A stretch of DNA of 51,464 nt from Pseudomonadota bacterium (GTDB lineage Bacteria; Pseudomonadota; Alphaproteobacteria; Acetobacterales; Acetobacteraceae). Below, in pieces: positions 1 through 51,464 of the stretch. The stretch lies in assembly GCA_021805545.1 (NCBI GenBank), contig JAJZFB010000041.1, forward strand, positions 1 to 51,464. Direction: 5' to 3'. Positions within the stretch are counted from its first letter, which is position 1, and each line of letters starts with the position of its first letter. The position numbers were made by a program, and so were the translations under genes. The notes beneath the pieces are model-generated. The model did not search any database. It worked only from the letters and a program-made list of their open reading frames with translations, and was not told where the DNA came from.

Positions 1-19
1 CGTGTGCTCTTTCCGATCT
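1..19. other. Illumina adapter remnant at contig end
   Basis: The first 19 bases match the 3' end of the Illumina TruSeq adapter (CGTGTGCTCTTCCGATCT) with one extra T in the TTT run. The rmlA reading frame stays open through it, but its translation there no longer resembles RmlA, which at this point should continue with a conserved AVTGLYFYD-like segment. This is sequencing contamination at a contig edge, not genomic DNA; real sequence starts at about base 20. Confidence 0.93.
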
Positions 20-531
20 GCCCAGGGCGAAAGCGGCTGCTTCGGCTTTTCCACAATCTGCACGGCCTTGCCGTCCGTATTGAAGCTCACCACGCCGTAG
101 CGTTCCGGGTCGCGCACCTGGTAGGCGAATACGGTCGCTCCTTCGGGCCGTGCGGCGGCGGCGCGCAGCAGGGTGGAGAGATGGTCGCCATGGATCAGAT
201 TATCGCCCAGCGCCAGCGCGCAACCCTCGCCATCAATCCAGCGCTCGCCAATGAGAAAAGCCTGCGCCAGCCCATCCGGGCTGGGCTGCTCGGCGTAGGT
301 GATGCGAACGCCAAGATGCGCGCCATCATGGAACAGGCGCTGGAATTGCGGCAAATCCTGCGGGGTGGAGATGATGAGTATTTCCGTAATACCCGCCAGC
401 AGCAGCGAGCAGAGCGGGTAATAGACCATCGGTTTGTCATACACCGGCAGAAGCTGCTTGGAGCTGGCCTGGGTGATGGGATGCAGCCTGGTGCCCGAGC
501 CGCCGGCCAGAATAATGCCTTTCCTGATCAT
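20..531 (-). CDS. rmlA: Glucose-1-phosphate thymidylyltransferase RmlA (3' end missing)
   Basis: RmlA joins glucose-1-phosphate and dTTP to give dTDP-glucose, the first step to dTDP-L-rhamnose for surface polysaccharide. About 170 N-terminal residues are present of a usual 290 or so. The start reads [18 protein letters not shown], the nucleotidyltransferase signature (GGSGTRL), followed by [19 protein letters not shown] at the metal site and VEKPK near the break. The ATG at 529-531 overlaps the rmlB stop as ATGA, so the two genes are translationally coupled. A GGGAGG-like ribosome site lies just upstream. The gene is cut by the contig end and the adapter, not by a mutation. Confidence 0.93.
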
Positions 532-1580
532 TTCGTTCCTCCCAGCCTTTGCCCGGCATATTTTTGCGCGCGTATGCCCTGCCACCACGCCGCATTGGCC
601 AAATACCATTCCGCCGTGGCACGCAGGCCGCGCTCGAAATCATGCGCCGCCTGCCAGTGCAGCGCGGTTTCCGCCGTGGCGGGGTCTATCTCGTAACGGT
701 AATCATGGCCGGGGCGGTCGGTCACATAGGCAATCAGCCGCGCGCGCGCGCCGTGGGGGCTAGGCAATTTCTCGTCGATAATGGCGCAGATGGCCCTCAC
801 CACATCTATATTCCGCCGGGGCTGCTTGGCGCCGATGCAATAGGTTGCCCCGGGCGCGCCTTCCAGCACCACTTTCAGCAGCGCCTCGGCGTGGTCTTCC
901 ACATACAGCCAGTCGCGCGTGTTCAGCCCCTGGCCGTAAACCGGCAAGGGCTTTTCCTCGATGGCGTTTATCAGCGTCAGCGGGATCAGCTTTTCCGGGA
1001 ATTGCCATGGGCCGTAATTATTGGTGGTGTTGGATACGATAACCGGCAGCCCATAAGTATGCATCCAGGCCCGCGCCAGATGGTCCGACGCCGCCTTGCT
1101 GGCGGAATAAGGGCTGCGCGGGTCGTAGGGGGTGTTTTCGTTAAAGGCCGGGTCTGCATCGGCCAGCGCGCCGAATACCTCATCTGTCGAGATATGGTGG
1201 AAGCGGAACTTGCCGCGCTTCTCGCTTGTAAGCGTGCCGTAATAATCCCGCGCCGCCTCCAGCAGCGTGAATGTGCCCGTAATGTTGGTGTGGATGAAAT
1301 CCGCTGGTCCGTCGATGGAGCGGTCCACATGGCTTTCAGCCGCCAGATGCATCACCGCATCGGGCCGATGCGCGGCAAAGGCGGCGCGCATGGCGGCGGC
1401 GTCGCAAATATCCGCCTCTACCAGCATGTGGCGCGGGTGGGGCAGCGCCTGTTCCAGCGCCTCGCGCGAGGCGGCGTAGGTCATTTTGTCGATATTGACG
1501 ATTTCATGCCCCGCGCGGATGGCGTGCCGCACAACTGCCGAGCCGATAAAACCGCATCCGCCGGTGATAAGTATCTTCAT
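528..1580 (-). CDS. rmlB: dTDP-glucose 4,6-dehydratase RmlB
   Basis: RmlB oxidises dTDP-glucose at C4 and removes water to give dTDP-4-keto-6-deoxyglucose, the second step to dTDP-L-rhamnose, in the cytoplasm. The 350 residues are full length for this extended short-chain dehydrogenase. Visible are the NAD-binding GGCGFIGS at residues 7-14, the catalytic STDEVFG (D133, E134) at 131-137 and YSASK (Y158, K162). It sits between a giant glycosyltransferase and rmlA on the same strand, so the rhamnose donor is probably made for the polymer that transferase builds. rmlC and rmlD are not in the window; they may lie beyond the contig end. Confidence 0.96.
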
Positions 1581-1627
1581 TTAGAAAGTCCCGCAAACCA
1601 AGAGCCACCCGAATGCGGACTGTTCAA

Positions 1628-4600
1628 TCAGACCTTACGGCGCCTTGCAACCGTCTTGGCGGGGGTGAGCTGCGCCGCCACCCTTGCAAAATCTGCCGCC
1701 TGCGCAGCCCGGGCTTGCTTGCCCAGCTTCAGCGCCTCTGCGGCCAGGGTCTGCATGCGGGCAATCTCATCCAAATGCTCCTGGGGTGAGAGGCGCTGTG
1801 TCACACCGCCGCCATGGCGGCGGTGAATATTCAGCGCCTCGGCCACATAGGCAATCTGCCCCTCCTGGCCCGCCATCAGCGCCAGATAGAGCCGCCAGTC
1901 GCCGGCCAGCTTCCATGTGGCAAGGTCCGGCACCGCATTCAGCGCGCGCAGCAGCGCCGTGCGCCGCCACAACACCGCGCTTACATTGGGGATGAGGTTG
2001 CGCGTGGCGAGGAACTTTGTGGCGAAGTCACGCTCCTGCCACAGGCCAGATTGCATCAGCCCAGGTGCGCCTGAGTCGAAATAATACGATTTATAATCGG
2101 GCATTACCTGCACGCCGTTCTCATCCACCGCGCGGCTATCGGCAAAGGCCAGAAGCGGGGCAGGGGCCGCGCGGCAGGCCGCCACCAGCCGGGCGAGCAA
2201 GTCAGGCGCGGCATCGTCATCGGCCTCGCACAGCCATATATATTCGCCCTTGGCTTCTTCCGCCGCGCGCCGCCATTGCGCGAATACGCCCGCGTTTTTG
2301 GCATTGGCGATGATGCGCATTTCCCGCCCCGCATCCTCGGCCAATTGCGCTGCCACTGCCACGGAGCGGTCGGCTGAATGATCGTCCAGGAACAGGATTT
2401 CCGCCACCGGATGCGTCTGCGCGAAAATGCCGTTAAGCCGCCCCGGCAAATAGCGCGCATAGTTGTAATTCAGCACTGCCACGCTCACCTGGGTCAGCTC
2501 CGGCTCCACCAGGTGCAAAAGCCGCTGCACGTAGGCCGGAAAATCGAAAACCTCAGCTGCCATTGCCGCCAGACGCGAACGTGCCGCCGCCAGTGTCTTG
2601 TGGTCGAGCAGCGATGCCAGCGCCGCCGCGAACGCATCCACATCCGCATGCGGCACCGCCAGCCCTGCCTTATGGGCACGCAGTAATTCGGGAATCCCGC
2701 CGCTCTGCTCAAACGCTACGCAAGGCGCACCGGCGCCCAGCGCCTCCATCACCACCGTGGGCAGCGGGTCCTCGCGTGAGGGCAGGGCCAGCACATCGGC
2801 GGCGGAAAAATAATCAGCAATGTTGCTGGTGAACGGCACATGGATGAAATATCCGGCCTCAGCCGCCGCCGCCATTTCCGGGCCGAGATAGGTTTTCACC
2901 ATGGCTTCCACATCGCCCGCCCAGAGGAATTTAACATCGCCGCGTTTGGAGAGTTTCCGTGCCAACTGCAGGAATAAATCGAACCCCTTGCGTATATGCG
3001 CGAACCCCGCGCCGAGTACGAGAAACTCCTTTGCCCCTATCCCCAGCTCTTTGCGCAGCCTGGCCCGCGCCGCGGCATCGAAGCGGACCTGATGGTAGTT
3101 CCCTTGCGCCAGCACCTCGGCATTGGGCAATTCCAGCTCCACCGCGGCGGTGAATTTATCGCGCAGATAGGCGGAGGAAAATACAACATGCCTTGCCGCC
3201 CCGGCCCCCTGGCGCGCGTGGGCTTGCAGATTATACTCATGCAGCAATTGCGGCAGCTCATGCACCAGCATGGTGGCTGCAATGGCGCGCTCCGCCGCCC
3301 AGGGAATAAGCCTTGAGGAAGCCGCGCTGTTGACGATGGCGCGGCGTATGCCCATGGTGTGGTAGCGTTCAAGCTGGTGGCAGATGAGCTTGCGGTCCGC
3401 CATCACGCTCACCTCTGCCACCCGCACATAGTCATCCAGCAAAGGCCCGCCGCGCAGCAGCAGAATTTGCAGGCGCATGCCATATTGCCGGTGTAAATGC
3501 CGGGCAATATGCAGCAGCAGTAATTGCGCCCCGTGCGGCTCGGCATCATGCCCCACCAGCAGCAGCCCGCCGGTGAAATCATCCCGCGCCTGTACGCAAA
3601 TGGCGCGGGACGTGGCGTTGAGATAAGCGGCACCGGAATGAAGGTCAGGCTCCAGATATGCGCCCTCAGCCCATTCATTCCACGCATTCACGCAGATCAC
3701 CCGCTCGCCAAAAAACGGATTTTGCTCTGCATATTCCACCAGTTTTTCCAGCCACCCCTGGTACAAGGCCGGCGTTGCGCCATGCAGCACCAGCCCCTTG
3801 CCCTCGCGCCTGGGGTCATTATCCCAGCTTGGCACAATGGTCCTTATCAGCGGAAATTCGGGCGCGGGAAGGTTGAGCGCTGTTTCAGAAAATTCCGCAT
3901 AATCATGCACCGTTGCGGCAAAATCCGGGTCCAGCGGGGTCAGCGTATCCTCGATATGCTTCGCGGCCTGGCTAATTTTATGCGGTGGAAACTCCACGGC
4001 CCCATCCAGCCCGTAAGGGCGCGGGTCGTAATCCTCGCCCAGGCTTTGCGCCATGGTGATAAGCGGGTTTTCGCCATGGTGCTTGCGGAACATCTCCCGC
4101 CATGCGGCAATGCGCGCCCGTGTGCCGGGAATAATCCCGGGCCGGTAGAGCATCAGCAGCGGCCGCCCCTCAATGCGTATATAGCGCGCATCGGCGAACA
4201 TGCGGGCGAAATGCGCTACCAGCGCCTCGTCATCGCTTTCCAGATATTGCTGGGCGATGAGCACTTCATGCTCCATCCCATCCCAGCGCCGCGTCCAGTT
4301 TTCATTGGCCCACATGGCGCAGAAGGAGAAATCCAGGCTCTTATCCGCCAGAAACAATTCCAGCGGTTTTTCCAGCAGGCGGTGCCGGTTGAACCAGTAG
4401 GTGTAGAACACGAAGCCTTCCAGCCCCGCGCCCTTGGCCATTTCCACCTGGCGGCGCAGCACATCTGGGTTCTCTAAATCGTAAAATCCCAGGTCGCGCG
4501 GCACGCGCGGCTGCACATGCCCCACAAAGCGCGGGCTGGCGCGCATCAAATTGGTCCAGTCGGTAAAGCCCTTGCCCCACCAGGCGTCATTCTCCGCCAC

Positions 4601-5377
4601 GCGGTGGAATTGCGGCAGGTAATAGGCCAGCAGCTTGGCGCGTTTGGCCGTTCCCGCCGGTACGGGACAAAATTCTTCAAAATGCGGCGCGCGGCGGGTG
4701 GCATGGCGCACCATCGCCGCCACATCGCGCGAGGCATCGGCGCTGGTGGCCAGGCCGGGGTTACGCGCGCGGTTGGCAATGTAATGCAGCAGCGGGTTTT
4801 CATCGCCCAACTGAGCGGCATAGCGCGTCTGGTAGAATTTCAGGTCAAACCCGGGCGCCGGATTGCGCCCTTCCTTCACCCCGAACAGCAGAAAATGCTC
4901 GAACGGGTCGATGCGCGACTGCGCCACATCCGGGTTGCTTTCCAGGTAGAAAGCTGGGTCGAACACCGGCACGGGGCTGACCTCGCCGCTGGCGCGCCGC
5001 TCCAGAAAATGCTTCAGCGCCAGCTCGCCCTGGGGCACATCATAAGTGGCGCGGTACCAAACGGGGTTAAACCAGGGGCACGGCGCACGGCCCTCGGCCT
5101 CGCCAAAGGCAATGTAGTGCAGCAGCGGGTTCACCCCGGCGCTGGCCAGTTCCGGGTTCTGCTTTAAGTACCATCCCGTGTCGAAATACGGGTTGGGCCG
5201 CGCCCCCTCGCGCCAGCCCGTGGCGCAAAAATGTTCCACTCCATCGCCCCCGCGCCCCGCGTGGCCTGGCCGCTGGCCAAAATACCAGGCGGAGAGAAAC
5301 ACCCCGCTCTGGCGGATAACGCGGATTTCGGTCTGTAATTGCTGCGCGTTCACGGGCAAAACCTCCTGCGCCATCAT
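1628..5377 (-). CDS. Multidomain glycosyltransferase (WbsX + GT4 + GT2)
   Basis: This 1249-residue protein is probably a polysaccharide-assembly enzyme with several modules. Residues about 45-200 hold four degenerate repeats of the form FD..WYL..NPD..G.NPL.HY...G..EGR.P. Residues about 245-600 are a WbsX/GH99-like domain (KLLAYYLPQFH, WWGKGFTDWTN, NENWTRRWDG). Residues about 620-945 look like a GT4 (GT-B) transferase, with LGAGFAHIRKGFDLF and PSREDPLPTVVMEALGAG. The last 300 residues are a GT2 (GT-A) transferase, with VAVLNYNYARYLPGRL, LFLDDHSADRS and the acidic CEADDD. No signal peptide or membrane segment is seen. It lies 47 bp upstream of rmlB, suggesting rhamnose-containing polymer synthesis. 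A second ATG at 5374 is an equally good start. Confidence 0.85.
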   Translation of the reverse strand: MMAQEVLPVNAQQLQTEIRVIRQSGVFLSAWYFGQRPGHAGRGGDGVEHFCATGWREGARPNPYFDTGWYLKQNPELASAGVNPLLHYIAFGEAEGRAPCPWFNPVWYRATYDVPQGELALKHFLERRASGEVSPVPVFDPAFYLESNPDVAQSRIDPFEHFLLFGVKEGRNPAPGFDLKFYQTRYAAQLGDENPLLHYIANRARNPGLATSADASRDVAAMVRHATRRAPHFEEFCPVPAGTAKRAKLLAYYLPQFHRVAENDAWWGKGFTDWTNLMRASPRFVGHVQPRVPRDLGFYDLENPDVLRRQVEMAKGAGLEGFVFYTYWFNRHRLLEKPLELFLADKSLDFSFCAMWANENWTRRWDGMEHEVLIAQQYLESDDEALVAHFARMFADARYIRIEGRPLLMLYRPGIIPGTRARIAAWREMFRKHHGENPLITMAQSLGEDYDPRPYGLDGAVEFPPHKISQAAKHIEDTLTPLDPDFAATVHDYAEFSETALNLPAPEFPLIRTIVPSWDNDPRREGKGLVLHGATPALYQGWLEKLVEYAEQNPFFGERVICVNAWNEWAEGAYLEPDLHSGAAYLNATSRAICVQARDDFTGGLLLVGHDAEPHGAQLLLLHIARHLHRQYGMRLQILLLRGGPLLDDYVRVAEVSVMADRKLICHQLERYHTMGIRRAIVNSAASSRLIPWAAERAIAATMLVHELPQLLHEYNLQAHARQGAGAARHVVFSSAYLRDKFTAAVELELPNAEVLAQGNYHQVRFDAAARARLRKELGIGAKEFLVLGAGFAHIRKGFDLFLQLARKLSKRGDVKFLWAGDVEAMVKTYLGPEMAAAAEAGYFIHVPFTSNIADYFSAADVLALPSREDPLPTVVMEALGAGAPCVAFEQSGGIPELLRAHKAGLAVPHADVDAFAAALASLLDHKTLAAARSRLAAMAAEVFDFPAYVQRLLHLVEPELTQVSVAVLNYNYARYLPGRLNGIFAQTHPVAEILFLDDHSADRSVAVAAQLAEDAGREMRIIANAKNAGVFAQWRRAAEEAKGEYIWLCEADDDAAPDLLARLVAACRAAPAPLLAFADSRAVDENGVQVMPDYKSYYFDSGAPGLMQSGLWQERDFATKFLATRNLIPNVSAVLWRRTALLRALNAVPDLATWKLAGDWRLYLALMAGQEGQIAYVAEALNIHRRHGGGVTQRLSPQEHLDEIARMQTLAAEALKLGKQARAAQAADFARVAAQLTPAKTVARRRKV

Positions 5378-5398
5378 GCACGCAAGCGGCGTGGCCTG

Positions 5399-6952
5399 TC
5401 ACTCCATCACATGCAGCTCATCCATCTCCATCTCCTGGTGCTTTGCCGGCTTGCGCATCAGCAGCAGGCAGGCAAAGGCGGGCAGGGTGGAGATCATCAT
5501 GAACTTAAAATCATCCACATAGGCAATAATCGAGGCCTGGCTGCTGACCATTGCATCCAATTGCGCGGCCCCGGCATGGGTGGCCGGGTTAAGCATGGAA
5601 CTTACAGCCCCACCGGCCTGAAGCGGGCGGGAGAACGGGGTAACCGCCGCGTTCAGCACCGCATGCTCATACTGTGTCATGCGGTCTAGCACCCATGTGG
5701 TAAGCGACACGCCAATGGCCGCCATAACGCTGCGCACCAGCGCCAGCATGGCGGCGCCCTGTGTGCGTAAATCCGCCGCCAGGGTTTGGAACGAGACAAT
5801 TTGCAGCGGCACATAAACCAGCCCCAGCCCAAACCCCTGCAGGGTGATGGTGGCGGCCAGATAGAAATTGGATACATCCGGCGTCCAGCCCGTTTGCAGG
5901 TAAAGCGCCAGGGTGAGCAGCGAGAAACCGGTGAACAGCAATAGCCTTGGGTCCACCTTGTTGGCGATGCGCCCCGCAATCTGCATGGCCAGCAGCGTGC
6001 CGAAGCCGCGCGGCGCCATCACCAGCCCCGCTTCCGCCACCGGGTAGCCCGAGAGGTTTTCCAGATACGGCGCCAGCAGCGAAGATGACGAGATAAGCAC
6101 CATGCCGATGGAGCCAATGGTAACCAGCCCGGCAATGAAATTACGGTCGGCGAACACGGCGCGCGGCACAAACGTATTCCGCGCCAGTGTAAGATGCACA
6201 ATGAACAGGTAGAACCCCAGACCCGCTAGAATAAAGCACACCACGATAACGGGCGAGCCAAGCCAATCCAGCTGGTCTCCCCGGTCCAGCGCGTATTGCA
6301 GCGTGGCCAGCGCCACGCCCAGCACGGAAAAGCCTAGCCAGTCGAACCGCGACCTGGCCCCCGGCAGGGCGCGCGGCATGAAGGCGGCAAGCCCCAGCAC
6401 GGTGGCGATGCCAAACGGCACATTCACGTAAAACACCCAGCGCCAGCTAAAGTCCGAGGTAAGATACCCGCCCAAAGTGGGGCCGATGATCGGCCCCATC
6501 ATCACCCCCATGCTGAACACCGCCATGGCCTTGCCGCGCTGTGCCAGCGGGTAAATATCCAGCAGCGTGGCCTGCGCCAGCGGCCCCAATGCCGCGCCAA
6601 ACGCGCCCTGCAGCAGCCGGAACAGCACAATCTGCACCAGTGAATCCGCCAGCCCGCACAGGGCTGACGCCACGGTGAACCCGGTAAGGCAGACAATAAA
6701 CAGGTTCTTGCGCCCGTACCGTGCCGAGAGCCAGCCCACCGGCGCGGTCATGATGGCCGCCATCACCACGTAAGAGGTGAGTACCCAGGTCATCTGATTG
6801 TAAGTGGCGGAAAGCGAGCCTTGCATATAGGGCAAGGCCACATTGGCGATGGTCTGGTCCAGCGCCTGCATCAGCGTTGCAGACATAAGGCAGGCCGTTA
6901 CGAGGCCCCGGTGCCGGGCCTCGACTGTAACCGGCCGTTCAGTGACGGACAT
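5399..6952 (-). CDS. emrB: DHA2-family multidrug efflux permease, EmrB type
   Basis: This is a major-facilitator drug:proton antiporter of the 14-helix DHA2 family, expected in the inner membrane with the EmrA-like adaptor. It has 517 residues, usual for EmrB. Early motifs include ALDQTIANVALPYMQG (motif D1 type) and GWLSARYGRKNLF (motif A), followed by GAALGPLAQATLLDIYP and GPIIGPTLGGYL (antiporter motif C type). Its start codon shares one base with the emrA stop (TGATG, 6950-6954), so it is translationally coupled. The operon is led by marR. The substrate cannot be told from sequence. Confidence 0.92.
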   Translation of the reverse strand: MSVTERPVTVEARHRGLVTACLMSATLMQALDQTIANVALPYMQGSLSATYNQMTWVLTSYVVMAAIMTAPVGWLSARYGRKNLFIVCLTGFTVASALCGLADSLVQIVLFRLLQGAFGAALGPLAQATLLDIYPLAQRGKAMAVFSMGVMMGPIIGPTLGGYLTSDFSWRWVFYVNVPFGIATVLGLAAFMPRALPGARSRFDWLGFSVLGVALATLQYALDRGDQLDWLGSPVIVVCFILAGLGFYLFIVHLTLARNTFVPRAVFADRNFIAGLVTIGSIGMVLISSSSLLAPYLENLSGYPVAEAGLVMAPRGFGTLLAMQIAGRIANKVDPRLLLFTGFSLLTLALYLQTGWTPDVSNFYLAATITLQGFGLGLVYVPLQIVSFQTLAADLRTQGAAMLALVRSVMAAIGVSLTTWVLDRMTQYEHAVLNAAVTPFSRPLQAGGAVSSMLNPATHAGAAQLDAMVSSQASIIAYVDDFKFMMISTLPAFACLLLMRKPAKHQEMEMDELHVME

Positions 6953-8064
6953 CAGAACAGGTCGGACAAATGCCGGCGATGATCCGTGTGGATGGTAATT
7001 TCCGTGCTCATCCCCGCCGCCAGAGGCAGGTTGGACGGGCCGGAGAGAATTTTGATGCGCACAGGAATGCGCTGCACCACCTTTACCCAGTTGCCGGAGG
7101 AGTTTTGCGCGGGCAAAATGGCGAATTCCGACCCCGTGGCCGGCGAAATGCTCTGCACCTCACCCTTCCAGGTTTGGCCAGGGTAGGTGTCTACGCTTAT
7201 GCTCACTTTCTGCCCCGGGCGCACCCAGGTCAGCTGGTCTTCCTTGGGCTGGGCGGTGATGAACACGTCGGTATCCGATACCAGCCCGAACGCGGCGGTG
7301 CCGGCGGGCAGGAACATGCCTGGCTGCAACTGCTCCACATTGGTCACCGTGCCAGAGAAGGGCGCGCGCACCACGGAATGTTGCAGCTCGCGCTGTGCCT
7401 CTAGCAGATTCGCCTGGGCCTGCTTGTATTCAGGTGTGTCTTTGGGGTTGATGTCGGGGTTATCCTGCAATTTCACCAATTGCTGCCCCGCCGCCTGTTC
7501 CAGTTCGGCCAGATGCTCCTGGTCGGCTTGCAGGGTGAAGCGCGCGTCATCGGTCTCGGCACGCGTTGCCCCGCCTGTAGCCACCACGGCCTGGTACCGG
7601 GCCAAATCGGCCTTATCCTTTTCAACCTGCACCTCGGCGCTTTGCACCTGCGCCTGCGCTTGCTGGTAGCCATGGCGGGCGGCCTTAATGCCTTCCACCG
7701 CCTGCTCCAGCTCCGCCTGGGCGCGTTCCAGCGCAATTTTGTATTGCTCCTGGCCAATGGCGAACAGTTTCTGCCCCGCCACCACATGCTGGTTGTCGTG
7801 CACATAAACCGCGTCCACCACGCCGGACACATCGGTGGAGAGTGAAACCTTTGCGGCGTCAACATAGGAATCGTCGGTCCACACGGTGCCGCCGCCGAAC
7901 AGCCAGATGAAGAACGCCGCCAGCAGCACCACGGCCACGCCGCCAATCATCAGCACAGGGCGCAACAGCCGGCTGCGGTTCATCCTCTGTACCGCGGCAA
8001 GGCCAGACTCGGACGCTGTTTGCTCGCGTCCTGCAATATTTGCCTGCGACATTGTTAAGTTCAT
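6952..8064 (-). CDS. emrA: HlyD-family membrane fusion protein, EmrA type
   Basis: This periplasmic adaptor links the EmrB permease to an outer-membrane channel. It has 370 residues: a cytoplasmic N-terminus, one membrane helix at about 35-55 (PVLMIGGVAVVLLAAFFIWL), a lipoyl-like half (DDSYVDAAKVSLSTDVSGVV), a long helical hairpin at about 120-225 rich in Ala, Gln and Glu, and a beta-barrel half beginning VVRAPFSGTVTNVEQLQPG. The C-terminal PLAAGMSTEITIHTD is typical of EmrA. It begins 48 bp after marR and its TGA overlaps the emrB ATG. No outer-membrane TolC gene is present nearby. Confidence 0.92.
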   Translation of the reverse strand: MNLTMSQANIAGREQTASESGLAAVQRMNRSRLLRPVLMIGGVAVVLLAAFFIWLFGGGTVWTDDSYVDAAKVSLSTDVSGVVDAVYVHDNQHVVAGQKLFAIGQEQYKIALERAQAELEQAVEGIKAARHGYQQAQAQVQSAEVQVEKDKADLARYQAVVATGGATRAETDDARFTLQADQEHLAELEQAAGQQLVKLQDNPDINPKDTPEYKQAQANLLEAQRELQHSVVRAPFSGTVTNVEQLQPGMFLPAGTAAFGLVSDTDVFITAQPKEDQLTWVRPGQKVSISVDTYPGQTWKGEVQSISPATGSEFAILPAQNSSGNWVKVVQRIPVRIKILSGPSNLPLAAGMSTEITIHTDHRRHLSDLF

Positions 8065-8112
8065 CCCCTCGAATAATTTCTACAATCTTGCCGTTTATAA
8101 TATTTTGCCGTG

Positions 8113-8580
8113 CTATTCTGCGGCGCGCTGGGTCAGGTCCTGGCCATGCTCAATGCTCAGCACATTCGCCTTCATGCGCAGTAAACCATCAACCATCACT
8201 TCACGTTGTTCAGTATTTAAGTTTGAGCCGATAAAATCGGTCAAAGTCTTCAGTTCGGTGTTTATATCCGCCAGCAGTTTTTCGGCCGGTGGCAGCAGAT
8301 GCAGCCGCCAGATCCGCCGGTCTTGCTCATCGGCACGGCGTTCCAGCATACCAGCCGCTTCCAGGCGGTCCACCAGCCTGGCCACGGTAATAGGCTCCAC
8401 TTCCAGAATATCGGCCAGCTCTTTCTGGCTGCGCCCCGGGTCGTGAGCCAGGCGGCGCAGAATGCCCCATTGCGCGCGGGTCATGCCCATGCGCCGGGCG
8501 CGCCTATCTGCCTCCACGCGGATAAGCCGCGCCACATCGTGCATCAGGATGAACAGGTCGCGTTCGAATTCAGTGCCCAT
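8113..8580 (-). CDS. MarR-family transcriptional regulator of the emrAB operon
   Basis: This is a winged-helix regulator, probably a repressor that lets go of DNA on binding a drug or phenolic compound. It has 155 residues from the ATG at 8580; a GTG at 8589 is another possible start. The DNA-binding part includes MTRAQWGILRRLAHDPGRS, the recognition region EPITVARLVDRLEAAGML and the wing ERRADEQDRRIW. It is the first gene of marR-emrA-emrB, and a perfect 14-bp palindrome lies just upstream of the start, as expected for autorepression of the whole operon. Confidence 0.9.
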   Translation of the reverse strand: MGTEFERDLFILMHDVARLIRVEADRRARRMGMTRAQWGILRRLAHDPGRSQKELADILEVEPITVARLVDRLEAAGMLERRADEQDRRIWRLHLLPPAEKLLADINTELKTLTDFIGSNLNTEQREVMVDGLLRMKANVLSIEHGQDLTQRAAE

Positions 8581-8592
8581 AGCCGCCACATA

Positions 8593-8606
8593 ATAAGCAT
8601 GCTTAT
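8593..8606. promoter_or_regulatory. Candidate MarR operator (14-bp perfect palindrome)
   Basis: ATAAGCATGCTTAT is a perfect inverted repeat, 4 bp from the GTG and 13 bp from the ATG candidate start of marR. MarR dimers bind palindromes of about this size, and in this position a bound dimer would block transcription or ribosome access. The role is inferred from position and symmetry. Confidence 0.6.
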
Positions 8607-8630
8607 AAGAAGCAATATGGTTGTTTCCGC

Positions 8631-9305
8631 CTAGCTGACCAGCGCGCTGTGCAATACGGGCTCAATGCCGCCCAGGGCAATCTGCACGCCGATGCCCAGC
8701 AGCAGGAACGCGGCCAGGCGCGAGACGGCGGCGCGCCCGGTATCGCCCAGCATGTCCGAGAGCCTGTCGGACATGGCATAGGCGGCCCAGATGCAGAGAG
8801 ACATGACCGCCACCGCCAGCGTGGCGCCGGCATAAAACGCGCCCATGAGCGCCAGCCTGTCTGGCCGCGCCGCGCCTAATGAAATGGCCACGGCAATGGT
8901 GCCCGGCCCGGCGGTGAAGGGCAGGGTGAGCGGGAAGAAGGCGTATGTACTGAGATTATGCGGCAGCGCCGCCTCCACTGGTTTGGCCTGGTCCTGCTTG
9001 CGCTGTGCGGCGGTATCGGGGGCGGAGAGCATTTCGTAAGCGCGGATGGACACCACAAACCCGCCCGCGATGCGGAGCGCATCCAGCGAGACGCCGAAAA
9101 ACCGCAGCACGGGGCTGCCCAGCACCAGCGCTCCCAGCATGATGAAAGTGGAGTATATGGCCACCTTGCGCGCCAGTGCCACGCGCTGTGCATGGCTATG
9201 CCCGGCCGTGACCTCGTTGAAGATAATGGCGCTGCCAGGCGGGTTAAGGATGGAGAATAGCGCTGGAAACGCCAATAAAAATGCCGAGACCGCTTCACCG
9301 AACAT
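8631..9305 (-). CDS. MarC-family inner-membrane protein
   Basis: This is a UPF0056/MarC integral membrane protein of unknown function; the family was once wrongly linked to multiple antibiotic resistance. From the ATG at 9305, which has a GAGGAG ribosome site, it has 224 residues and about six hydrophobic segments. The family signature near the N-terminus (ALFSILNPPGSAIIFNEVT) is close to the usual NP.G..P.F, with Ser-Ala in place of a Pro. LRIAGGFVVSIRAYEML and the central FPLTLPFTAGPGTIAVAISLG are also typical. It is read in the same direction as marR but upstream of it, and is not clearly part of the efflux operon. Confidence 0.88.
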   Translation of the reverse strand: MFGEAVSAFLLAFPALFSILNPPGSAIIFNEVTAGHSHAQRVALARKVAIYSTFIMLGALVLGSPVLRFFGVSLDALRIAGGFVVSIRAYEMLSAPDTAAQRKQDQAKPVEAALPHNLSTYAFFPLTLPFTAGPGTIAVAISLGAARPDRLALMGAFYAGATLAVAVMSLCIWAAYAMSDRLSDMLGDTGRAAVSRLAAFLLLGIGVQIALGGIEPVLHSALVS

Positions 9306-9507
9306 TCGTGTCCCTCCTCTGGGCGCAGCCTGCGCCATAAGCCCCTGCGCGGTAGCCTCGCCACGCAAGGCACCGCGCCAAGCCGTACCGAGACCATATC
9401 ATACGTCAACGAATGCCCTGTTGCGGCGGCCATGACGAAAATGTCTGGCGGCAAAATCGCAACGTCCTTGCTGCCGTTCGAGGGTTCAACCCGAAGGCGA
9501 GGGATGA

Positions 9508-13187
<3,680 letters not shown>

Positions 13188-13195
13188 TCCTTACC

Positions 13196-14074
13196 CTAGA
13201 ATGGCCAGTACCAATGGTGTTCCTTGGGGGCTACCAGCGGCGTAGCCTGCGAGCCATTGGCCGCCTGCGCTTCCTCCGAGGTATTCACCAGCCCATGGTC
13301 TTTCAATTTGCTATAGGCCACCGCGTACCAGCCGCTGCCCGGGTAATTATACCCCAGCACCGAGGCCGTGCGCACCGCCTCATCCGCCAGGCCAAGGTTT
13401 AGATACACTTCCACCAGCCGCTCCAGCGCCTCGGGCACGTAAGTCGTCTGCTGGTAATTCGTCACCACATACTGGTAGCGCCCCACGGCGGCGGCATATA
13501 GGTGCTGCTTCTCATAATAACGCCCGATCACCATGTTGTGCCCGGCCAGGCGGTTATAGGCCAGGCGCAGCTTTATGCGCGCATCGCGGGCATAGGCGGT
13601 GTCGGGGTAGCGCGTAATCACGTCATTCAGCGCCGAGATGCTTTCATACGTCGCCGTCTGGTCGCGGTTCACGTCGCCAATCTGCTCGTAATAGCAAAGC
13701 GCCTTCAGGTAATAGGCGTAGGCTGTTTCCTGGTCTTCCGGGTAAAGCTGGATGAAATGGTTGAGCGAGCTTACCGCATCCTCATAATCCATGTTCTTGT
13801 ATTGCGCGTAGCCCACCAGCAATGCGGCATGAATGGACCAGGTGGAGTAGGGGTAGTTTTCCTCCACCACTTCAAAATCCTTGGCCGCGCGGTCATAATC
13901 CCCCTTATCCAGGTAATGCATGGCCATGGCGTAGGCCTTATCCGGAGGTGGGATGACACCCTGGGGAAAATCTCCATTCTTGGTGGCGCTGTTAAGGAAG
14001 GCAGAACACCCGCTTAGGCCAAAGGCCAGAGAGAGCAGGGCGGCGCGGGTCAGGCCAGAGGAAAATTTTATCAT
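13196..14074 (-). CDS. bamD: Outer-membrane assembly lipoprotein BamD
   Basis: BamD is the essential lipoprotein of the BAM complex, which inserts beta-barrel proteins into the outer membrane. Starting at the ATG at 14074 gives 292 residues with a lipoprotein signal peptide ending in the lipobox LSGC (lipidated C23). The following TPR repeats hold the usual landmarks: YDRAAKDFEVVEENYPYS, EDAVSSLNHFIQLYPED and SALNDVITRYPDTAYARDA. The C-terminus carries an extra tail ending EHHWYWPF. An upstream in-frame extension to 14188 lacks a signal peptide and is not believed. It heads the bamD-recN-ligA group. Confidence 0.93.
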   Translation of the reverse strand: MIKFSSGLTRAALLSLAFGLSGCSAFLNSATKNGDFPQGVIPPPDKAYAMAMHYLDKGDYDRAAKDFEVVEENYPYSTWSIHAALLVGYAQYKNMDYEDAVSSLNHFIQLYPEDQETAYAYYLKALCYYEQIGDVNRDQTATYESISALNDVITRYPDTAYARDARIKLRLAYNRLAGHNMVIGRYYEKQHLYAAAVGRYQYVVTNYQQTTYVPEALERLVEVYLNLGLADEAVRTASVLGYNYPGSGWYAVAYSKLKDHGLVNTSEEAQAANGSQATPLVAPKEHHWYWPF

Positions 14075-14132
14075 CGCGTGCGGCTTATAGCAGTTAATCC
14101 AGGAACATGAAGCCATAGGGCGCGCCGCATGG

Positions 14133-15575
14133 CTATGGCCCGGGCATCTGAAAGAGATGATGAATGTATAACGGCAATGCAATGGCATTCACCAAAGCCA
14201 TGGCGCAGGCGGGCAGCGTAAACCAGCCTGGAATAGGGTGGGGCAAGGCGCCGAGACGCAAAAAACGTCCCGCCCAGGGGAGCAGAAACACTAGAAACGG
14301 CAAAAGTGGCAGATAATAGCGCGGCTGTACCCCCTCGATCCAGCCGAGTCCCACCCTGGTGAAGGTAAGATACATGGAGAGTTCCATACCGGTGAACGCG
14401 CCGAACAGCGCCAGCGCCGCAAACCCCGCATCGCCCGCCCGCCACCCCGCCACCGGGCGCGAAACCAGGCTGCCGCAGAGCGCCGCCAGGAACGAGGCCG
14501 CCAGGAGCGGATATTCCCACGGCCAGATCAGCACCGTATCGCAAGAAACCATGCCGAGAAGCCGAGTCCAGCTTATGTGCCAGTTCAGGAGCAGCGTATG
14601 GAGTGGCAGCCAGGGCATTTGCCAGGGGTGCGCCAGCAGCACGCGCAGATTCGCATACGGGTCCACATGGGTGAGCATTGTTCCCGCGGGCCCGTGCCAG
14701 AGCGGCCCAGGCGCGTAAGGCGGGCGCTGATACGGGATGAACCCGGTATGGATACAATGCAGCAGCCACAGGGCCACTGCCACGCAGGCCAGCAGAACCA
14801 TGACCAGCCTGCGTGGCAAGCCGGTGGCAGCCAGTGGCGGCAAGCAGAAGCCCAGCAGCGCCACGTAAGGGGTTTTCGCGCATATCCCGGCCAGCATCAG
14901 CGCCAGCGCCACGCCCCAGCTTTTATCCCGCCGCGTCAACAAAGCAGCGGCCAGGGCGAACGACGCGATCAGCAGGCCGTCCTGATTATAGGAGCTGGCG
15001 AGATTCACCGTGGTCGGCAGCGTCAGCACGGCAAAAATCAGCCCATTCCCGGTCCGCGCCAGCCCGATGGCGGCAGCACCCGCCGCCAGAAACGCCAACA
15101 GCATGCCCACCCGCCCGGCATAATAGGCGTAAACCGGCATTACCCCCACAGCCTGCGCGCCTAGTATCGCCAGCGCGGCGGGGCTGTAGAGGAGCGGAAA
15201 ATACTCCACCATCTGGGTTGGAAAATATTGCAAGCCTGGAAACCACGGGATCTGCCGCAGGAGCAGCCTGTCTTCTTGCCGCACGGGCTTGTCCGGGAAG
15301 GCATGGATGAATTCCTTGCTAAACATCACCCCAAAAATCCCGCCATCAATCATCACCCCTTGGTCGATCATGAAATGCGGAAAGCTGGGCGGCGGTTTCA
15401 CGCCGAAGATCTCCCCATGGCGTAGCGCATCGGCCCGCGCCGCATGGGCGAACTCATCGGGAAACATGCCGACAGGCGCCAGCAGCGCGCAGCCCAGCCC
15501 GGTTGGCAGGGCACAGAGCAGGAAGAGCATGGCCAGCCTGCGCGGAGATGAGAGGAGTGTTTGCAGCCAAAGCAT
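14133..15575 (-). CDS. DUF2142-family polytopic membrane protein (second copy)
   Basis: This 480-residue membrane protein has about ten to twelve hydrophobic segments and the DUF2142 hallmark near the N-terminus: ALLAPVGMFPDEFAHAARAD, an acidic PDE..H motif on the first outer loop. DUF2142 proteins resemble GT-C glycosyltransferases, so a role in moving sugars onto a lipid-linked or envelope acceptor is plausible but unproven. The ATG at 15575 overlaps the stop of the upstream paralogue by one base (TGATG), so the pair is translationally coupled. The two share the same architecture, including PTQMVEY, GMELSMYLTFT and a central NQD motif, and look like an old tandem duplication. Confidence 0.8.
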   Translation of the reverse strand: MLWLQTLLSSPRRLAMLFLLCALPTGLGCALLAPVGMFPDEFAHAARADALRHGEIFGVKPPPSFPHFMIDQGVMIDGGIFGVMFSKEFIHAFPDKPVRQEDRLLLRQIPWFPGLQYFPTQMVEYFPLLYSPAALAILGAQAVGVMPVYAYYAGRVGMLLAFLAAGAAAIGLARTGNGLIFAVLTLPTTVNLASSYNQDGLLIASFALAAALLTRRDKSWGVALALMLAGICAKTPYVALLGFCLPPLAATGLPRRLVMVLLACVAVALWLLHCIHTGFIPYQRPPYAPGPLWHGPAGTMLTHVDPYANLRVLLAHPWQMPWLPLHTLLLNWHISWTRLLGMVSCDTVLIWPWEYPLLAASFLAALCGSLVSRPVAGWRAGDAGFAALALFGAFTGMELSMYLTFTRVGLGWIEGVQPRYYLPLLPFLVFLLPWAGRFLRLGALPHPIPGWFTLPACAMALVNAIALPLYIHHLFQMPGP

Positions 15576-17026
15576 CAAGGTCCCGCTCCATGATAAAGCC
15601 GCCAAACAAGCCACGGCAGCGCTACGAGGTTAATTCCCGCTAACGCCATGGCGGGGCCGCAGAATAGCCCCTCCGGCAGCCGTACCCGTGCCAAACCGCT
15701 CCCCAGCCCGGCCAGGACGAAAATGAAAAAAGGCAGAAACGGCAGGAAATAACGCCCTTGCACACCCATCGCCACCAAATACCCTGCCGGGGTGAAGGTG
15801 AGGTACATGGACAGCTCCATGCCCAGAAACGCGGCGAATACGGCCAAACAGGCCAGCATGCCGTCGCGCATCCTCCAGCCGCGCGCCCGGCCCGCGAGCG
15901 CCCCGAGCATCGCCATGCCAAGCGCCGCCACCAAGGCCGGATATTCCCACGCCCAGATCAGCCCATGGTCGCACCCCACCATGCCCAAAATCAGCCGCCA
16001 GGTTTGCGGCCAGAAAAAAATGAGGGTGATAACCGGCAGCCGCACAATTTCCCACGGATGGGCCAGCAGAACCTGGATGTTGTCACTGGGCTGGGCGCTG
16101 TGCAGCCACACGCTTCTATTGCCCGGCCAGAGCGGGGCGGGGTGGTAGGGCGTAACCGGCGCGGGGATGAAGCCGCCATGCAGCACATGCAGCAGCCATA
16201 AGCCCGGCAGCAGCGCGGCCAAAGCCACGCCCAGCAGCCGCTTATGCAGCCCCGGCGCCAGCAAGGGCGTCAGGCCGAGAAGCAGGAGTGGCGCATAGGC
16301 CAGCTTGGCGCTCACCGTCAGGCTCAGCACGGCAAGCCCCGCCGCCCAGGCGCGTATCTCTGTCCTGGTCAGCAGCGCGGCCGCCAGCGTGAACCCGGCC
16401 ACCATTGGCGCATCCTGGTTGAAGGAGCCGGCGAGGTTGAGCAGGGTAGGCAGGGTGAGCACGGCAAAGAGCAGCGTCCCGCCAAAACGTGCCAGCGCCA
16501 GCGCCGCCGCACCCAGCGCAACATAGCAAAGCAGCATCGCCACCCGCCCCAGCAGCAGCGCATGCAGCGGCGAAAACCCAACCACCTGGCCCGCCAGCAG
16601 CCCCAGCGCGGCGGGAATGTAGAAAACCGGCAGATACTCCACCATCTGCGTCGGCCAGTATGAGGCCTTGCCCCACTTCACCTCCTCCGCCTGGTGTTGC
16701 ACCCGCGCGGGCGTGCCGCGCCCGGCGGTCAGCCCCACCCATTGCGGAATCACCAGCACATCGAACAGTCCCTTGTTCAACGGCACCCCTGCCGTGGGCG
16801 TCATGGGCGGAAACCCCGGCGGCGGTCTCATGCCAAACACATGGCCGTAGCGCAGCCCGTCGGCGCGGATGATATGCGCCATTTCATCAGGAAACTGCCC
16901 GATGGGCGTGAGCAGCGCGCTGGCCAGCCCCGTGGGCAGGGCGCAACACATAAACCACCAGGCCAGCACGCGCGGGCGCGCCAAGGCGTTGAGCCATTTG
17001 TCAAAAAGATGGAGAGACAGGGCCAT
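15575..17026 (-). CDS. DUF2142-family polytopic membrane protein (first copy)
   Basis: This 483-residue paralogue of the next gene downstream has ALLTPIGQFPDEMAHIIRAD near the N-terminus, NLAGSFNQDAPMVAGF in the middle and GMELSMYLTFTPAGYLVAMG near the C-terminus. Multiple membrane helices are evident. The conserved acidic loop (PDE..H) is the expected active-site region if this is a GT-C-like enzyme. It starts about 80 bp from the divergent rpsA promoter. The function and sugar donor are unknown. Confidence 0.8.
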   Translation of the reverse strand: MALSLHLFDKWLNALARPRVLAWWFMCCALPTGLASALLTPIGQFPDEMAHIIRADGLRYGHVFGMRPPPGFPPMTPTAGVPLNKGLFDVLVIPQWVGLTAGRGTPARVQHQAEEVKWGKASYWPTQMVEYLPVFYIPAALGLLAGQVVGFSPLHALLLGRVAMLLCYVALGAAALALARFGGTLLFAVLTLPTLLNLAGSFNQDAPMVAGFTLAAALLTRTEIRAWAAGLAVLSLTVSAKLAYAPLLLLGLTPLLAPGLHKRLLGVALAALLPGLWLLHVLHGGFIPAPVTPYHPAPLWPGNRSVWLHSAQPSDNIQVLLAHPWEIVRLPVITLIFFWPQTWRLILGMVGCDHGLIWAWEYPALVAALGMAMLGALAGRARGWRMRDGMLACLAVFAAFLGMELSMYLTFTPAGYLVAMGVQGRYFLPFLPFFIFVLAGLGSGLARVRLPEGLFCGPAMALAGINLVALPWLVWRLYHGAGP

Positions 17027-17105
17027 GACGATCAGCCAGGGACACGGAATTTAGAGAAAAATCAATAGACTTCCCCATCTCTCCGGGGCGCAAAACGATA
17101 TTGGC

Positions 17106-17133
17106 TTGACATCGCCCCGCGTGGGACTAAACC
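17106..17133 (+). promoter_or_regulatory. Candidate sigma-70 promoter of rpsA
   Basis: A perfect -35 hexamer TTGACA (17106-17111) is followed after 16 bp by TAAACC (17128-17133), a weak -10. It would give a leader of about 125 nt before the rpsA ATG. It also argues against rpsA starting at an in-frame codon near 17106. Confidence 0.5.
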
Positions 17134-17153
17134 ACGCCGCATCTCCAACCAGA

Positions 17154-17239
17154 CATCCCTGGCCAGAAGCCTGGGATGCTCAAGCCGTTTCCTGCCCCAG
17201 TAAAGGGCGGATGCGCATACCCACCGGGCCAACGGCCCG
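17154..17239 (+). promoter_or_regulatory. Structured rpsA 5' leader with two hairpins
   Basis: Two inverted repeats lie in the leader: 17154-17178 (CATCCC.GGC, 5-nt loop, GCC.GGGATG, one mismatch) and 17225-17239 (CGGGCC AAC GGCCCG), the second ending 7 nt before the AAGGA ribosome site. S1 is autoregulated through its own leader in E. coli, so a similar role is possible here; this is inference. Confidence 0.4.
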
Positions 17240-17264
17240 TATATTTAAGGACAACCCCAGCCAC

Positions 17265-18995
17265 ATGGCTTCTTCCCACGCAATGCGTCATTCCGGCGCT
17301 CCCGCCTATTCTGGCCCCGATGATTTCGCGGCCCTTCTGGATTCCTCCCTTGGCGCCGGCGGCGGCTTCGAGGGTTCTGTCGTCTCCGGCACAGTGCTGC
17401 GGATTGACGACGATTACGTCATTGTCGATGTCGGCCTGAAATCCGAAGGCCGCGTGCCGCTGCGGGAATTCGCAGCCGTCGGCGCCAAGCCGGAAGTGAA
17501 CACCGGCGATGTGTACGATCTTTACATCGAGCGTTACGAGGACAAGGACGGCGCCATGGTGCTGTCGCGCGAGAAGGCGCGCCGCGAGGAGTCCTGGACC
17601 CAGCTCGAGAAGGCCTTCGAGGCCCAGACCCGTGTGAACGGCGTTATCCATGGCCGCGTGAAAGGCGGCTTCACCGTCGATCTCGGCGGCGCCACGGCGT
17701 TCCTGCCCGGCTCACAGGTCGATATTCGCCCGGTGCGCGATGTTGGCCCGCTCATGGGCGTGGCCCAGCCCTTCCAGATTTTGAAGATGGACCGCCAGCG
17801 CGGCAACATTGTTGTCTCTCGCCGCGCGGTGCTGGAAGAAACCCGCGCCGAGCAGCGCTCCGAGCTGATCCATGGCCTGAAGGAAGGCCAGATCCTGGAC
17901 GGCGTGGTGAAGAACATCACCGATTACGGCGCGTTCGTGGATTTGGGCGGCGTGGACGGGCTGCTGCACGTTACCGACATCGCCTGGAAGCGTATCAACC
18001 ACCCGGCCGAGGCCCTGGTTATCGGCCAGCCGGTCAAGGTGCAGGTCATCCGCTTCAATGCCGACACGCAGCGTATCTCGCTGGGCATGAAGCAGCTTGA
18101 GGCCGATCCGTGGGAAGGTGTGGACGCCAAGTATCCGCCCGGCATCAAGGTCTCGGGCCGCGTCACCAACATTACCGATTACGGCGCCTTCGTGGAGCTG
18201 GAAGCCGGCGTCGAAGGCCTGGTGCACGTGTCCGAGATGTCTTGGACCAAGAAGAACGCGCACCCTGGTAAAATTGTTTCCACCAGCCAGGAAGTGGACG
18301 TGGTGGTGCTGGATGTGGACGCCTCCAAGCGCCGCATCAGCCTGGGCCTGAAGCAGGTTGCCCGCAACCCGTGGGAAGAGTTCCAGGACGAGCACCCGAT
18401 TGGCTCCGAAGTCGAGGGCGAAATCCGCAACATCACCGAATTCGGCCTGTTCATCGCGGCTGGCCCGGAAATCGACGGCATGGTCCACATGTCGGATATT
18501 TCCTGGGAAGAGTCCGGCGAGGCCGCCATCGCCAAGTACAACAAGGGCGATACGGTCAAGGCCAAGGTGCTGGATGTGGATGTCGAAAAGGAGCGCATCT
18601 CGCTCGGCATCAAGCAGCTCGAGGTTGATCCCGCCGCCGGCGTGCTCGACCGTATCCACAAGAACCAGGTCGTTACCTGCATTGTTACAGCGGTGCAGAG
18701 CAACGGCATCGAGGTGAAGGTGGACGACGTGCTGACCGGCTTCATCCGCCGCGCCGAACTGGCCCGCGACAAGGCCGAGCAGCGCCCCGAGCGCTTCGCG
18801 GTGGGCGACAAGATCGATGCCAAGATTACCGCGGTGGACCGTGCTGCCCGTAAGCTGCAGCTCACCATCAAGGGCAAGGAAATCGACGAGGACAAGCAGG
18901 CCATCACCGATTACGGCTCGTCCGACTCGGGCGCCTCGCTCGGCGATATTCTGGGGGCTGCCATCCGCCGTCGCAACCAGCAGACCGAAGATTAA
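17265..18995 (+). CDS. rpsA: 30S ribosomal protein S1
   Basis: S1 binds mRNA on the small ribosomal subunit and helps start translation. From the ATG at 17265 (AAGGA about 13 nt upstream) it has 576 residues. Six S1/OB-fold repeats can be followed, with the best-conserved ones reading NITDYGAFVDLGGVDGLLHV, NITDYGAFVELEAGVEGLVH and NITEFGLFIAAGPEIDGMVH, each ending in a RISLG-type strand. A further possible start lies at 17283. The gene has its own promoter and terminators. The usual upstream neighbour cmk is absent here; a DUF2142 pair on the other strand takes its place. Codon use is strongly C-ending, as expected for high expression. Confidence 0.97.
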   Translation: MASSHAMRHSGAPAYSGPDDFAALLDSSLGAGGGFEGSVVSGTVLRIDDDYVIVDVGLKSEGRVPLREFAAVGAKPEVNTGDVYDLYIERYEDKDGAMVLSREKARREESWTQLEKAFEAQTRVNGVIHGRVKGGFTVDLGGATAFLPGSQVDIRPVRDVGPLMGVAQPFQILKMDRQRGNIVVSRRAVLEETRAEQRSELIHGLKEGQILDGVVKNITDYGAFVDLGGVDGLLHVTDIAWKRINHPAEALVIGQPVKVQVIRFNADTQRISLGMKQLEADPWEGVDAKYPPGIKVSGRVTNITDYGAFVELEAGVEGLVHVSEMSWTKKNAHPGKIVSTSQEVDVVVLDVDASKRRISLGLKQVARNPWEEFQDEHPIGSEVEGEIRNITEFGLFIAAGPEIDGMVHMSDISWEESGEAAIAKYNKGDTVKAKVLDVDVEKERISLGIKQLEVDPAAGVLDRIHKNQVVTCIVTAVQSNGIEVKVDDVLTGFIRRAELARDKAEQRPERFAVGDKIDAKITAVDRAARKLQLTIKGKEIDEDKQAITDYGSSDSGASLGDILGAAIRRRNQQTED

Positions 18996-19024
18996 CAATC
19001 CGGGGGGCTTGGCCCCTTCGCCCG

Positions 19025-19054
19025 AAACCCAAGGGCTCCGGCCCTTGGGTTTTT
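19025..19054 (+). terminator. Rho-independent terminator of rpsA
   Basis: A perfect 12-bp stem (AAACCCAAGGGC / GCCCTTGGGTTT) closed by a TCCG tetraloop of the stable UNCG type, followed by TTTTT, 30 bp after the rpsA stop. Confidence 0.93.
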
Positions 19055-19079
19055 GCGCCTCAAAAAATGGGCGCCAAAT

Positions 19080-19125
19080 AAAAAGGCCTGCCTCAGCCGT
19101 ATTATGGCTGGGGCAGGCCTTTTTT
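19080..19125. terminator. Second, bidirectional terminator
   Basis: An 18-bp stem (AAAAGGCCTGCCTCAGCC with one U-G pair) and a short loop, with a T-run to the right and an A-run to the left. It can end rpsA read-through and also transcription of the convergent lipoprotein gene. Confidence 0.85.
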
Positions 19126-19142
19126 ATTCAAACTTGCTTTAT

Positions 19143-19196
19143 AGCAATATCCGATCAGCTTGAATCGAAGATTTAAGCTGATCGAATGAAATTGCT
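19143..19196. repeat. Long imperfect inverted repeat
   Basis: Outer arms AGCAAT/ATTGCT enclose CGATCAGCTT (19152-19161) and its exact complement AAGCTGATCG (19175-19184). A related string, TTTCCGATTGATCGGATA, follows at 19216-19233. This could be a fragment of a repeat family or a structured 3' region; its role is unknown. Confidence 0.5.
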
Positions 19197-19237
19197 CGCC
19201 CAAGAAAATTTATAGCGTTTCCGATTGATCGGATACT

Positions 19238-19675
19238 CTAGGTGCCGGGAACCGCGTTACCCTTGGTCTTCATGCATTGCGCATAGGCAATGTTGTAGGA
19301 TTGCTGCATGTTCCCGCTCTGCTGGTTGGATTTGTGGGCGCCGTAGACCATGCCGCCGAGCAACCCTGCGCCGGCGCCAATGGCGGCACCCATGCCCGCA
19401 TTGCCCGCTGCCGCCCCCAGCAGCGCACCCGCCGCTGTGCCGCCCACCGTGGTGGCCGCCGCCGTGCCGGTGGGGCTGCTCAACCCGCTTGATTGCGGCT
19501 GGTAGCTCTGGCTCTGCGCGAAGGAGCGGCACACCGCGTCGTCATTCTGGAACTGTGCCAGTGATTTATGCGGCCCGGGCATGACCGCGATTGTCGGCCC
19601 CGTGGGCATGGTTGGCTGGCAGCCGCTTAGGGCAAGCAGCCCCGCCAGGGGTAGGGTTAACCATTTAGAGTGCAT
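19238..19675 (-). CDS. Small glycine-zipper lipoprotein
   Basis: This 145-residue protein begins with a lipoprotein signal peptide (PLAGLLALSGC; lipobox LSGC, lipidated Cys at 19). After a Gln/Ser-rich stretch comes a glycine-zipper region at about 75-115 (GGTAAGALLGAAAGNAGMGA and onward), typical of outer-membrane lipoproteins that insert a helical hairpin. Two further cysteines (C49 and one near the end, YAQCMK) could form a disulfide. The start is supported by a GGAGGT ribosome site. No specific function can be given; it converges on the rpsA terminators. Confidence 0.8.
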   Translation of the reverse strand: MHSKWLTLPLAGLLALSGCQPTMPTGPTIAVMPGPHKSLAQFQNDDAVCRSFAQSQSYQPQSSGLSSPTGTAAATTVGGTAAGALLGAAAGNAGMGAAIGAGAGLLGGMVYGAHKSNQQSGNMQQSYNIAYAQCMKTKGNAVPGT

Positions 19676-19833
19676 GAATTACCTCCGTTCGAATTCGTAT
19701 CAACCAGATGACGGCCGCTCCACAAATGGTCAGGTTGCAGCGCCGGATCAACGGGAGGCATTAAAAAATGCCAAGGCTGGTTGCGGTGTTGCCACACCTG
19801 GGCGGGATGGGGCTTTAGCCGTCCGCCAGATGC

Positions 19834-20106
19834 TTATAGCGCCTCGGAGCCTGGCACCACCGGACGGCTTTCGCGCGAGCCGCGCATGCGCTTATCCGGC
19901 TCCTTGGGGTCATTGGGCGAGATCTCGATATAATCGCCGTAAACAGCGAGAATAGTGCCGACGAAGGGAAAATCTCCCAGCTCTGGCACACGGTAGCTCA
20001 CCGTATCACCCGGCTTGAACGTCTCCGGGTTGAAGTTGAATTCGAACGGGCAGGACTCCCCGCTTTGTCCCATGTTTTCCATCATATCCTCCATATCAGC
20101 CGGCAT
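19834..20106 (-). CDS. Hypothetical small protein
   Basis: This 90-residue protein is not recognised. The N-terminus is Met/Glu/Asp-rich (MEDMMENM); the middle is predicted beta-strand (FKPGDTVSYRVPELGDFPFV, TILAVYGDYIEISP), like a small SH3-type or PRC-type barrel, and the C-terminus is basic. The start is uncertain: no clear ribosome site precedes either the first or the fifth codon. It lies 36 bp downstream of the YceI gene on the same strand and may be cotranscribed with it. Confidence 0.55.
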   Translation of the reverse strand: MPADMEDMMENMGQSGESCPFEFNFNPETFKPGDTVSYRVPELGDFPFVGTILAVYGDYIEISPNDPKEPDKRMRGSRESRPVVPGSEAL

Positions 20107-20142
20107 GCCGGTTCGTGAGGGGAGTTTACAATATATAATGGC

Positions 20143-20757
20143 TCATTGCCCATGGGGTGGCACGCCGCCGGGGCGATTCTGCCGGGCGAGCATAACGCGG
20201 GCATGAATCCGCAGCCTGACGATATTTCCCACCGCCCCCTGGTCTGCCACCATGCCGAATGCCGAGCGTTTCAGTTTGCCGGTGACATAGAAATCCGCCG
20301 TGCCGGCTTCGTCCGAGCTGGCCGGCGCGCGCAGCAAGGTGGCATCCATAAGCTGGGGGCGGGTTATGCCGCGTATGGTGAGCGCGCCCATAATAATATA
20401 ATGCCCCGGCTTGCCTGGTGTAATGGACAGGCTGCGGAACCGTATATGCGGATGGGCGCTGGCATCGAAATAGGCGGGTGATTCCAGCATTTGCACGCCC
20501 GGCGGCCATGACAGGGTGATGGCGGTGTCATCCAGCGTTACATCCACCGAGCTGTTTTGCGGATGCTGGAAATCCAGCGCCAGATGGCCGGTGAATTCGC
20601 GGAAATAGCCCTGTGTGGCGATTAGCCCGGTGGTTGAGAACGCGATGGTGGCATAGCGCTGGTCGAGCTTGTAGGGCACAGGCTTGGCCGCCACCGGCAG
20701 GCTTGCCGCCAGGAGCAGGCAAAATGCTCCGCACCGCCAGACTGCCTGCATCGTCAT
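20143..20757 (-). CDS. YceI-family periplasmic lipid-binding protein
   Basis: YceI proteins are lipocalin-like beta-barrels that bind isoprenoid or similar lipids in the periplasm. The 204 residues start with a signal peptide (FCLLLAASLPVAAKP) and continue with the family start YKLDQRYATIAFSTTGLIA; the usual D.....F...H is recognisable but diverged. MGALTIRGITRPQLMDATLL and FYVTGKLKRSAFGM are family landmarks. GGAGGG precedes the start. No cytochrome b561 partner gene is adjacent, unlike in many genomes. Confidence 0.88.
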   Translation of the reverse strand: MTMQAVWRCGAFCLLLAASLPVAAKPVPYKLDQRYATIAFSTTGLIATQGYFREFTGHLALDFQHPQNSSVDVTLDDTAITLSWPPGVQMLESPAYFDASAHPHIRFRSLSITPGKPGHYIIMGALTIRGITRPQLMDATLLRAPASSDEAGTADFYVTGKLKRSAFGMVADQGAVGNIVRLRIHARVMLARQNRPGGVPPHGQ

Positions 20758-20880
20758 GTCTTGTCCCTCCAGGGCCGCCGCACGCGGGCCGGATGCGAGC
20801 GAGCCATGGGCAGCGTAAGCGGCGCAATAGAATTCACGCGGCGTGACGAGGATTTAATCATTCCCCGCCGCCATGCGTTT

Positions 20881-21144
20881 CTATTTGTAGATACGGCTCA
20901 GCCGCTCATCCTTGGTCTGCTCCCATTCCTGGTAATCCGCATTGTTCGGCAGAGGGTAGCGCGCATACTGAACATCACGCGCGACATTGAGCAACTCGGC
21001 AAGCGATAAAGATTTGCGTCGCGTTCCCACCAGCGCGTTGACCAGGGTTGCGATCTCAGTGCGCCGCTCCTGGTTCACCAGCAAATCGAGCCGCAACCGG
21101 ATCTGCTTCAGTTCTTCGAGCATGGCGGCCGAATCTTCATTCAT
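20881..21144 (-). CDS. Hypothetical small helical protein
   Basis: This 87-residue protein is not recognised. The first 35 residues form a likely coiled coil (MLEELKQIRLRLDLLVNQE); the C-terminal half is polar, with YARYPLPNNADYQEWEQTKD. A good AAGGAG ribosome site precedes the ATG, which supports it as a real gene. It lies between mtnP and the YceI gene, read the same way, with no signal peptide and so probably cytoplasmic. Confidence 0.65.
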   Translation of the reverse strand: MNEDSAAMLEELKQIRLRLDLLVNQERRTEIATLVNALVGTRRKSLSLAELLNVARDVQYARYPLPNNADYQEWEQTKDERLSRIYK

Positions 21145-21198
21145 GTTGTCTGCTCCTTAGGTTTGCGGCGTAGAAAAATTTCTGCCCCGGAGTCCAGT

Positions 21199-22077
21199 TT
21201 ATAGCACCCGCCCGGCAACCGCATCCAGCTTCTTCAGCGCCGCGGCGCCGCGTGCATCTGGTGCTGTAATCAGCGCGTGGGTCAGCGCTGTATCGCACCC
21301 CGCATGGCAAACCGGGCGCGGGGCGGAAATGCGCGGCAGTACGTCCTTAACCAAGGCGCGTGCCTTGCCGGCATTGCCCAGCAGCACCTTCACCACCTGC
21401 TCAACCGTTACGGCATCGTGCTCTTCGTGCCAGCAATCATAATCCGTCACCATCGCAACGGATGCGTAATCAATTTCCGCCTCGCGTGCCAGTTTCGCTT
21501 CCGGCATGTTGGTCATGCCGATGACCGAGCAGCCCCAGCTGCGGTACAAATTGCTCTCCGCCAGCGTGGAGAATTGTGGTCCTTCCATAACCAGATACGT
21601 GCCGCCCCGTGTATGCGGCAGGTTCAGTGCCTTCAGGCTTGCCTCCAGCGCGTCGCCCAAACGCGGGCAGGTGGGGTGCGCCATGGAGACATGCGCCACG
21701 CAGCCTGGCCCGAAAAAGCTTTTTTCGCGCGCGAAGCTGCGGTCGATAAACTGGTCCACGATCACGAAATGTCCAGGCGGCAACTCTTCCTTCAGCGAGC
21801 CGACGGCGGACATTGAAAGAATATCCGTAACACCCAGGCGCTTCAGCGCATCTATATTGGCGCGGTAATTGAGCGAGGAGGGTGAAAGCCGGTGCCCGCG
21901 CCCATGCCGGGGCAAAAACACCACCTTGGTGCCCTGAAAATTGCCAGTGAGGAACTCATCAGACGGATCTCCCCAGGGTGTGTCTATTTTAACCCATTTC
22001 GTATCTGCCAGTCCCTCTATGTCATACAGCCCCGATCCTCCGATCACACCGATGACCGGCTGCTTCGCTCCGCTCAT
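21199..22077 (-). CDS. mtnP: S-methyl-5'-thioadenosine phosphorylase
   Basis: MtnP splits methylthioadenosine, a by-product of polyamine and homoserine-lactone synthesis, with phosphate into adenine and methylthioribose-1-phosphate. The 292 residues are usual length. VIGVIGGSGLYDIEGL opens the protein (phosphate loop GGSGLY), then PRHGRGHRLSPSSLNYRANI, SAVGSLKEELPPGHFVIVDQ, MEGPQFSTLAESNLYRSWG and IGMTNMPEAKLAREAEI, the substrate Met and the conserved acidic end. TDYDCWHEE matches the MTA-specific group rather than purine nucleoside phosphorylases. No other methionine-salvage gene is nearby. Confidence 0.93.
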   Translation of the reverse strand: MSGAKQPVIGVIGGSGLYDIEGLADTKWVKIDTPWGDPSDEFLTGNFQGTKVVFLPRHGRGHRLSPSSLNYRANIDALKRLGVTDILSMSAVGSLKEELPPGHFVIVDQFIDRSFAREKSFFGPGCVAHVSMAHPTCPRLGDALEASLKALNLPHTRGGTYLVMEGPQFSTLAESNLYRSWGCSVIGMTNMPEAKLAREAEIDYASVAMVTDYDCWHEEHDAVTVEQVVKVLLGNAGKARALVKDVLPRISAPRPVCHAGCDTALTHALITAPDARGAAALKKLDAVAGRVL

Positions 22078-22182
22078 GCTCCAACTCCCCGCAAGATACG
22101 CGGCCCGTTTACGGGTTTTTGCCTGGCTTGGCCATGGCGCCGCCCTGCCCTAAACTGAGGGCCTATAAACAGGAGGAATGAT

Positions 22183-22845
22183 ATGCGCCGCCTTATTCCC
22201 GCCTTGGCAGCCACGCTTCTCGCCACGCCCGCCCTGGCGGGGCAGATGCCAAACCTCGTCCCTAGCCACGATGTTACGGGCAGCTACCTTGTCACCAGCC
22301 GCGAGGGCGCCCGCACGGTTATGGTGGAATACAGTAAATCCGCCAATGTGCTGCGCTTAAGCCCGCGGAATGGGCAAGGCTACCTGCTATACGATTTTTC
22401 GTCGCGCGACGCGAAAATGGTGCTGCCCGAAATGCAGCGCTATATGGATCAGCCCGGATTCGCCCGCCGCGCTCAGGCCCTGCAGGCTGCGGATGGCAAT
22501 AATGTGCGCATCAGCAAAACCGGTACTGAGACCATTGCCGGGCATGAGTGCACGGACTACACCGCCACGAATACAACCAAGGGCACCAGCTCCACTTTTT
22601 GCGTTACCGCCGGTGGCGTGCTGCTAAAACTCGCATCGCCTGGCACCAGTGCCGTGGCGCAGAGCATTTCCTACGATACAGTGCCCGCCACCGACGTGCA
22701 GCTTCCCGCCGGGTATACCCAGCTCGCCATGCCAAAAATGCCTGGCATGGGCAATATGGGCATGGCGGCCCCAGGGGGGGTGGGCAATATGGGCGGCGTG
22801 CCGGGCATGGGGGGGATCACCCCGCCGGACGGCCAAACGCCGTAG
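22183..22845 (+). CDS. Secreted protein resembling DUF4412, Met/Gly-rich tail
   Basis: A signal peptide (IPALAATLLATPALAG) starts this 220-residue protein, preceded by a strong AGGAGG ribosome site. The body has a beta-rich fold with GHECTDYTATNTTKGTSSTF and a conserved Cys pair (C126 and C141 region), like DUF4412 proteins of the periplasm. The last 40 residues are a low-complexity tail of Met, Gly and Pro (MGNMG and GGVPGMGG repeats). Function is unknown; the Met-rich tail could bind metal or be a disordered linker. Confidence 0.7.
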   Translation: MRRLIPALAATLLATPALAGQMPNLVPSHDVTGSYLVTSREGARTVMVEYSKSANVLRLSPRNGQGYLLYDFSSRDAKMVLPEMQRYMDQPGFARRAQALQAADGNNVRISKTGTETIAGHECTDYTATNTTKGTSSTFCVTAGGVLLKLASPGTSAVAQSISYDTVPATDVQLPAGYTQLAMPKMPGMGNMGMAAPGGVGNMGGVPGMGGITPPDGQTP

Positions 22846-22846
22846 G

Positions 22847-22909
22847 CTAGTGTGATGGTTCTGAAATTCGTGATATGAAATATCGCGAATTTCAGAGCCG
22901 GGACACTAG
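22847..22909. terminator. Long hairpin after the secreted-protein gene
   Basis: Arms of about 20 bp (22857-22876 and 22880-22899, loop GAA, two G-U-type mismatches) inside an outer CTAGTGT/ACACTAG pair. It begins one base after the stop codon. No T-run follows, so it could act as a 3' stabiliser or a Rho-assisted terminator rather than a classic terminator. Confidence 0.6.
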
Positions 22910-23043
22910 AGCCGGATGATTTCAGACCGGATCACATTGTGATCCGATCACAAATCTGAATCTGTCTCTCAATCGATGAAGTAGAGCGCGATTCAGACGT
23001 TCGGATCGCGCGCAAAGCGAGCGCATCTCAAGTCATCGCGCTA
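22908..23043 (+). repeat. Dispersed intergenic repeat, copy A (longest)
   Basis: This copy runs from GAGCCGGATGATTTCAG to CAAGTCATCGCGCTA. It contains a 19-bp palindrome (CGGATCACA T TGTGATCCG, 22928-22946) and the G/C hairpin region CGCGCGCAAAGCGAGCGC. Its 3' 89 bases match copy D with few changes, and its two ends are joined in copy B. It fills the gap between two convergent genes. Confidence 0.85.
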
Positions 23044-23113
23044 ATGGAGGTTTTGGCTTATCTATGGGGTTGAATTTTAAGCTGCCCCGGTACCGGCTGA
23101 GTTCAACCGCAAT

Positions 23114-23977
23114 TTAATGCGAAGCCGCTCCGAGAATCTGGATGTTGCGGTTCACACGCTGCTTATATTCGCGTGGCGTTTCGCCCGTGGCGCGGCGGAA
23201 CGCCACGGTAAAGTTGGAAGAGGCGGTGAAATTCATGGCGCCAGCCACCGATTTTATACTCATGCCCGCCTCGATCAATTTTTTTGCCTGGGTCATGCGG
23301 TGCTCCAGCACATAATGGCCGATTGAACGGCCGCGGCTGATGCGAAAGGCGCGTGTAAGGTGGCGCACTGAAATATTGCACAAGGCCGCCAACTCCGCCA
23401 CATTTGGCGGGTTTAGGCCGTTCGCCAGCCGCTCATCGATGAGACGCAGGCGCCAAGGGGCTAGCCCGCCAAGGGCTTTTTCTTCGTCAAGCCCCTGAAT
23501 ATAGCGCGCCAGTTCAATAACAACCTGTGCTGCCATCAACTCGATCATGTTGTGGCTCGCCAGCCCGGGCGCGCGCGCTTCCTCGCCAATGCGAAAGAGT
23601 AAATGGCGTATGTCGTGGCTGGTAATATCAAGGCACCCTTGCAGGCGCCGGCTTGTCCAGTCCAGGTGGCAATCAAAATACCGCTGTAATATACTCGGCG
23701 CAAAATCGAGCACGATGGAATTTTGATGCTGACAGCCGCTTTGCGCGTGCATGAATTCCCCGCCGGGGATAAGAAATAATTCGCCGATTGGCTCAAACCG
23801 GTGCGGCCCCCAATGCGCGGGGTAGCTGCCCCGGGCGAGTTCCGAGCGCGGCAAGAGCGAGAGTTCCAGATGGTGGTGCGGCTGAGCGCCGCTGCTATCG
23901 ATGCGAGCAGCCCAGCTTTTGCGAATGATACGGATGCTGCCGAACGAGATCGGCAGCTCGGCATCTATGGCTTCCAT
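23114..23977 (-). CDS. AraC-family transcriptional regulator
   Basis: This 287-residue protein has an N-terminal cupin-like sensing half (EPIGELFLIPGGEFMHAQSG) and a C-terminal AraC DNA-binding domain of two helix-turn-helix motifs: NVAELAALCNISVRHLTRAF and MSIKSVAGAMNFTASSNFTV followed by FRRATGETPREYK. GGAGG precedes the ATG. It lies 107 bp downstream of the F420-type oxidoreductase on the same strand, so it is a candidate second regulator of the catabolic/F420 block besides the GntR protein. The effector is unknown. Confidence 0.88.
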   Translation of the reverse strand: MEAIDAELPISFGSIRIIRKSWAARIDSSGAQPHHHLELSLLPRSELARGSYPAHWGPHRFEPIGELFLIPGGEFMHAQSGCQHQNSIVLDFAPSILQRYFDCHLDWTSRRLQGCLDITSHDIRHLLFRIGEEARAPGLASHNMIELMAAQVVIELARYIQGLDEEKALGGLAPWRLRLIDERLANGLNPPNVAELAALCNISVRHLTRAFRISRGRSIGHYVLEHRMTQAKKLIEAGMSIKSVAGAMNFTASSNFTVAFRRATGETPREYKQRVNRNIQILGAASH

Positions 23978-24084
23978 ATTTCCTCCATTGGCGGGGTGCG
24001 CCGCAAACAGGGTTGTAACGGAAGGGCGGTGGCGGCGTAAATTATCTAAACCGGCCTAATCGGCCATAATAATGCAATAAGGAC

Positions 24085-24951
24085 TCATCCAGCGTCGATG
24101 ACCCGCTTGGTCTGGGCCAAAAAGTCAATATGCGCATCCATATCGCGCGGCAGCCCCTTGTTCATGGAATGCACCGTGCCATGCGTGCCGCCCGCATCGC
24201 GGAAGGTTTTGATGGCATCCGCCGCTTCTTGCTGGTTGCGGGCAAAAATTGTCAGTAATTCGCGGCCAAATGCGTTCTCATCCCGGCCCAAGGCGGCCAG
24301 ATGATGTTTCACCCGCCCCCAGGCCTCTACCGCGCCTGGGCCGTCCGCGGCGAAGATGAAGCCATCGCCCAGCCTGGCCCCACGCTCATAGGCTGGCTCG
24401 CTATGCCCGCCAAGCCAGAGAGGGATTTGCCGCCGTGGCCTGGGGTTAATGCCGGCGCGGTCGATGTGGTCGAACCGCCCCTGGAAGTTTACAACCGGGG
24501 TGGTCCAGAGTTCGCGCAAAAGGCCGGTTTGTTCCTCCAGCCGCTTATTCCGGCTCTTAAAATCCTGGCCCAGCGCGTCATATTCCACGTAGTTCCAGCC
24601 AATGCCCACACCCAGGCGCAGGCGTTCGCGGCTCAGCAAATCCACATCGGCCGCCTGTTGGGCGACGAGTGCCGTCTGCCGCTGCGGCAGCACCAGCACG
24701 CCGGTTACAAATTCCAGCTTTGTGCAAAGTGCGGCGGCAAATCCAAACAGCACGAATGGATCGTGAAAGGAGTCTTTTTCAGTATAAGGCCCGGTCAATT
24801 TCGGCTCGCGTCCCTCGTGCGGGGCTTTTACCACATGGTCGTAAGCCATCATGTGTGAGAACCCGAGTTCCTCCGCCGCGTGCACGAATTTGCGTATATC
24901 GTCAGGGTTACCGGCCAGTTCGGTGACGGGGTAGGATACGCCGATTTTCAT
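24085..24951 (-). CDS. LLM-class F420-dependent oxidoreductase
   Basis: This is a luciferase-like TIM-barrel flavin/deazaflavin enzyme of 288 residues (TIGR03619-like subgroup, which uses F420). The start at 24951 gives the family opening MKIGVSYPVTELAGNPDDI; an upstream extension has no homologous content. Core motifs: AAEELGFSHMMAYDHV, VLVLPQRQTALVAQQAADVD, RLRLGVGIGWNYVEYDALG and PLWLGGHSEPAYERGARLGD. Such enzymes move hydride between F420 and a substrate or C=C/C=N bond. The nearby complete F420 biosynthesis operon strongly supports F420 as cofactor. It is read with the GntR and AraC genes, divergent from the Rieske gene. Confidence 0.88.
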   Translation of the reverse strand: MKIGVSYPVTELAGNPDDIRKFVHAAEELGFSHMMAYDHVVKAPHEGREPKLTGPYTEKDSFHDPFVLFGFAAALCTKLEFVTGVLVLPQRQTALVAQQAADVDLLSRERLRLGVGIGWNYVEYDALGQDFKSRNKRLEEQTGLLRELWTTPVVNFQGRFDHIDRAGINPRPRRQIPLWLGGHSEPAYERGARLGDGFIFAADGPGAVEAWGRVKHHLAALGRDENAFGRELLTIFARNQQEAADAIKTFRDAGGTHGTVHSMNKGLPRDMDAHIDFLAQTKRVIDAG

Positions 24952-25098
24952 TCCGTTCCTCATGCTGCATTTTTGGCTTGCGTACCGTGTCTTATCCACG
25001 CCGCCATATTGGGGCAAGTGCATGCGCTTGAATGACCATACAAGTTTGGCGTGCGGACGGTTTTGTGCTGGTTTTCCGATAAAAATTGTCCGGTTGCA

Positions 25099-25911
25099 TC
25101 AGGTTTTCACGCGCCGCATGGTCATGGAGAGACGGAAGCGCGAGGTGGGGTGCACATTAAATGTTACCTGTACTATCTTTCCGTCCGCCGCCTTGTACAT
25201 TCGCCTTACTTCCAGCGCTGGCGTGCCCTCGCTTACATGGTAGCGCGCGGCCTGCTCGCGCGAGATCAGCACGGCTGTCACCTCCTGCTGCACTTCGGCG
25301 ATGCTGAGGGCAAACAAATCCTCGATGAGCGGGAAGATTGGCCCGTTATGGCGCGGCAGCAACCGCCCCACGGCGGCATAATCGCGGTTGATATAGTACT
25401 CGGTCCAGCAAACTGGCGCCTCTTGCCCCTCTGCCTGGCGAAAGCCGCAAATGGTCAGCCATTCCTCACCGCTGGGCACACCAATGCGCGCCGCGAGCGG
25501 CTCGTCCACAACAAGCAGCTTCATCTGCTCAATTTCAAAATGCGTGCCTGCTGTAAAGGTCAGCAGATCGTTGATTGACATGGCATGAAGCACATACATG
25601 CCCGGCGCCGCGACGGGCACGACAACGGTGCCAGCCCCTTGGCGGGACATAATCAGCCCGTCATCGCGCAGTTGCCGCAGCGCTTCGCGCACGGTAAAGC
25701 GGCTTACGGCAAATCTCGTGCATAAATCATGCTCAGTTGGTAATTGCGCGCCTACCGGGTGAATCCCGCTCAAAATTTCATCCTTCAGCGTGGCGGCCAC
25801 TTGTAAATAAAGTGGTTGCGTGCATCTGGCGGGTGTGGGTGGCTGACGGTCTTTTCCTTCGCCGCGCCGGTTTGCCGGTTCAATTTTATTGTCCATTGCC
25901 TTTGCGATCAT
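25099..25911 (-). CDS. GntR-family regulator with UTRA domain
   Basis: This is a HutC-subfamily regulator of 270 residues. The N-terminal winged helix (residues about 35-100) shows QVAATLKDEILSGIHPVGAQ, LCTRFAVSRFTVREALRQL and DDGLIMSRQGAGTVV; the rest is a UTRA ligand-binding domain (TICGFRQAEGQ, PVCWTEYYINRDYAAVG, ARYHVSEGTPALEVRRMYKA). Members repress a neighbouring catabolic operon until a small effector binds. It faces the Rieske oxygenase across a 607-bp intergenic region, the likely site of its operators. An alternative ATG lies at 25896. Confidence 0.9.
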   Translation of the reverse strand: MIAKAMDNKIEPANRRGEGKDRQPPTPARCTQPLYLQVAATLKDEILSGIHPVGAQLPTEHDLCTRFAVSRFTVREALRQLRDDGLIMSRQGAGTVVVPVAAPGMYVLHAMSINDLLTFTAGTHFEIEQMKLLVVDEPLAARIGVPSGEEWLTICGFRQAEGQEAPVCWTEYYINRDYAAVGRLLPRHNGPIFPLIEDLFALSIAEVQQEVTAVLISREQAARYHVSEGTPALEVRRMYKAADGKIVQVTFNVHPTSRFRLSMTMRRVKT

Positions 25912-26518
25912 CTCTCATTGTGCCGCCGGTCCCCCCGCCGATCGGGACTGGTATGATTTAAACTAACTTATTTCTGGCAAAGATGCTCCAGCTAAACCGG
26001 TTTGCCCAGATATGTTTGGGATTTTACCTATCTGGCGCTAGCGGCGTTCCGTGGCCGGTTGGTTTTTTGTATTTGTCCGTACATATTATGCGCAACCTTA
26101 AAAAACACATGTAAACGCCATATTTTTGAGGGTTGACCTGAAGCTGATTTGTGGTATCTGTCTGGACATGTTGCCGTCCAAAAGATTACAACAGCTTGGC
26201 AGGGCAAAACCTGCTGGCGCAATACTTAGCACTGATTTTGCTCCGCGTTTTTGGGGGCGGGCGGTTATATGGTATTGTGAGGATAATATATCCGTACAAA
26301 TCGGGCACCATAATCGCTGTGGTGCCGGGTGGAAGGGGTGGTGCCGTGCTGCCACTCATGCCGGTACGGATATTGACGCAACACGGGCCGCGGTGTTCGG
26401 TGGGATCCCAAGGGGCAATACGTGTCTGGCTGGCTGGCTTGCCGCGTTTGTCCGTAATTTTCGTCAGTATCCGGGGTCGTCAATGCCCCGTCTGGCGTTG
26501 CCATAACAGGAGGGAAAC
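25912..26518. promoter_or_regulatory. Divergent regulatory region gntR / Rieske oxygenase
   Basis: There is no convincing gene in these 607 bases, which are more AT-rich than their surroundings. They hold the palindrome AAACCGGTTT (25994-26003), TCCGTACA at 26076-26083 and 26291-26298, TATCCGTAC at 26289-26297 and again inverted at 26364-26372, and a TGGAC/GTCCA inverted repeat near 26161-26180. These are candidate operators for the GntR or AraC protein. A strong AGGAGGG ribosome site for the Rieske gene ends the region. Confidence 0.5.
26133..26160 (+). promoter_or_regulatory. Candidate promoter of the Rieske operon
   Basis: TTGACC (26133-26138), 16 bp, then TATCTG (26155-26160). It would leave a leader of about 350 nt. 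The match is moderate and other starts are possible. Confidence 0.3.
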
Positions 26519-27880
26519 ATGGATCAATCTGTCGATTTGTCGACGGAAACCGTGCCGCAACCGGTTATCATTCCGGTCGAGGCTTATATTTCTGAGGAAT
26601 ACGCCAAGCAGGAGCGTACCAAGCTCTGGCAGAAAACCTGGCTGATGGCCGGACGTCTGGAGGATATGCCCAATCCAGGCGATTACCTCACCTTCGAGAT
26701 CATGGACGACTCAATCCTGGTCACGCGGGACGATGAGAATAATATTCGTGCCTTTCATAATGTATGTATGCATCGCGGGCGCCGCCTGGTGGATAAAGCC
26801 TGCGGTGCCAAACAAGGCTGCGGCAATGCCAAGCAGTTCCGTTGCGGCTTTCATGGCTGGCGCTGGAACAACAAGGGCGAAAACGTATTCGTGCAGGAAA
26901 AGGCGGACTGGCAAGGCAAGCTCACGCCAGAAAATCTCGCGCTCACCAGCGTGAAATGCGACACATGGGGCGGCTGGGTGTGGATTAACATGGACCCCGG
27001 CGCGGAACCCTTGCGCGCTTATCTGGAGCCGGCGGCGAGCATGCTGGACCCGTTCCAGCTTGAGAATATGCGCTACCGCTGGCGCCGCTGGCTGATTGCC
27101 GATTGCAACTGGAAGGTTGCGATGGAGGCTTTTTGCGAGACCTACCATGTGCCGGGCACGCATCCTGAATTCATGGCTTTTGGCACGTATAGCGGCTGGT
27201 CCAGAGCGCAGGGCAAGCATAGCAATATCGGCTATAACGCGCCCAAGGGGCAGGATGAGAACAAGGCCAAACTGCGCCTTGGCACGGGCGCGGACCCGCG
27301 CAAGGCCACGGCGGAAATGCAGCTTTACACCTGGGAACATGCCAACACCAACACCACGGAAACGCTGGTGAAGGCCGCGGTGCGCCTGGTGGATGAACTG
27401 CCCGAGGGCACGCCCGCGGGCGAGGTGCTGCAGCATTGGCTGACCTCTGCCCGGCGCGACGATGAGGCGCGCGGTGTATTCTGGCCGGTGGTCGATCCCG
27501 AGCATGTCGGCAAGAGCGGCACGTCCTGGCAGATTTTCCCGAACTTCCAGATCGGCCATGCCGTGAACAACATGCTTTGCTATAATGCGCGCCCTTACGG
27601 CAACGACCCCAACAAGTGCATCTTCGAAGCGGCTATCTACGAGTTGTTCCCGCCTGGGCAGGAGCCGAAGACGGAATGGATATTCACCCCGCCCGACGAC
27701 CCGGCTTGGCGTTCGGTTCTGCCGCAGGATTTCGCCAATATGGCGATGGTGCAGCAGGGCATGAAGTCCGCTGGTTTTCCTGGCACCAGGCCAAACCCGC
27801 TTCAAGAAGTTGCGGTAAGCAACCTGCACAAGAATCTTTCCAAATATATGGGGGCGGGTGCGCCCAAGCCGCTTGAGTAA
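26519..27880 (+). CDS. Rieske non-heme iron oxygenase, catalytic subunit
   Basis: This 453-residue oxygenase component should use O2 and two electrons to hydroxylate or demethylate an organic substrate. The Rieske 2Fe-2S site is C83-x-H85 ... C109-x-x-H112 (NVCMHRGRRL and CGFHGWRW). The loop between the pairs is 23 residues, about six longer than usual, with two extra cysteines (C95, C101). The mononuclear iron site is ETYHVPGTHPEF: H210 and H215 with a Glu at 207 where most ring hydroxylases have the bridging Asp. No ferredoxin or reductase gene is next to it, so electrons must come from elsewhere. It leads the Rieske, CoA-transferase and acyl-CoA dehydrogenase series. Confidence 0.9.
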   Translation: MDQSVDLSTETVPQPVIIPVEAYISEEYAKQERTKLWQKTWLMAGRLEDMPNPGDYLTFEIMDDSILVTRDDENNIRAFHNVCMHRGRRLVDKACGAKQGCGNAKQFRCGFHGWRWNNKGENVFVQEKADWQGKLTPENLALTSVKCDTWGGWVWINMDPGAEPLRAYLEPAASMLDPFQLENMRYRWRRWLIADCNWKVAMEAFCETYHVPGTHPEFMAFGTYSGWSRAQGKHSNIGYNAPKGQDENKAKLRLGTGADPRKATAEMQLYTWEHANTNTTETLVKAAVRLVDELPEGTPAGEVLQHWLTSARRDDEARGVFWPVVDPEHVGKSGTSWQIFPNFQIGHAVNNMLCYNARPYGNDPNKCIFEAAIYELFPPGQEPKTEWIFTPPDDPAWRSVLPQDFANMAMVQQGMKSAGFPGTRPNPLQEVAVSNLHKNLSKYMGAGAPKPLE

Positions 27881-27903
27881 CGCTGCCTCGCGGTGGCTAC
27901 GGT

Positions 27904-27924
27904 GCGCCCGGCTGGCCCGGGCGC
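27904..27924 (+). terminator. Intercistronic hairpin
   Basis: GCGCCCGG, 5-nt loop, CCGGGCGC, followed by CGCCCTTTAT, in the 102-bp gap after the Rieske gene. There is no real T-run; it may lower expression of the downstream genes or stabilise the Rieske mRNA. Confidence 0.4.
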
Positions 27925-27982
27925 GCCCTTTATCAACACTACGCCGGCAAGCGGGGCGTTCAGGGGGTATTAAGTCGTTAAA

Positions 27983-29164
27983 ATGTCAAAAAATGGACCA
28001 CTTGCCGGTCTGCGGGTCATAGATCTAACCGCCATGGTGATGGGGCCTTATTGCACCCAGATCATGGCGGATATGGGCGCCGACGTTATCAAGGTCGAAC
28101 CGCCAGCCGGCGACAATACACGCTTCATTTCCGTTGCGCCCGAGGCAGGGCTTGCAGGCGTGTTTGTCAACGTCAATCGCGGCAAGCGCAGCATTGTGCT
28201 CGATCTTCGCGAAGAGGCGGATAAGGAGGTGCTGCGCAAGCTCATCGCCACGGCCGACATCTTCATCCACTCGCAGCGCGCCAAGGCCATAGGCAAGCTC
28301 GGTTTTTCCTACGCCGAGGTCTCGGCCATAAACCCCACGATTATCTATACTAATTGCTACGGCTATAGCCGGCGCGGGCCGGATAAGAATCTCACCGCCT
28401 ATGACGATGTAATCCAGGCCGAGTGCGGGCTACCTGCTGTGCAGCAGATGCTTACCGGTGAACCCAACTATGTTGGTACCATTGTGGCCGATAAGGTGGC
28501 CGGCCTCACCGCGCTTTATGCCACGACCATGGCCTTGTTTCACCGCGCGCGCACAGGTGAAGGCCAGGAGGTGGAAATTGGTATGTTTGAGACCATGGCC
28601 AGCTTCATGCTGGTGGAGCACGCCAACGGCGCCATGTTCACCCCCAAGCTCGGCCCGGCCTTTTACCCCCGCGCCGTGGCGCCTAACCGGCGGCCATACC
28701 CCACGAAGGACGGCTATATCGCCGTGCTTGTGTATAACGACAAGCAATGGAACGCCTTTATCAACGCCGTGCAGCCCGTCTGGAATGGCCCGGAATTCGC
28801 AACCCTTGCCCAGCGCGCCAAGCAGATTGACCGGGTGTATAACCTCGTCGGCCAGACATTGAAGGAGCGCACCACGGGAGAGTGGCTGGAGCTGTTCCGT
28901 GGCCTTGATATTCCCTCCGCGCCGCTACGCACGCCGGATGAATTGTTCGAAAACGAACATCTCAACGCCATCGGCTTTTTTGAAACTGTGGACACGGAAT
29001 ACGGCCCGGTGCGTTTCCCCGGCGTGCCAACCTTGTTCTCTGCAACACCAGGCCGTGTTGCCGGCTTTGCGCCCAAGCTCGGCCAGCACACGGACGAGCT
29101 GCTTGCGGAGTTAGGCTTGCCCTCGCGTAACGGCACAGTGCGTTCCACGGAAAACATCATCTGA
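27983..29164 (+). CDS. CaiB/BaiF class III CoA-transferase
   Basis: This enzyme moves CoA between organic acids and activates a carboxylate for further breakdown. It has 393 residues. The N-terminal GLRVIDLTAMVMGPYCTQIMAD, NRGKRSIVLDLR and ADIFIHSQRAKAI are typical; the likely catalytic Asp is D170 (NYVGTIVADKVAGLTAL), matching Asp169 of formyl-CoA transferase. GEGQEVEIGMFETMASFM and the C-terminal PGVPTLFSATPG complete the family pattern. It sits between the Rieske oxygenase and an acyl-CoA dehydrogenase, suggesting an acid formed after oxygenation, or the starting acid itself, is made into a CoA ester. The substrate is unknown. Confidence 0.9.
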   Translation: MSKNGPLAGLRVIDLTAMVMGPYCTQIMADMGADVIKVEPPAGDNTRFISVAPEAGLAGVFVNVNRGKRSIVLDLREEADKEVLRKLIATADIFIHSQRAKAIGKLGFSYAEVSAINPTIIYTNCYGYSRRGPDKNLTAYDDVIQAECGLPAVQQMLTGEPNYVGTIVADKVAGLTALYATTMALFHRARTGEGQEVEIGMFETMASFMLVEHANGAMFTPKLGPAFYPRAVAPNRRPYPTKDGYIAVLVYNDKQWNAFINAVQPVWNGPEFATLAQRAKQIDRVYNLVGQTLKERTTGEWLELFRGLDIPSAPLRTPDELFENEHLNAIGFFETVDTEYGPVRFPGVPTLFSATPGRVAGFAPKLGQHTDELLAELGLPSRNGTVRSTENII

Positions 29165-29179
29165 CCAGGGTTTAGTAAA

Positions 29180-30346
29180 GTGGATTTTTCTCTTAGCGAA
29201 GAGCAGCAGACAATCCGCGACGCGGTGCTGAAGCATTGCGCGCAATTCTCGCCGGAATATTGGTTGCAACACGACCATGACGCCACGTTTCCGCATGATT
29301 TCTACAAATCTCTGGTCGATGCCGGGTGGCTTGGCATTGCCATGCCCGCGGAATTTGGCGGTTCGGGCCTTGGGATTACCGAAGCCTCTCTGATGATGCA
29401 GGCTATTGCGGAATCGGGTGCCGGTATGTCTGGCGCCTCCGCCGTGCATATGCCTGTATTCTCGCTCCAGCCCATCGCCCTGTTTGGCACGGAAGAGCAG
29501 AAGCAGCGTATGTTGCCACCCGTGGTGGCGGGGCAGGACCGTGTCTGCTTTGCCGTCACGGAACCCAATGCTGGCCTTAACACCACCGAGCTGAAAACCC
29601 GCGCCGAGAAGGTGGAGGGCGGCTATATGGTCAATGGCGAAAAAATCTGGATTTCCACCGCGCAGGTGGCCAATAAGATGCTTTTGCTGGCCCGCACCAC
29701 CCCGCTGGACCAGGTGAAGCGAAAGACCGAAGGCCTCTCGCTCTTCTACACCGATCTCGACCGCAGCAAGATCGAGGTCCGCCTGATCCACAAGATGGGC
29801 CGGCATGCTGTGGACTCCAACATGCTCTTCATCTCAGACCTCTTCGTGCCCGAGGAGGACCGCATTGGCGCCGAAGGGCAGGGGTTCAAGATTATTCTGC
29901 ACGGCATGAACCCTGAGCGCATACTCATTGGCGCGGAATCGGTCGGAATCGGCCGTGCCGCCATCGCGCGCGCCGCGCGCTATGCCAGGGAGCGCATCGT
30001 ATTCAACCGCCCCATCGGCATGAATCAGGGGATTCAGCACCCCCTTGCCAAATGCTGGGCGCAGTTGGAGGCGGCCAATCTTATGGTGTTCAAGGCTGCT
30101 GCTCTGTTCGACCAAGGCAAGGAGTGCGGCGTGGAAGCCAATGCGGGCAAATACCTGGCGGCGGAAGCGGCTTTCGAGGCCTGCCACACCGCCATGCTAA
30201 CACTTGGCGGCATGGGCTACGCGCAGGAATATCACATTGAGCGGCTCATGCGTGAAGTGTTTATCCCCCGTACCGCGCCGATCAGCCCGCACATGATCCT
30301 CAACTTCCTGGCCGAAAAAGTATTGGACCTGCCAAAATCATATTAA
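29180..30346 (+). CDS. Acyl-CoA dehydrogenase family protein
   Basis: This FAD enzyme should oxidise an acyl-CoA to the 2-enoyl-CoA. It has 388 residues and starts with GTG (MDFSLSEEQQTIRDAVLKH), 15 bp after the CoA-transferase. AVTEPNAGLNTTELKTRAEK and GYMVNGEKIWISTAQVANK are the flavin- and substrate-binding strands; GAEGQGFKIILHGMNPERIL and GGMGYAQEYHIERLMREV are also standard. At the usual place of the catalytic Glu (IYEGT in short-chain enzymes) it reads FIPRTAPIS, with no Glu, so the base must lie elsewhere, as in isovaleryl-CoA and long-chain types, or the reaction differs. It ends 162 bp before the F420 genes. Confidence 0.88.
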   Translation: MDFSLSEEQQTIRDAVLKHCAQFSPEYWLQHDHDATFPHDFYKSLVDAGWLGIAMPAEFGGSGLGITEASLMMQAIAESGAGMSGASAVHMPVFSLQPIALFGTEEQKQRMLPPVVAGQDRVCFAVTEPNAGLNTTELKTRAEKVEGGYMVNGEKIWISTAQVANKMLLLARTTPLDQVKRKTEGLSLFYTDLDRSKIEVRLIHKMGRHAVDSNMLFISDLFVPEEDRIGAEGQGFKIILHGMNPERILIGAESVGIGRAAIARAARYARERIVFNRPIGMNQGIQHPLAKCWAQLEAANLMVFKAAALFDQGKECGVEANAGKYLAAEAAFEACHTAMLTLGGMGYAQEYHIERLMREVFIPRTAPISPHMILNFLAEKVLDLPKSY

Positions 30347-30398
30347 CGCCCATCGCCAGGGCGGCTTGCCCAAGCGGGGGGCAGGGTGGATAACAGCC

Positions 30399-30429
30399 AA
30401 GGCCCGGCGGGATTGACCTGCCGGGCCTT
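30399..30429. terminator. Hairpin between catabolic genes and F420 operon
   Basis: AAGGCCCGGC and GCCGGGCCTT form a 10-bp stem in the 162-bp gap. Only TTGCTC follows, so termination would be partial at most. It may lower flow from the Rieske series into the F420 genes. Confidence 0.45.
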
Positions 30430-30508
30430 GCTCACCTGGGCGAATACTGCGGACGAATGTTAAAAATGGCCAGCCCATGCAGGGCTTGGCGCAGGCGGAG
30501 GGAAGTGA

Positions 30509-31933
30509 ATGACGATTCTAGCCGTGCTGGGTGGTACGGGTGCCTTGGGTGGGGCCATGGCCAAGCGCTGGGCGCAGGCGGGCCATGAAATATGGATTGG
30601 CTCGCGCGACGCCGTGAAGGCGCAGGCCGCCGCCGCGGCGCTGAAGGCGGAGCTGCCGGATGCGAACATCCATGGCGCCGCCCTGGGCGATGCCGCGCAA
30701 AATGCCGGGATTGTTGTGCTTGCCGTGCCCTATGCTTCTCAGCTTGCCACCATCGAAGCCATAAAAGGCCGGGTTGCGGGCAAGATTGTTATCGACACCA
30801 CAGCGCCGCTTAAGCCCCCCAAGGTGGGCACCGTGCAACTCCCCGCCATGGGCAGCGCGGCTGTTGAAGTGCAGGCCTTGCTGGGCGAGGAGGCGCAGGT
30901 TGCCTCCGCCATGCAGACCATCAGCGCGGAAAAACTCGCGCATGACGAACCCATCGAGGCCGATGTATTGGTTGCCGCCGATAAGAAGGACGTGGCGGAG
31001 ATCGTCATCGGGCTGATCGGCGATCTCGGCCTGCGCGGCTTTCACGCCGGCCCGCTTGCGAATTCCGCGGCCTCGGAAGCGCTTACGTCAATCCTCATTC
31101 AGCTTAACCGCCGGTATTTTTCGCATGCCGGCATCCGTATCACGGGCGACCCTAAAGGCGGCACCGCGGCCACGAAGCCAGTGCAGATCATCCCCGTCTC
31201 AGGCCTGCCTCTGTTCACGCAAGGCGATGATCTTGCCGCGGCCATTGCTTCCGCGCTGCGTGCCCAGGGCGAGGCGCTGCATGGCGGAGATGTGCTGGTT
31301 GTGGCGCAGAAAATTGTCTCCAAGGCCGAGGGGCGAAGCATCCGCCTGGCTGACGTCAAACCGTCGGATGAGGCGCGAAACCTTGCGGCGGAAACCGGCA
31401 AGGAGCCTGCCGTGGCGGAGTTGATGCTGCGTGAATCCAGCGCCATCATGCGCGCCAAGCCGGGTGTTGTTATTGCCCGCCACAAAACCGGCCATGTTGC
31501 CGCCAATGCGGGGATCGATGCCTCGAATGTCGGCGAAGGTGATGGCGCCGTGCTGCTTTGGCCGGAAAACCCGGATGCCAGTGCCGCCGCCCTGCGCGCC
31601 GCGCTGGGGCATCAATTCAACGCGGACATCGCCGTCATCATTAGCGACTCCCTTGGCCGGGCATGGCGCCTGGGTACGGCGGGCTCAGCCATGGGTTCAG
31701 CCGGAATCGCGCCCGTAACCGACCGCCGGGGCGAAGCTGATTTGTTCGGCCGCACCTTGCAGGCAACAATCGTTGCCCGGGCCGATGAGCTGGCCGCCGC
31801 CGCTTCGCTGGTTATTGGCGAGGCTGCGGAAGCGATTCCCGCCGCCATCATTCGCAACGCGCCCTATGTCCACAGCGCCACGGACGGAATAGGCTCCATC
31901 CTGCGCCCGGCGGAGGAGGATTTATTCCCGTGA
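30509..31933 (+). CDS. Fusion of F420:NADPH oxidoreductase (Fno) and F420-0 gamma-glutamyl ligase (CofE)
   Basis: Two F420 enzymes are joined in one 474-residue chain. Residues 1 to about 215 are Fno/NpdG, which transfers hydride between NADPH and F420: AVLGGTGALGGAMAKRWAQA, the NADP phosphate site GSRDAVKAQ, VLAVPY and VIDTTAPL. Residues about 222-474 are CofE, which adds gamma-linked glutamates to F420-0: IIPVSGLPLFTQGDDLAAAI, VLVVAQKIVSKAEGRSI, NAGIDASNVGEGDGAVLLWP, SDSLGRAWRLGTAGSAMGSA and DRRGEADLFGR. There is no C-terminal nitroreductase-like domain as in mycobacterial FbiB. A good GGAGGG site precedes the ATG. It opens the F420 operon, 22 bp before fbiC. Confidence 0.93.
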   Translation: MTILAVLGGTGALGGAMAKRWAQAGHEIWIGSRDAVKAQAAAAALKAELPDANIHGAALGDAAQNAGIVVLAVPYASQLATIEAIKGRVAGKIVIDTTAPLKPPKVGTVQLPAMGSAAVEVQALLGEEAQVASAMQTISAEKLAHDEPIEADVLVAADKKDVAEIVIGLIGDLGLRGFHAGPLANSAASEALTSILIQLNRRYFSHAGIRITGDPKGGTAATKPVQIIPVSGLPLFTQGDDLAAAIASALRAQGEALHGGDVLVVAQKIVSKAEGRSIRLADVKPSDEARNLAAETGKEPAVAELMLRESSAIMRAKPGVVIARHKTGHVAANAGIDASNVGEGDGAVLLWPENPDASAAALRAALGHQFNADIAVIISDSLGRAWRLGTAGSAMGSAGIAPVTDRRGEADLFGRTLQATIVARADELAAAASLVIGEAAEAIPAAIIRNAPYVHSATDGIGSILRPAEEDLFP

Positions 31934-31955
31934 ACCGGGCTGGAGTGCAGATGCC

Positions 31956-34328
31956 ATGACCGCGCCAAGCCTGACGGACGCCGGATTGCTCACCATCCCT
32001 CTGCCAGCCCTTATGGCGCAGGCGGCGGCGCTGCGTGATGTACATTACGGCAATATCCAGACCTATTCACGAAAAGTCTTTATCCCGCTTACTCATCTGT
32101 GCCGCGACGTGTGCGCCTATTGCACCTTCGCCAAGCCGCCCAAGGCGGGCGGGGCGGTCTTTCTCTCGCGGGAAGAGGTGCTTGCCATTGCCCGGGCCGG
32201 AGCCGCCGCCGGCTGCACCGAAGCGCTGTTTACCTTGGGCGAAAAACCCGAGCTGCGCTACAATGCCGCGCGCGAGGCGCTGGACGCGCTAGGGCATCAT
32301 TCCACCATCTCCTACCTCGCGGAAATGTGCCGCGCGGTGCTGGAGGAAACAGGCCTGCTGCCCCACGCCAATCCCGGCACGCTGGATGATTCAGGGCTGG
32401 AGCAGCTTCGCGAAGTTTCCGTCAGCCAGGGCATGATGCTGGAGAGCATTTCCGGACGCCTGTGCCAGCCAGGCGGCCCGCATTACGGCTCGCCAGATAA
32501 ACATCCGGCGCCACGGCTGGAAACCCTGGAAAGGGCAGGGGCACGGAAAATCCCCTTCACCACAGGCATTCTCATTGGCATTGGCGAGACGCGGCAAGAG
32601 CGGCTGGATGCCCTGCGCGCCATTGCGGCATCGCACCAGCGCCATGGGCATATCCAGGAAGTCATCATCCAGAATTTCCGCGCCAAGGCTGATACGCGCA
32701 TGAAGGCCGCGCCGGAGCCGGATTTCGAGGAACTGCTCTGGACCGTTGCCGCGGCACGCCTCATCTGCGCGCCTGAGATCAGTATTCAGGCCCCGCCCAA
32801 TCTGTCTGACAAAATCTATCCGCGCCTCATCGAGGCCGGAATTAACGATTGGGGCGGTATTTCTCCGGTTACCATCGACCATGTAAACCCCGAATCGCCC
32901 TGGCCGCATTTGCAAACGCTGGCGGAGCAGACCGCCGCGCAAGGCAAGCTGCTGGTTCAGCGCCTGCCGCTTTACCCGCAATATATAGATGCCCGCGCGC
33001 AATGGCTTAGCCCCGCGCTCATCGCCCCCGTGCTGCGTGCCGCGGACAGCGATTATTTCGCCCGCGCCGAGGATTGGTGCCCCGGCAGCCAGTCGCCGCC
33101 GCCGCCGCCCGCCTATATTCCACGGCTGGCGCCCGGGTCCCGTCTCATCGCCGCGCTTAGTGCCGCCAGGCAAGGCGATACATTGCGCGAAGATGACATT
33201 ACCCGCCTTTTCGCCGCGCGCGGGGCGGATTTTGAGCTGGTCTGCGAAGCCGCAGATGCGCTGCGCCGCAGGATGAATGGCGATACTGTGAGCTATGTCG
33301 TCAACCGCAACATCAACTACACCAATATTTGCGGTTACCATTGCCGTTTCTGTGCCTTTTCCAAAGGCAAGACGCATGAGGATTTGCGTGGCCCCGCCTA
33401 TGACCTAGATTTGGAGGAGGTTGCACGCCGTACCGTGGAAGGCTGGGCGCGCGGCGCCACGGAAGTGTGCATGCAAGGCGGCATCCACCCCGATTACACG
33501 GGCGAAACATATCTGGCCTTGTGCCGCGCGGTGAAGGATGCCGTGCCGCAAATGCATATCCATGCCTTCTCGCCGCTGGAGGTGCGCCACGGGGCCGTAA
33601 CGCTCGGGCTTTCTCTTACGGCGTACCTTGAAAGACTCCGCGATGCCGGTCTTGCCAGCCTGCCCGGCACGGCGGCGGAAATTCTCGACGATGAAGTGCG
33701 TGCCGAATTATGCCCGGATAAGTTGAACACGGCCGAATGGTTCGAGGTGATGGAAGCCGCCCATGCGGTGGGGCTGCGCACCACCTCCACCATCATGTTC
33801 GGCCATATCGAGCATCCGCGCCATTGGGCCAGGCACTTGCTGCGCCTGCGCGCGTTGCAAATCCGCACGGGCGGCTTTACGGAGTTTGTGCCCTTGCCGT
33901 TCGTGCACATGGAAGCCCCGCTCTACCGCAAGGGCGGGGCGCGCCAAGGCCCCACATACCGCGAGGCCGTGCTGATGCACGCTGTCTCCCGTCTGGTGCT
34001 GCATCCTGTTATTCCCAATATCCAGGTTTCCTGGGTGAAGCTGGGTGAGCAGGGTGCGCTGCGGGCGCTGGCCAGCGGTGGGAATGACTTTGGCGGCACA
34101 TTGATGAATGAGAGCATCTCCCGCGCCGCCGGTGCCGCTCATGGGCAGGAACTGGAGCCTGAACGCATGGAAGCTCTTATTCGCGCCGCGGGCCGCGTAC
34201 CGCGCATGCGCACCACCTTGTATGCCGATGCCCCTGCCAGCCAGCGCATGCGCGCTTTTGGGGCCGCTGGACTAGCCCCGATCATCCTCACCAAGCCGCG
34301 CGTCCGCGCCAGGGCGGCGGTGCAATGA
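31956..34328 (+). CDS. fbiC: FO synthase FbiC (CofG-CofH fusion)
   Basis: FbiC joins a ribityl-aminopyrimidine from riboflavin synthesis and tyrosine to make FO, the deazaflavin core of F420. It has 790 residues and two radical-SAM barrels, each with its own 4Fe-4S triad: CofG half, C49-x3-C53-x2-C56 (CRDVCAYC), and CofH half, C459-x3-C463-x2-C466 (CGYHCRFC). GCTEALFTLGEKPE, HANPGTLDDSGLEQLREVS and ISPVTIDHVNPE are CofG landmarks; VCMQGGIHPDYTG, HAFSPLEVRHGAVTLGLSL, LPGTAAEILDDEVRAELCPD and GGNDFGGTLMNESISRAAGA are CofH ones. The length is close to actinobacterial FbiC. Its stop overlaps the cofD ATG (ATGA). Confidence 0.97.
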   Translation: MTAPSLTDAGLLTIPLPALMAQAAALRDVHYGNIQTYSRKVFIPLTHLCRDVCAYCTFAKPPKAGGAVFLSREEVLAIARAGAAAGCTEALFTLGEKPELRYNAAREALDALGHHSTISYLAEMCRAVLEETGLLPHANPGTLDDSGLEQLREVSVSQGMMLESISGRLCQPGGPHYGSPDKHPAPRLETLERAGARKIPFTTGILIGIGETRQERLDALRAIAASHQRHGHIQEVIIQNFRAKADTRMKAAPEPDFEELLWTVAAARLICAPEISIQAPPNLSDKIYPRLIEAGINDWGGISPVTIDHVNPESPWPHLQTLAEQTAAQGKLLVQRLPLYPQYIDARAQWLSPALIAPVLRAADSDYFARAEDWCPGSQSPPPPPAYIPRLAPGSRLIAALSAARQGDTLREDDITRLFAARGADFELVCEAADALRRRMNGDTVSYVVNRNINYTNICGYHCRFCAFSKGKTHEDLRGPAYDLDLEEVARRTVEGWARGATEVCMQGGIHPDYTGETYLALCRAVKDAVPQMHIHAFSPLEVRHGAVTLGLSLTAYLERLRDAGLASLPGTAAEILDDEVRAELCPDKLNTAEWFEVMEAAHAVGLRTTSTIMFGHIEHPRHWARHLLRLRALQIRTGGFTEFVPLPFVHMEAPLYRKGGARQGPTYREAVLMHAVSRLVLHPVIPNIQVSWVKLGEQGALRALASGGNDFGGTLMNESISRAAGAAHGQELEPERMEALIRAAGRVPRMRTTLYADAPASQRMRAFGAAGLAPIILTKPRVRARAAVQ

Positions 34329-35251
34329 TTATCGCTCTTGCGGGCGGGGTGGGCGGTGCGCGCATGGCGCATGGGCTGGCGCGCATATTGCCGCCCGGTC
34401 AACTCTCGGTTGTGGTGAACACGGCCGATGATTTTACCCATCTCGGCCTGCATATCTGCCCGGACCCGGATACGGTGATGTACACGCTGGCCGGCTTGGC
34501 CGACCCTGAGCGCGGCTGGGGTTTGGAGGGTGAGACCTTTAACGCCATGGAGGCTCTGGGCAAGCTCGGCGGTGAAAACTGGTTTTCCCTCGGCGACCGC
34601 GACCTTGCGACGCACATGGAGCGTACACGCCGCCTTACCCTTGGCGAGCCCTTATCCGCCATCATGGCGGATTTCTGCGCGCGCCTCGGCGTTCAGCACG
34701 CCGTCATTCCCATGTCGGATGGCGCCATCCGCACCCTTGTTCATACGGAGGAGGGGGATCTGCCCTTCCAGGACTATTTCGTCCGCCACCGCTGTAGGCC
34801 AGCCGTCACGGGCATCAGCTTCGAGGGCGCCGGGCAAGCCGCGCCAAGCCCGGCCATGCAGGACCTCATGCAGAGTGGCAAGGTTCGCGGTGTGGTCATA
34901 TGTCCCTCCAACCCGTTTCTTTCCATCGCCCCCATTCTCGCCGTGCCGGGCGTGCGCTCCTGGCTTCAAGGGCGCCAATTTCCCTGCATTGCCATTTCTC
35001 CGCTCATTGGCGGCAAGGCCGTGAAAGGGCCGGCAGCCAAGATCATGGCGGAGATGCAGATCGATGCCACACCGCGCGGAATCGCCTTACATTACCAGGG
35101 GCTGATAGACGGGCTGGTGATCGACCACGAAGATTCGGCGGATGCGTCTGGCCAATGCCTCGTCACCGGCACACTCATGCGCAGCGTGGCAGACCGCGAA
35201 CGCCTGGCGCGTGAGGCGTTATCTTATCTTGAGTCATTGCGCACTGTATGA
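34325..35251 (+). CDS. cofD: 2-phospho-L-lactate transferase type enzyme CofD/FbiA
   Basis: CofD transfers a phospholactyl-type group from its nucleotide-activated form (made by CofC) to FO, giving F420-0 or dehydro-F420-0. It has 308 residues and the full family pattern: IALAGGVGGARMAHGLARIL at the start, VNTADDFTHLGLHICPDPDT, LGDRDLATHMERTRRL, PMSDGAIRTLVHTEEGDLPF, VICPSNPFLSIAPILAVPGV and SPLIGGKAVKGPAAKIMAEM. It overlaps fbiC and cofC by four bases each, so the three are translationally coupled. Which three-carbon acid it carries cannot be told from this gene. Confidence 0.96.
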   Translation: MIIALAGGVGGARMAHGLARILPPGQLSVVVNTADDFTHLGLHICPDPDTVMYTLAGLADPERGWGLEGETFNAMEALGKLGGENWFSLGDRDLATHMERTRRLTLGEPLSAIMADFCARLGVQHAVIPMSDGAIRTLVHTEEGDLPFQDYFVRHRCRPAVTGISFEGAGQAAPSPAMQDLMQSGKVRGVVICPSNPFLSIAPILAVPGVRSWLQGRQFPCIAISPLIGGKAVKGPAAKIMAEMQIDATPRGIALHYQGLIDGLVIDHEDSADASGQCLVTGTLMRSVADRERLAREALSYLESLRTV

Positions 35252-35832
35252 ATGTCTGGGCCGTGCTTCCGGTAAAGCCCGCCGCGGAAGGCAAATCCCG
35301 TTTGGCTGGTACTTTGCCGCTACCGCAGCGGGTCCGGCTTAACCGCAAGCTGTTTCGTCACACATTAGCAACCGTTTGCAGTGTATTTGCGCCGGAGCAT
35401 GTCATCATTGTCAGCCGCGACCCAGCGTTATTAGGCATTGCCGCCGCGGCGGGCACTCATGCGCTTACCGAGCACGGCTACGAGCTGAACGAGGCACTCA
35501 CCCAGGCGCTGCGGTTCGCTTCGCCACAAGACGGCCTGCTTGCCATAAGCACCGATCTTCCCACCCTGGGGGAGGAAGATTTACGCGCCATGCTGGCGGC
35601 ACCCGGCCAGGCTGTTCTGGCGCCAGACAGGGCAGGGCGGGGCACAAACGCGCTACTCATGCGCCCCGCGGGCTGCATCCCGTTTAGCTTTGGGGAAGAT
35701 AGCTTGACCAGGCACCGCCAAGCCGCCGAGGCGCGGGGCCTTGAAATTGGCATCATATCCCGGCCTGGCCTGGCTTTCGATCTTGACTTGCCGGAAGACC
35801 TTAAACGCTGTCCGCCCGGCTTGCTGGGGTAA
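35248..35832 (+). CDS. cofC: Phospholactate/phosphoenolpyruvate guanylyltransferase type enzyme CofC/FbiD
   Basis: CofC activates a phosphorylated three-carbon acid with GTP for CofD. It has 194 residues: VLPVKPAAEGKSRLAGTLP (nucleotide-binding start), VIIVSRDPALLGIAAAAGTH, GLLAISTDLPTLGEEDL with the metal-binding Asp, and APDRAGRGTNALLMRPAGCI. The family takes 2-phospholactate in archaea, phosphoenolpyruvate in mycobacteria and 3-phosphoglycerate in Paraburkholderia rhizoxinica; this protein's choice is not clear by eye. It is the last gene of the operon, 28 bp before repeat copy B. Confidence 0.93.
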   Translation: MNVWAVLPVKPAAEGKSRLAGTLPLPQRVRLNRKLFRHTLATVCSVFAPEHVIIVSRDPALLGIAAAAGTHALTEHGYELNEALTQALRFASPQDGLLAISTDLPTLGEEDLRAMLAAPGQAVLAPDRAGRGTNALLMRPAGCIPFSFGEDSLTRHRQAAEARGLEIGIISRPGLAFDLDLPEDLKRCPPGLLG

Positions 35833-35859
35833 TAGCTTCGCAAATGCAGCCGCCTGTTT

Positions 35860-35915
35860 AGAGCCGGATGATTTCGAATCGCGCGCAAAGCGAGCGCATC
35901 TCAGGTCATCGCGCT
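35860..35915 (+). repeat. Dispersed intergenic repeat, copy B (short)
   Basis: GAGCCGGATGATTTC, the start of copy A, is joined straight to CGAATCGCGCGCAAAGCGAG and CATCTCAGGTCATCGCGCT, the end of copy A. About 80 central bases are missing. It lies between cofC and the ompA-like gene. Confidence 0.8.
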
Positions 35916-35955
35916 TTAGTGTCGCTAAAAAGCCACGGCCGGGGGTAAAGCCCGA

Positions 35956-35961
35956 TATAAT
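35956..35961 (+). promoter_or_regulatory. Candidate -10 box of the OmpA-family gene
   Basis: A perfect TATAAT lies 60 bp before the ATG at 36021. No good -35 is seen at 16-18 bp, so the call is weak. An AGGAGAG ribosome site follows downstream. Confidence 0.35.
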
Positions 35962-36020
35962 CTTGTTTCCGGCAGCCAGACTCCCCTTATTGGCCGGGCA
36001 ACAAACTTAGGAGAGACGAG

Positions 36021-37073
36021 ATGAAGCTGCGCCTCGCACTTGCCGCCGCCACATGCCTTGCGCTGCCCCTGGCAGCACATGCTCAGCCAGTAACGGGCCC
36101 ATATGTCAGCCTCATGGGCGGCACCAGCCTTGCCAGCCAGATGAATTTCCAGGGGTACAATACCGGCAACACCGGTAAGCTCCAGTACAACCCCGCATAC
36201 GCGTTGGATGGTGCTATTGGTTACGGTTTTGGTAATGGCTGGCGTGTTCAGTTGAGCGGTGATTTCAACCGCAACACGGTCTCCAAGATGAAATATGACA
36301 GGATGGGCGATGCCGCCTTCAGCGGCGGCATGAACACTTATGGCCCGATGGTCGATGCCCTGTACGATATGGATATCGGCTTGCCTGTCTATCCCTATCT
36401 GGGGGCTGGCGTTGGTTATCAGTGGCAAAAATTCGTGGCTCCGGCCTACGGCGCCATGGATAGCGTTTCTGGCACAAAAGGCAGCTTTGCCTATAATGTC
36501 ATCGCTGGTGTTTCCTATCCGCTGGCCATGGTTCCGGGCCTCTCGCTCACGGGCGAGTATAAGTTCATGCAGCTTGTGTCTGACCGCAACTACAACAACA
36601 CCGTGGGTGGGGGCTGGTCGCATATGGGCATGTCCACCAGCAATACCTTCCTGCTGGGTGTCCGTTACCAAATCTTCAATGCGCCGCCGGCCCCGCCGCC
36701 CGCGCCTGCCCCGGCTCCTGTCGCGGCTCCGGCTCCGGCTCCGGCCAAGACCTTCCTGGTGTTCTTCGATTGGGATAAGTACAACCTTACCCCGCGCGCG
36801 ACGGAAATCGTTGCTCAGGCCGCGGATGCCAGCAAGACCCAGAACGTCACCACGCTTGATGTGTCCGGGTACACCGACACCTCGGGCACCGCGAAGTATA
36901 ACATGGGCCTGTCCGAGCGCCGCGCGAAATCTGTCGCCGCGCAGCTCGTGGCCGATGGCGTGCCTGAATCGGCGATCGAAATCCATGCTTATGGCGAAAC
37001 CCACCTGCTGGTGCCCACCGGCCCGGGCGTGCGCGAGCCGCAGAACCGGCGCGTGGAAATCGTCCTGCAGTAA
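36021..37073 (+). CDS. OmpA-family outer-membrane protein
   Basis: This 350-residue protein should be an eight-strand outer-membrane barrel tied to peptidoglycan. Residues 1-21 are a signal peptide ending AHA-Q. The barrel (about 25-215) alternates hydrophobic strands, for example YVSLMGGTSLASQM and NVIAGVSYPLAMVPG. A Pro/Ala linker follows (about 220-245), then the OmpA C-terminal domain with FLVFFDWDKYNLTPRATEIV, the peptidoglycan-binding DVSGYTDTSGTAKYNMGLSE and RRAKSV, and the final NRRVEIVL. C-ending codon use suggests high expression. It has its own terminator and is separate from the F420 operon. Confidence 0.93.
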   Translation: MKLRLALAAATCLALPLAAHAQPVTGPYVSLMGGTSLASQMNFQGYNTGNTGKLQYNPAYALDGAIGYGFGNGWRVQLSGDFNRNTVSKMKYDRMGDAAFSGGMNTYGPMVDALYDMDIGLPVYPYLGAGVGYQWQKFVAPAYGAMDSVSGTKGSFAYNVIAGVSYPLAMVPGLSLTGEYKFMQLVSDRNYNNTVGGGWSHMGMSTSNTFLLGVRYQIFNAPPAPPPAPAPAPVAAPAPAPAKTFLVFFDWDKYNLTPRATEIVAQAADASKTQNVTTLDVSGYTDTSGTAKYNMGLSERRAKSVAAQLVADGVPESAIEIHAYGETHLLVPTGPGVREPQNRRVEIVLQ

Positions 37074-37099
37074 AGCCCAAGCCCAGGCTTTGGCAAAAT

Positions 37100-37129
37100 A
37101 CCCCCGGCAGGCAACTGCCGGGGGTTTTT
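37100..37129 (+). terminator. Rho-independent terminator of the OmpA-family gene
   Basis: A perfect 11-bp stem (ACCCCCGGCAG / CTGCCGGGGGT), GCAA loop and TTTTT, 26 bp after the stop. Confidence 0.95.
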
Positions 37130-37227
37130 ATGCGTGGCAGGCAGTCCTTTCGGGCAGAGCTTACCCTGTATCAAAGCCAAACGCGGTGGCTTATATAATA
37201 TGAAATCGCAATGATGGAGGCGGGGTT

Positions 37228-37581
37228 ATGAAAAAGATTTTTATGGCGGGCCTGCTGGCTGCCGCCGTGGGCGGTGTCGCCGCGGCGCAGAATGCGCCGC
37301 AAATGCCTTCAAATAATTCCGGCTCGCAGAACAACGCGGATGCCAGATCTAGCGCCACGCTAACCGGCGGCACCATGAAGAGTACTGGCATTGCCAAGCC
37401 CCCGCCAGGGACTGCCGCGCCTAGCCCCAAGCGCATCGACCCCATAAACGGGCCGCAACTGGGCAATAACACCCCTACCTTGCCGCAAATTGCCCGTCAT
37501 CCCATGGCCACAATTGGCTCTCCCACCCCCATTGCTGGGGCTGGCGGCACGTCCAAATACCCTGTTGGCACAAGTAATTAG
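37228..37581 (+). CDS. Small secreted hypothetical protein
   Basis: This 117-residue protein has a clear signal peptide (MKKIFMAGLLAAAVGGVAAA, cut before QNAP) and GGAGG ahead of the ATG. The mature part is low complexity, rich in Pro, Gly, Asn, Ser and Thr, with no hydrophobic core, so it is likely disordered in the periplasm. Family and function are not recognised. Confidence 0.65.
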   Translation: MKKIFMAGLLAAAVGGVAAAQNAPQMPSNNSGSQNNADARSSATLTGGTMKSTGIAKPPPGTAAPSPKRIDPINGPQLGNNTPTLPQIARHPMATIGSPTPIAGAGGTSKYPVGTSN

Positions 37582-37674
37582 CCAAGAGAAAGACGCCCGC
37601 GAATTTAGGTGAGCGTATTTATACAAGTTTTTGATTTTACGGTAAAAATAAAACTTAAACCGGCTGTTCCGGTA

Positions 37675-37914
37675 TTACCGTAGCTTAAAAACCGGCATGT
37701 TATGCGCGGGCACGGCGGGAATATCCTCCGCGCGGCAGATACATTCAACGTATTTCCCGTGATGCTCGCGGAACACCCAGCCATCCTCGATATAATAGGC
37801 CTCCTGCGCGGCAGCGCGAGAGGGGGCGGCACCGCGCAAATCTGCGATGCTATATCTTCCGGGTCCATTTTGGGCCGGAAGCAGGTGAGAAGCGAGTGCG
37901 TGGATAGAAGCCAT
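37675..37914 (-). CDS. Small hypothetical protein
   Basis: This 79-residue protein starts at the ATG at 37914, chosen because AAGGAG lies just upstream; an in-frame start at 37968 lacks one. It begins MASIHALASHLLPAQNGPG and contains YYIEDGWVFREHHGKYVECI, with one aromatic-rich beta hairpin and two cysteines or fewer. No family is recognised. It is read against its neighbours on both sides. Confidence 0.5.
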   Translation of the reverse strand: MASIHALASHLLPAQNGPGRYSIADLRGAAPSRAAAQEAYYIEDGWVFREHHGKYVECICRAEDIPAVPAHNMPVFKLR

Positions 37915-38236
37915 CTCGGACACTCCTTTTATGGCCGGACCATAGCGGAAAGCGCAGGCGCATTTCAAACGTTAAAACACAATGTTGTCAAAATTTCACC
38001 ACAATCCCGTTTGGCAATAAGGTACAAATCAAGCCGCTCCGATCTACCCAGATACGATGAATAATCGATTAAAATCAGCTGGCTAATAATCTCTTATAAA
38101 GCCGATTCTCCTGGCTGTTCCGGGCCGTGCCGGTTTTTCTTGATCGCGCAACAATTTGGGCGCATAATCCGCACTGGAAACCAGATTAACACGGTGGAAT
38201 CCCTCCCGTTATCTTCGAGGAGCCGGAGATAATACC
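37915..38236. other. Intergenic region with no recognised content
   Basis: These 322 bases between the small minus-strand gene and the small membrane protein are AT-richer than average. I see no gene, repeat copy or terminator. A CGAGGAG ribosome site for the next gene lies at the right end, and a promoter for it is presumably here. Confidence 0.5.
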
Positions 38237-38404
38237 ATGATTACAAAAGATTTTAATCATCTGTCGGCCCATACAATCGACGATCTGCCCCGGCATGCCG
38301 TAAGCCGCGCGCCCGCGAGCCATAATGTGGCCATGACATTACTTGGCTTCGCCGCCGCGGCCATTGTGTTCGCCGTGCTCTGGGTATTCTACGTCTACGG
38401 TTGA
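38237..38404 (+). CDS. 55-residue single-pass membrane protein
   Basis: The short frame begins MITKDFNHLSAHTIDDLP and ends with one hydrophobic helix (MTLLGFAAAAIVFAVLWVFY) and the short tail VYG. GAGGAG precedes the ATG at a plausible distance (about 12 nt). It should be an inner-membrane protein with the N-terminus in the cytoplasm. The function is unknown. It is 68 bp upstream of the MBL-fold gene and may be cotranscribed with it. Confidence 0.6.
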   Translation: MITKDFNHLSAHTIDDLPRHAVSRAPASHNVAMTLLGFAAAAIVFAVLWVFYVYG

Positions 38405-38472
38405 GGCTTTGGGGCAGAACGCCTCGCCGGGTGTTGTTTGCATGTGCAGCATCGCCCATGCCAGGATGCGGC

Positions 38473-39441
38473 ATGGCATTTCTTCAGGAACCAGAACCGC
38501 AACGCGGCACGCTTTTATCTGTCCTGCCTGGCATTAGCCGGATTGTGGCGCGTAACCCCGGTGTTATGACCTATCATGGCACCAACACTTATTTCATCGA
38601 GGCTGAGGGTGGGATCAGCATTCTGGACCCTGGCCCCAACGATGCGCAGCATGTGGCCGATATTCTGGCCGCCGCGGGTGGCAAAAAAATCACGCGGCTG
38701 CTTCTCACCCATTCCCATTACGACCATATGGGCGCTGCTCCGGCGCTACAGCAGGTAACCGGCGCGCCAATTGCGGCTTTTCATGAGTCTGGGCTTGAAG
38801 GCTATACGGCTGATATTGCCCTGTTCGACAATAGCGAGCTGGCTGGCTTTACCGCTGTACACACGCCCGGCCATGCGCCGGACCATCTTTGCTACCAGTT
38901 GATTCTGCCCGATGGCTGCAAAATCCTTTTCTCGGGCGATCATGTCATGTCCTGGTCCTCTTCTGTTGTCAGCCCGCCCAGCGGCGATATGCTGGCTTAT
39001 TACCGCTCGCTGGAGAAGGTCATCGCGCGCGATGACGTGTTCTATCTGCCCGGCCATGGCCCGGTGCTGCCTGAACCGCAGAACCTTGCCGCGCAGCTTC
39101 TGGCCCATCGCCAAAAGCGCGAAGATGCCATTATGGCCGCTTTGCGCGTCCAAGGCTGGTCCATCGCCGCCTTGGCGGCCCAGCTTTACGCCAAGGCCGA
39201 TCCCGCGCTCAAAGTTGCGGCCACACGCAATGTGCTGGCCCATATGCTTAAGCTGAAAGCCGAGGGCGTGGTGGTGGAAAACGCCCCGGACCCCAATTTG
39301 CACCCCGACATTGCGAGCTTGCCGCAGCGCCCACCTGGCCCGCTTCCGCCGGGCGTAACACAAGCCATCATCGACCAAAGCCGGGCCGATACGCGCCGCC
39401 GCTTCACCCTTCGCGGCGCGGCTTACAGCGTGATGACTTGA
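38473..39441 (+). CDS. MBL-fold metallo-hydrolase (LACTB2/glyoxalase II-like)
   Basis: This is a zinc hydrolase of 322 residues from the ATG at 38473; longer upstream frames would start at a non-standard codon and run into the previous gene. The metal-binding signature is HSHYDHMGA (HxHxDH), preceded by GVMTYHGTNTYFIE and ISILDPGPND, and followed by HTPGHAPDHLCY, FSGDHVMSWSSSVVSPPSGD and LPGHGPVLPEP. The C-terminal winged-helix part (about 230-300) matches LACTB2-like proteins, known as nucleases or thioesterases; the substrate here is not known. Its last codons and stop lie inside repeat copy C. Confidence 0.87.
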   Translation: MAFLQEPEPQRGTLLSVLPGISRIVARNPGVMTYHGTNTYFIEAEGGISILDPGPNDAQHVADILAAAGGKKITRLLLTHSHYDHMGAAPALQQVTGAPIAAFHESGLEGYTADIALFDNSELAGFTAVHTPGHAPDHLCYQLILPDGCKILFSGDHVMSWSSSVVSPPSGDMLAYYRSLEKVIARDDVFYLPGHGPVLPEPQNLAAQLLAHRQKREDAIMAALRVQGWSIAALAAQLYAKADPALKVAATRNVLAHMLKLKAEGVVVENAPDPNLHPDIASLPQRPPGPLPPGVTQAIIDQSRADTRRRFTLRGAAYSVMT

Positions 39442-39513
39442 GATGCGCTCGCTTCGCGAGCGATCCGAAAGCCTGAATCGCGCTACTTCATTGATTGAGG
39501 GCCGGATGATTTC
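39427..39513 (-). repeat. Dispersed intergenic repeat, copy C (reverse orientation)
   Basis: Read on the minus strand, this matches copies A and D: TCAATCAATGAAGTAG, CGCGATTCAGGCTTTCGGAT and GCGAGCGCATCTCAAGTCAT. It fills the whole gap between two convergent stop codons and supplies the stop (TGA, 39439-39441) of the MBL-fold gene. Confidence 0.8.
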
Positions 39514-39519
39514 ATTGTT

Positions 39520-40263
39520 TCAGGCTGCGCTATGCAATGCGTGGCCCAGGCTCCCGGCGGGCAGGGGGCGTGCGAATAAATAGCCCTGGCCATGCGTGAC
39601 ACCGGCTTTGCGCATGGTTGCAAGCTGTGCCTGTGTTTCTATGCCTTCGGCAACAATGTCCAGCCGATGCGCGGCGGCAAGGGCGGTTGTGGCGCGGATG
39701 AAGGGTAGGCCCTCCGGGCTGGCCACCAGCGTGTTGCTGAATTTAATGGCGCTTACCGGCAAAGACATAAGGGGCGCCAGATAGGGCATGCCGGGCGAAA
39801 CATCGTCGAGCGCGATATGGTGCCCGGACGCGTGCAGCTTGGTTATGCTGGCGGCGGCGGTGGCAAAATCCACCACCGGGCTGGTTTCGGTCAGTTCAAA
39901 GCGGATGCGGCCAGGAGCGATACCTGAAGTGCTGCAGAGCGCTTCTATCTCACGTCCCAGCGCCGGATGCAGTAGAACATCCAGCGGCAGGTTGAAGGCC
40001 AGGGGCAGGCTGGTGGTGCCGAGGCTATGCGCGCGATATTCACCCAATGCGCGGCGCATTATAGCGAGGGTAAGCGGCAAGGCCTGCCCGGGGCAGCCCA
40101 TGACACTCAAAAAATCTTCAGGCCCGTGTAATTCACCATTCTCGCCAGCACGGCGGAGCAGCACCTCGGCATATTCAGGCCGCTGGTCCGCCAAATCGAT
40201 TATCGGTTGATAGCAAAGCCGCATGGAGGCCAAAAATACCGGGTCAGGCTCGTTTTGAGGCAT
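39520..40263 (-). CDS. EAL-domain protein with diverged signature
   Basis: A stand-alone EAL domain of 247 residues; the family breaks down or binds cyclic di-GMP. The EAL signature is EVL (residues 33-35). Likely metal and catalytic positions are kept: E33, N91, E123 (ELTET), D153-D154, K174, E206 (AEGIET) and Q226 (QGYLFARPLP). But loop 6, normally DDFGTG, is DDVSPG, and the KID motif is KFS. Loop-6 changes often mark enzymes without activity, so it could be a weak phosphodiesterase or a c-di-GMP/protein-binding domain. No GGDEF, sensor or membrane segment is present. Confidence 0.87.
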   Translation of the reverse strand: MPQNEPDPVFLASMRLCYQPIIDLADQRPEYAEVLLRRAGENGELHGPEDFLSVMGCPGQALPLTLAIMRRALGEYRAHSLGTTSLPLAFNLPLDVLLHPALGREIEALCSTSGIAPGRIRFELTETSPVVDFATAAASITKLHASGHHIALDDVSPGMPYLAPLMSLPVSAIKFSNTLVASPEGLPFIRATTALAAAHRLDIVAEGIETQAQLATMRKAGVTHGQGYLFARPLPAGSLGHALHSAA

Positions 40264-40420
40264 GCGTAATCACCGCGCAGTTAAGGATATTCCCGCTCTG
40301 GGTGAGAGTGTTAGCAGGCCTTTAGCCAAATGACGATCAAAAAAAGATTTATGTCCAAAAAATTATTTATACGCTCGTGAAGAGCGTATTGTTTCTACCG
40401 AAGATGGTATGCTGGCGGAG

Positions 40421-41359
40421 TTATTTTTTAACCGGCGCATTGGTCCGGCGCAGCCGTTTTTCGCCTAAAAACAGCAGGATGGGTGCCGCGATGAAGATGG
40501 AGGACGATGTGCCAACCACAATGCCGAACAGCATGATCCAGGCAAAGCCGGAAAGTGCCGGCCCTCCAAACAGCGCCAGGGGCAGCGCGGCCAGAAACAC
40601 TGTACCAGACGTGCCAAGCGTCCGGTTAAGGGTTTCGTTAATCGACAGATCGATCAGCTCGCGCAGAGGCAGGGTTTTGTATTTTCGCAGATTTTCACGC
40701 ACGCGGTCATACACCACCACCTTGTCGTTGGTGGAATAGCCGATGATGGTGAGAATAGCGGCAATGGTCACAAGCTCGAACGGGATGCGCGTGAGCACCA
40801 TGAAGCCGATGGCTTTGGTCGTGTCGAGTATCAGCGTGGTTACCGCCCCGGCGGCAAACTGCCACTCAAAGCGGAACCAGATATAGATCAGGATCATCAC
40901 GAAGCTGAGGCCCAACGCCTCCAAGCCTTGCGCGAACAGCGTGGCGCTCACCGAGGCGCCGATGGCCTGGGTGGAGAGTATCTTACTCCCTGGCGCGGCT
41001 TTATTCAGCGCCGAAATAGCCTCGTTGATGGCGGTTTGTGTTTGCGCCGCATTGGCACGGCTTTCCAGGCTTATCAGCACGCCATTTTTACCCGTGCCAA
41101 AGGCTTGCAAGGCGGCATCGTTCAGCCCGGCTTCAGCCAGGGCGCCGCGCAAGGCGGAAAAATTGGCTGGCTGTGGTGTTTCTACCTGCAGCACCACGCC
41201 ACCGCGAAAATCCAGCCCCATATTCAGCCCGGGGTGGAAGAACAGGATGAGCGAGCCGATGGACAGCACGGCCGAAACGGCAAGCCCGGCGAAGCGCCCA
41301 TTCATGAAGCGGATGCGTGTTCCATCTGGGACGAAGCGGAAGAGTGGCTTGGTGAACAT
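40421..41359 (-). CDS. secF: Protein translocase subunit SecF
   Basis: SecF works with SecD in the inner membrane, using proton flow to pull proteins out of the SecYEG channel. It has 312 residues, six membrane helices and a periplasmic loop. PGLNMGLDFRGGVVLQVETP is the N-terminal signature, followed by GASVSATLFAQGLEALGLSF, EFVTIAAILTIIGYSTNDKV-type residues (FELVTIAAILTIIGYSTNDK) and YDRVRENLRKY. It starts 8 bp after secD in the same operon. Confidence 0.96.
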   Translation of the reverse strand: MFTKPLFRFVPDGTRIRFMNGRFAGLAVSAVLSIGSLILFFHPGLNMGLDFRGGVVLQVETPQPANFSALRGALAEAGLNDAALQAFGTGKNGVLISLESRANAAQTQTAINEAISALNKAAPGSKILSTQAIGASVSATLFAQGLEALGLSFVMILIYIWFRFEWQFAAGAVTTLILDTTKAIGFMVLTRIPFELVTIAAILTIIGYSTNDKVVVYDRVRENLRKYKTLPLRELIDLSINETLNRTLGTSGTVFLAALPLALFGGPALSGFAWIMLFGIVVGTSSSIFIAAPILLFLGEKRLRRTNAPVKK

Positions 41360-41367
41360 TTTACGCC

Positions 41368-42945
41368 TCAGACGGGAAGAGAAGCAGGACGGCGCGCCAC
41401 ATACCAGCGCGAGGTGAGCAGCCGCACCAGCACGGTTGCGGTGAAGAGCGAGGTGACAATGCCAGCGCAGATGGTAACGGCAAAGCCGCGCACCGGCGGC
41501 GAGCCGAAGATGAACAGGGTGATATGCGCGAGCAGTGTCGTTACGTTTGAGTCGAAAATAGTGCCGTAGGCGCGCTTATACCCGGCCTCCAAGGCCGCCA
41601 GCCCCTTGCGCCCATTCTTCACCTCTTCACGCACACGCTCGTTGATGAGGATATTGGCATCCACCGCCATGCCAAGCGTGAGCAATATGCCCGCCATGCC
41701 GGGTAGGGTGAGTGTGGCGCCCATGACCGAGAGAATGCCGAGCATGAGGATCAGGTTGACGACCAGCGCGACATTCGCGAACCAGCCGAACAGCCCATAG
41801 AATGTGGCCATGAACACCAGTACCAAAACAAAGCCCACGGCCAGCGAGAGCGCGCCGGCGCGGATGGCGTCTGCCCCCAGCTCTGGCCCCACGCTTTGTT
41901 CTTCCACAATGCTCAGCGGCGCAGGCAAGGCGCCGGCGCGCAGCAGCAACGCCAGGTCGGTGGCTGATCGCGCGGTAAAGCCGCCAGAAATCTGGCCCGA
42001 ACCGCCTGTAATAGGCTCGCGGATATTTGGCGCCTCGATAATCTTGCCATCCAGCACGATGGCAAAAGGCTTGCCGACATTGGCGGCGGTCACATCGGCG
42101 AATTCACGCGACCCCAGCGAGTTGAGGGTGAAATTCACCACCCATTGGCCTGTTTGCGGGTCGGTGCTGGCTTGGGCGTTTTCCAGGTCGGCGCCGTCCA
42201 CCGCCACGGTGGAAAACACGGGCAGGCTCTCCTTGGGGGCGTTGGAAAAGGGCAACTCCTCATCACCCATGGGCAAAGGCTGGCCCGGCACGGCATTGGT
42301 GTCCACCAGCTGGAAGGTCATGTGCGCCGTGGTGCCGATGAGCTTTTTCACGCGCTCGGGGTCTGAGATGCCGGGGAGCTGCACCACAATTTCATCCTGG
42401 CCCTGGCGCGCGATGGAGGGGTTGAGCACGCCGGAGCCGTCGATGCGGCGCTGGATGATGGTAATGGCCTGCGTTACGGCCTGAGAAACGCGCGCCGCCC
42501 TTGTGGCGGACGGAATGGCAATGGCAATGCTGCCATCAGGCAGGGTGCTTAGCGCAACGGAAGCTGAACCAGCCCCCGGCGCGAAGGTGACGAGCTTGTT
42601 AAGTGCCGCCATGGCCTGGGTGGCCTGGCCCGCCAGCGGGTGCACCAGTACTCTGTTATTGGCCGGGTCGGCACGTAAGCCGGTATAGCCAAGCCTGGCG
42701 GCCAACAGGGTCTGGCGCGCCTGGTCCACCAGCGTGTTCAAATCCTGCTTGGTAATGGCGTTTGTGTCGAGTTGCAGTAAAAGGTAAGAACCGCCGGAAA
42801 GGTCGAGCCCCAGATGCACTTGCGGCCAGGGCGCGGCTTGCGGCCACCAGCCCGGGCGGGGAGTGATGTTGGGCAGGCTCAGCAACAGCCCCAGCCCGCA
42901 CAGCAGCAGGATGCCAAAGGTTTTCAGGCGGCTGAAATAAAGCAC
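41368..42945 (-). CDS. secD: Protein translocase subunit SecD
   Basis: SecD is the partner of SecF. The start is taken as GTG at 42945 (MLYFSRLKTFGILL), with GGGAG five bases upstream; the longer frame to 43023 would add a non-homologous 26 residues and leave almost no room for the divergent promoter. This gives 525 residues. HLGLDLSGGSYLLLQLDT is the N-terminal signature after the first helix; LPGISDPERVKKLIG, PNIREPITGGSGQISGGFTA and the C-terminal membrane block with GMAVDANILINERVREE are all present. yajC is not next to it. Confidence 0.95.
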   Translation of the reverse strand: MLYFSRLKTFGILLLCGLGLLLSLPNITPRPGWWPQAAPWPQVHLGLDLSGGSYLLLQLDTNAITKQDLNTLVDQARQTLLAARLGYTGLRADPANNRVLVHPLAGQATQAMAALNKLVTFAPGAGSASVALSTLPDGSIAIAIPSATRAARVSQAVTQAITIIQRRIDGSGVLNPSIARQGQDEIVVQLPGISDPERVKKLIGTTAHMTFQLVDTNAVPGQPLPMGDEELPFSNAPKESLPVFSTVAVDGADLENAQASTDPQTGQWVVNFTLNSLGSREFADVTAANVGKPFAIVLDGKIIEAPNIREPITGGSGQISGGFTARSATDLALLLRAGALPAPLSIVEEQSVGPELGADAIRAGALSLAVGFVLVLVFMATFYGLFGWFANVALVVNLILMLGILSVMGATLTLPGMAGILLTLGMAVDANILINERVREEVKNGRKGLAALEAGYKRAYGTIFDSNVTTLLAHITLFIFGSPPVRGFAVTICAGIVTSLFTATVLVRLLTSRWYVARRPASLPV

Positions 42946-43034
42946 GGCGTCTCCCGGCGCATATTGGTAAATCCGCCAGCGGTATGGCCGGGAGAGGCGT
43001 TGCGCGCAACCCCGGTCCGGCATAGTGGGAAAAC

Positions 43035-44015
43035 ATGAGCGAGCGTTTGCAGGTGGGCCTGATCGGGGCCGGGCATTTTGGCCGTTACCATGCGTTGAAA
43101 CTGGCCGCCGCCAGCCGGGCCAGGCTGGTGGGGCTGGCCGATGCCAGCCCCGAGCGTGCCAAGACGGTGGCCTGGGAAGCAGGCTGCCCGGTAAAGAGCG
43201 TGGATGAGATTTTGGATACGGCCCAGGCTGTTATCATCGCCGCCCCGGCGGAATTCCATTACGATCTGGCTGCCCGCGCCCTGAAGGCGGGCAAGCATGT
43301 GCTGGTGGAAAAGCCCATTTCTGCCACGCTGGACCAAGCCACGGCGCTGGCCGGCCTGGCCCGCGCCGCCGGGCTGGTGCTGCAAGTGGGGCATCTGGAG
43401 CGATTCTCGGCCGCGCATGGCGCCGTGGCCCAGCGCATGGGCAAGCCGCTTTATATCGAGGCCGTGCGTATCGCCCCCTTCAAGCCGCGCGGCACCGATG
43501 TATCGGTGATTCTCGACCTGATGATCCATGATCTGGACCTCATCCTGGCCCTCACTGATTCCGATGTGGTGAGTGTGGATGCCGTTGGCGCCCCCGTGGC
43601 CAGCGCGCATGACGACATTGCCAATGCGCGCATCCGCTTTGCCAATGGCGCCGTGGCCACCATTACCGCCAGCCGCATTTCGCTGAAAACCGAACGTAAG
43701 ATGCGTATTTTCTCACAAACCGGCTATCTCACGGTCGATTTCTCCGCCCGCAAGCTCACGCTGGTTGGGCGCGGCATCGGCACCAAGCTGCCGGGGTTCG
43801 ATGAATTCGGGGTAGAGCAGGCTGGCTGGCAGGACCATGATGCCCTGGCCGCCGAGCATGAGGCGTTTTTCGCCTCGTGCCTGGATGGCGCACCCGTGGC
43901 GGTGGATGCGGAGGCGGGCAGGCGCGCCCTGGCGGCGGCGCTTATGGTGAGCGAATCGATTGCCGCCAGCCGTGCCGTGGCCGAGGCCAGCGGGTTGATC
44001 CCCAGGCTGGGCTGA
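43035..44015 (+). CDS. Gfo/Idh/MocA-family NAD(P)-dependent dehydrogenase
   Basis: This 326-residue sugar dehydrogenase has the N-terminal Rossmann motif GLIGAGHFGRYHALKL (GxGxxG), the EKP motif (LVEKPISATL) and the catalytic-region DLMIHDLDLILAL, in which His-Asp is characteristic. These enzymes oxidise or reduce a sugar or inositol carbon; UDP-GlcNAc 3-dehydrogenases (GnnA) of lipid A synthesis are close in size and motif, but no gnnB aminotransferase is adjacent, so this is only a possibility. It diverges from secD across about 90 bp and ends 14 bp before repeat copy D. Confidence 0.88.
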   Translation: MSERLQVGLIGAGHFGRYHALKLAAASRARLVGLADASPERAKTVAWEAGCPVKSVDEILDTAQAVIIAAPAEFHYDLAARALKAGKHVLVEKPISATLDQATALAGLARAAGLVLQVGHLERFSAAHGAVAQRMGKPLYIEAVRIAPFKPRGTDVSVILDLMIHDLDLILALTDSDVVSVDAVGAPVASAHDDIANARIRFANGAVATITASRISLKTERKMRIFSQTGYLTVDFSARKLTLVGRGIGTKLPGFDEFGVEQAGWQDHDALAAEHEAFFASCLDGAPVAVDAEAGRRALAAALMVSESIAASRAVAEASGLIPRLG

Positions 44016-44028
44016 GGCGCAGCCTGGA

Positions 44029-44118
44029 GTCTGAATCCGGCCCCAAATCAATGAAGGAGAGCGCGATTCAGACGTTCGAATCGCGCGCAAAGCGAGCGCA
44101 TCTCAAGTCATCGCGCTA
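44029..44118 (+). repeat. Dispersed intergenic repeat, copy D
   Basis: This is close to bases 22955-23043 of copy A, with shared blocks GAGCGCGATTCAGACGTTCG, ATCGCGCGCAAAGCGAGCGC and ATCTCAAGTCATCGCGCTA. It fills the gap between two convergent genes, and its last three bases are the TAG stop of the minus-strand flavin-reductase-like gene. Confidence 0.88.
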
Positions 44119-44652
44119 ACGCATTTTCGATTTTATCCTGATCTCTTCGCCATCAAGCGTAAACCGCCCGTAACCCTGGTGGTGGAGCGTCTTGGCCGCA
44201 GCCAGATTCGGATTCTGCCACGCCTTCACACATTCCAGAACGAACATATTATAACGGTTCACCATATAGGTGTCGCGCACCTTGCACTCCAGATTGACGA
44301 TGCACTCACCCACCAAAGGCGGGGCGACATGGCGTGCGGGCAGGGGGGTGAGTGGAAATACGGCGAATTTATCGGTATCCCGCCCGGAACAATTGCCGAT
44401 TTTTGTTACCACTTCAGCCAAATCCGCCGGAGGTATGGCGATAACACATTCGCCCGTGCGGCGCAGTGTGGCGAAGGAATGATTCGCCGCCCCCACCACG
44501 CAGCCAATATAAGGCGGCTCGAAATCCAGCATCATATGCCAGGACATCGTCATCACGTTCGGCTTTTTGCCCGTTGCCTGCGTGGTAAGCAGCGTGACCG
44601 GCCCCGGCTCTATGTGCTGATAGACGCGCCCGAGAGGAAGATCCTTCAACAT
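44116..44652 (-). CDS. Flavin reductase-like (FMN-binding split barrel) protein
   Basis: This 178-residue protein has the flavin-reductase-like split-barrel fold: GPVTLLTTQATGKKPNVMTM, FEPPYIGCVVGAANHSFATL and GECVIAIPPADLAEVV. Members reduce FMN or FAD with NAD(P)H for a partner monooxygenase, or bind FMN for other work. No clear monooxygenase partner is adjacent, although two luciferase-like genes lie elsewhere in the window. The stop codon is supplied by repeat copy D. Confidence 0.86.
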   Translation of the reverse strand: MLKDLPLGRVYQHIEPGPVTLLTTQATGKKPNVMTMSWHMMLDFEPPYIGCVVGAANHSFATLRRTGECVIAIPPADLAEVVTKIGNCSGRDTDKFAVFPLTPLPARHVAPPLVGECIVNLECKVRDTYMVNRYNMFVLECVKAWQNPNLAAAKTLHHQGYGRFTLDGEEIRIKSKMR

Positions 44653-44702
44653 GGGCGCAAGCTAGGCCGCGCCGCTGCCCCGGGCCTTGATCGGGATCAA
44701 AT

Positions 44703-45395
44703 TCAGCCGGGCAGGTAGCCCAGCAGCTCCGCGCTGCTCATCACCTGGCAATAGATCATGTTCATGATGATCAGCTCTTGCACATGCAGCGCGTGGTCAC
44801 CCGCCGCGCAGCCATCTTCGGCCACAATCACATCGAAGCTCTCATCGGCCAGAGAGCGCACGGTGGAGGCCACGCATTGGTCGGTGAAGATGCCCGCGCA
44901 TACCACATGGGTGATGCCGATATTGGTGAGCAACAGCCGCAAATTCGTGCCGGTAAGGGCGGAATCGGTGGTCTTGGTCACCACAATCTCATCGCCCCGC
45001 GGCGCGAGTTCAGGCACAATCTGCGACTCCCATTCATCCTTGGGCAGCAGCAGATTATTCCACCCTGGTTTTTTCTGGCTCAGCGAACGGTCGCGCCCAT
45101 CCTGGCCCTGGCAGGCGATGCGGGCGAACACCACCTCATGGCCTCCCGCACGGAAACGCTCCATGAGCTTGGCAATGGCGGGAATAACCGTGCCGTGCAT
45201 GCGTTCATGGAACGGCGTCCAGGCATCGTACCGCGTCTGCTCCTCCGGCGGCAGGGCGGCACGGTCCGGGCGGACAAGGTAGGTGTTCTGCACGTCGATG
45301 ACGAGCAGCGCCACCTTGCCCTTCACCAGCACCGGGTCTTCCGGATCTGGCGCGCCTTGGTAGTAGAGCGAACGGTAATCGGTCTTCCAGCCCAT
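44703..45395 (-). CDS. Isochorismatase-family cysteine hydrolase
   Basis: This 230-residue hydrolase of the amidohydrolase-like isochorismatase fold has a complete catalytic triad: D34 (LLVIDVQNTY), K141 (VVTKTTDSAL) and C174 (GIFTDQCVASTVRSL). The family includes biuret, N-carbamoylsarcosine and nicotinamide hydrolases; the substrate cannot be set by eye. It begins only 2 bp after the gatB stop, so it is probably cotranscribed with gatCAB, an uncommon companion that may hint at an amide or amino-acid substrate. Confidence 0.9.
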   Translation of the reverse strand: MGWKTDYRSLYYQGAPDPEDPVLVKGKVALLVIDVQNTYLVRPDRAALPPEEQTRYDAWTPFHERMHGTVIPAIAKLMERFRAGGHEVVFARIACQGQDGRDRSLSQKKPGWNNLLLPKDEWESQIVPELAPRGDEIVVTKTTDSALTGTNLRLLLTNIGITHVVCAGIFTDQCVASTVRSLADESFDVIVAEDGCAAGDHALHVQELIIMNMIYCQVMSSAELLGYLPG

Positions 45396-45397
45396 GC

Positions 45398-46849
45398 TTA
45401 CCCCAGTTGTTTCTTCACCGCCTCGTTCACCAGGGCAGGGTTGCCCTTGCCCTGCATGGCTTTCATCACCTGGCCGACGAAGAAACCGAACAGCTTGTCC
45501 TTGCCCGACTTATACTCCGCCACCTTATCGGCGTTGTCGGCCAGCACCTTCGTCACGGCGGCATCAATCGCCCCCGTATCCGTCACCTGGCGCAGGCCTT
45601 TTTCTTCCACAATGGCGCCAGGCGCCTTGCCGGTTTCCACCATTTCCTCAAACACATCCTTGGCGATGCGCCCGTTAATGGTTTTGTCCGCGATCAAATC
45701 CAGCAGCGCGCCGAGATCCGCCGCCGAGACGGGCGGATTTTCGATGCTCTTGCCGGTGCGGTTCATCGCCGCGAAGAAATCGCCGGAAATCCAGTTGGCG
45801 GCCAGCTTGCCGTCGCGGCCCTTGGCCACGGTTTCGTAGAAATCGGCGGTTGCCTGGTCGGCGACCAGCACGCCGGCATCGTAGAAGGGGATGCCATATT
45901 GCTCGCAAAAGCGGCGGCGTTTTTCGTCCGGCAGCTCAGGCAGTTTCGCCGCCAGCGCATCCACCCATTCCTGCTCCAGCACCAGCGGCAGTAAATCCGG
46001 CTCGGGGAAATAGCGGTAATCATGCGCATCCTCTTTGGAGCGCATCGAGCGTGTCTCGCCCTTGGAGGGATCGTATAGCCGCGTTTCCTGCACCACCTCG
46101 CCGCCGCTCTCCCACACCTCAATCTGCCGTATCGCCTCGGTTTCCACGGCATGCATCACGAAGCGCACGGAGTTGACGTTTTTAATCTCGCAGCGCGTGC
46201 GGAATTCCTCGCCCGCCTTGCGCACGGACACATTCACATCCGCCCGCATGGAGCCTTCCTCCATGTTGCCGTCGCAGGTGCCGAGATAGCGCACGATCTG
46301 GCGGATTTTACGCAAATACGCGCCGGCTTCTTCCGGGCTGCGGATATCCGGCTCGGAGACGATTTCCATCAGCGCCACACCGGCGCGGTTGAGGTCGATC
46401 ACCGACTTGCTCGCGTGCTGGTCATGCATCGACTTGCCGGCATCCTGCTCCAGATGCAGGCGCGTAATACCGATATGCTTGATCGTGCCGTCCTGTAGCT
46501 CAATCTCAACCTGCCCGGTGCCGACAATGGGGTGCGCGAACTGGCTGATCTGGTAGCCGTTGGGCAGATCGGCATAGAAATAATTCTTGCGGTCGAAGCG
46601 CGAGAACAAATTGATCTGCGCCTTCAGCCCCAGCCCGGTGCGCACGGCCTGGGCCACGCATTCCTTGTTGATAACAGGCAGCATACCGGGAAAACCGGCA
46701 TCCACGAAGGAAACATGCGCGTTGGGCGCGCCGCCATAGGTGGCGGAGGCGCCGGAGAAAAGTTTGGATTCTGAGATGACCTGGGCGTGGATTTCCAGCC
46801 CGCAAACCACTTCCCAGGTGCCGGTACGGCCTTCTAGCGTGTACGCCAT
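45398..46849 (-). CDS. gatB: Asp/Glu-tRNA amidotransferase subunit GatB
   Basis: GatB binds misacylated Glu-tRNA(Gln) and Asp-tRNA(Asn) and activates the acyl group for amidation by GatA. At 483 residues it is full length. [20 protein letters not shown] is the N-terminal signature; [53 protein letters not shown] and [11 protein letters not shown] follow. The C-terminal YqeY-like tail (about 330-483) is present. Its ATG shares a base with the gatA stop (TAATG). Presence of the pathway suggests that the cell lacks glutaminyl- or asparaginyl-tRNA synthetase, as in most alphaproteobacteria. Confidence 0.97.
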
Positions 46850-48324
46850 TATTTCGCTCGCACTTCAGGCAGGGCCGTAAAGCCCGCCGCTTTTTCAATT
46901 GCCGCCGAGACGGCAAACACGGTTTCCTCGTCGAAATGCCGGCCGATAATCTGCAGCCCCAGCGGCAGCCCTTCAGCGGAGAGGCCCGCCGGCACGCTCA
47001 TGGCAGGCACCCCGGCCAGCGAGGCCGGCACGGTGAACACGTCGTTGAGATACATGGTGACGGGATCGTCCATCTTCTCACCCAGCCCGAACGCGGCGGA
47101 GGGGGCGGTGGGGGTGAGGATGGCGTCCACTTTCGCAAAGGCTTGCGTGAAGTCACGAAGCATCAGGTTCCGTACCTTCTGCGCCTTCAAATAATAGGCG
47201 TCGTAATAGCCATGGCTCAGCACATAGGTGCCGATCATGATGCGGCGTTTCACCTCCGCGCCAAAACCGGCGGCGCGGGTGCGCTCATACATGTCGATGA
47301 GATCGACGCCATCCACCCGCGCGCCGAAACGAACACCATCGTAACGGGCAAGGTTGGAAGAAGCCTCGGCAGGTGCGACGATGTAATACACAGCCAGCCC
47401 GTATTTCGTGTGCGGGAGCGAAATATCGACAATTTCGGCACCCTGCGCGCGCAGCCAGGAGATACCTTTTTCCCAAAGTGCCACGATTTCTGGATTGGTC
47501 CCGTCCATACGGTATTCCGCCGGAATGCCGATCCGCAGCCCCTTCACGCCACGGTTCAGCGCGGCGCAAAAATCCGGCACAGCACGCTCGGCGCTGGTGG
47601 AATCCTTCACATCGAACCCCGCCATGGCATTCAGCATCAGCGCGCAATCTTCCACATTGCGCGCCATCGGCCCGGCCTGGTCCAGCGACGAGGCAAAGGC
47701 GATGATGCCATAGCGCGAGCAGCGCCCATAAGTGGGCTTGATACCGGCCAAACCCGTAAACGCCGCTGGCTGGCGGATGGAGCCGCCCGTATCCGTGCCC
47801 GTAGCCCCCAGCGCGATACGCGCCGCCACCGCCGCAGCCGAACCGCCGGACGAGCCGCCCGGCACCAGCTTGGCGTCCGCCCCGGCGCGCTTCCACGGAT
47901 TCTCCACCGGCCCGTAGCCGGAGGTGATGTTGGAAGACCCCATGGCGAATTCATCGAGATTCGCCTTGCCGAGCATCACCGCGCCGGCCGCCTTCAACTG
48001 CGCGGAGACGGTGCTCTCATATTGCGGCACGAACGGCTCCAGAATTTTGCTTGCCGCCGTGGTGCGTACACCCTCGGTGCAGAACAAATCCTTCATGGCC
48101 AGCGGAATACCGGTGAGCGGCGTGGCATTGCCTGCCGCAATACGCGCATCGGCTTGCTTGGCCTGGGCCAAGGCCAGCTCCGGCGTTACCGTAATATAGG
48201 CGTTCAGCCTGGGGTTAAGCGCCTCTACTGCGCCATTATAGGCCGTTACCAGCTCCACGGCCGAAACCTTGCGCGCCGCCAGCTCTTTCGCCGCGCCCGC
48301 GATCGTCAGATCAAAAATGCTCAT
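46849..48324 (-). CDS. gatA: Asp/Glu-tRNA amidotransferase subunit GatA
   Basis: GatA is the amidase subunit that frees ammonia from glutamine. It has 491 residues. The amidase signature triad is K78 ([10 protein letters not shown]), cis-Ser S158 ([14 protein letters not shown]) and the nucleophile S182 ([16 protein letters not shown]). [20 protein letters not shown] is the usual continuation. The ATG overlaps the gatC stop by four bases, and the stop overlaps the gatB ATG, so the three are tightly coupled. Confidence 0.97.
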
Positions 48325-48608
48325 TCCACCACTTTCGGCACGGCAAAGAAATTCAGCTCACGGTCCGGCGCATTAGCCAGGATTTTGCCGGCAATCCCGC
48401 CATCATTCACCACATCCTCGCGTTGGCGCAGCGCCATTTGCGCCCCGCCCGAGAGTGGCTCGACCCCGTCCACATTCACCTCGCCAAGCTGCTCCACATA
48501 GCCCAGAATGGCATTCAGCTCGCCTTGCAGCGTCTGTACTTCTTCATCCTCCACCCGGATTCGGGCGAGTTTCGCGATACGGCGGACCGTAGCGGCATCC
48601 AATGACAT
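48321..48608 (-). CDS. gatC: Asp/Glu-tRNA amidotransferase subunit GatC
   Basis: GatC is the small subunit that ties GatA to GatB. From the ATG at 48608 it has 95 residues: [20 protein letters not shown] at the start, [20 protein letters not shown] in the middle, and [20 protein letters not shown] before the end, all typical. It leads gatC-gatA-gatB and the isochorismatase gene, and diverges from ruvX over 52 bp, where both promoters must lie. Confidence 0.95.
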
Positions 48609-48660
48609 TTTTGCGCCTCTCAACTTGGCTTTCAAATCCGGGCGGACCATACAGGCGGGC

Positions 48661-49119
48661 ATGGCCCTCTACAATATAGCCGACCTCGCTGCCCAGCTTG
48701 CCCCGGGCGAACGCCTTCTCGGGCTGGACCCCGGCGCCAGGCGCATTGGCGTGGCATTGTCCGATGTCAGCCTTCGCATTGCCAGCCCTTACGCCACGCT
48801 GGCCCGGACCAAGCTCAAGCAGAACGCCGCCGAAATTGCCGCCATTGCCGAGCGGGAGGGGGTAGGGGGGCTGATTATCGGCCTGCCGCTGGATGACGGG
48901 CAACGCCTAGGCCCCCGCGCCCAGGCAGCACGCGACTGGGCGCACGGGCTGAGTGCGGCCACTGGCCTGCCGGTTGCCATGGTGGATGAGAGCTTTACCA
49001 CCGCTGATACGCATGAACGCCTGATTGCAGCGGGTATAAGCCGCGCCAGGCGCGATGAGATTATCGACAAACTAGCCGCCGCCGCCATTTTGCAGCGGGC
49101 GCTGGATGCGCTGGAATAG
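48661..49119 (+). CDS. ruvX: RuvX/YqgF-type putative Holliday junction resolvase
   Basis: This RNase H-fold nuclease, implicated in 16S rRNA 5' processing and Holliday junction resolution, has 152 residues from the ATG at 48661; upstream frames overlap gatC and are not believed. [20 protein letters not shown] is the N-terminal motif with the first catalytic Asp; [20 protein letters not shown] and [15 protein letters not shown] (catalytic Glu) follow, and the end has [20 protein letters not shown]. No SD of note. It diverges from gatC. Confidence 0.95.
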
Positions 49120-49136
49120 GCCCGCGAAAACGCGTT

Positions 49137-49337
49137 TTATTGGCTGAAAGCCTGCCCAACCTGGTGCGCCGCATGGGTAATGGCCTGGCCGGTGGCATTG
49201 GCACCCTGGCTGAAGCCTTGCCCCAGATCATTCCCGGCGGCGCTGAATGACTGCCCCGCGCTGTGCCCTTCCTGGTTACAGGCGGCCAGGCCGAGCAGCG
49301 CGGCGAAAGGCAGGACAAGGCGGATCAGGCGGCTCAT
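49137..49337 (-). CDS. Very small lipoprotein
   Basis: This 66-residue protein starts at 49337, with GGAGC upstream. It has a lipoprotein signal peptide (LIRLVLPFAALLGLAAC; lipobox LAAC), then a short mature part of about 45 residues rich in Gly, Gln, Ser and Ala with heptad-like spacing (GNDLGQGFSQGANATGQAIT), as in entericidin-like or Lpp-like small lipoproteins. The exact family is not certain. It ends 17 bp from the convergent ruvX stop. Confidence 0.7.
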   Translation of the reverse strand: MSRLIRLVLPFAALLGLAACNQEGHSAGQSFSAAGNDLGQGFSQGANATGQAITHAAHQVGQAFSQ

Positions 49338-49445
49338 AAAAACAGCTCCAACAATGTTGCCTGCCATGTTGACGAATTACGTACGGCATTCAATCGTCAT
49401 GGCATTATCACGGGCACCCAAGATATATCTAAATTTTGGCAAATA

Positions 49446-49471
49446 AAAGGCGGGGCCAAGACCCCGCCTTT
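49446..49471 (-). terminator. Rho-independent terminator of the CsbD-like gene
   Basis: A 10-bp stem (AAAGGCGGGG / CCCCGCCTTT) with a 6-nt loop; on the minus strand it is followed by TTTTATTT. It begins just after the CsbD stop codon. Confidence 0.85.
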
Positions 49472-49478
49472 ACAGCCA

Positions 49479-49649
49479 TTAAGTCTTGGCCTTGTCCTTC
49501 AGGCCGCCGATAATGTTCTGCACCTTGCCCTCGGCCTTTTCGGCCTTACCTTCGGCTTGCAGCTTGGCGTCACCCAGCACCTTGCCGGTGGCATCCTTCA
49601 CGCTGCCCTTGGCCTGCTTCATAATACCTTCAATACGGTCCTTATCCAT
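49479..49649 (-). CDS. CsbD-family small stress protein
   Basis: This 56-residue protein (MDKDRIEGIMKQAKGSVKDA, then KVLGDAKLQAEGKAEKAEGK) matches the CsbD family in length and composition: charged, Lys/Glu/Ala/Gly-rich and probably partly disordered. CsbD proteins are general-stress proteins of unknown mechanism. AAGGAG lies 7 nt before the ATG, and a strong terminator follows. It is not covered by usual length cut-offs. Confidence 0.88.
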   Translation of the reverse strand: MDKDRIEGIMKQAKGSVKDATGKVLGDAKLQAEGKAEKAEGKVQNIIGGLKDKAKT

Positions 49650-49866
49650 ATTCAGCTCCTTGTTTCAGTGCGCGTATGGCTACGGGTTAGGATTATTGGG
49701 GGGTATGCGCGAGCACGGCGCAAAACGCGCCCGTTATGTTAAATGTTATTACCATTACTCCTCCTTACCGTTGCGCCACCATGTGCGGCTGGTGTGTTAG
49801 GAGGTCGCTACGCATTCTGAGATTTCAAGAAAAAATCCATGATATTTCCGATTTGAAAGATACTCG

Positions 49867-50895
49867 TTATGAACCGGGGACAAGGTCTTTGTCATATACC
49901 CCGAATTCACGCGCGAATAATTCATACGAGCGGATGCGCGCCGCCGGGCTTGTGGTGCCGGTGGTTATCACCAGCTCATCAAGTTGCAGCGCCGCCGCCA
50001 TGTGGCGCAAAATTGCGCTTACATCCGTTCCGGTGCCTATCAGCGCCCGGGCGCGGGCGCGTTCCATCGTTGCACGCTCGGCCTCGGTCAGTTCAAACGC
50101 CGCCGCTTCTTCCGGTGTGGGTAGCGGAATAAATTTGCCGCGCCCGCGCACCGCCCACATTACGGCGCGCGAACGGTACCAATACTCTGCCTCCTCCAGC
50201 GTATCCGCCGCCAATGCCGCCACCACAATGGCGCAATACGGGCGCGCGAGGATGGGGGAGGGGCGGAAGCTCTGGCGGTACACATCCAGCGCCTCATCCG
50301 TGCCCGCGCCATCGGAGAAAAAATGCGCGTAGCAATACGGCAAACCAAAATACCCGGCGAGCTGCGCGCCGTAATTGGAACTGCCGAGAATCCATATCTC
50401 CGGCGCCGTTGGGCCTTGCGGCTGGCAGATAATCTCCCGGAACGGATGTTCCGCCGGCAGCGGCGCGCCGGAACTCCAGGCCATAACGTCGCGCACCTGG
50501 GTGGGGAACATCTCCGCCGCGCTGGCCGCGTTGGGGTTGAGGGCAAAAGCCGTGCGCTGGTCGGAGCCAGGTGCGCGGCCCAGGCCAAGGTCGATCCGCC
50601 CCGGCGCGATGGCCTCCAGCACGCGGAACTGCTCCGCCACTTTCAGCGCCGAATAATGCGGCAGCATCACCCCCGCCGAGCCGACGCGGATTCTGCTGGT
50701 CGTGGCGGCAATGGCGGCGGCCAGCACCTCCGGCGCGGAGCCGGCCACGGCCTCGGTATTGTGATGCTCCGAGAGCCAGTAGCGATGATAGCCAAAGCGT
50801 TCGCATTCACGGGCGAGAGTGAGGCTTTCGCGGATGCTTTCCGCCGGGGAGATACCGGATTTTATGGGGGATTGGTCGAGGACGGAGAGTTTCAT
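49867..50895 (-). CDS. Luciferase-like (LLM class) monooxygenase, MsnO8-like
   Basis: This 342-residue TIM-barrel flavoenzyme has MKLSVLDQSPIKSGISPAES at the start, ERFGYHRYWLSEHHNTEAVA and RIRVGSAGVMLPHYSALKVA, followed by APGRIDLGLGRAPGSDQRTA. The pattern fits the FMN-dependent MsnO8-type branch rather than the F420 branch, since the EHH and GRAPGS motifs are typical of that group. No substrate can be named. It is separate from the F420 region by 14 kb. Confidence 0.87.
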   Translation of the reverse strand: MKLSVLDQSPIKSGISPAESIRESLTLARECERFGYHRYWLSEHHNTEAVAGSAPEVLAAAIAATTSRIRVGSAGVMLPHYSALKVAEQFRVLEAIAPGRIDLGLGRAPGSDQRTAFALNPNAASAAEMFPTQVRDVMAWSSGAPLPAEHPFREIICQPQGPTAPEIWILGSSNYGAQLAGYFGLPYCYAHFFSDGAGTDEALDVYRQSFRPSPILARPYCAIVVAALAADTLEEAEYWYRSRAVMWAVRGRGKFIPLPTPEEAAAFELTEAERATMERARARALIGTGTDVSAILRHMAAALQLDELVITTGTTSPAARIRSYELFAREFGVYDKDLVPGS

Positions 50896-50928
50896 GTTGG
50901 TTAGATATAAGATGCCTTAATTTAAGTC

Positions 50929-51338
50929 TTATGCATCCCATAAATGAGCTGCGAACTGTAGCGTCCTCAGAACGACGAACTGCTCAGGAATTGCAGCATT
51001 TTCCAGTCTTCTGCTTTTGACCTCCGTCTGTATTGTCTTCATGAGATCCCTCAAATTTAGAATTTTTCCCCCGCCAATCGGCCGGTCCGTCTCAGCGCCT
51101 TTTGCGGGGGCGATGATTGCAACTTGCTCGGGATCAGGAAGCTTATCAAACCCATCAAATATACTCGAAATATGTTCTCGTCCCACTTTAAACTTGGCCG
51201 TGAACCTCTGCTTCCGCCTATCCCAAGAATCAGCATCCATTGAAGTTTCAACATGCACAAGATGTGGTGATTTAGGGTTGAAGGCGACTATATCAAGCTC
51301 GCCACGGTAGCCTCCTTGGGAAAGTTTTCCGACTCTTA
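50929..51338 (-). pseudogene. Unidentified gene interrupted by an IS5-family element
   Basis: The frame runs from the IS target site at 51338 to a stop at 50929, about 135 residues, with the 5' part lost to the IS. It contains GGYRGELDIVAFNPKSPHLV followed by HVETSMDADSWDRRKQRFTA, a Glu/Asp pattern on strands that resembles a PD-(D/E)xK nuclease core (E-L-D ... HVETS), though the usual final Lys is not seen. The C-terminus has LRDLMKTIQTEVKSRR. It might be a fragment of a nuclease-like defence or housekeeping protein. An ATG at 51258 could restart a 109-residue product. Confidence 0.6.
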
Positions 51339-51464
51339 GAGTCTGACTCTGAATGGTAGTCTACCTAACTTTGACGTGCGATTTTTCTTGTGAGCATTCG
51401 GATGTTGGCGAGCAGGACCCATGCTTTTGCACTGGCGATTGTTGCCTCGAAATCCTTTGCGAGG
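51339..51464 (-). mobile_element. IS5-family (IS1031-like) insertion sequence, right end only
   Basis: The inverted repeat starts GAGTCTGACTCTGAATGG at 51339, with the trinucleotide TTA (51336-51338) just outside, fitting the 3-bp TNA target site of the IS1031 group. The transposase C-terminus lies inside. The rest of the element and its other end are beyond the window; the assembly probably broke here because the element is repeated. Confidence 0.75.
51365..51464 (-). CDS. IS5-family transposase, C-terminal fragment
   Basis: The last 32 residues are readable up to the TAG at 51365-51367: LAKDFEATIASAKAWVLLAN then IRMLTRKIARQS. This is the Ala-rich helix and basic tail found at the end of IS5/IS1031-type DDE transposases. 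The catalytic residues are outside the window. Confidence 0.8.
   Translation of the reverse strand, partial: LAKDFEATIASAKAWVLLANIRMLTRKIARQS

What the first reader, a model, noticed from the sequence alone, without database searches (positions are those of the whole stretch)
30509..35832. Compact, coupled F420 biosynthesis operon with an Fno-CofE fusion
Four genes carry FO synthesis (CofG-CofH fusion), CofC, CofD and CofE, plus F420:NADPH oxidoreductase. fbiC-cofD-cofC overlap by ATGA. The N-terminal Fno joined to C-terminal CofE places the enzyme that recharges F420 with NADPH in the same chain as the enzyme that lengthens its glutamate tail. This differs from mycobacteria, where CofE is joined to a nitroreductase-like domain. 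F420 is best known from archaea and actinobacteria; it has been reported in some proteobacteria, so the presence here is notable though not unique.
Basis: partly seen in the sequence, partly recalled or inferred. Interest (0 to 1): 0.75.

Follow-up and report, generated by a model that had tools for sequence, protein, structure and literature searches.

The report
F420 operon with fused Fno-CofE enzyme
This bacterium has a compact set of genes for making the electron carrier F420, in which the enzyme that charges the carrier and the enzyme that adds its glutamate tail have become one protein; the pathway is known, and the joined protein is a rare variant that seems to have arisen more than once.

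Summary
Window 30509-35832 holds four co-directional genes: fno-cofE (one 474-codon ORF), cofGH, cofD and cofC, the last three overlapping by ATGA. All parts pass curated models; both halves of the fusion match solved Fno and CofE. It is no assembly error: four other genomes of the genus carry it (two complete, two cut by contig ends), it is one clade on the operon tree, and both halves are under purifying selection. It is unusual: in 78 of 115 CofE places examined fno and cofE are neighbouring separate genes, 6 are fused. A second fusion, apparently independent, is in another family. In this genus, genomes with the operon carry more luciferase-like hits (median 10 v 1) and PF04075 proteins (10 of 12 v 0 of 26), so the cofactor is probably used. 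Most likely the protein is a bifunctional NADPH:F420 reductase and F420 glutamate ligase; hand-over between halves is unproven. No clear dehydro-F420 reductase (FbiE) is recognisable here or in 72 of 74 same-class genomes searched, so the side-chain route stays open. New variant of a known kind; moderate interest.

The parts
30509..31933 (+). fused fno-cofE gene: Fno residues 1-213, linker about 214-223, CofE about 224-474
   Evidence: unbroken frame in relatives; fold matches
30509..31147 (+). Fno half (NADPH:F420 oxidoreductase, TIGR01915)
   Evidence: 166.8 bits over cut-off 149.8; phmmer to 5n2i 2.4e-36 and 1jax 1.4e-27; Foldseek TMt 0.90 to 5n2i_D
31148..31177 (+). linker of about ten residues, low-confidence in both models
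31178..31933 (+). CofE half (F420-0:gamma-glutamyl ligase, TIGR01916)
   Evidence: 267.8 bits over cut-off 180.65; phmmer to 7uld/2phn/2g9i about 1e-47; Foldseek TMt 0.91 to 2phn_B
31956..34328 (+). cofGH / fbiC, FO synthase with two radical-SAM CxxxCxxC motifs (residues 49-56 and 459-466)
34325..35251 (+). cofD / fbiA transferase; ATGA overlap with cofGH
35248..35832 (+). cofC / fbiD guanylyltransferase with glycine at the position that is serine in 3-PG-type CofC; ATGA overlap with cofD
   Evidence: position explained in PMC8764529 (passages)
24085..25023 (-). luciferase-like (LLM) oxidoreductase, TIGR03619 (a family named F420-dependent), divergent from the operon side; conserved near the operon in G013
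   Evidence: 234.9 bits over cut-off 166.9
26519..30346 (+). Rieske oxygenase, CoA-transferase III and acyl-CoA dehydrogenase genes upstream on the same strand, in the same order in G013 and G033; a functional link to F420 is not shown

Best explanation
This is a complete F420-making operon of an alphaproteobacterium, probably Acetobacteraceae (inferred). CofGH makes the deazaflavin FO; CofC and CofD attach a three-carbon phospho-acid with the help of GTP; the CofE half of the fusion adds the gamma-glutamate tail; the Fno half reduces finished F420 with NADPH. The fusion joins, by a short linker, two genes that are neighbours in most related operons. Shown here: genes, families, intact frames, predicted folds, purifying selection on both halves, lineage distribution. 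Inferred: both activities, the direction NADPH to F420, and use of F420H2 by luciferase-like and Ddn-like proteins of the genome. Not shown: any hand-over of F420 between the halves, or any gain from the fusion.
For: Curated-model scores for all five functions. Matches to solved Fno and CofE over nearly the full length of each half and fold matches of both halves. Of the positions conserved in separate Fno and CofE proteins most are kept in the fused ones; kept ones include Gly-Ser-Arg 31-33 of Fno and Asp261, Lys268, Ser271, Lys272, Asp337, Ser339, Asn340, Asp380, Arg384 and Arg387 of CofE (exceptions under evidence against). Nei-Gojobori dN v dS: Fno half 0.126 v 1.493, CofE half 0.182 v 1.135 for window-G013, similar for G015, and 0.048 v 0.695 and 0.073 v 0.72 for G019. 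The five fused operons form one clade, support 100/99, in a tree of 23 chosen rows. Operon and likely user enzymes co-occur in the genus: PF00296 hits median 10 in 12 operon-bearing genomes, 1 in 26 without, Mann-Whitney p 6.6e-6; PF04075 in 10 of 12 v 0 of 26, Fisher p 1.4e-7. These p values treat related genomes as independent.
Against: No F420 and no activity was measured. At positions conserved in separate Fno (over 85% of 82 rows) the fused proteins of this genus differ: Asn59 to Leu (also in the G252 fusion and in the separate Fno of G275 and G179), Ala121 to Val, Val132 to Ala, Phe135 to Met, Asn137 to Thr, Ala162 to Val or other; and their Fno half sits on a long branch (0.64), so a shift in kinetics or substrate is possible. 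Thr at 137 is also what solved archaeal Fno shows. In the CofE half Asp299, Leu351 and Gly450 are changed in the window. If PEP is the side-chain donor, the dehydro-F420 reductase has no recognisable gene in this genome, which is 97.75% complete. One operon-bearing genome, G016, has a single PF00296 hit, and G004 and G019 have no PF04075 hit.
Confidence: 0.85

Rival explanations
1. The fusion is a neutral accident: a stop codon between two co-transcribed same-frame genes was lost and nothing was gained; each half acts as it would alone. (This is about the benefit of the fusion and is compatible with the best explanation.)
For: In 40 of the 59 loci with both genes co-directional and separate they lie in the same reading frame (a share inflated because tblastn ranks same-frame pairs higher; one of the 59, L072, has the genes 1.2 kb apart), so a lost stop would fuse them. 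The linker is short and varies. In 78 of 115 CofE places the two genes are neighbours but separate.
Against: Kept in five genomes of the genus at 79-89% identity to the window with strong purifying selection. The operon tree and the rpoB tree disagree on these genomes, so the fused form may have been passed on as a unit or lost often. A second fusion exists. None of this excludes neutrality.
Confidence: 0.5
2. The Fno half, or the fused pair, also reduces dehydro-F420-0, filling the gap left by the missing FbiE, as the nitroreductase half of FbiB does in mycobacteria.
For: CofC is of the 2-PL/PEP type. No FbiE/FbiB C-terminal homologue reaches the cut-off in any of 80 genomes; of the 74 of the window's class only G294 and G370 exceed 100 bits. 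The window genome's best hit is BluB. CofE is fused to a reductase both in FbiB and here.
Against: Where clear FbiE-like proteins exist, right after cofE in G294, G370 and four Chloroflexi operons, a separate Fno is still next to cofE, so Fno normally does another job. The fold is that of ordinary Fno. Weaker nitroreductase matches (43-75 bits) exist in other class genomes, two of them, G220 and G310, 4.4 kb from fno-cofE, so a distant FbiE is not excluded there. 2-phospho-L-lactate could be used instead: in vitro it was the best substrate of the CofC proteins tested from Paracoccus and Oligotropha (PMC8764529, passages).
Confidence: 0.05
3. The fused gene also yields free CofE from an internal start, so the cell holds both forms.
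For: An in-frame GTG at codon 225 (31181-31183) begins the CofE half; it is GTG also in G015, G033 and G019.
Against: The codon is GTC in G013 and no ATG lies in the window's linker. No ribosome-site test was run.
Confidence: 0.12
4. Assembly or frameshift artefact.
For: The window comes from a draft genome of 96 contigs.
Against: Unbroken frame in four other genomes of the genus and dN far below dS.
Confidence: 0.01

Closest known systems
FbiB of mycobacteria (CofE N-terminal, FMN nitroreductase FbiE C-terminal)
   Same: CofE covalently joined to a reductase of the F420 pathway (passages of PMC8498797)
   Different: Another reductase family (Fno, NADPH-binding Rossmann fold) at the other end of CofE; no nitroreductase domain here
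Separate neighbouring fno and cofE genes of Proteobacteria, Chloroflexi and Acidobacteriota operons
   Same: Same two families, mostly same order, same operon partners
   Different: Separate genes with a stop between them
Second Fno-CofE fusion in G252 and G414 (family f87, same class)
   Same: Same domain order, frame open through the junction; G414 is cut by its contig end
   Different: About 49% identical to the window, longer linker, placed apart on both trees; family mates G147 and G809 have separate genes
FbiC (CofGH) FO synthase
   Same: Equivalog-level match
   Different: Nothing notable
3-PG-type CofC of Mycetohabitans
   Same: Same family; closest solved structure by E-value (7p97)
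   Different: Glycine instead of the diagnostic serine

Membership tests
CofE, F420-0:gamma-glutamyl ligase (TIGR01916) | score over the curated cut-off | tested here: met
   267.8 bits v 180.65; it does not reach the stricter archaeal-type model PRK13293 (249.1 v 274)
CofE, F420-0:gamma-glutamyl ligase (TIGR01916) | fold of solved CofE | tested here: met
   Foldseek 2phn_B TMt 0.91 over 249 columns
CofE, F420-0:gamma-glutamyl ligase (TIGR01916) | GTP-dependent glutamylation of F420-0 | not testable with these tools
   needs purified enzyme
Fno / NpdG (TIGR01915) | score over the curated cut-off | tested here: met
   166.8 bits v 149.8
Fno / NpdG (TIGR01915) | Gly-Ser-Arg after the second strand (NADP-phosphate binding; role recalled, from no call) | tested here: met
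   residues 31-33, as in 80-81 of 82 separate Fno rows
Fno / NpdG (TIGR01915) | hydride transfer between NADPH and F420 | not testable with these tools
   needs purified enzyme
FbiB (CofE + nitroreductase) | C-terminal FMN nitroreductase domain (TIGR03553) | tested here: not met
   no such domain in the fusion; no homologue over cut-off in the genome
FbiC / CofGH (NF006687, PRK09234) | score over cut-off and two CxxxCxxC radical-SAM motifs | tested here: met
   1124.7 v 1018; motifs at 49 and 459
CofD (TIGR01819) and CofC (TIGR03552) | score over cut-off | tested here: met
   288.5 v 257.45; 152.5 v 105
3-PG-activating CofC | Ser or Thr at the Mrhiz-CofC S162 position | tested here: not met
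   Gly in FGEDS, aligned with the Gly of Mtb FbiD

The most novel reading that the evidence does not exclude
In Alphaproteobacteria without FbiE, the Fno-CofE unit is the missing dehydro-F420 reductase as well as the NADPH:F420 reductase: the fused Fno half reduces the enolpyruvyl side chain while CofE extends the tail, a second solution to the problem that FbiB solves with a nitroreductase.
Probability: 0.05. Interest if true: 0.75.

Novelty: new variant of a known kind. Interest (0 to 1): 0.42.

Why it matters
It adds a second fusion partner for CofE, and a repeated fusion together with the frequent adjacency of fno and cofE ties F420 reduction to tail synthesis in bacteria outside Actinobacteria. 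A single-chain NADPH:F420 reductase and ligase would be a handy part for making and recharging F420 in laboratory hosts. The survey also suggests that most CofE-bearing genomes of this class lack a recognisable FbiE, which makes the unsolved side-chain step testable in this group.

Tried and rejected
Artefact: rejected by four further genomes.

Stop-codon readthrough as a regulated fusion in relatives: one search showed 40 of 59 co-directional separate pairs in one frame, which looked striking, but the loci had been ranked by a single tblastn alignment, which favours same-frame pairs; not pursued.

FbiE elsewhere in the genome: the best hit is BluB; a second, 12.7-bit stretch (L083) was not looked at.

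Faulty steps: one search used wrong columns of the BLAST table and was redone. The rpoB tree took wrong reading frames for several rows and was redone. Alignment A1 misplaced the Fno-only rows and was replaced by A2 and A3. The group labels 'apart' and 'adjacent' in the trees rest on distances between frame starts and mislabel L018, which is adjacent.

Naming the organism: no 16S rRNA found. Alphaproteobacteria and Acetobacteraceae are inferred from where CofE of other f1 genomes falls among named loci.

Published mention of the fusion: none seen. Searches aimed at it; others on F420 (13, 18, 56) showed none either. The library holds open-licence papers only. PMC8498797, PMC8764529 and PMC6450877 were seen as passages, not whole; the other papers listed, among them ten of the 13, only as search listings. 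The 2017 ISME paper on F420 in soil bacteria is not held.
Full report
What is there. The window holds four genes on the + strand: fno-cofE 30509-31933, cofGH 31956-34328, cofD 34325-35251, cofC 35248-35832. cofGH-cofD and cofD-cofC overlap by ATGA, and 22 bases separate the fused gene from cofGH. Every part passes an NCBIfam cut-off, Pfam agrees, and both radical-SAM motifs of CofGH are intact. The window's own genome gives one match to the fusion.

The fused protein. Residues 4 to 212 match Thermobifida Fno almost to its C-terminal end and residues 224 to 472 match Archaeoglobus CofE over nearly its whole length, leaving a linker of about ten residues. Two AlphaFold models were made, one with CofE relatives (mean pLDDT 83.1, pTM 0.57) and one with Fno relatives (74.4, pTM 0.56); in each the half without relatives is the less certain one. 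The first finds solved CofE (2phn_B, TMt 0.91), the second solved Fno (5n2i_D, TMt 0.90). How the halves sit towards each other is not resolved.

How common is it. One of the 80, L002, has both domains in one frame; it is the same contig as G033, a genome of the window's genus. Of the other 79, 40 have both genes co-directional, separate and in one frame, 19 in another frame (in one, L072, 1.2 kb apart), 2 divergent, and 18 show CofE alone in the fetched stretch (its printed counter also holds the window's own L001 as fused and nine own-genome loci, L082-L090, under 'no both'). Over a wider set of 115 CofE places (duplicates dropped there and) 78 have Fno adjacent, 6 are fused, 1 is apart in the same locus, and 30 show no Fno in the fetched stretch; two of those 30, L124 and L151, are contig-cut parts of fusions, so G033 is counted twice. 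These sets were chosen by likeness to the fusion and give no unbiased frequency. Among 38 genomes of the genus 12 have CofE matches: five are fused (G000, G013, G015 complete; G019 and G033 cut by contig ends), five have adjacent separate genes (G004, G009, G016, G032, G035) and two, G028 and G020, have cofE-cofGH-cofD-cofC with Fno on another contig. In a class sample 58 of 386 genomes match at 1e-40; in three an alignment runs from Fno into CofE without a stop: own, G252 and, cut by its contig, G414. Of five genomes in the family of G252 four match: G252 and G414 are fused, G147 and G809 have separate genes. In a phylum sample of 397 only the own genome matches at 1e-70, a limit that a complete fusion should pass but most separate genes would not. 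In plasmids 75 records match; of the 30 listed none carries a feature name that shows a fusion, and many carry separate npdG and cofE.

History. On a concatenated tree of CofE, CofG, CofH, CofD and CofC with 23 chosen rows the five fused operons form one clade (100/99), sister to G028 and G020. The quick CofE tree alone does not resolve this. On the Fno tree the five are one clade on a long branch. The G252 fusion is placed apart on both trees; starred branches force two origins of the label on the CofE tree but do not exclude one on the Fno tree, so independence is likely, not proven. On rpoB the fused genomes do not form one clade (G015 rests on 245 residues; no rpoB was found for G033, G016 and G020), so transfer within the genus or repeated loss is likely. 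Whether the fused lineage lost a stop between neighbours or gained fno beside cofE is not settled, because its sister lineage lacks the adjacent fno; for G252 the family mates with separate neighbours make stop loss the simpler reading. The cof genes are slightly richer in G+C (62.5-65.2%) than three neighbours (58.8-60.3%).

Are both halves working. Most conserved columns are kept in the fused proteins; the exceptions are listed under evidence against. dN is roughly a twelfth to a sixth of dS for G013 and G015 against the window (dS near saturation) and about a fourteenth to a tenth for G019.

Is F420 used. PF00296 has 7 hits in the own genome; across the genus the median is 10 in 12 operon-bearing genomes and 1 in 26 others (G016, with the operon, has 1). 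Of the own seven three pass TIGR03619, a family named F420-dependent (window 24085-25023, L085, L088), one (L090) passes MsnO8, which is not named so, and three pass no model looked at (one search was given matched stretches, not whole genes). PF04075 is found in 10 of 12 v 0 of 26 (G004 and G019 lack it). None of the seven passes the F420-dependent glucose-6-phosphate dehydrogenase model, so the Fno half is the only F420-reducing enzyme I recognised; other kinds were not searched for.

The open step. CofC has glycine where serine marks 3-PG use, so the side chain should come from 2-phospho-L-lactate or PEP. PEP would need an FbiE-type reductase. TIGR03553 was sought in 80 genomes: 74 of the window's class with CofE matches (G304 and G410 of the class sample and G066 were left out, and not every pathway gene was checked in each) and six Chloroflexi. 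None passes the cut-off; 29 of 80 have a weaker match at 1e-10. Above 100 bits are G294 and G370 of the class and three of the six Chloroflexi (G803, G805, G808); G806 has 86 bits; the rest of the listed matches have 43-75 bits, in the range of generic nitroreductases, though those of G220 and G310 lie 4.4 kb from fno-cofE. The three high ones tested (L174, L176, L177) match FbiB C-terminal models best. They lie right after cofE: 57-60 bases after it in G294 and G370, between cofE and cofD in L009, L014 and L051, and after cofE in L018. Fno is next to cofE in all six. So fno-cofE-fbiE looks like a common neighbourhood in which Actinobacteria joined CofE to FbiE and these lineages joined Fno to CofE (inference). 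It also argues against Fno being the side-chain reductase. No F420-positive actinobacterium was among the controls, so the sensitivity of this search rests on the hits just named.

Literature. The passages seen of the 2021 review (not every place where it says fusion was shown) name the CofG-CofH and CofE-FbiE fusions and list Fno in Alphaproteobacteria with a question mark; they do not mention Fno-CofE. The searches named under Tried and rejected showed no other mention. Annotation databases may well hold the fused sequences under one of the two names.

Verdict. Observation confirmed, interpretation supported. A rare, real domain fusion, seen in two lineages, in an otherwise well-known pathway: new variant of a known kind.

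Noticed in passing
L015:10336-13479, L016:10315-13359, L031:3717-6797: CofC and CofGH lie in one open frame without a stop, a possible CofC-CofG-CofH triple fusion in other Proteobacteria.
   Followed up: no
L018:6636-8681: The Fno frame of a Chloroflexi genome is open for about 455 codons upstream of Fno; another fusion or chance.
   Followed up: no
L174, L176, L177, L178 and their surroundings: FbiE-like nitroreductases sit right after cofE beside fno in Chloroflexi and in two genomes of the window's class, G294 and G370.
   Followed up: partly
window 23114-30346: AraC, LLM and GntR genes divergent from a Rieske oxygenase, CoA-transferase and acyl-CoA dehydrogenase row keep their place upstream of the fused gene in G013; the Rieske, CoA-transferase and dehydrogenase part also in G033. 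Possibly a catabolic unit that uses F420H2.
   Followed up: partly
L128:2301-3086: The Fno gene of G020, on another contig than its cof operon, has an in-frame stop; broken gene or assembly error. Described only.
   Followed up: no
Fno residue 59 of the window: Leu instead of the usual Asn in both fusions and in the separate Fno of G275 and G179, their near kin on the Fno tree; meaning unknown.
   Followed up: no
window 1628-5377 (-): A 1249-aa protein combines WbsX-like, group 1 and family 2 glycosyltransferase domains.
   Followed up: no
genus g1: F420 operons are patchy in the genus (12 of 38 genomes) and of at least two unlike lineages.
   Followed up: partly
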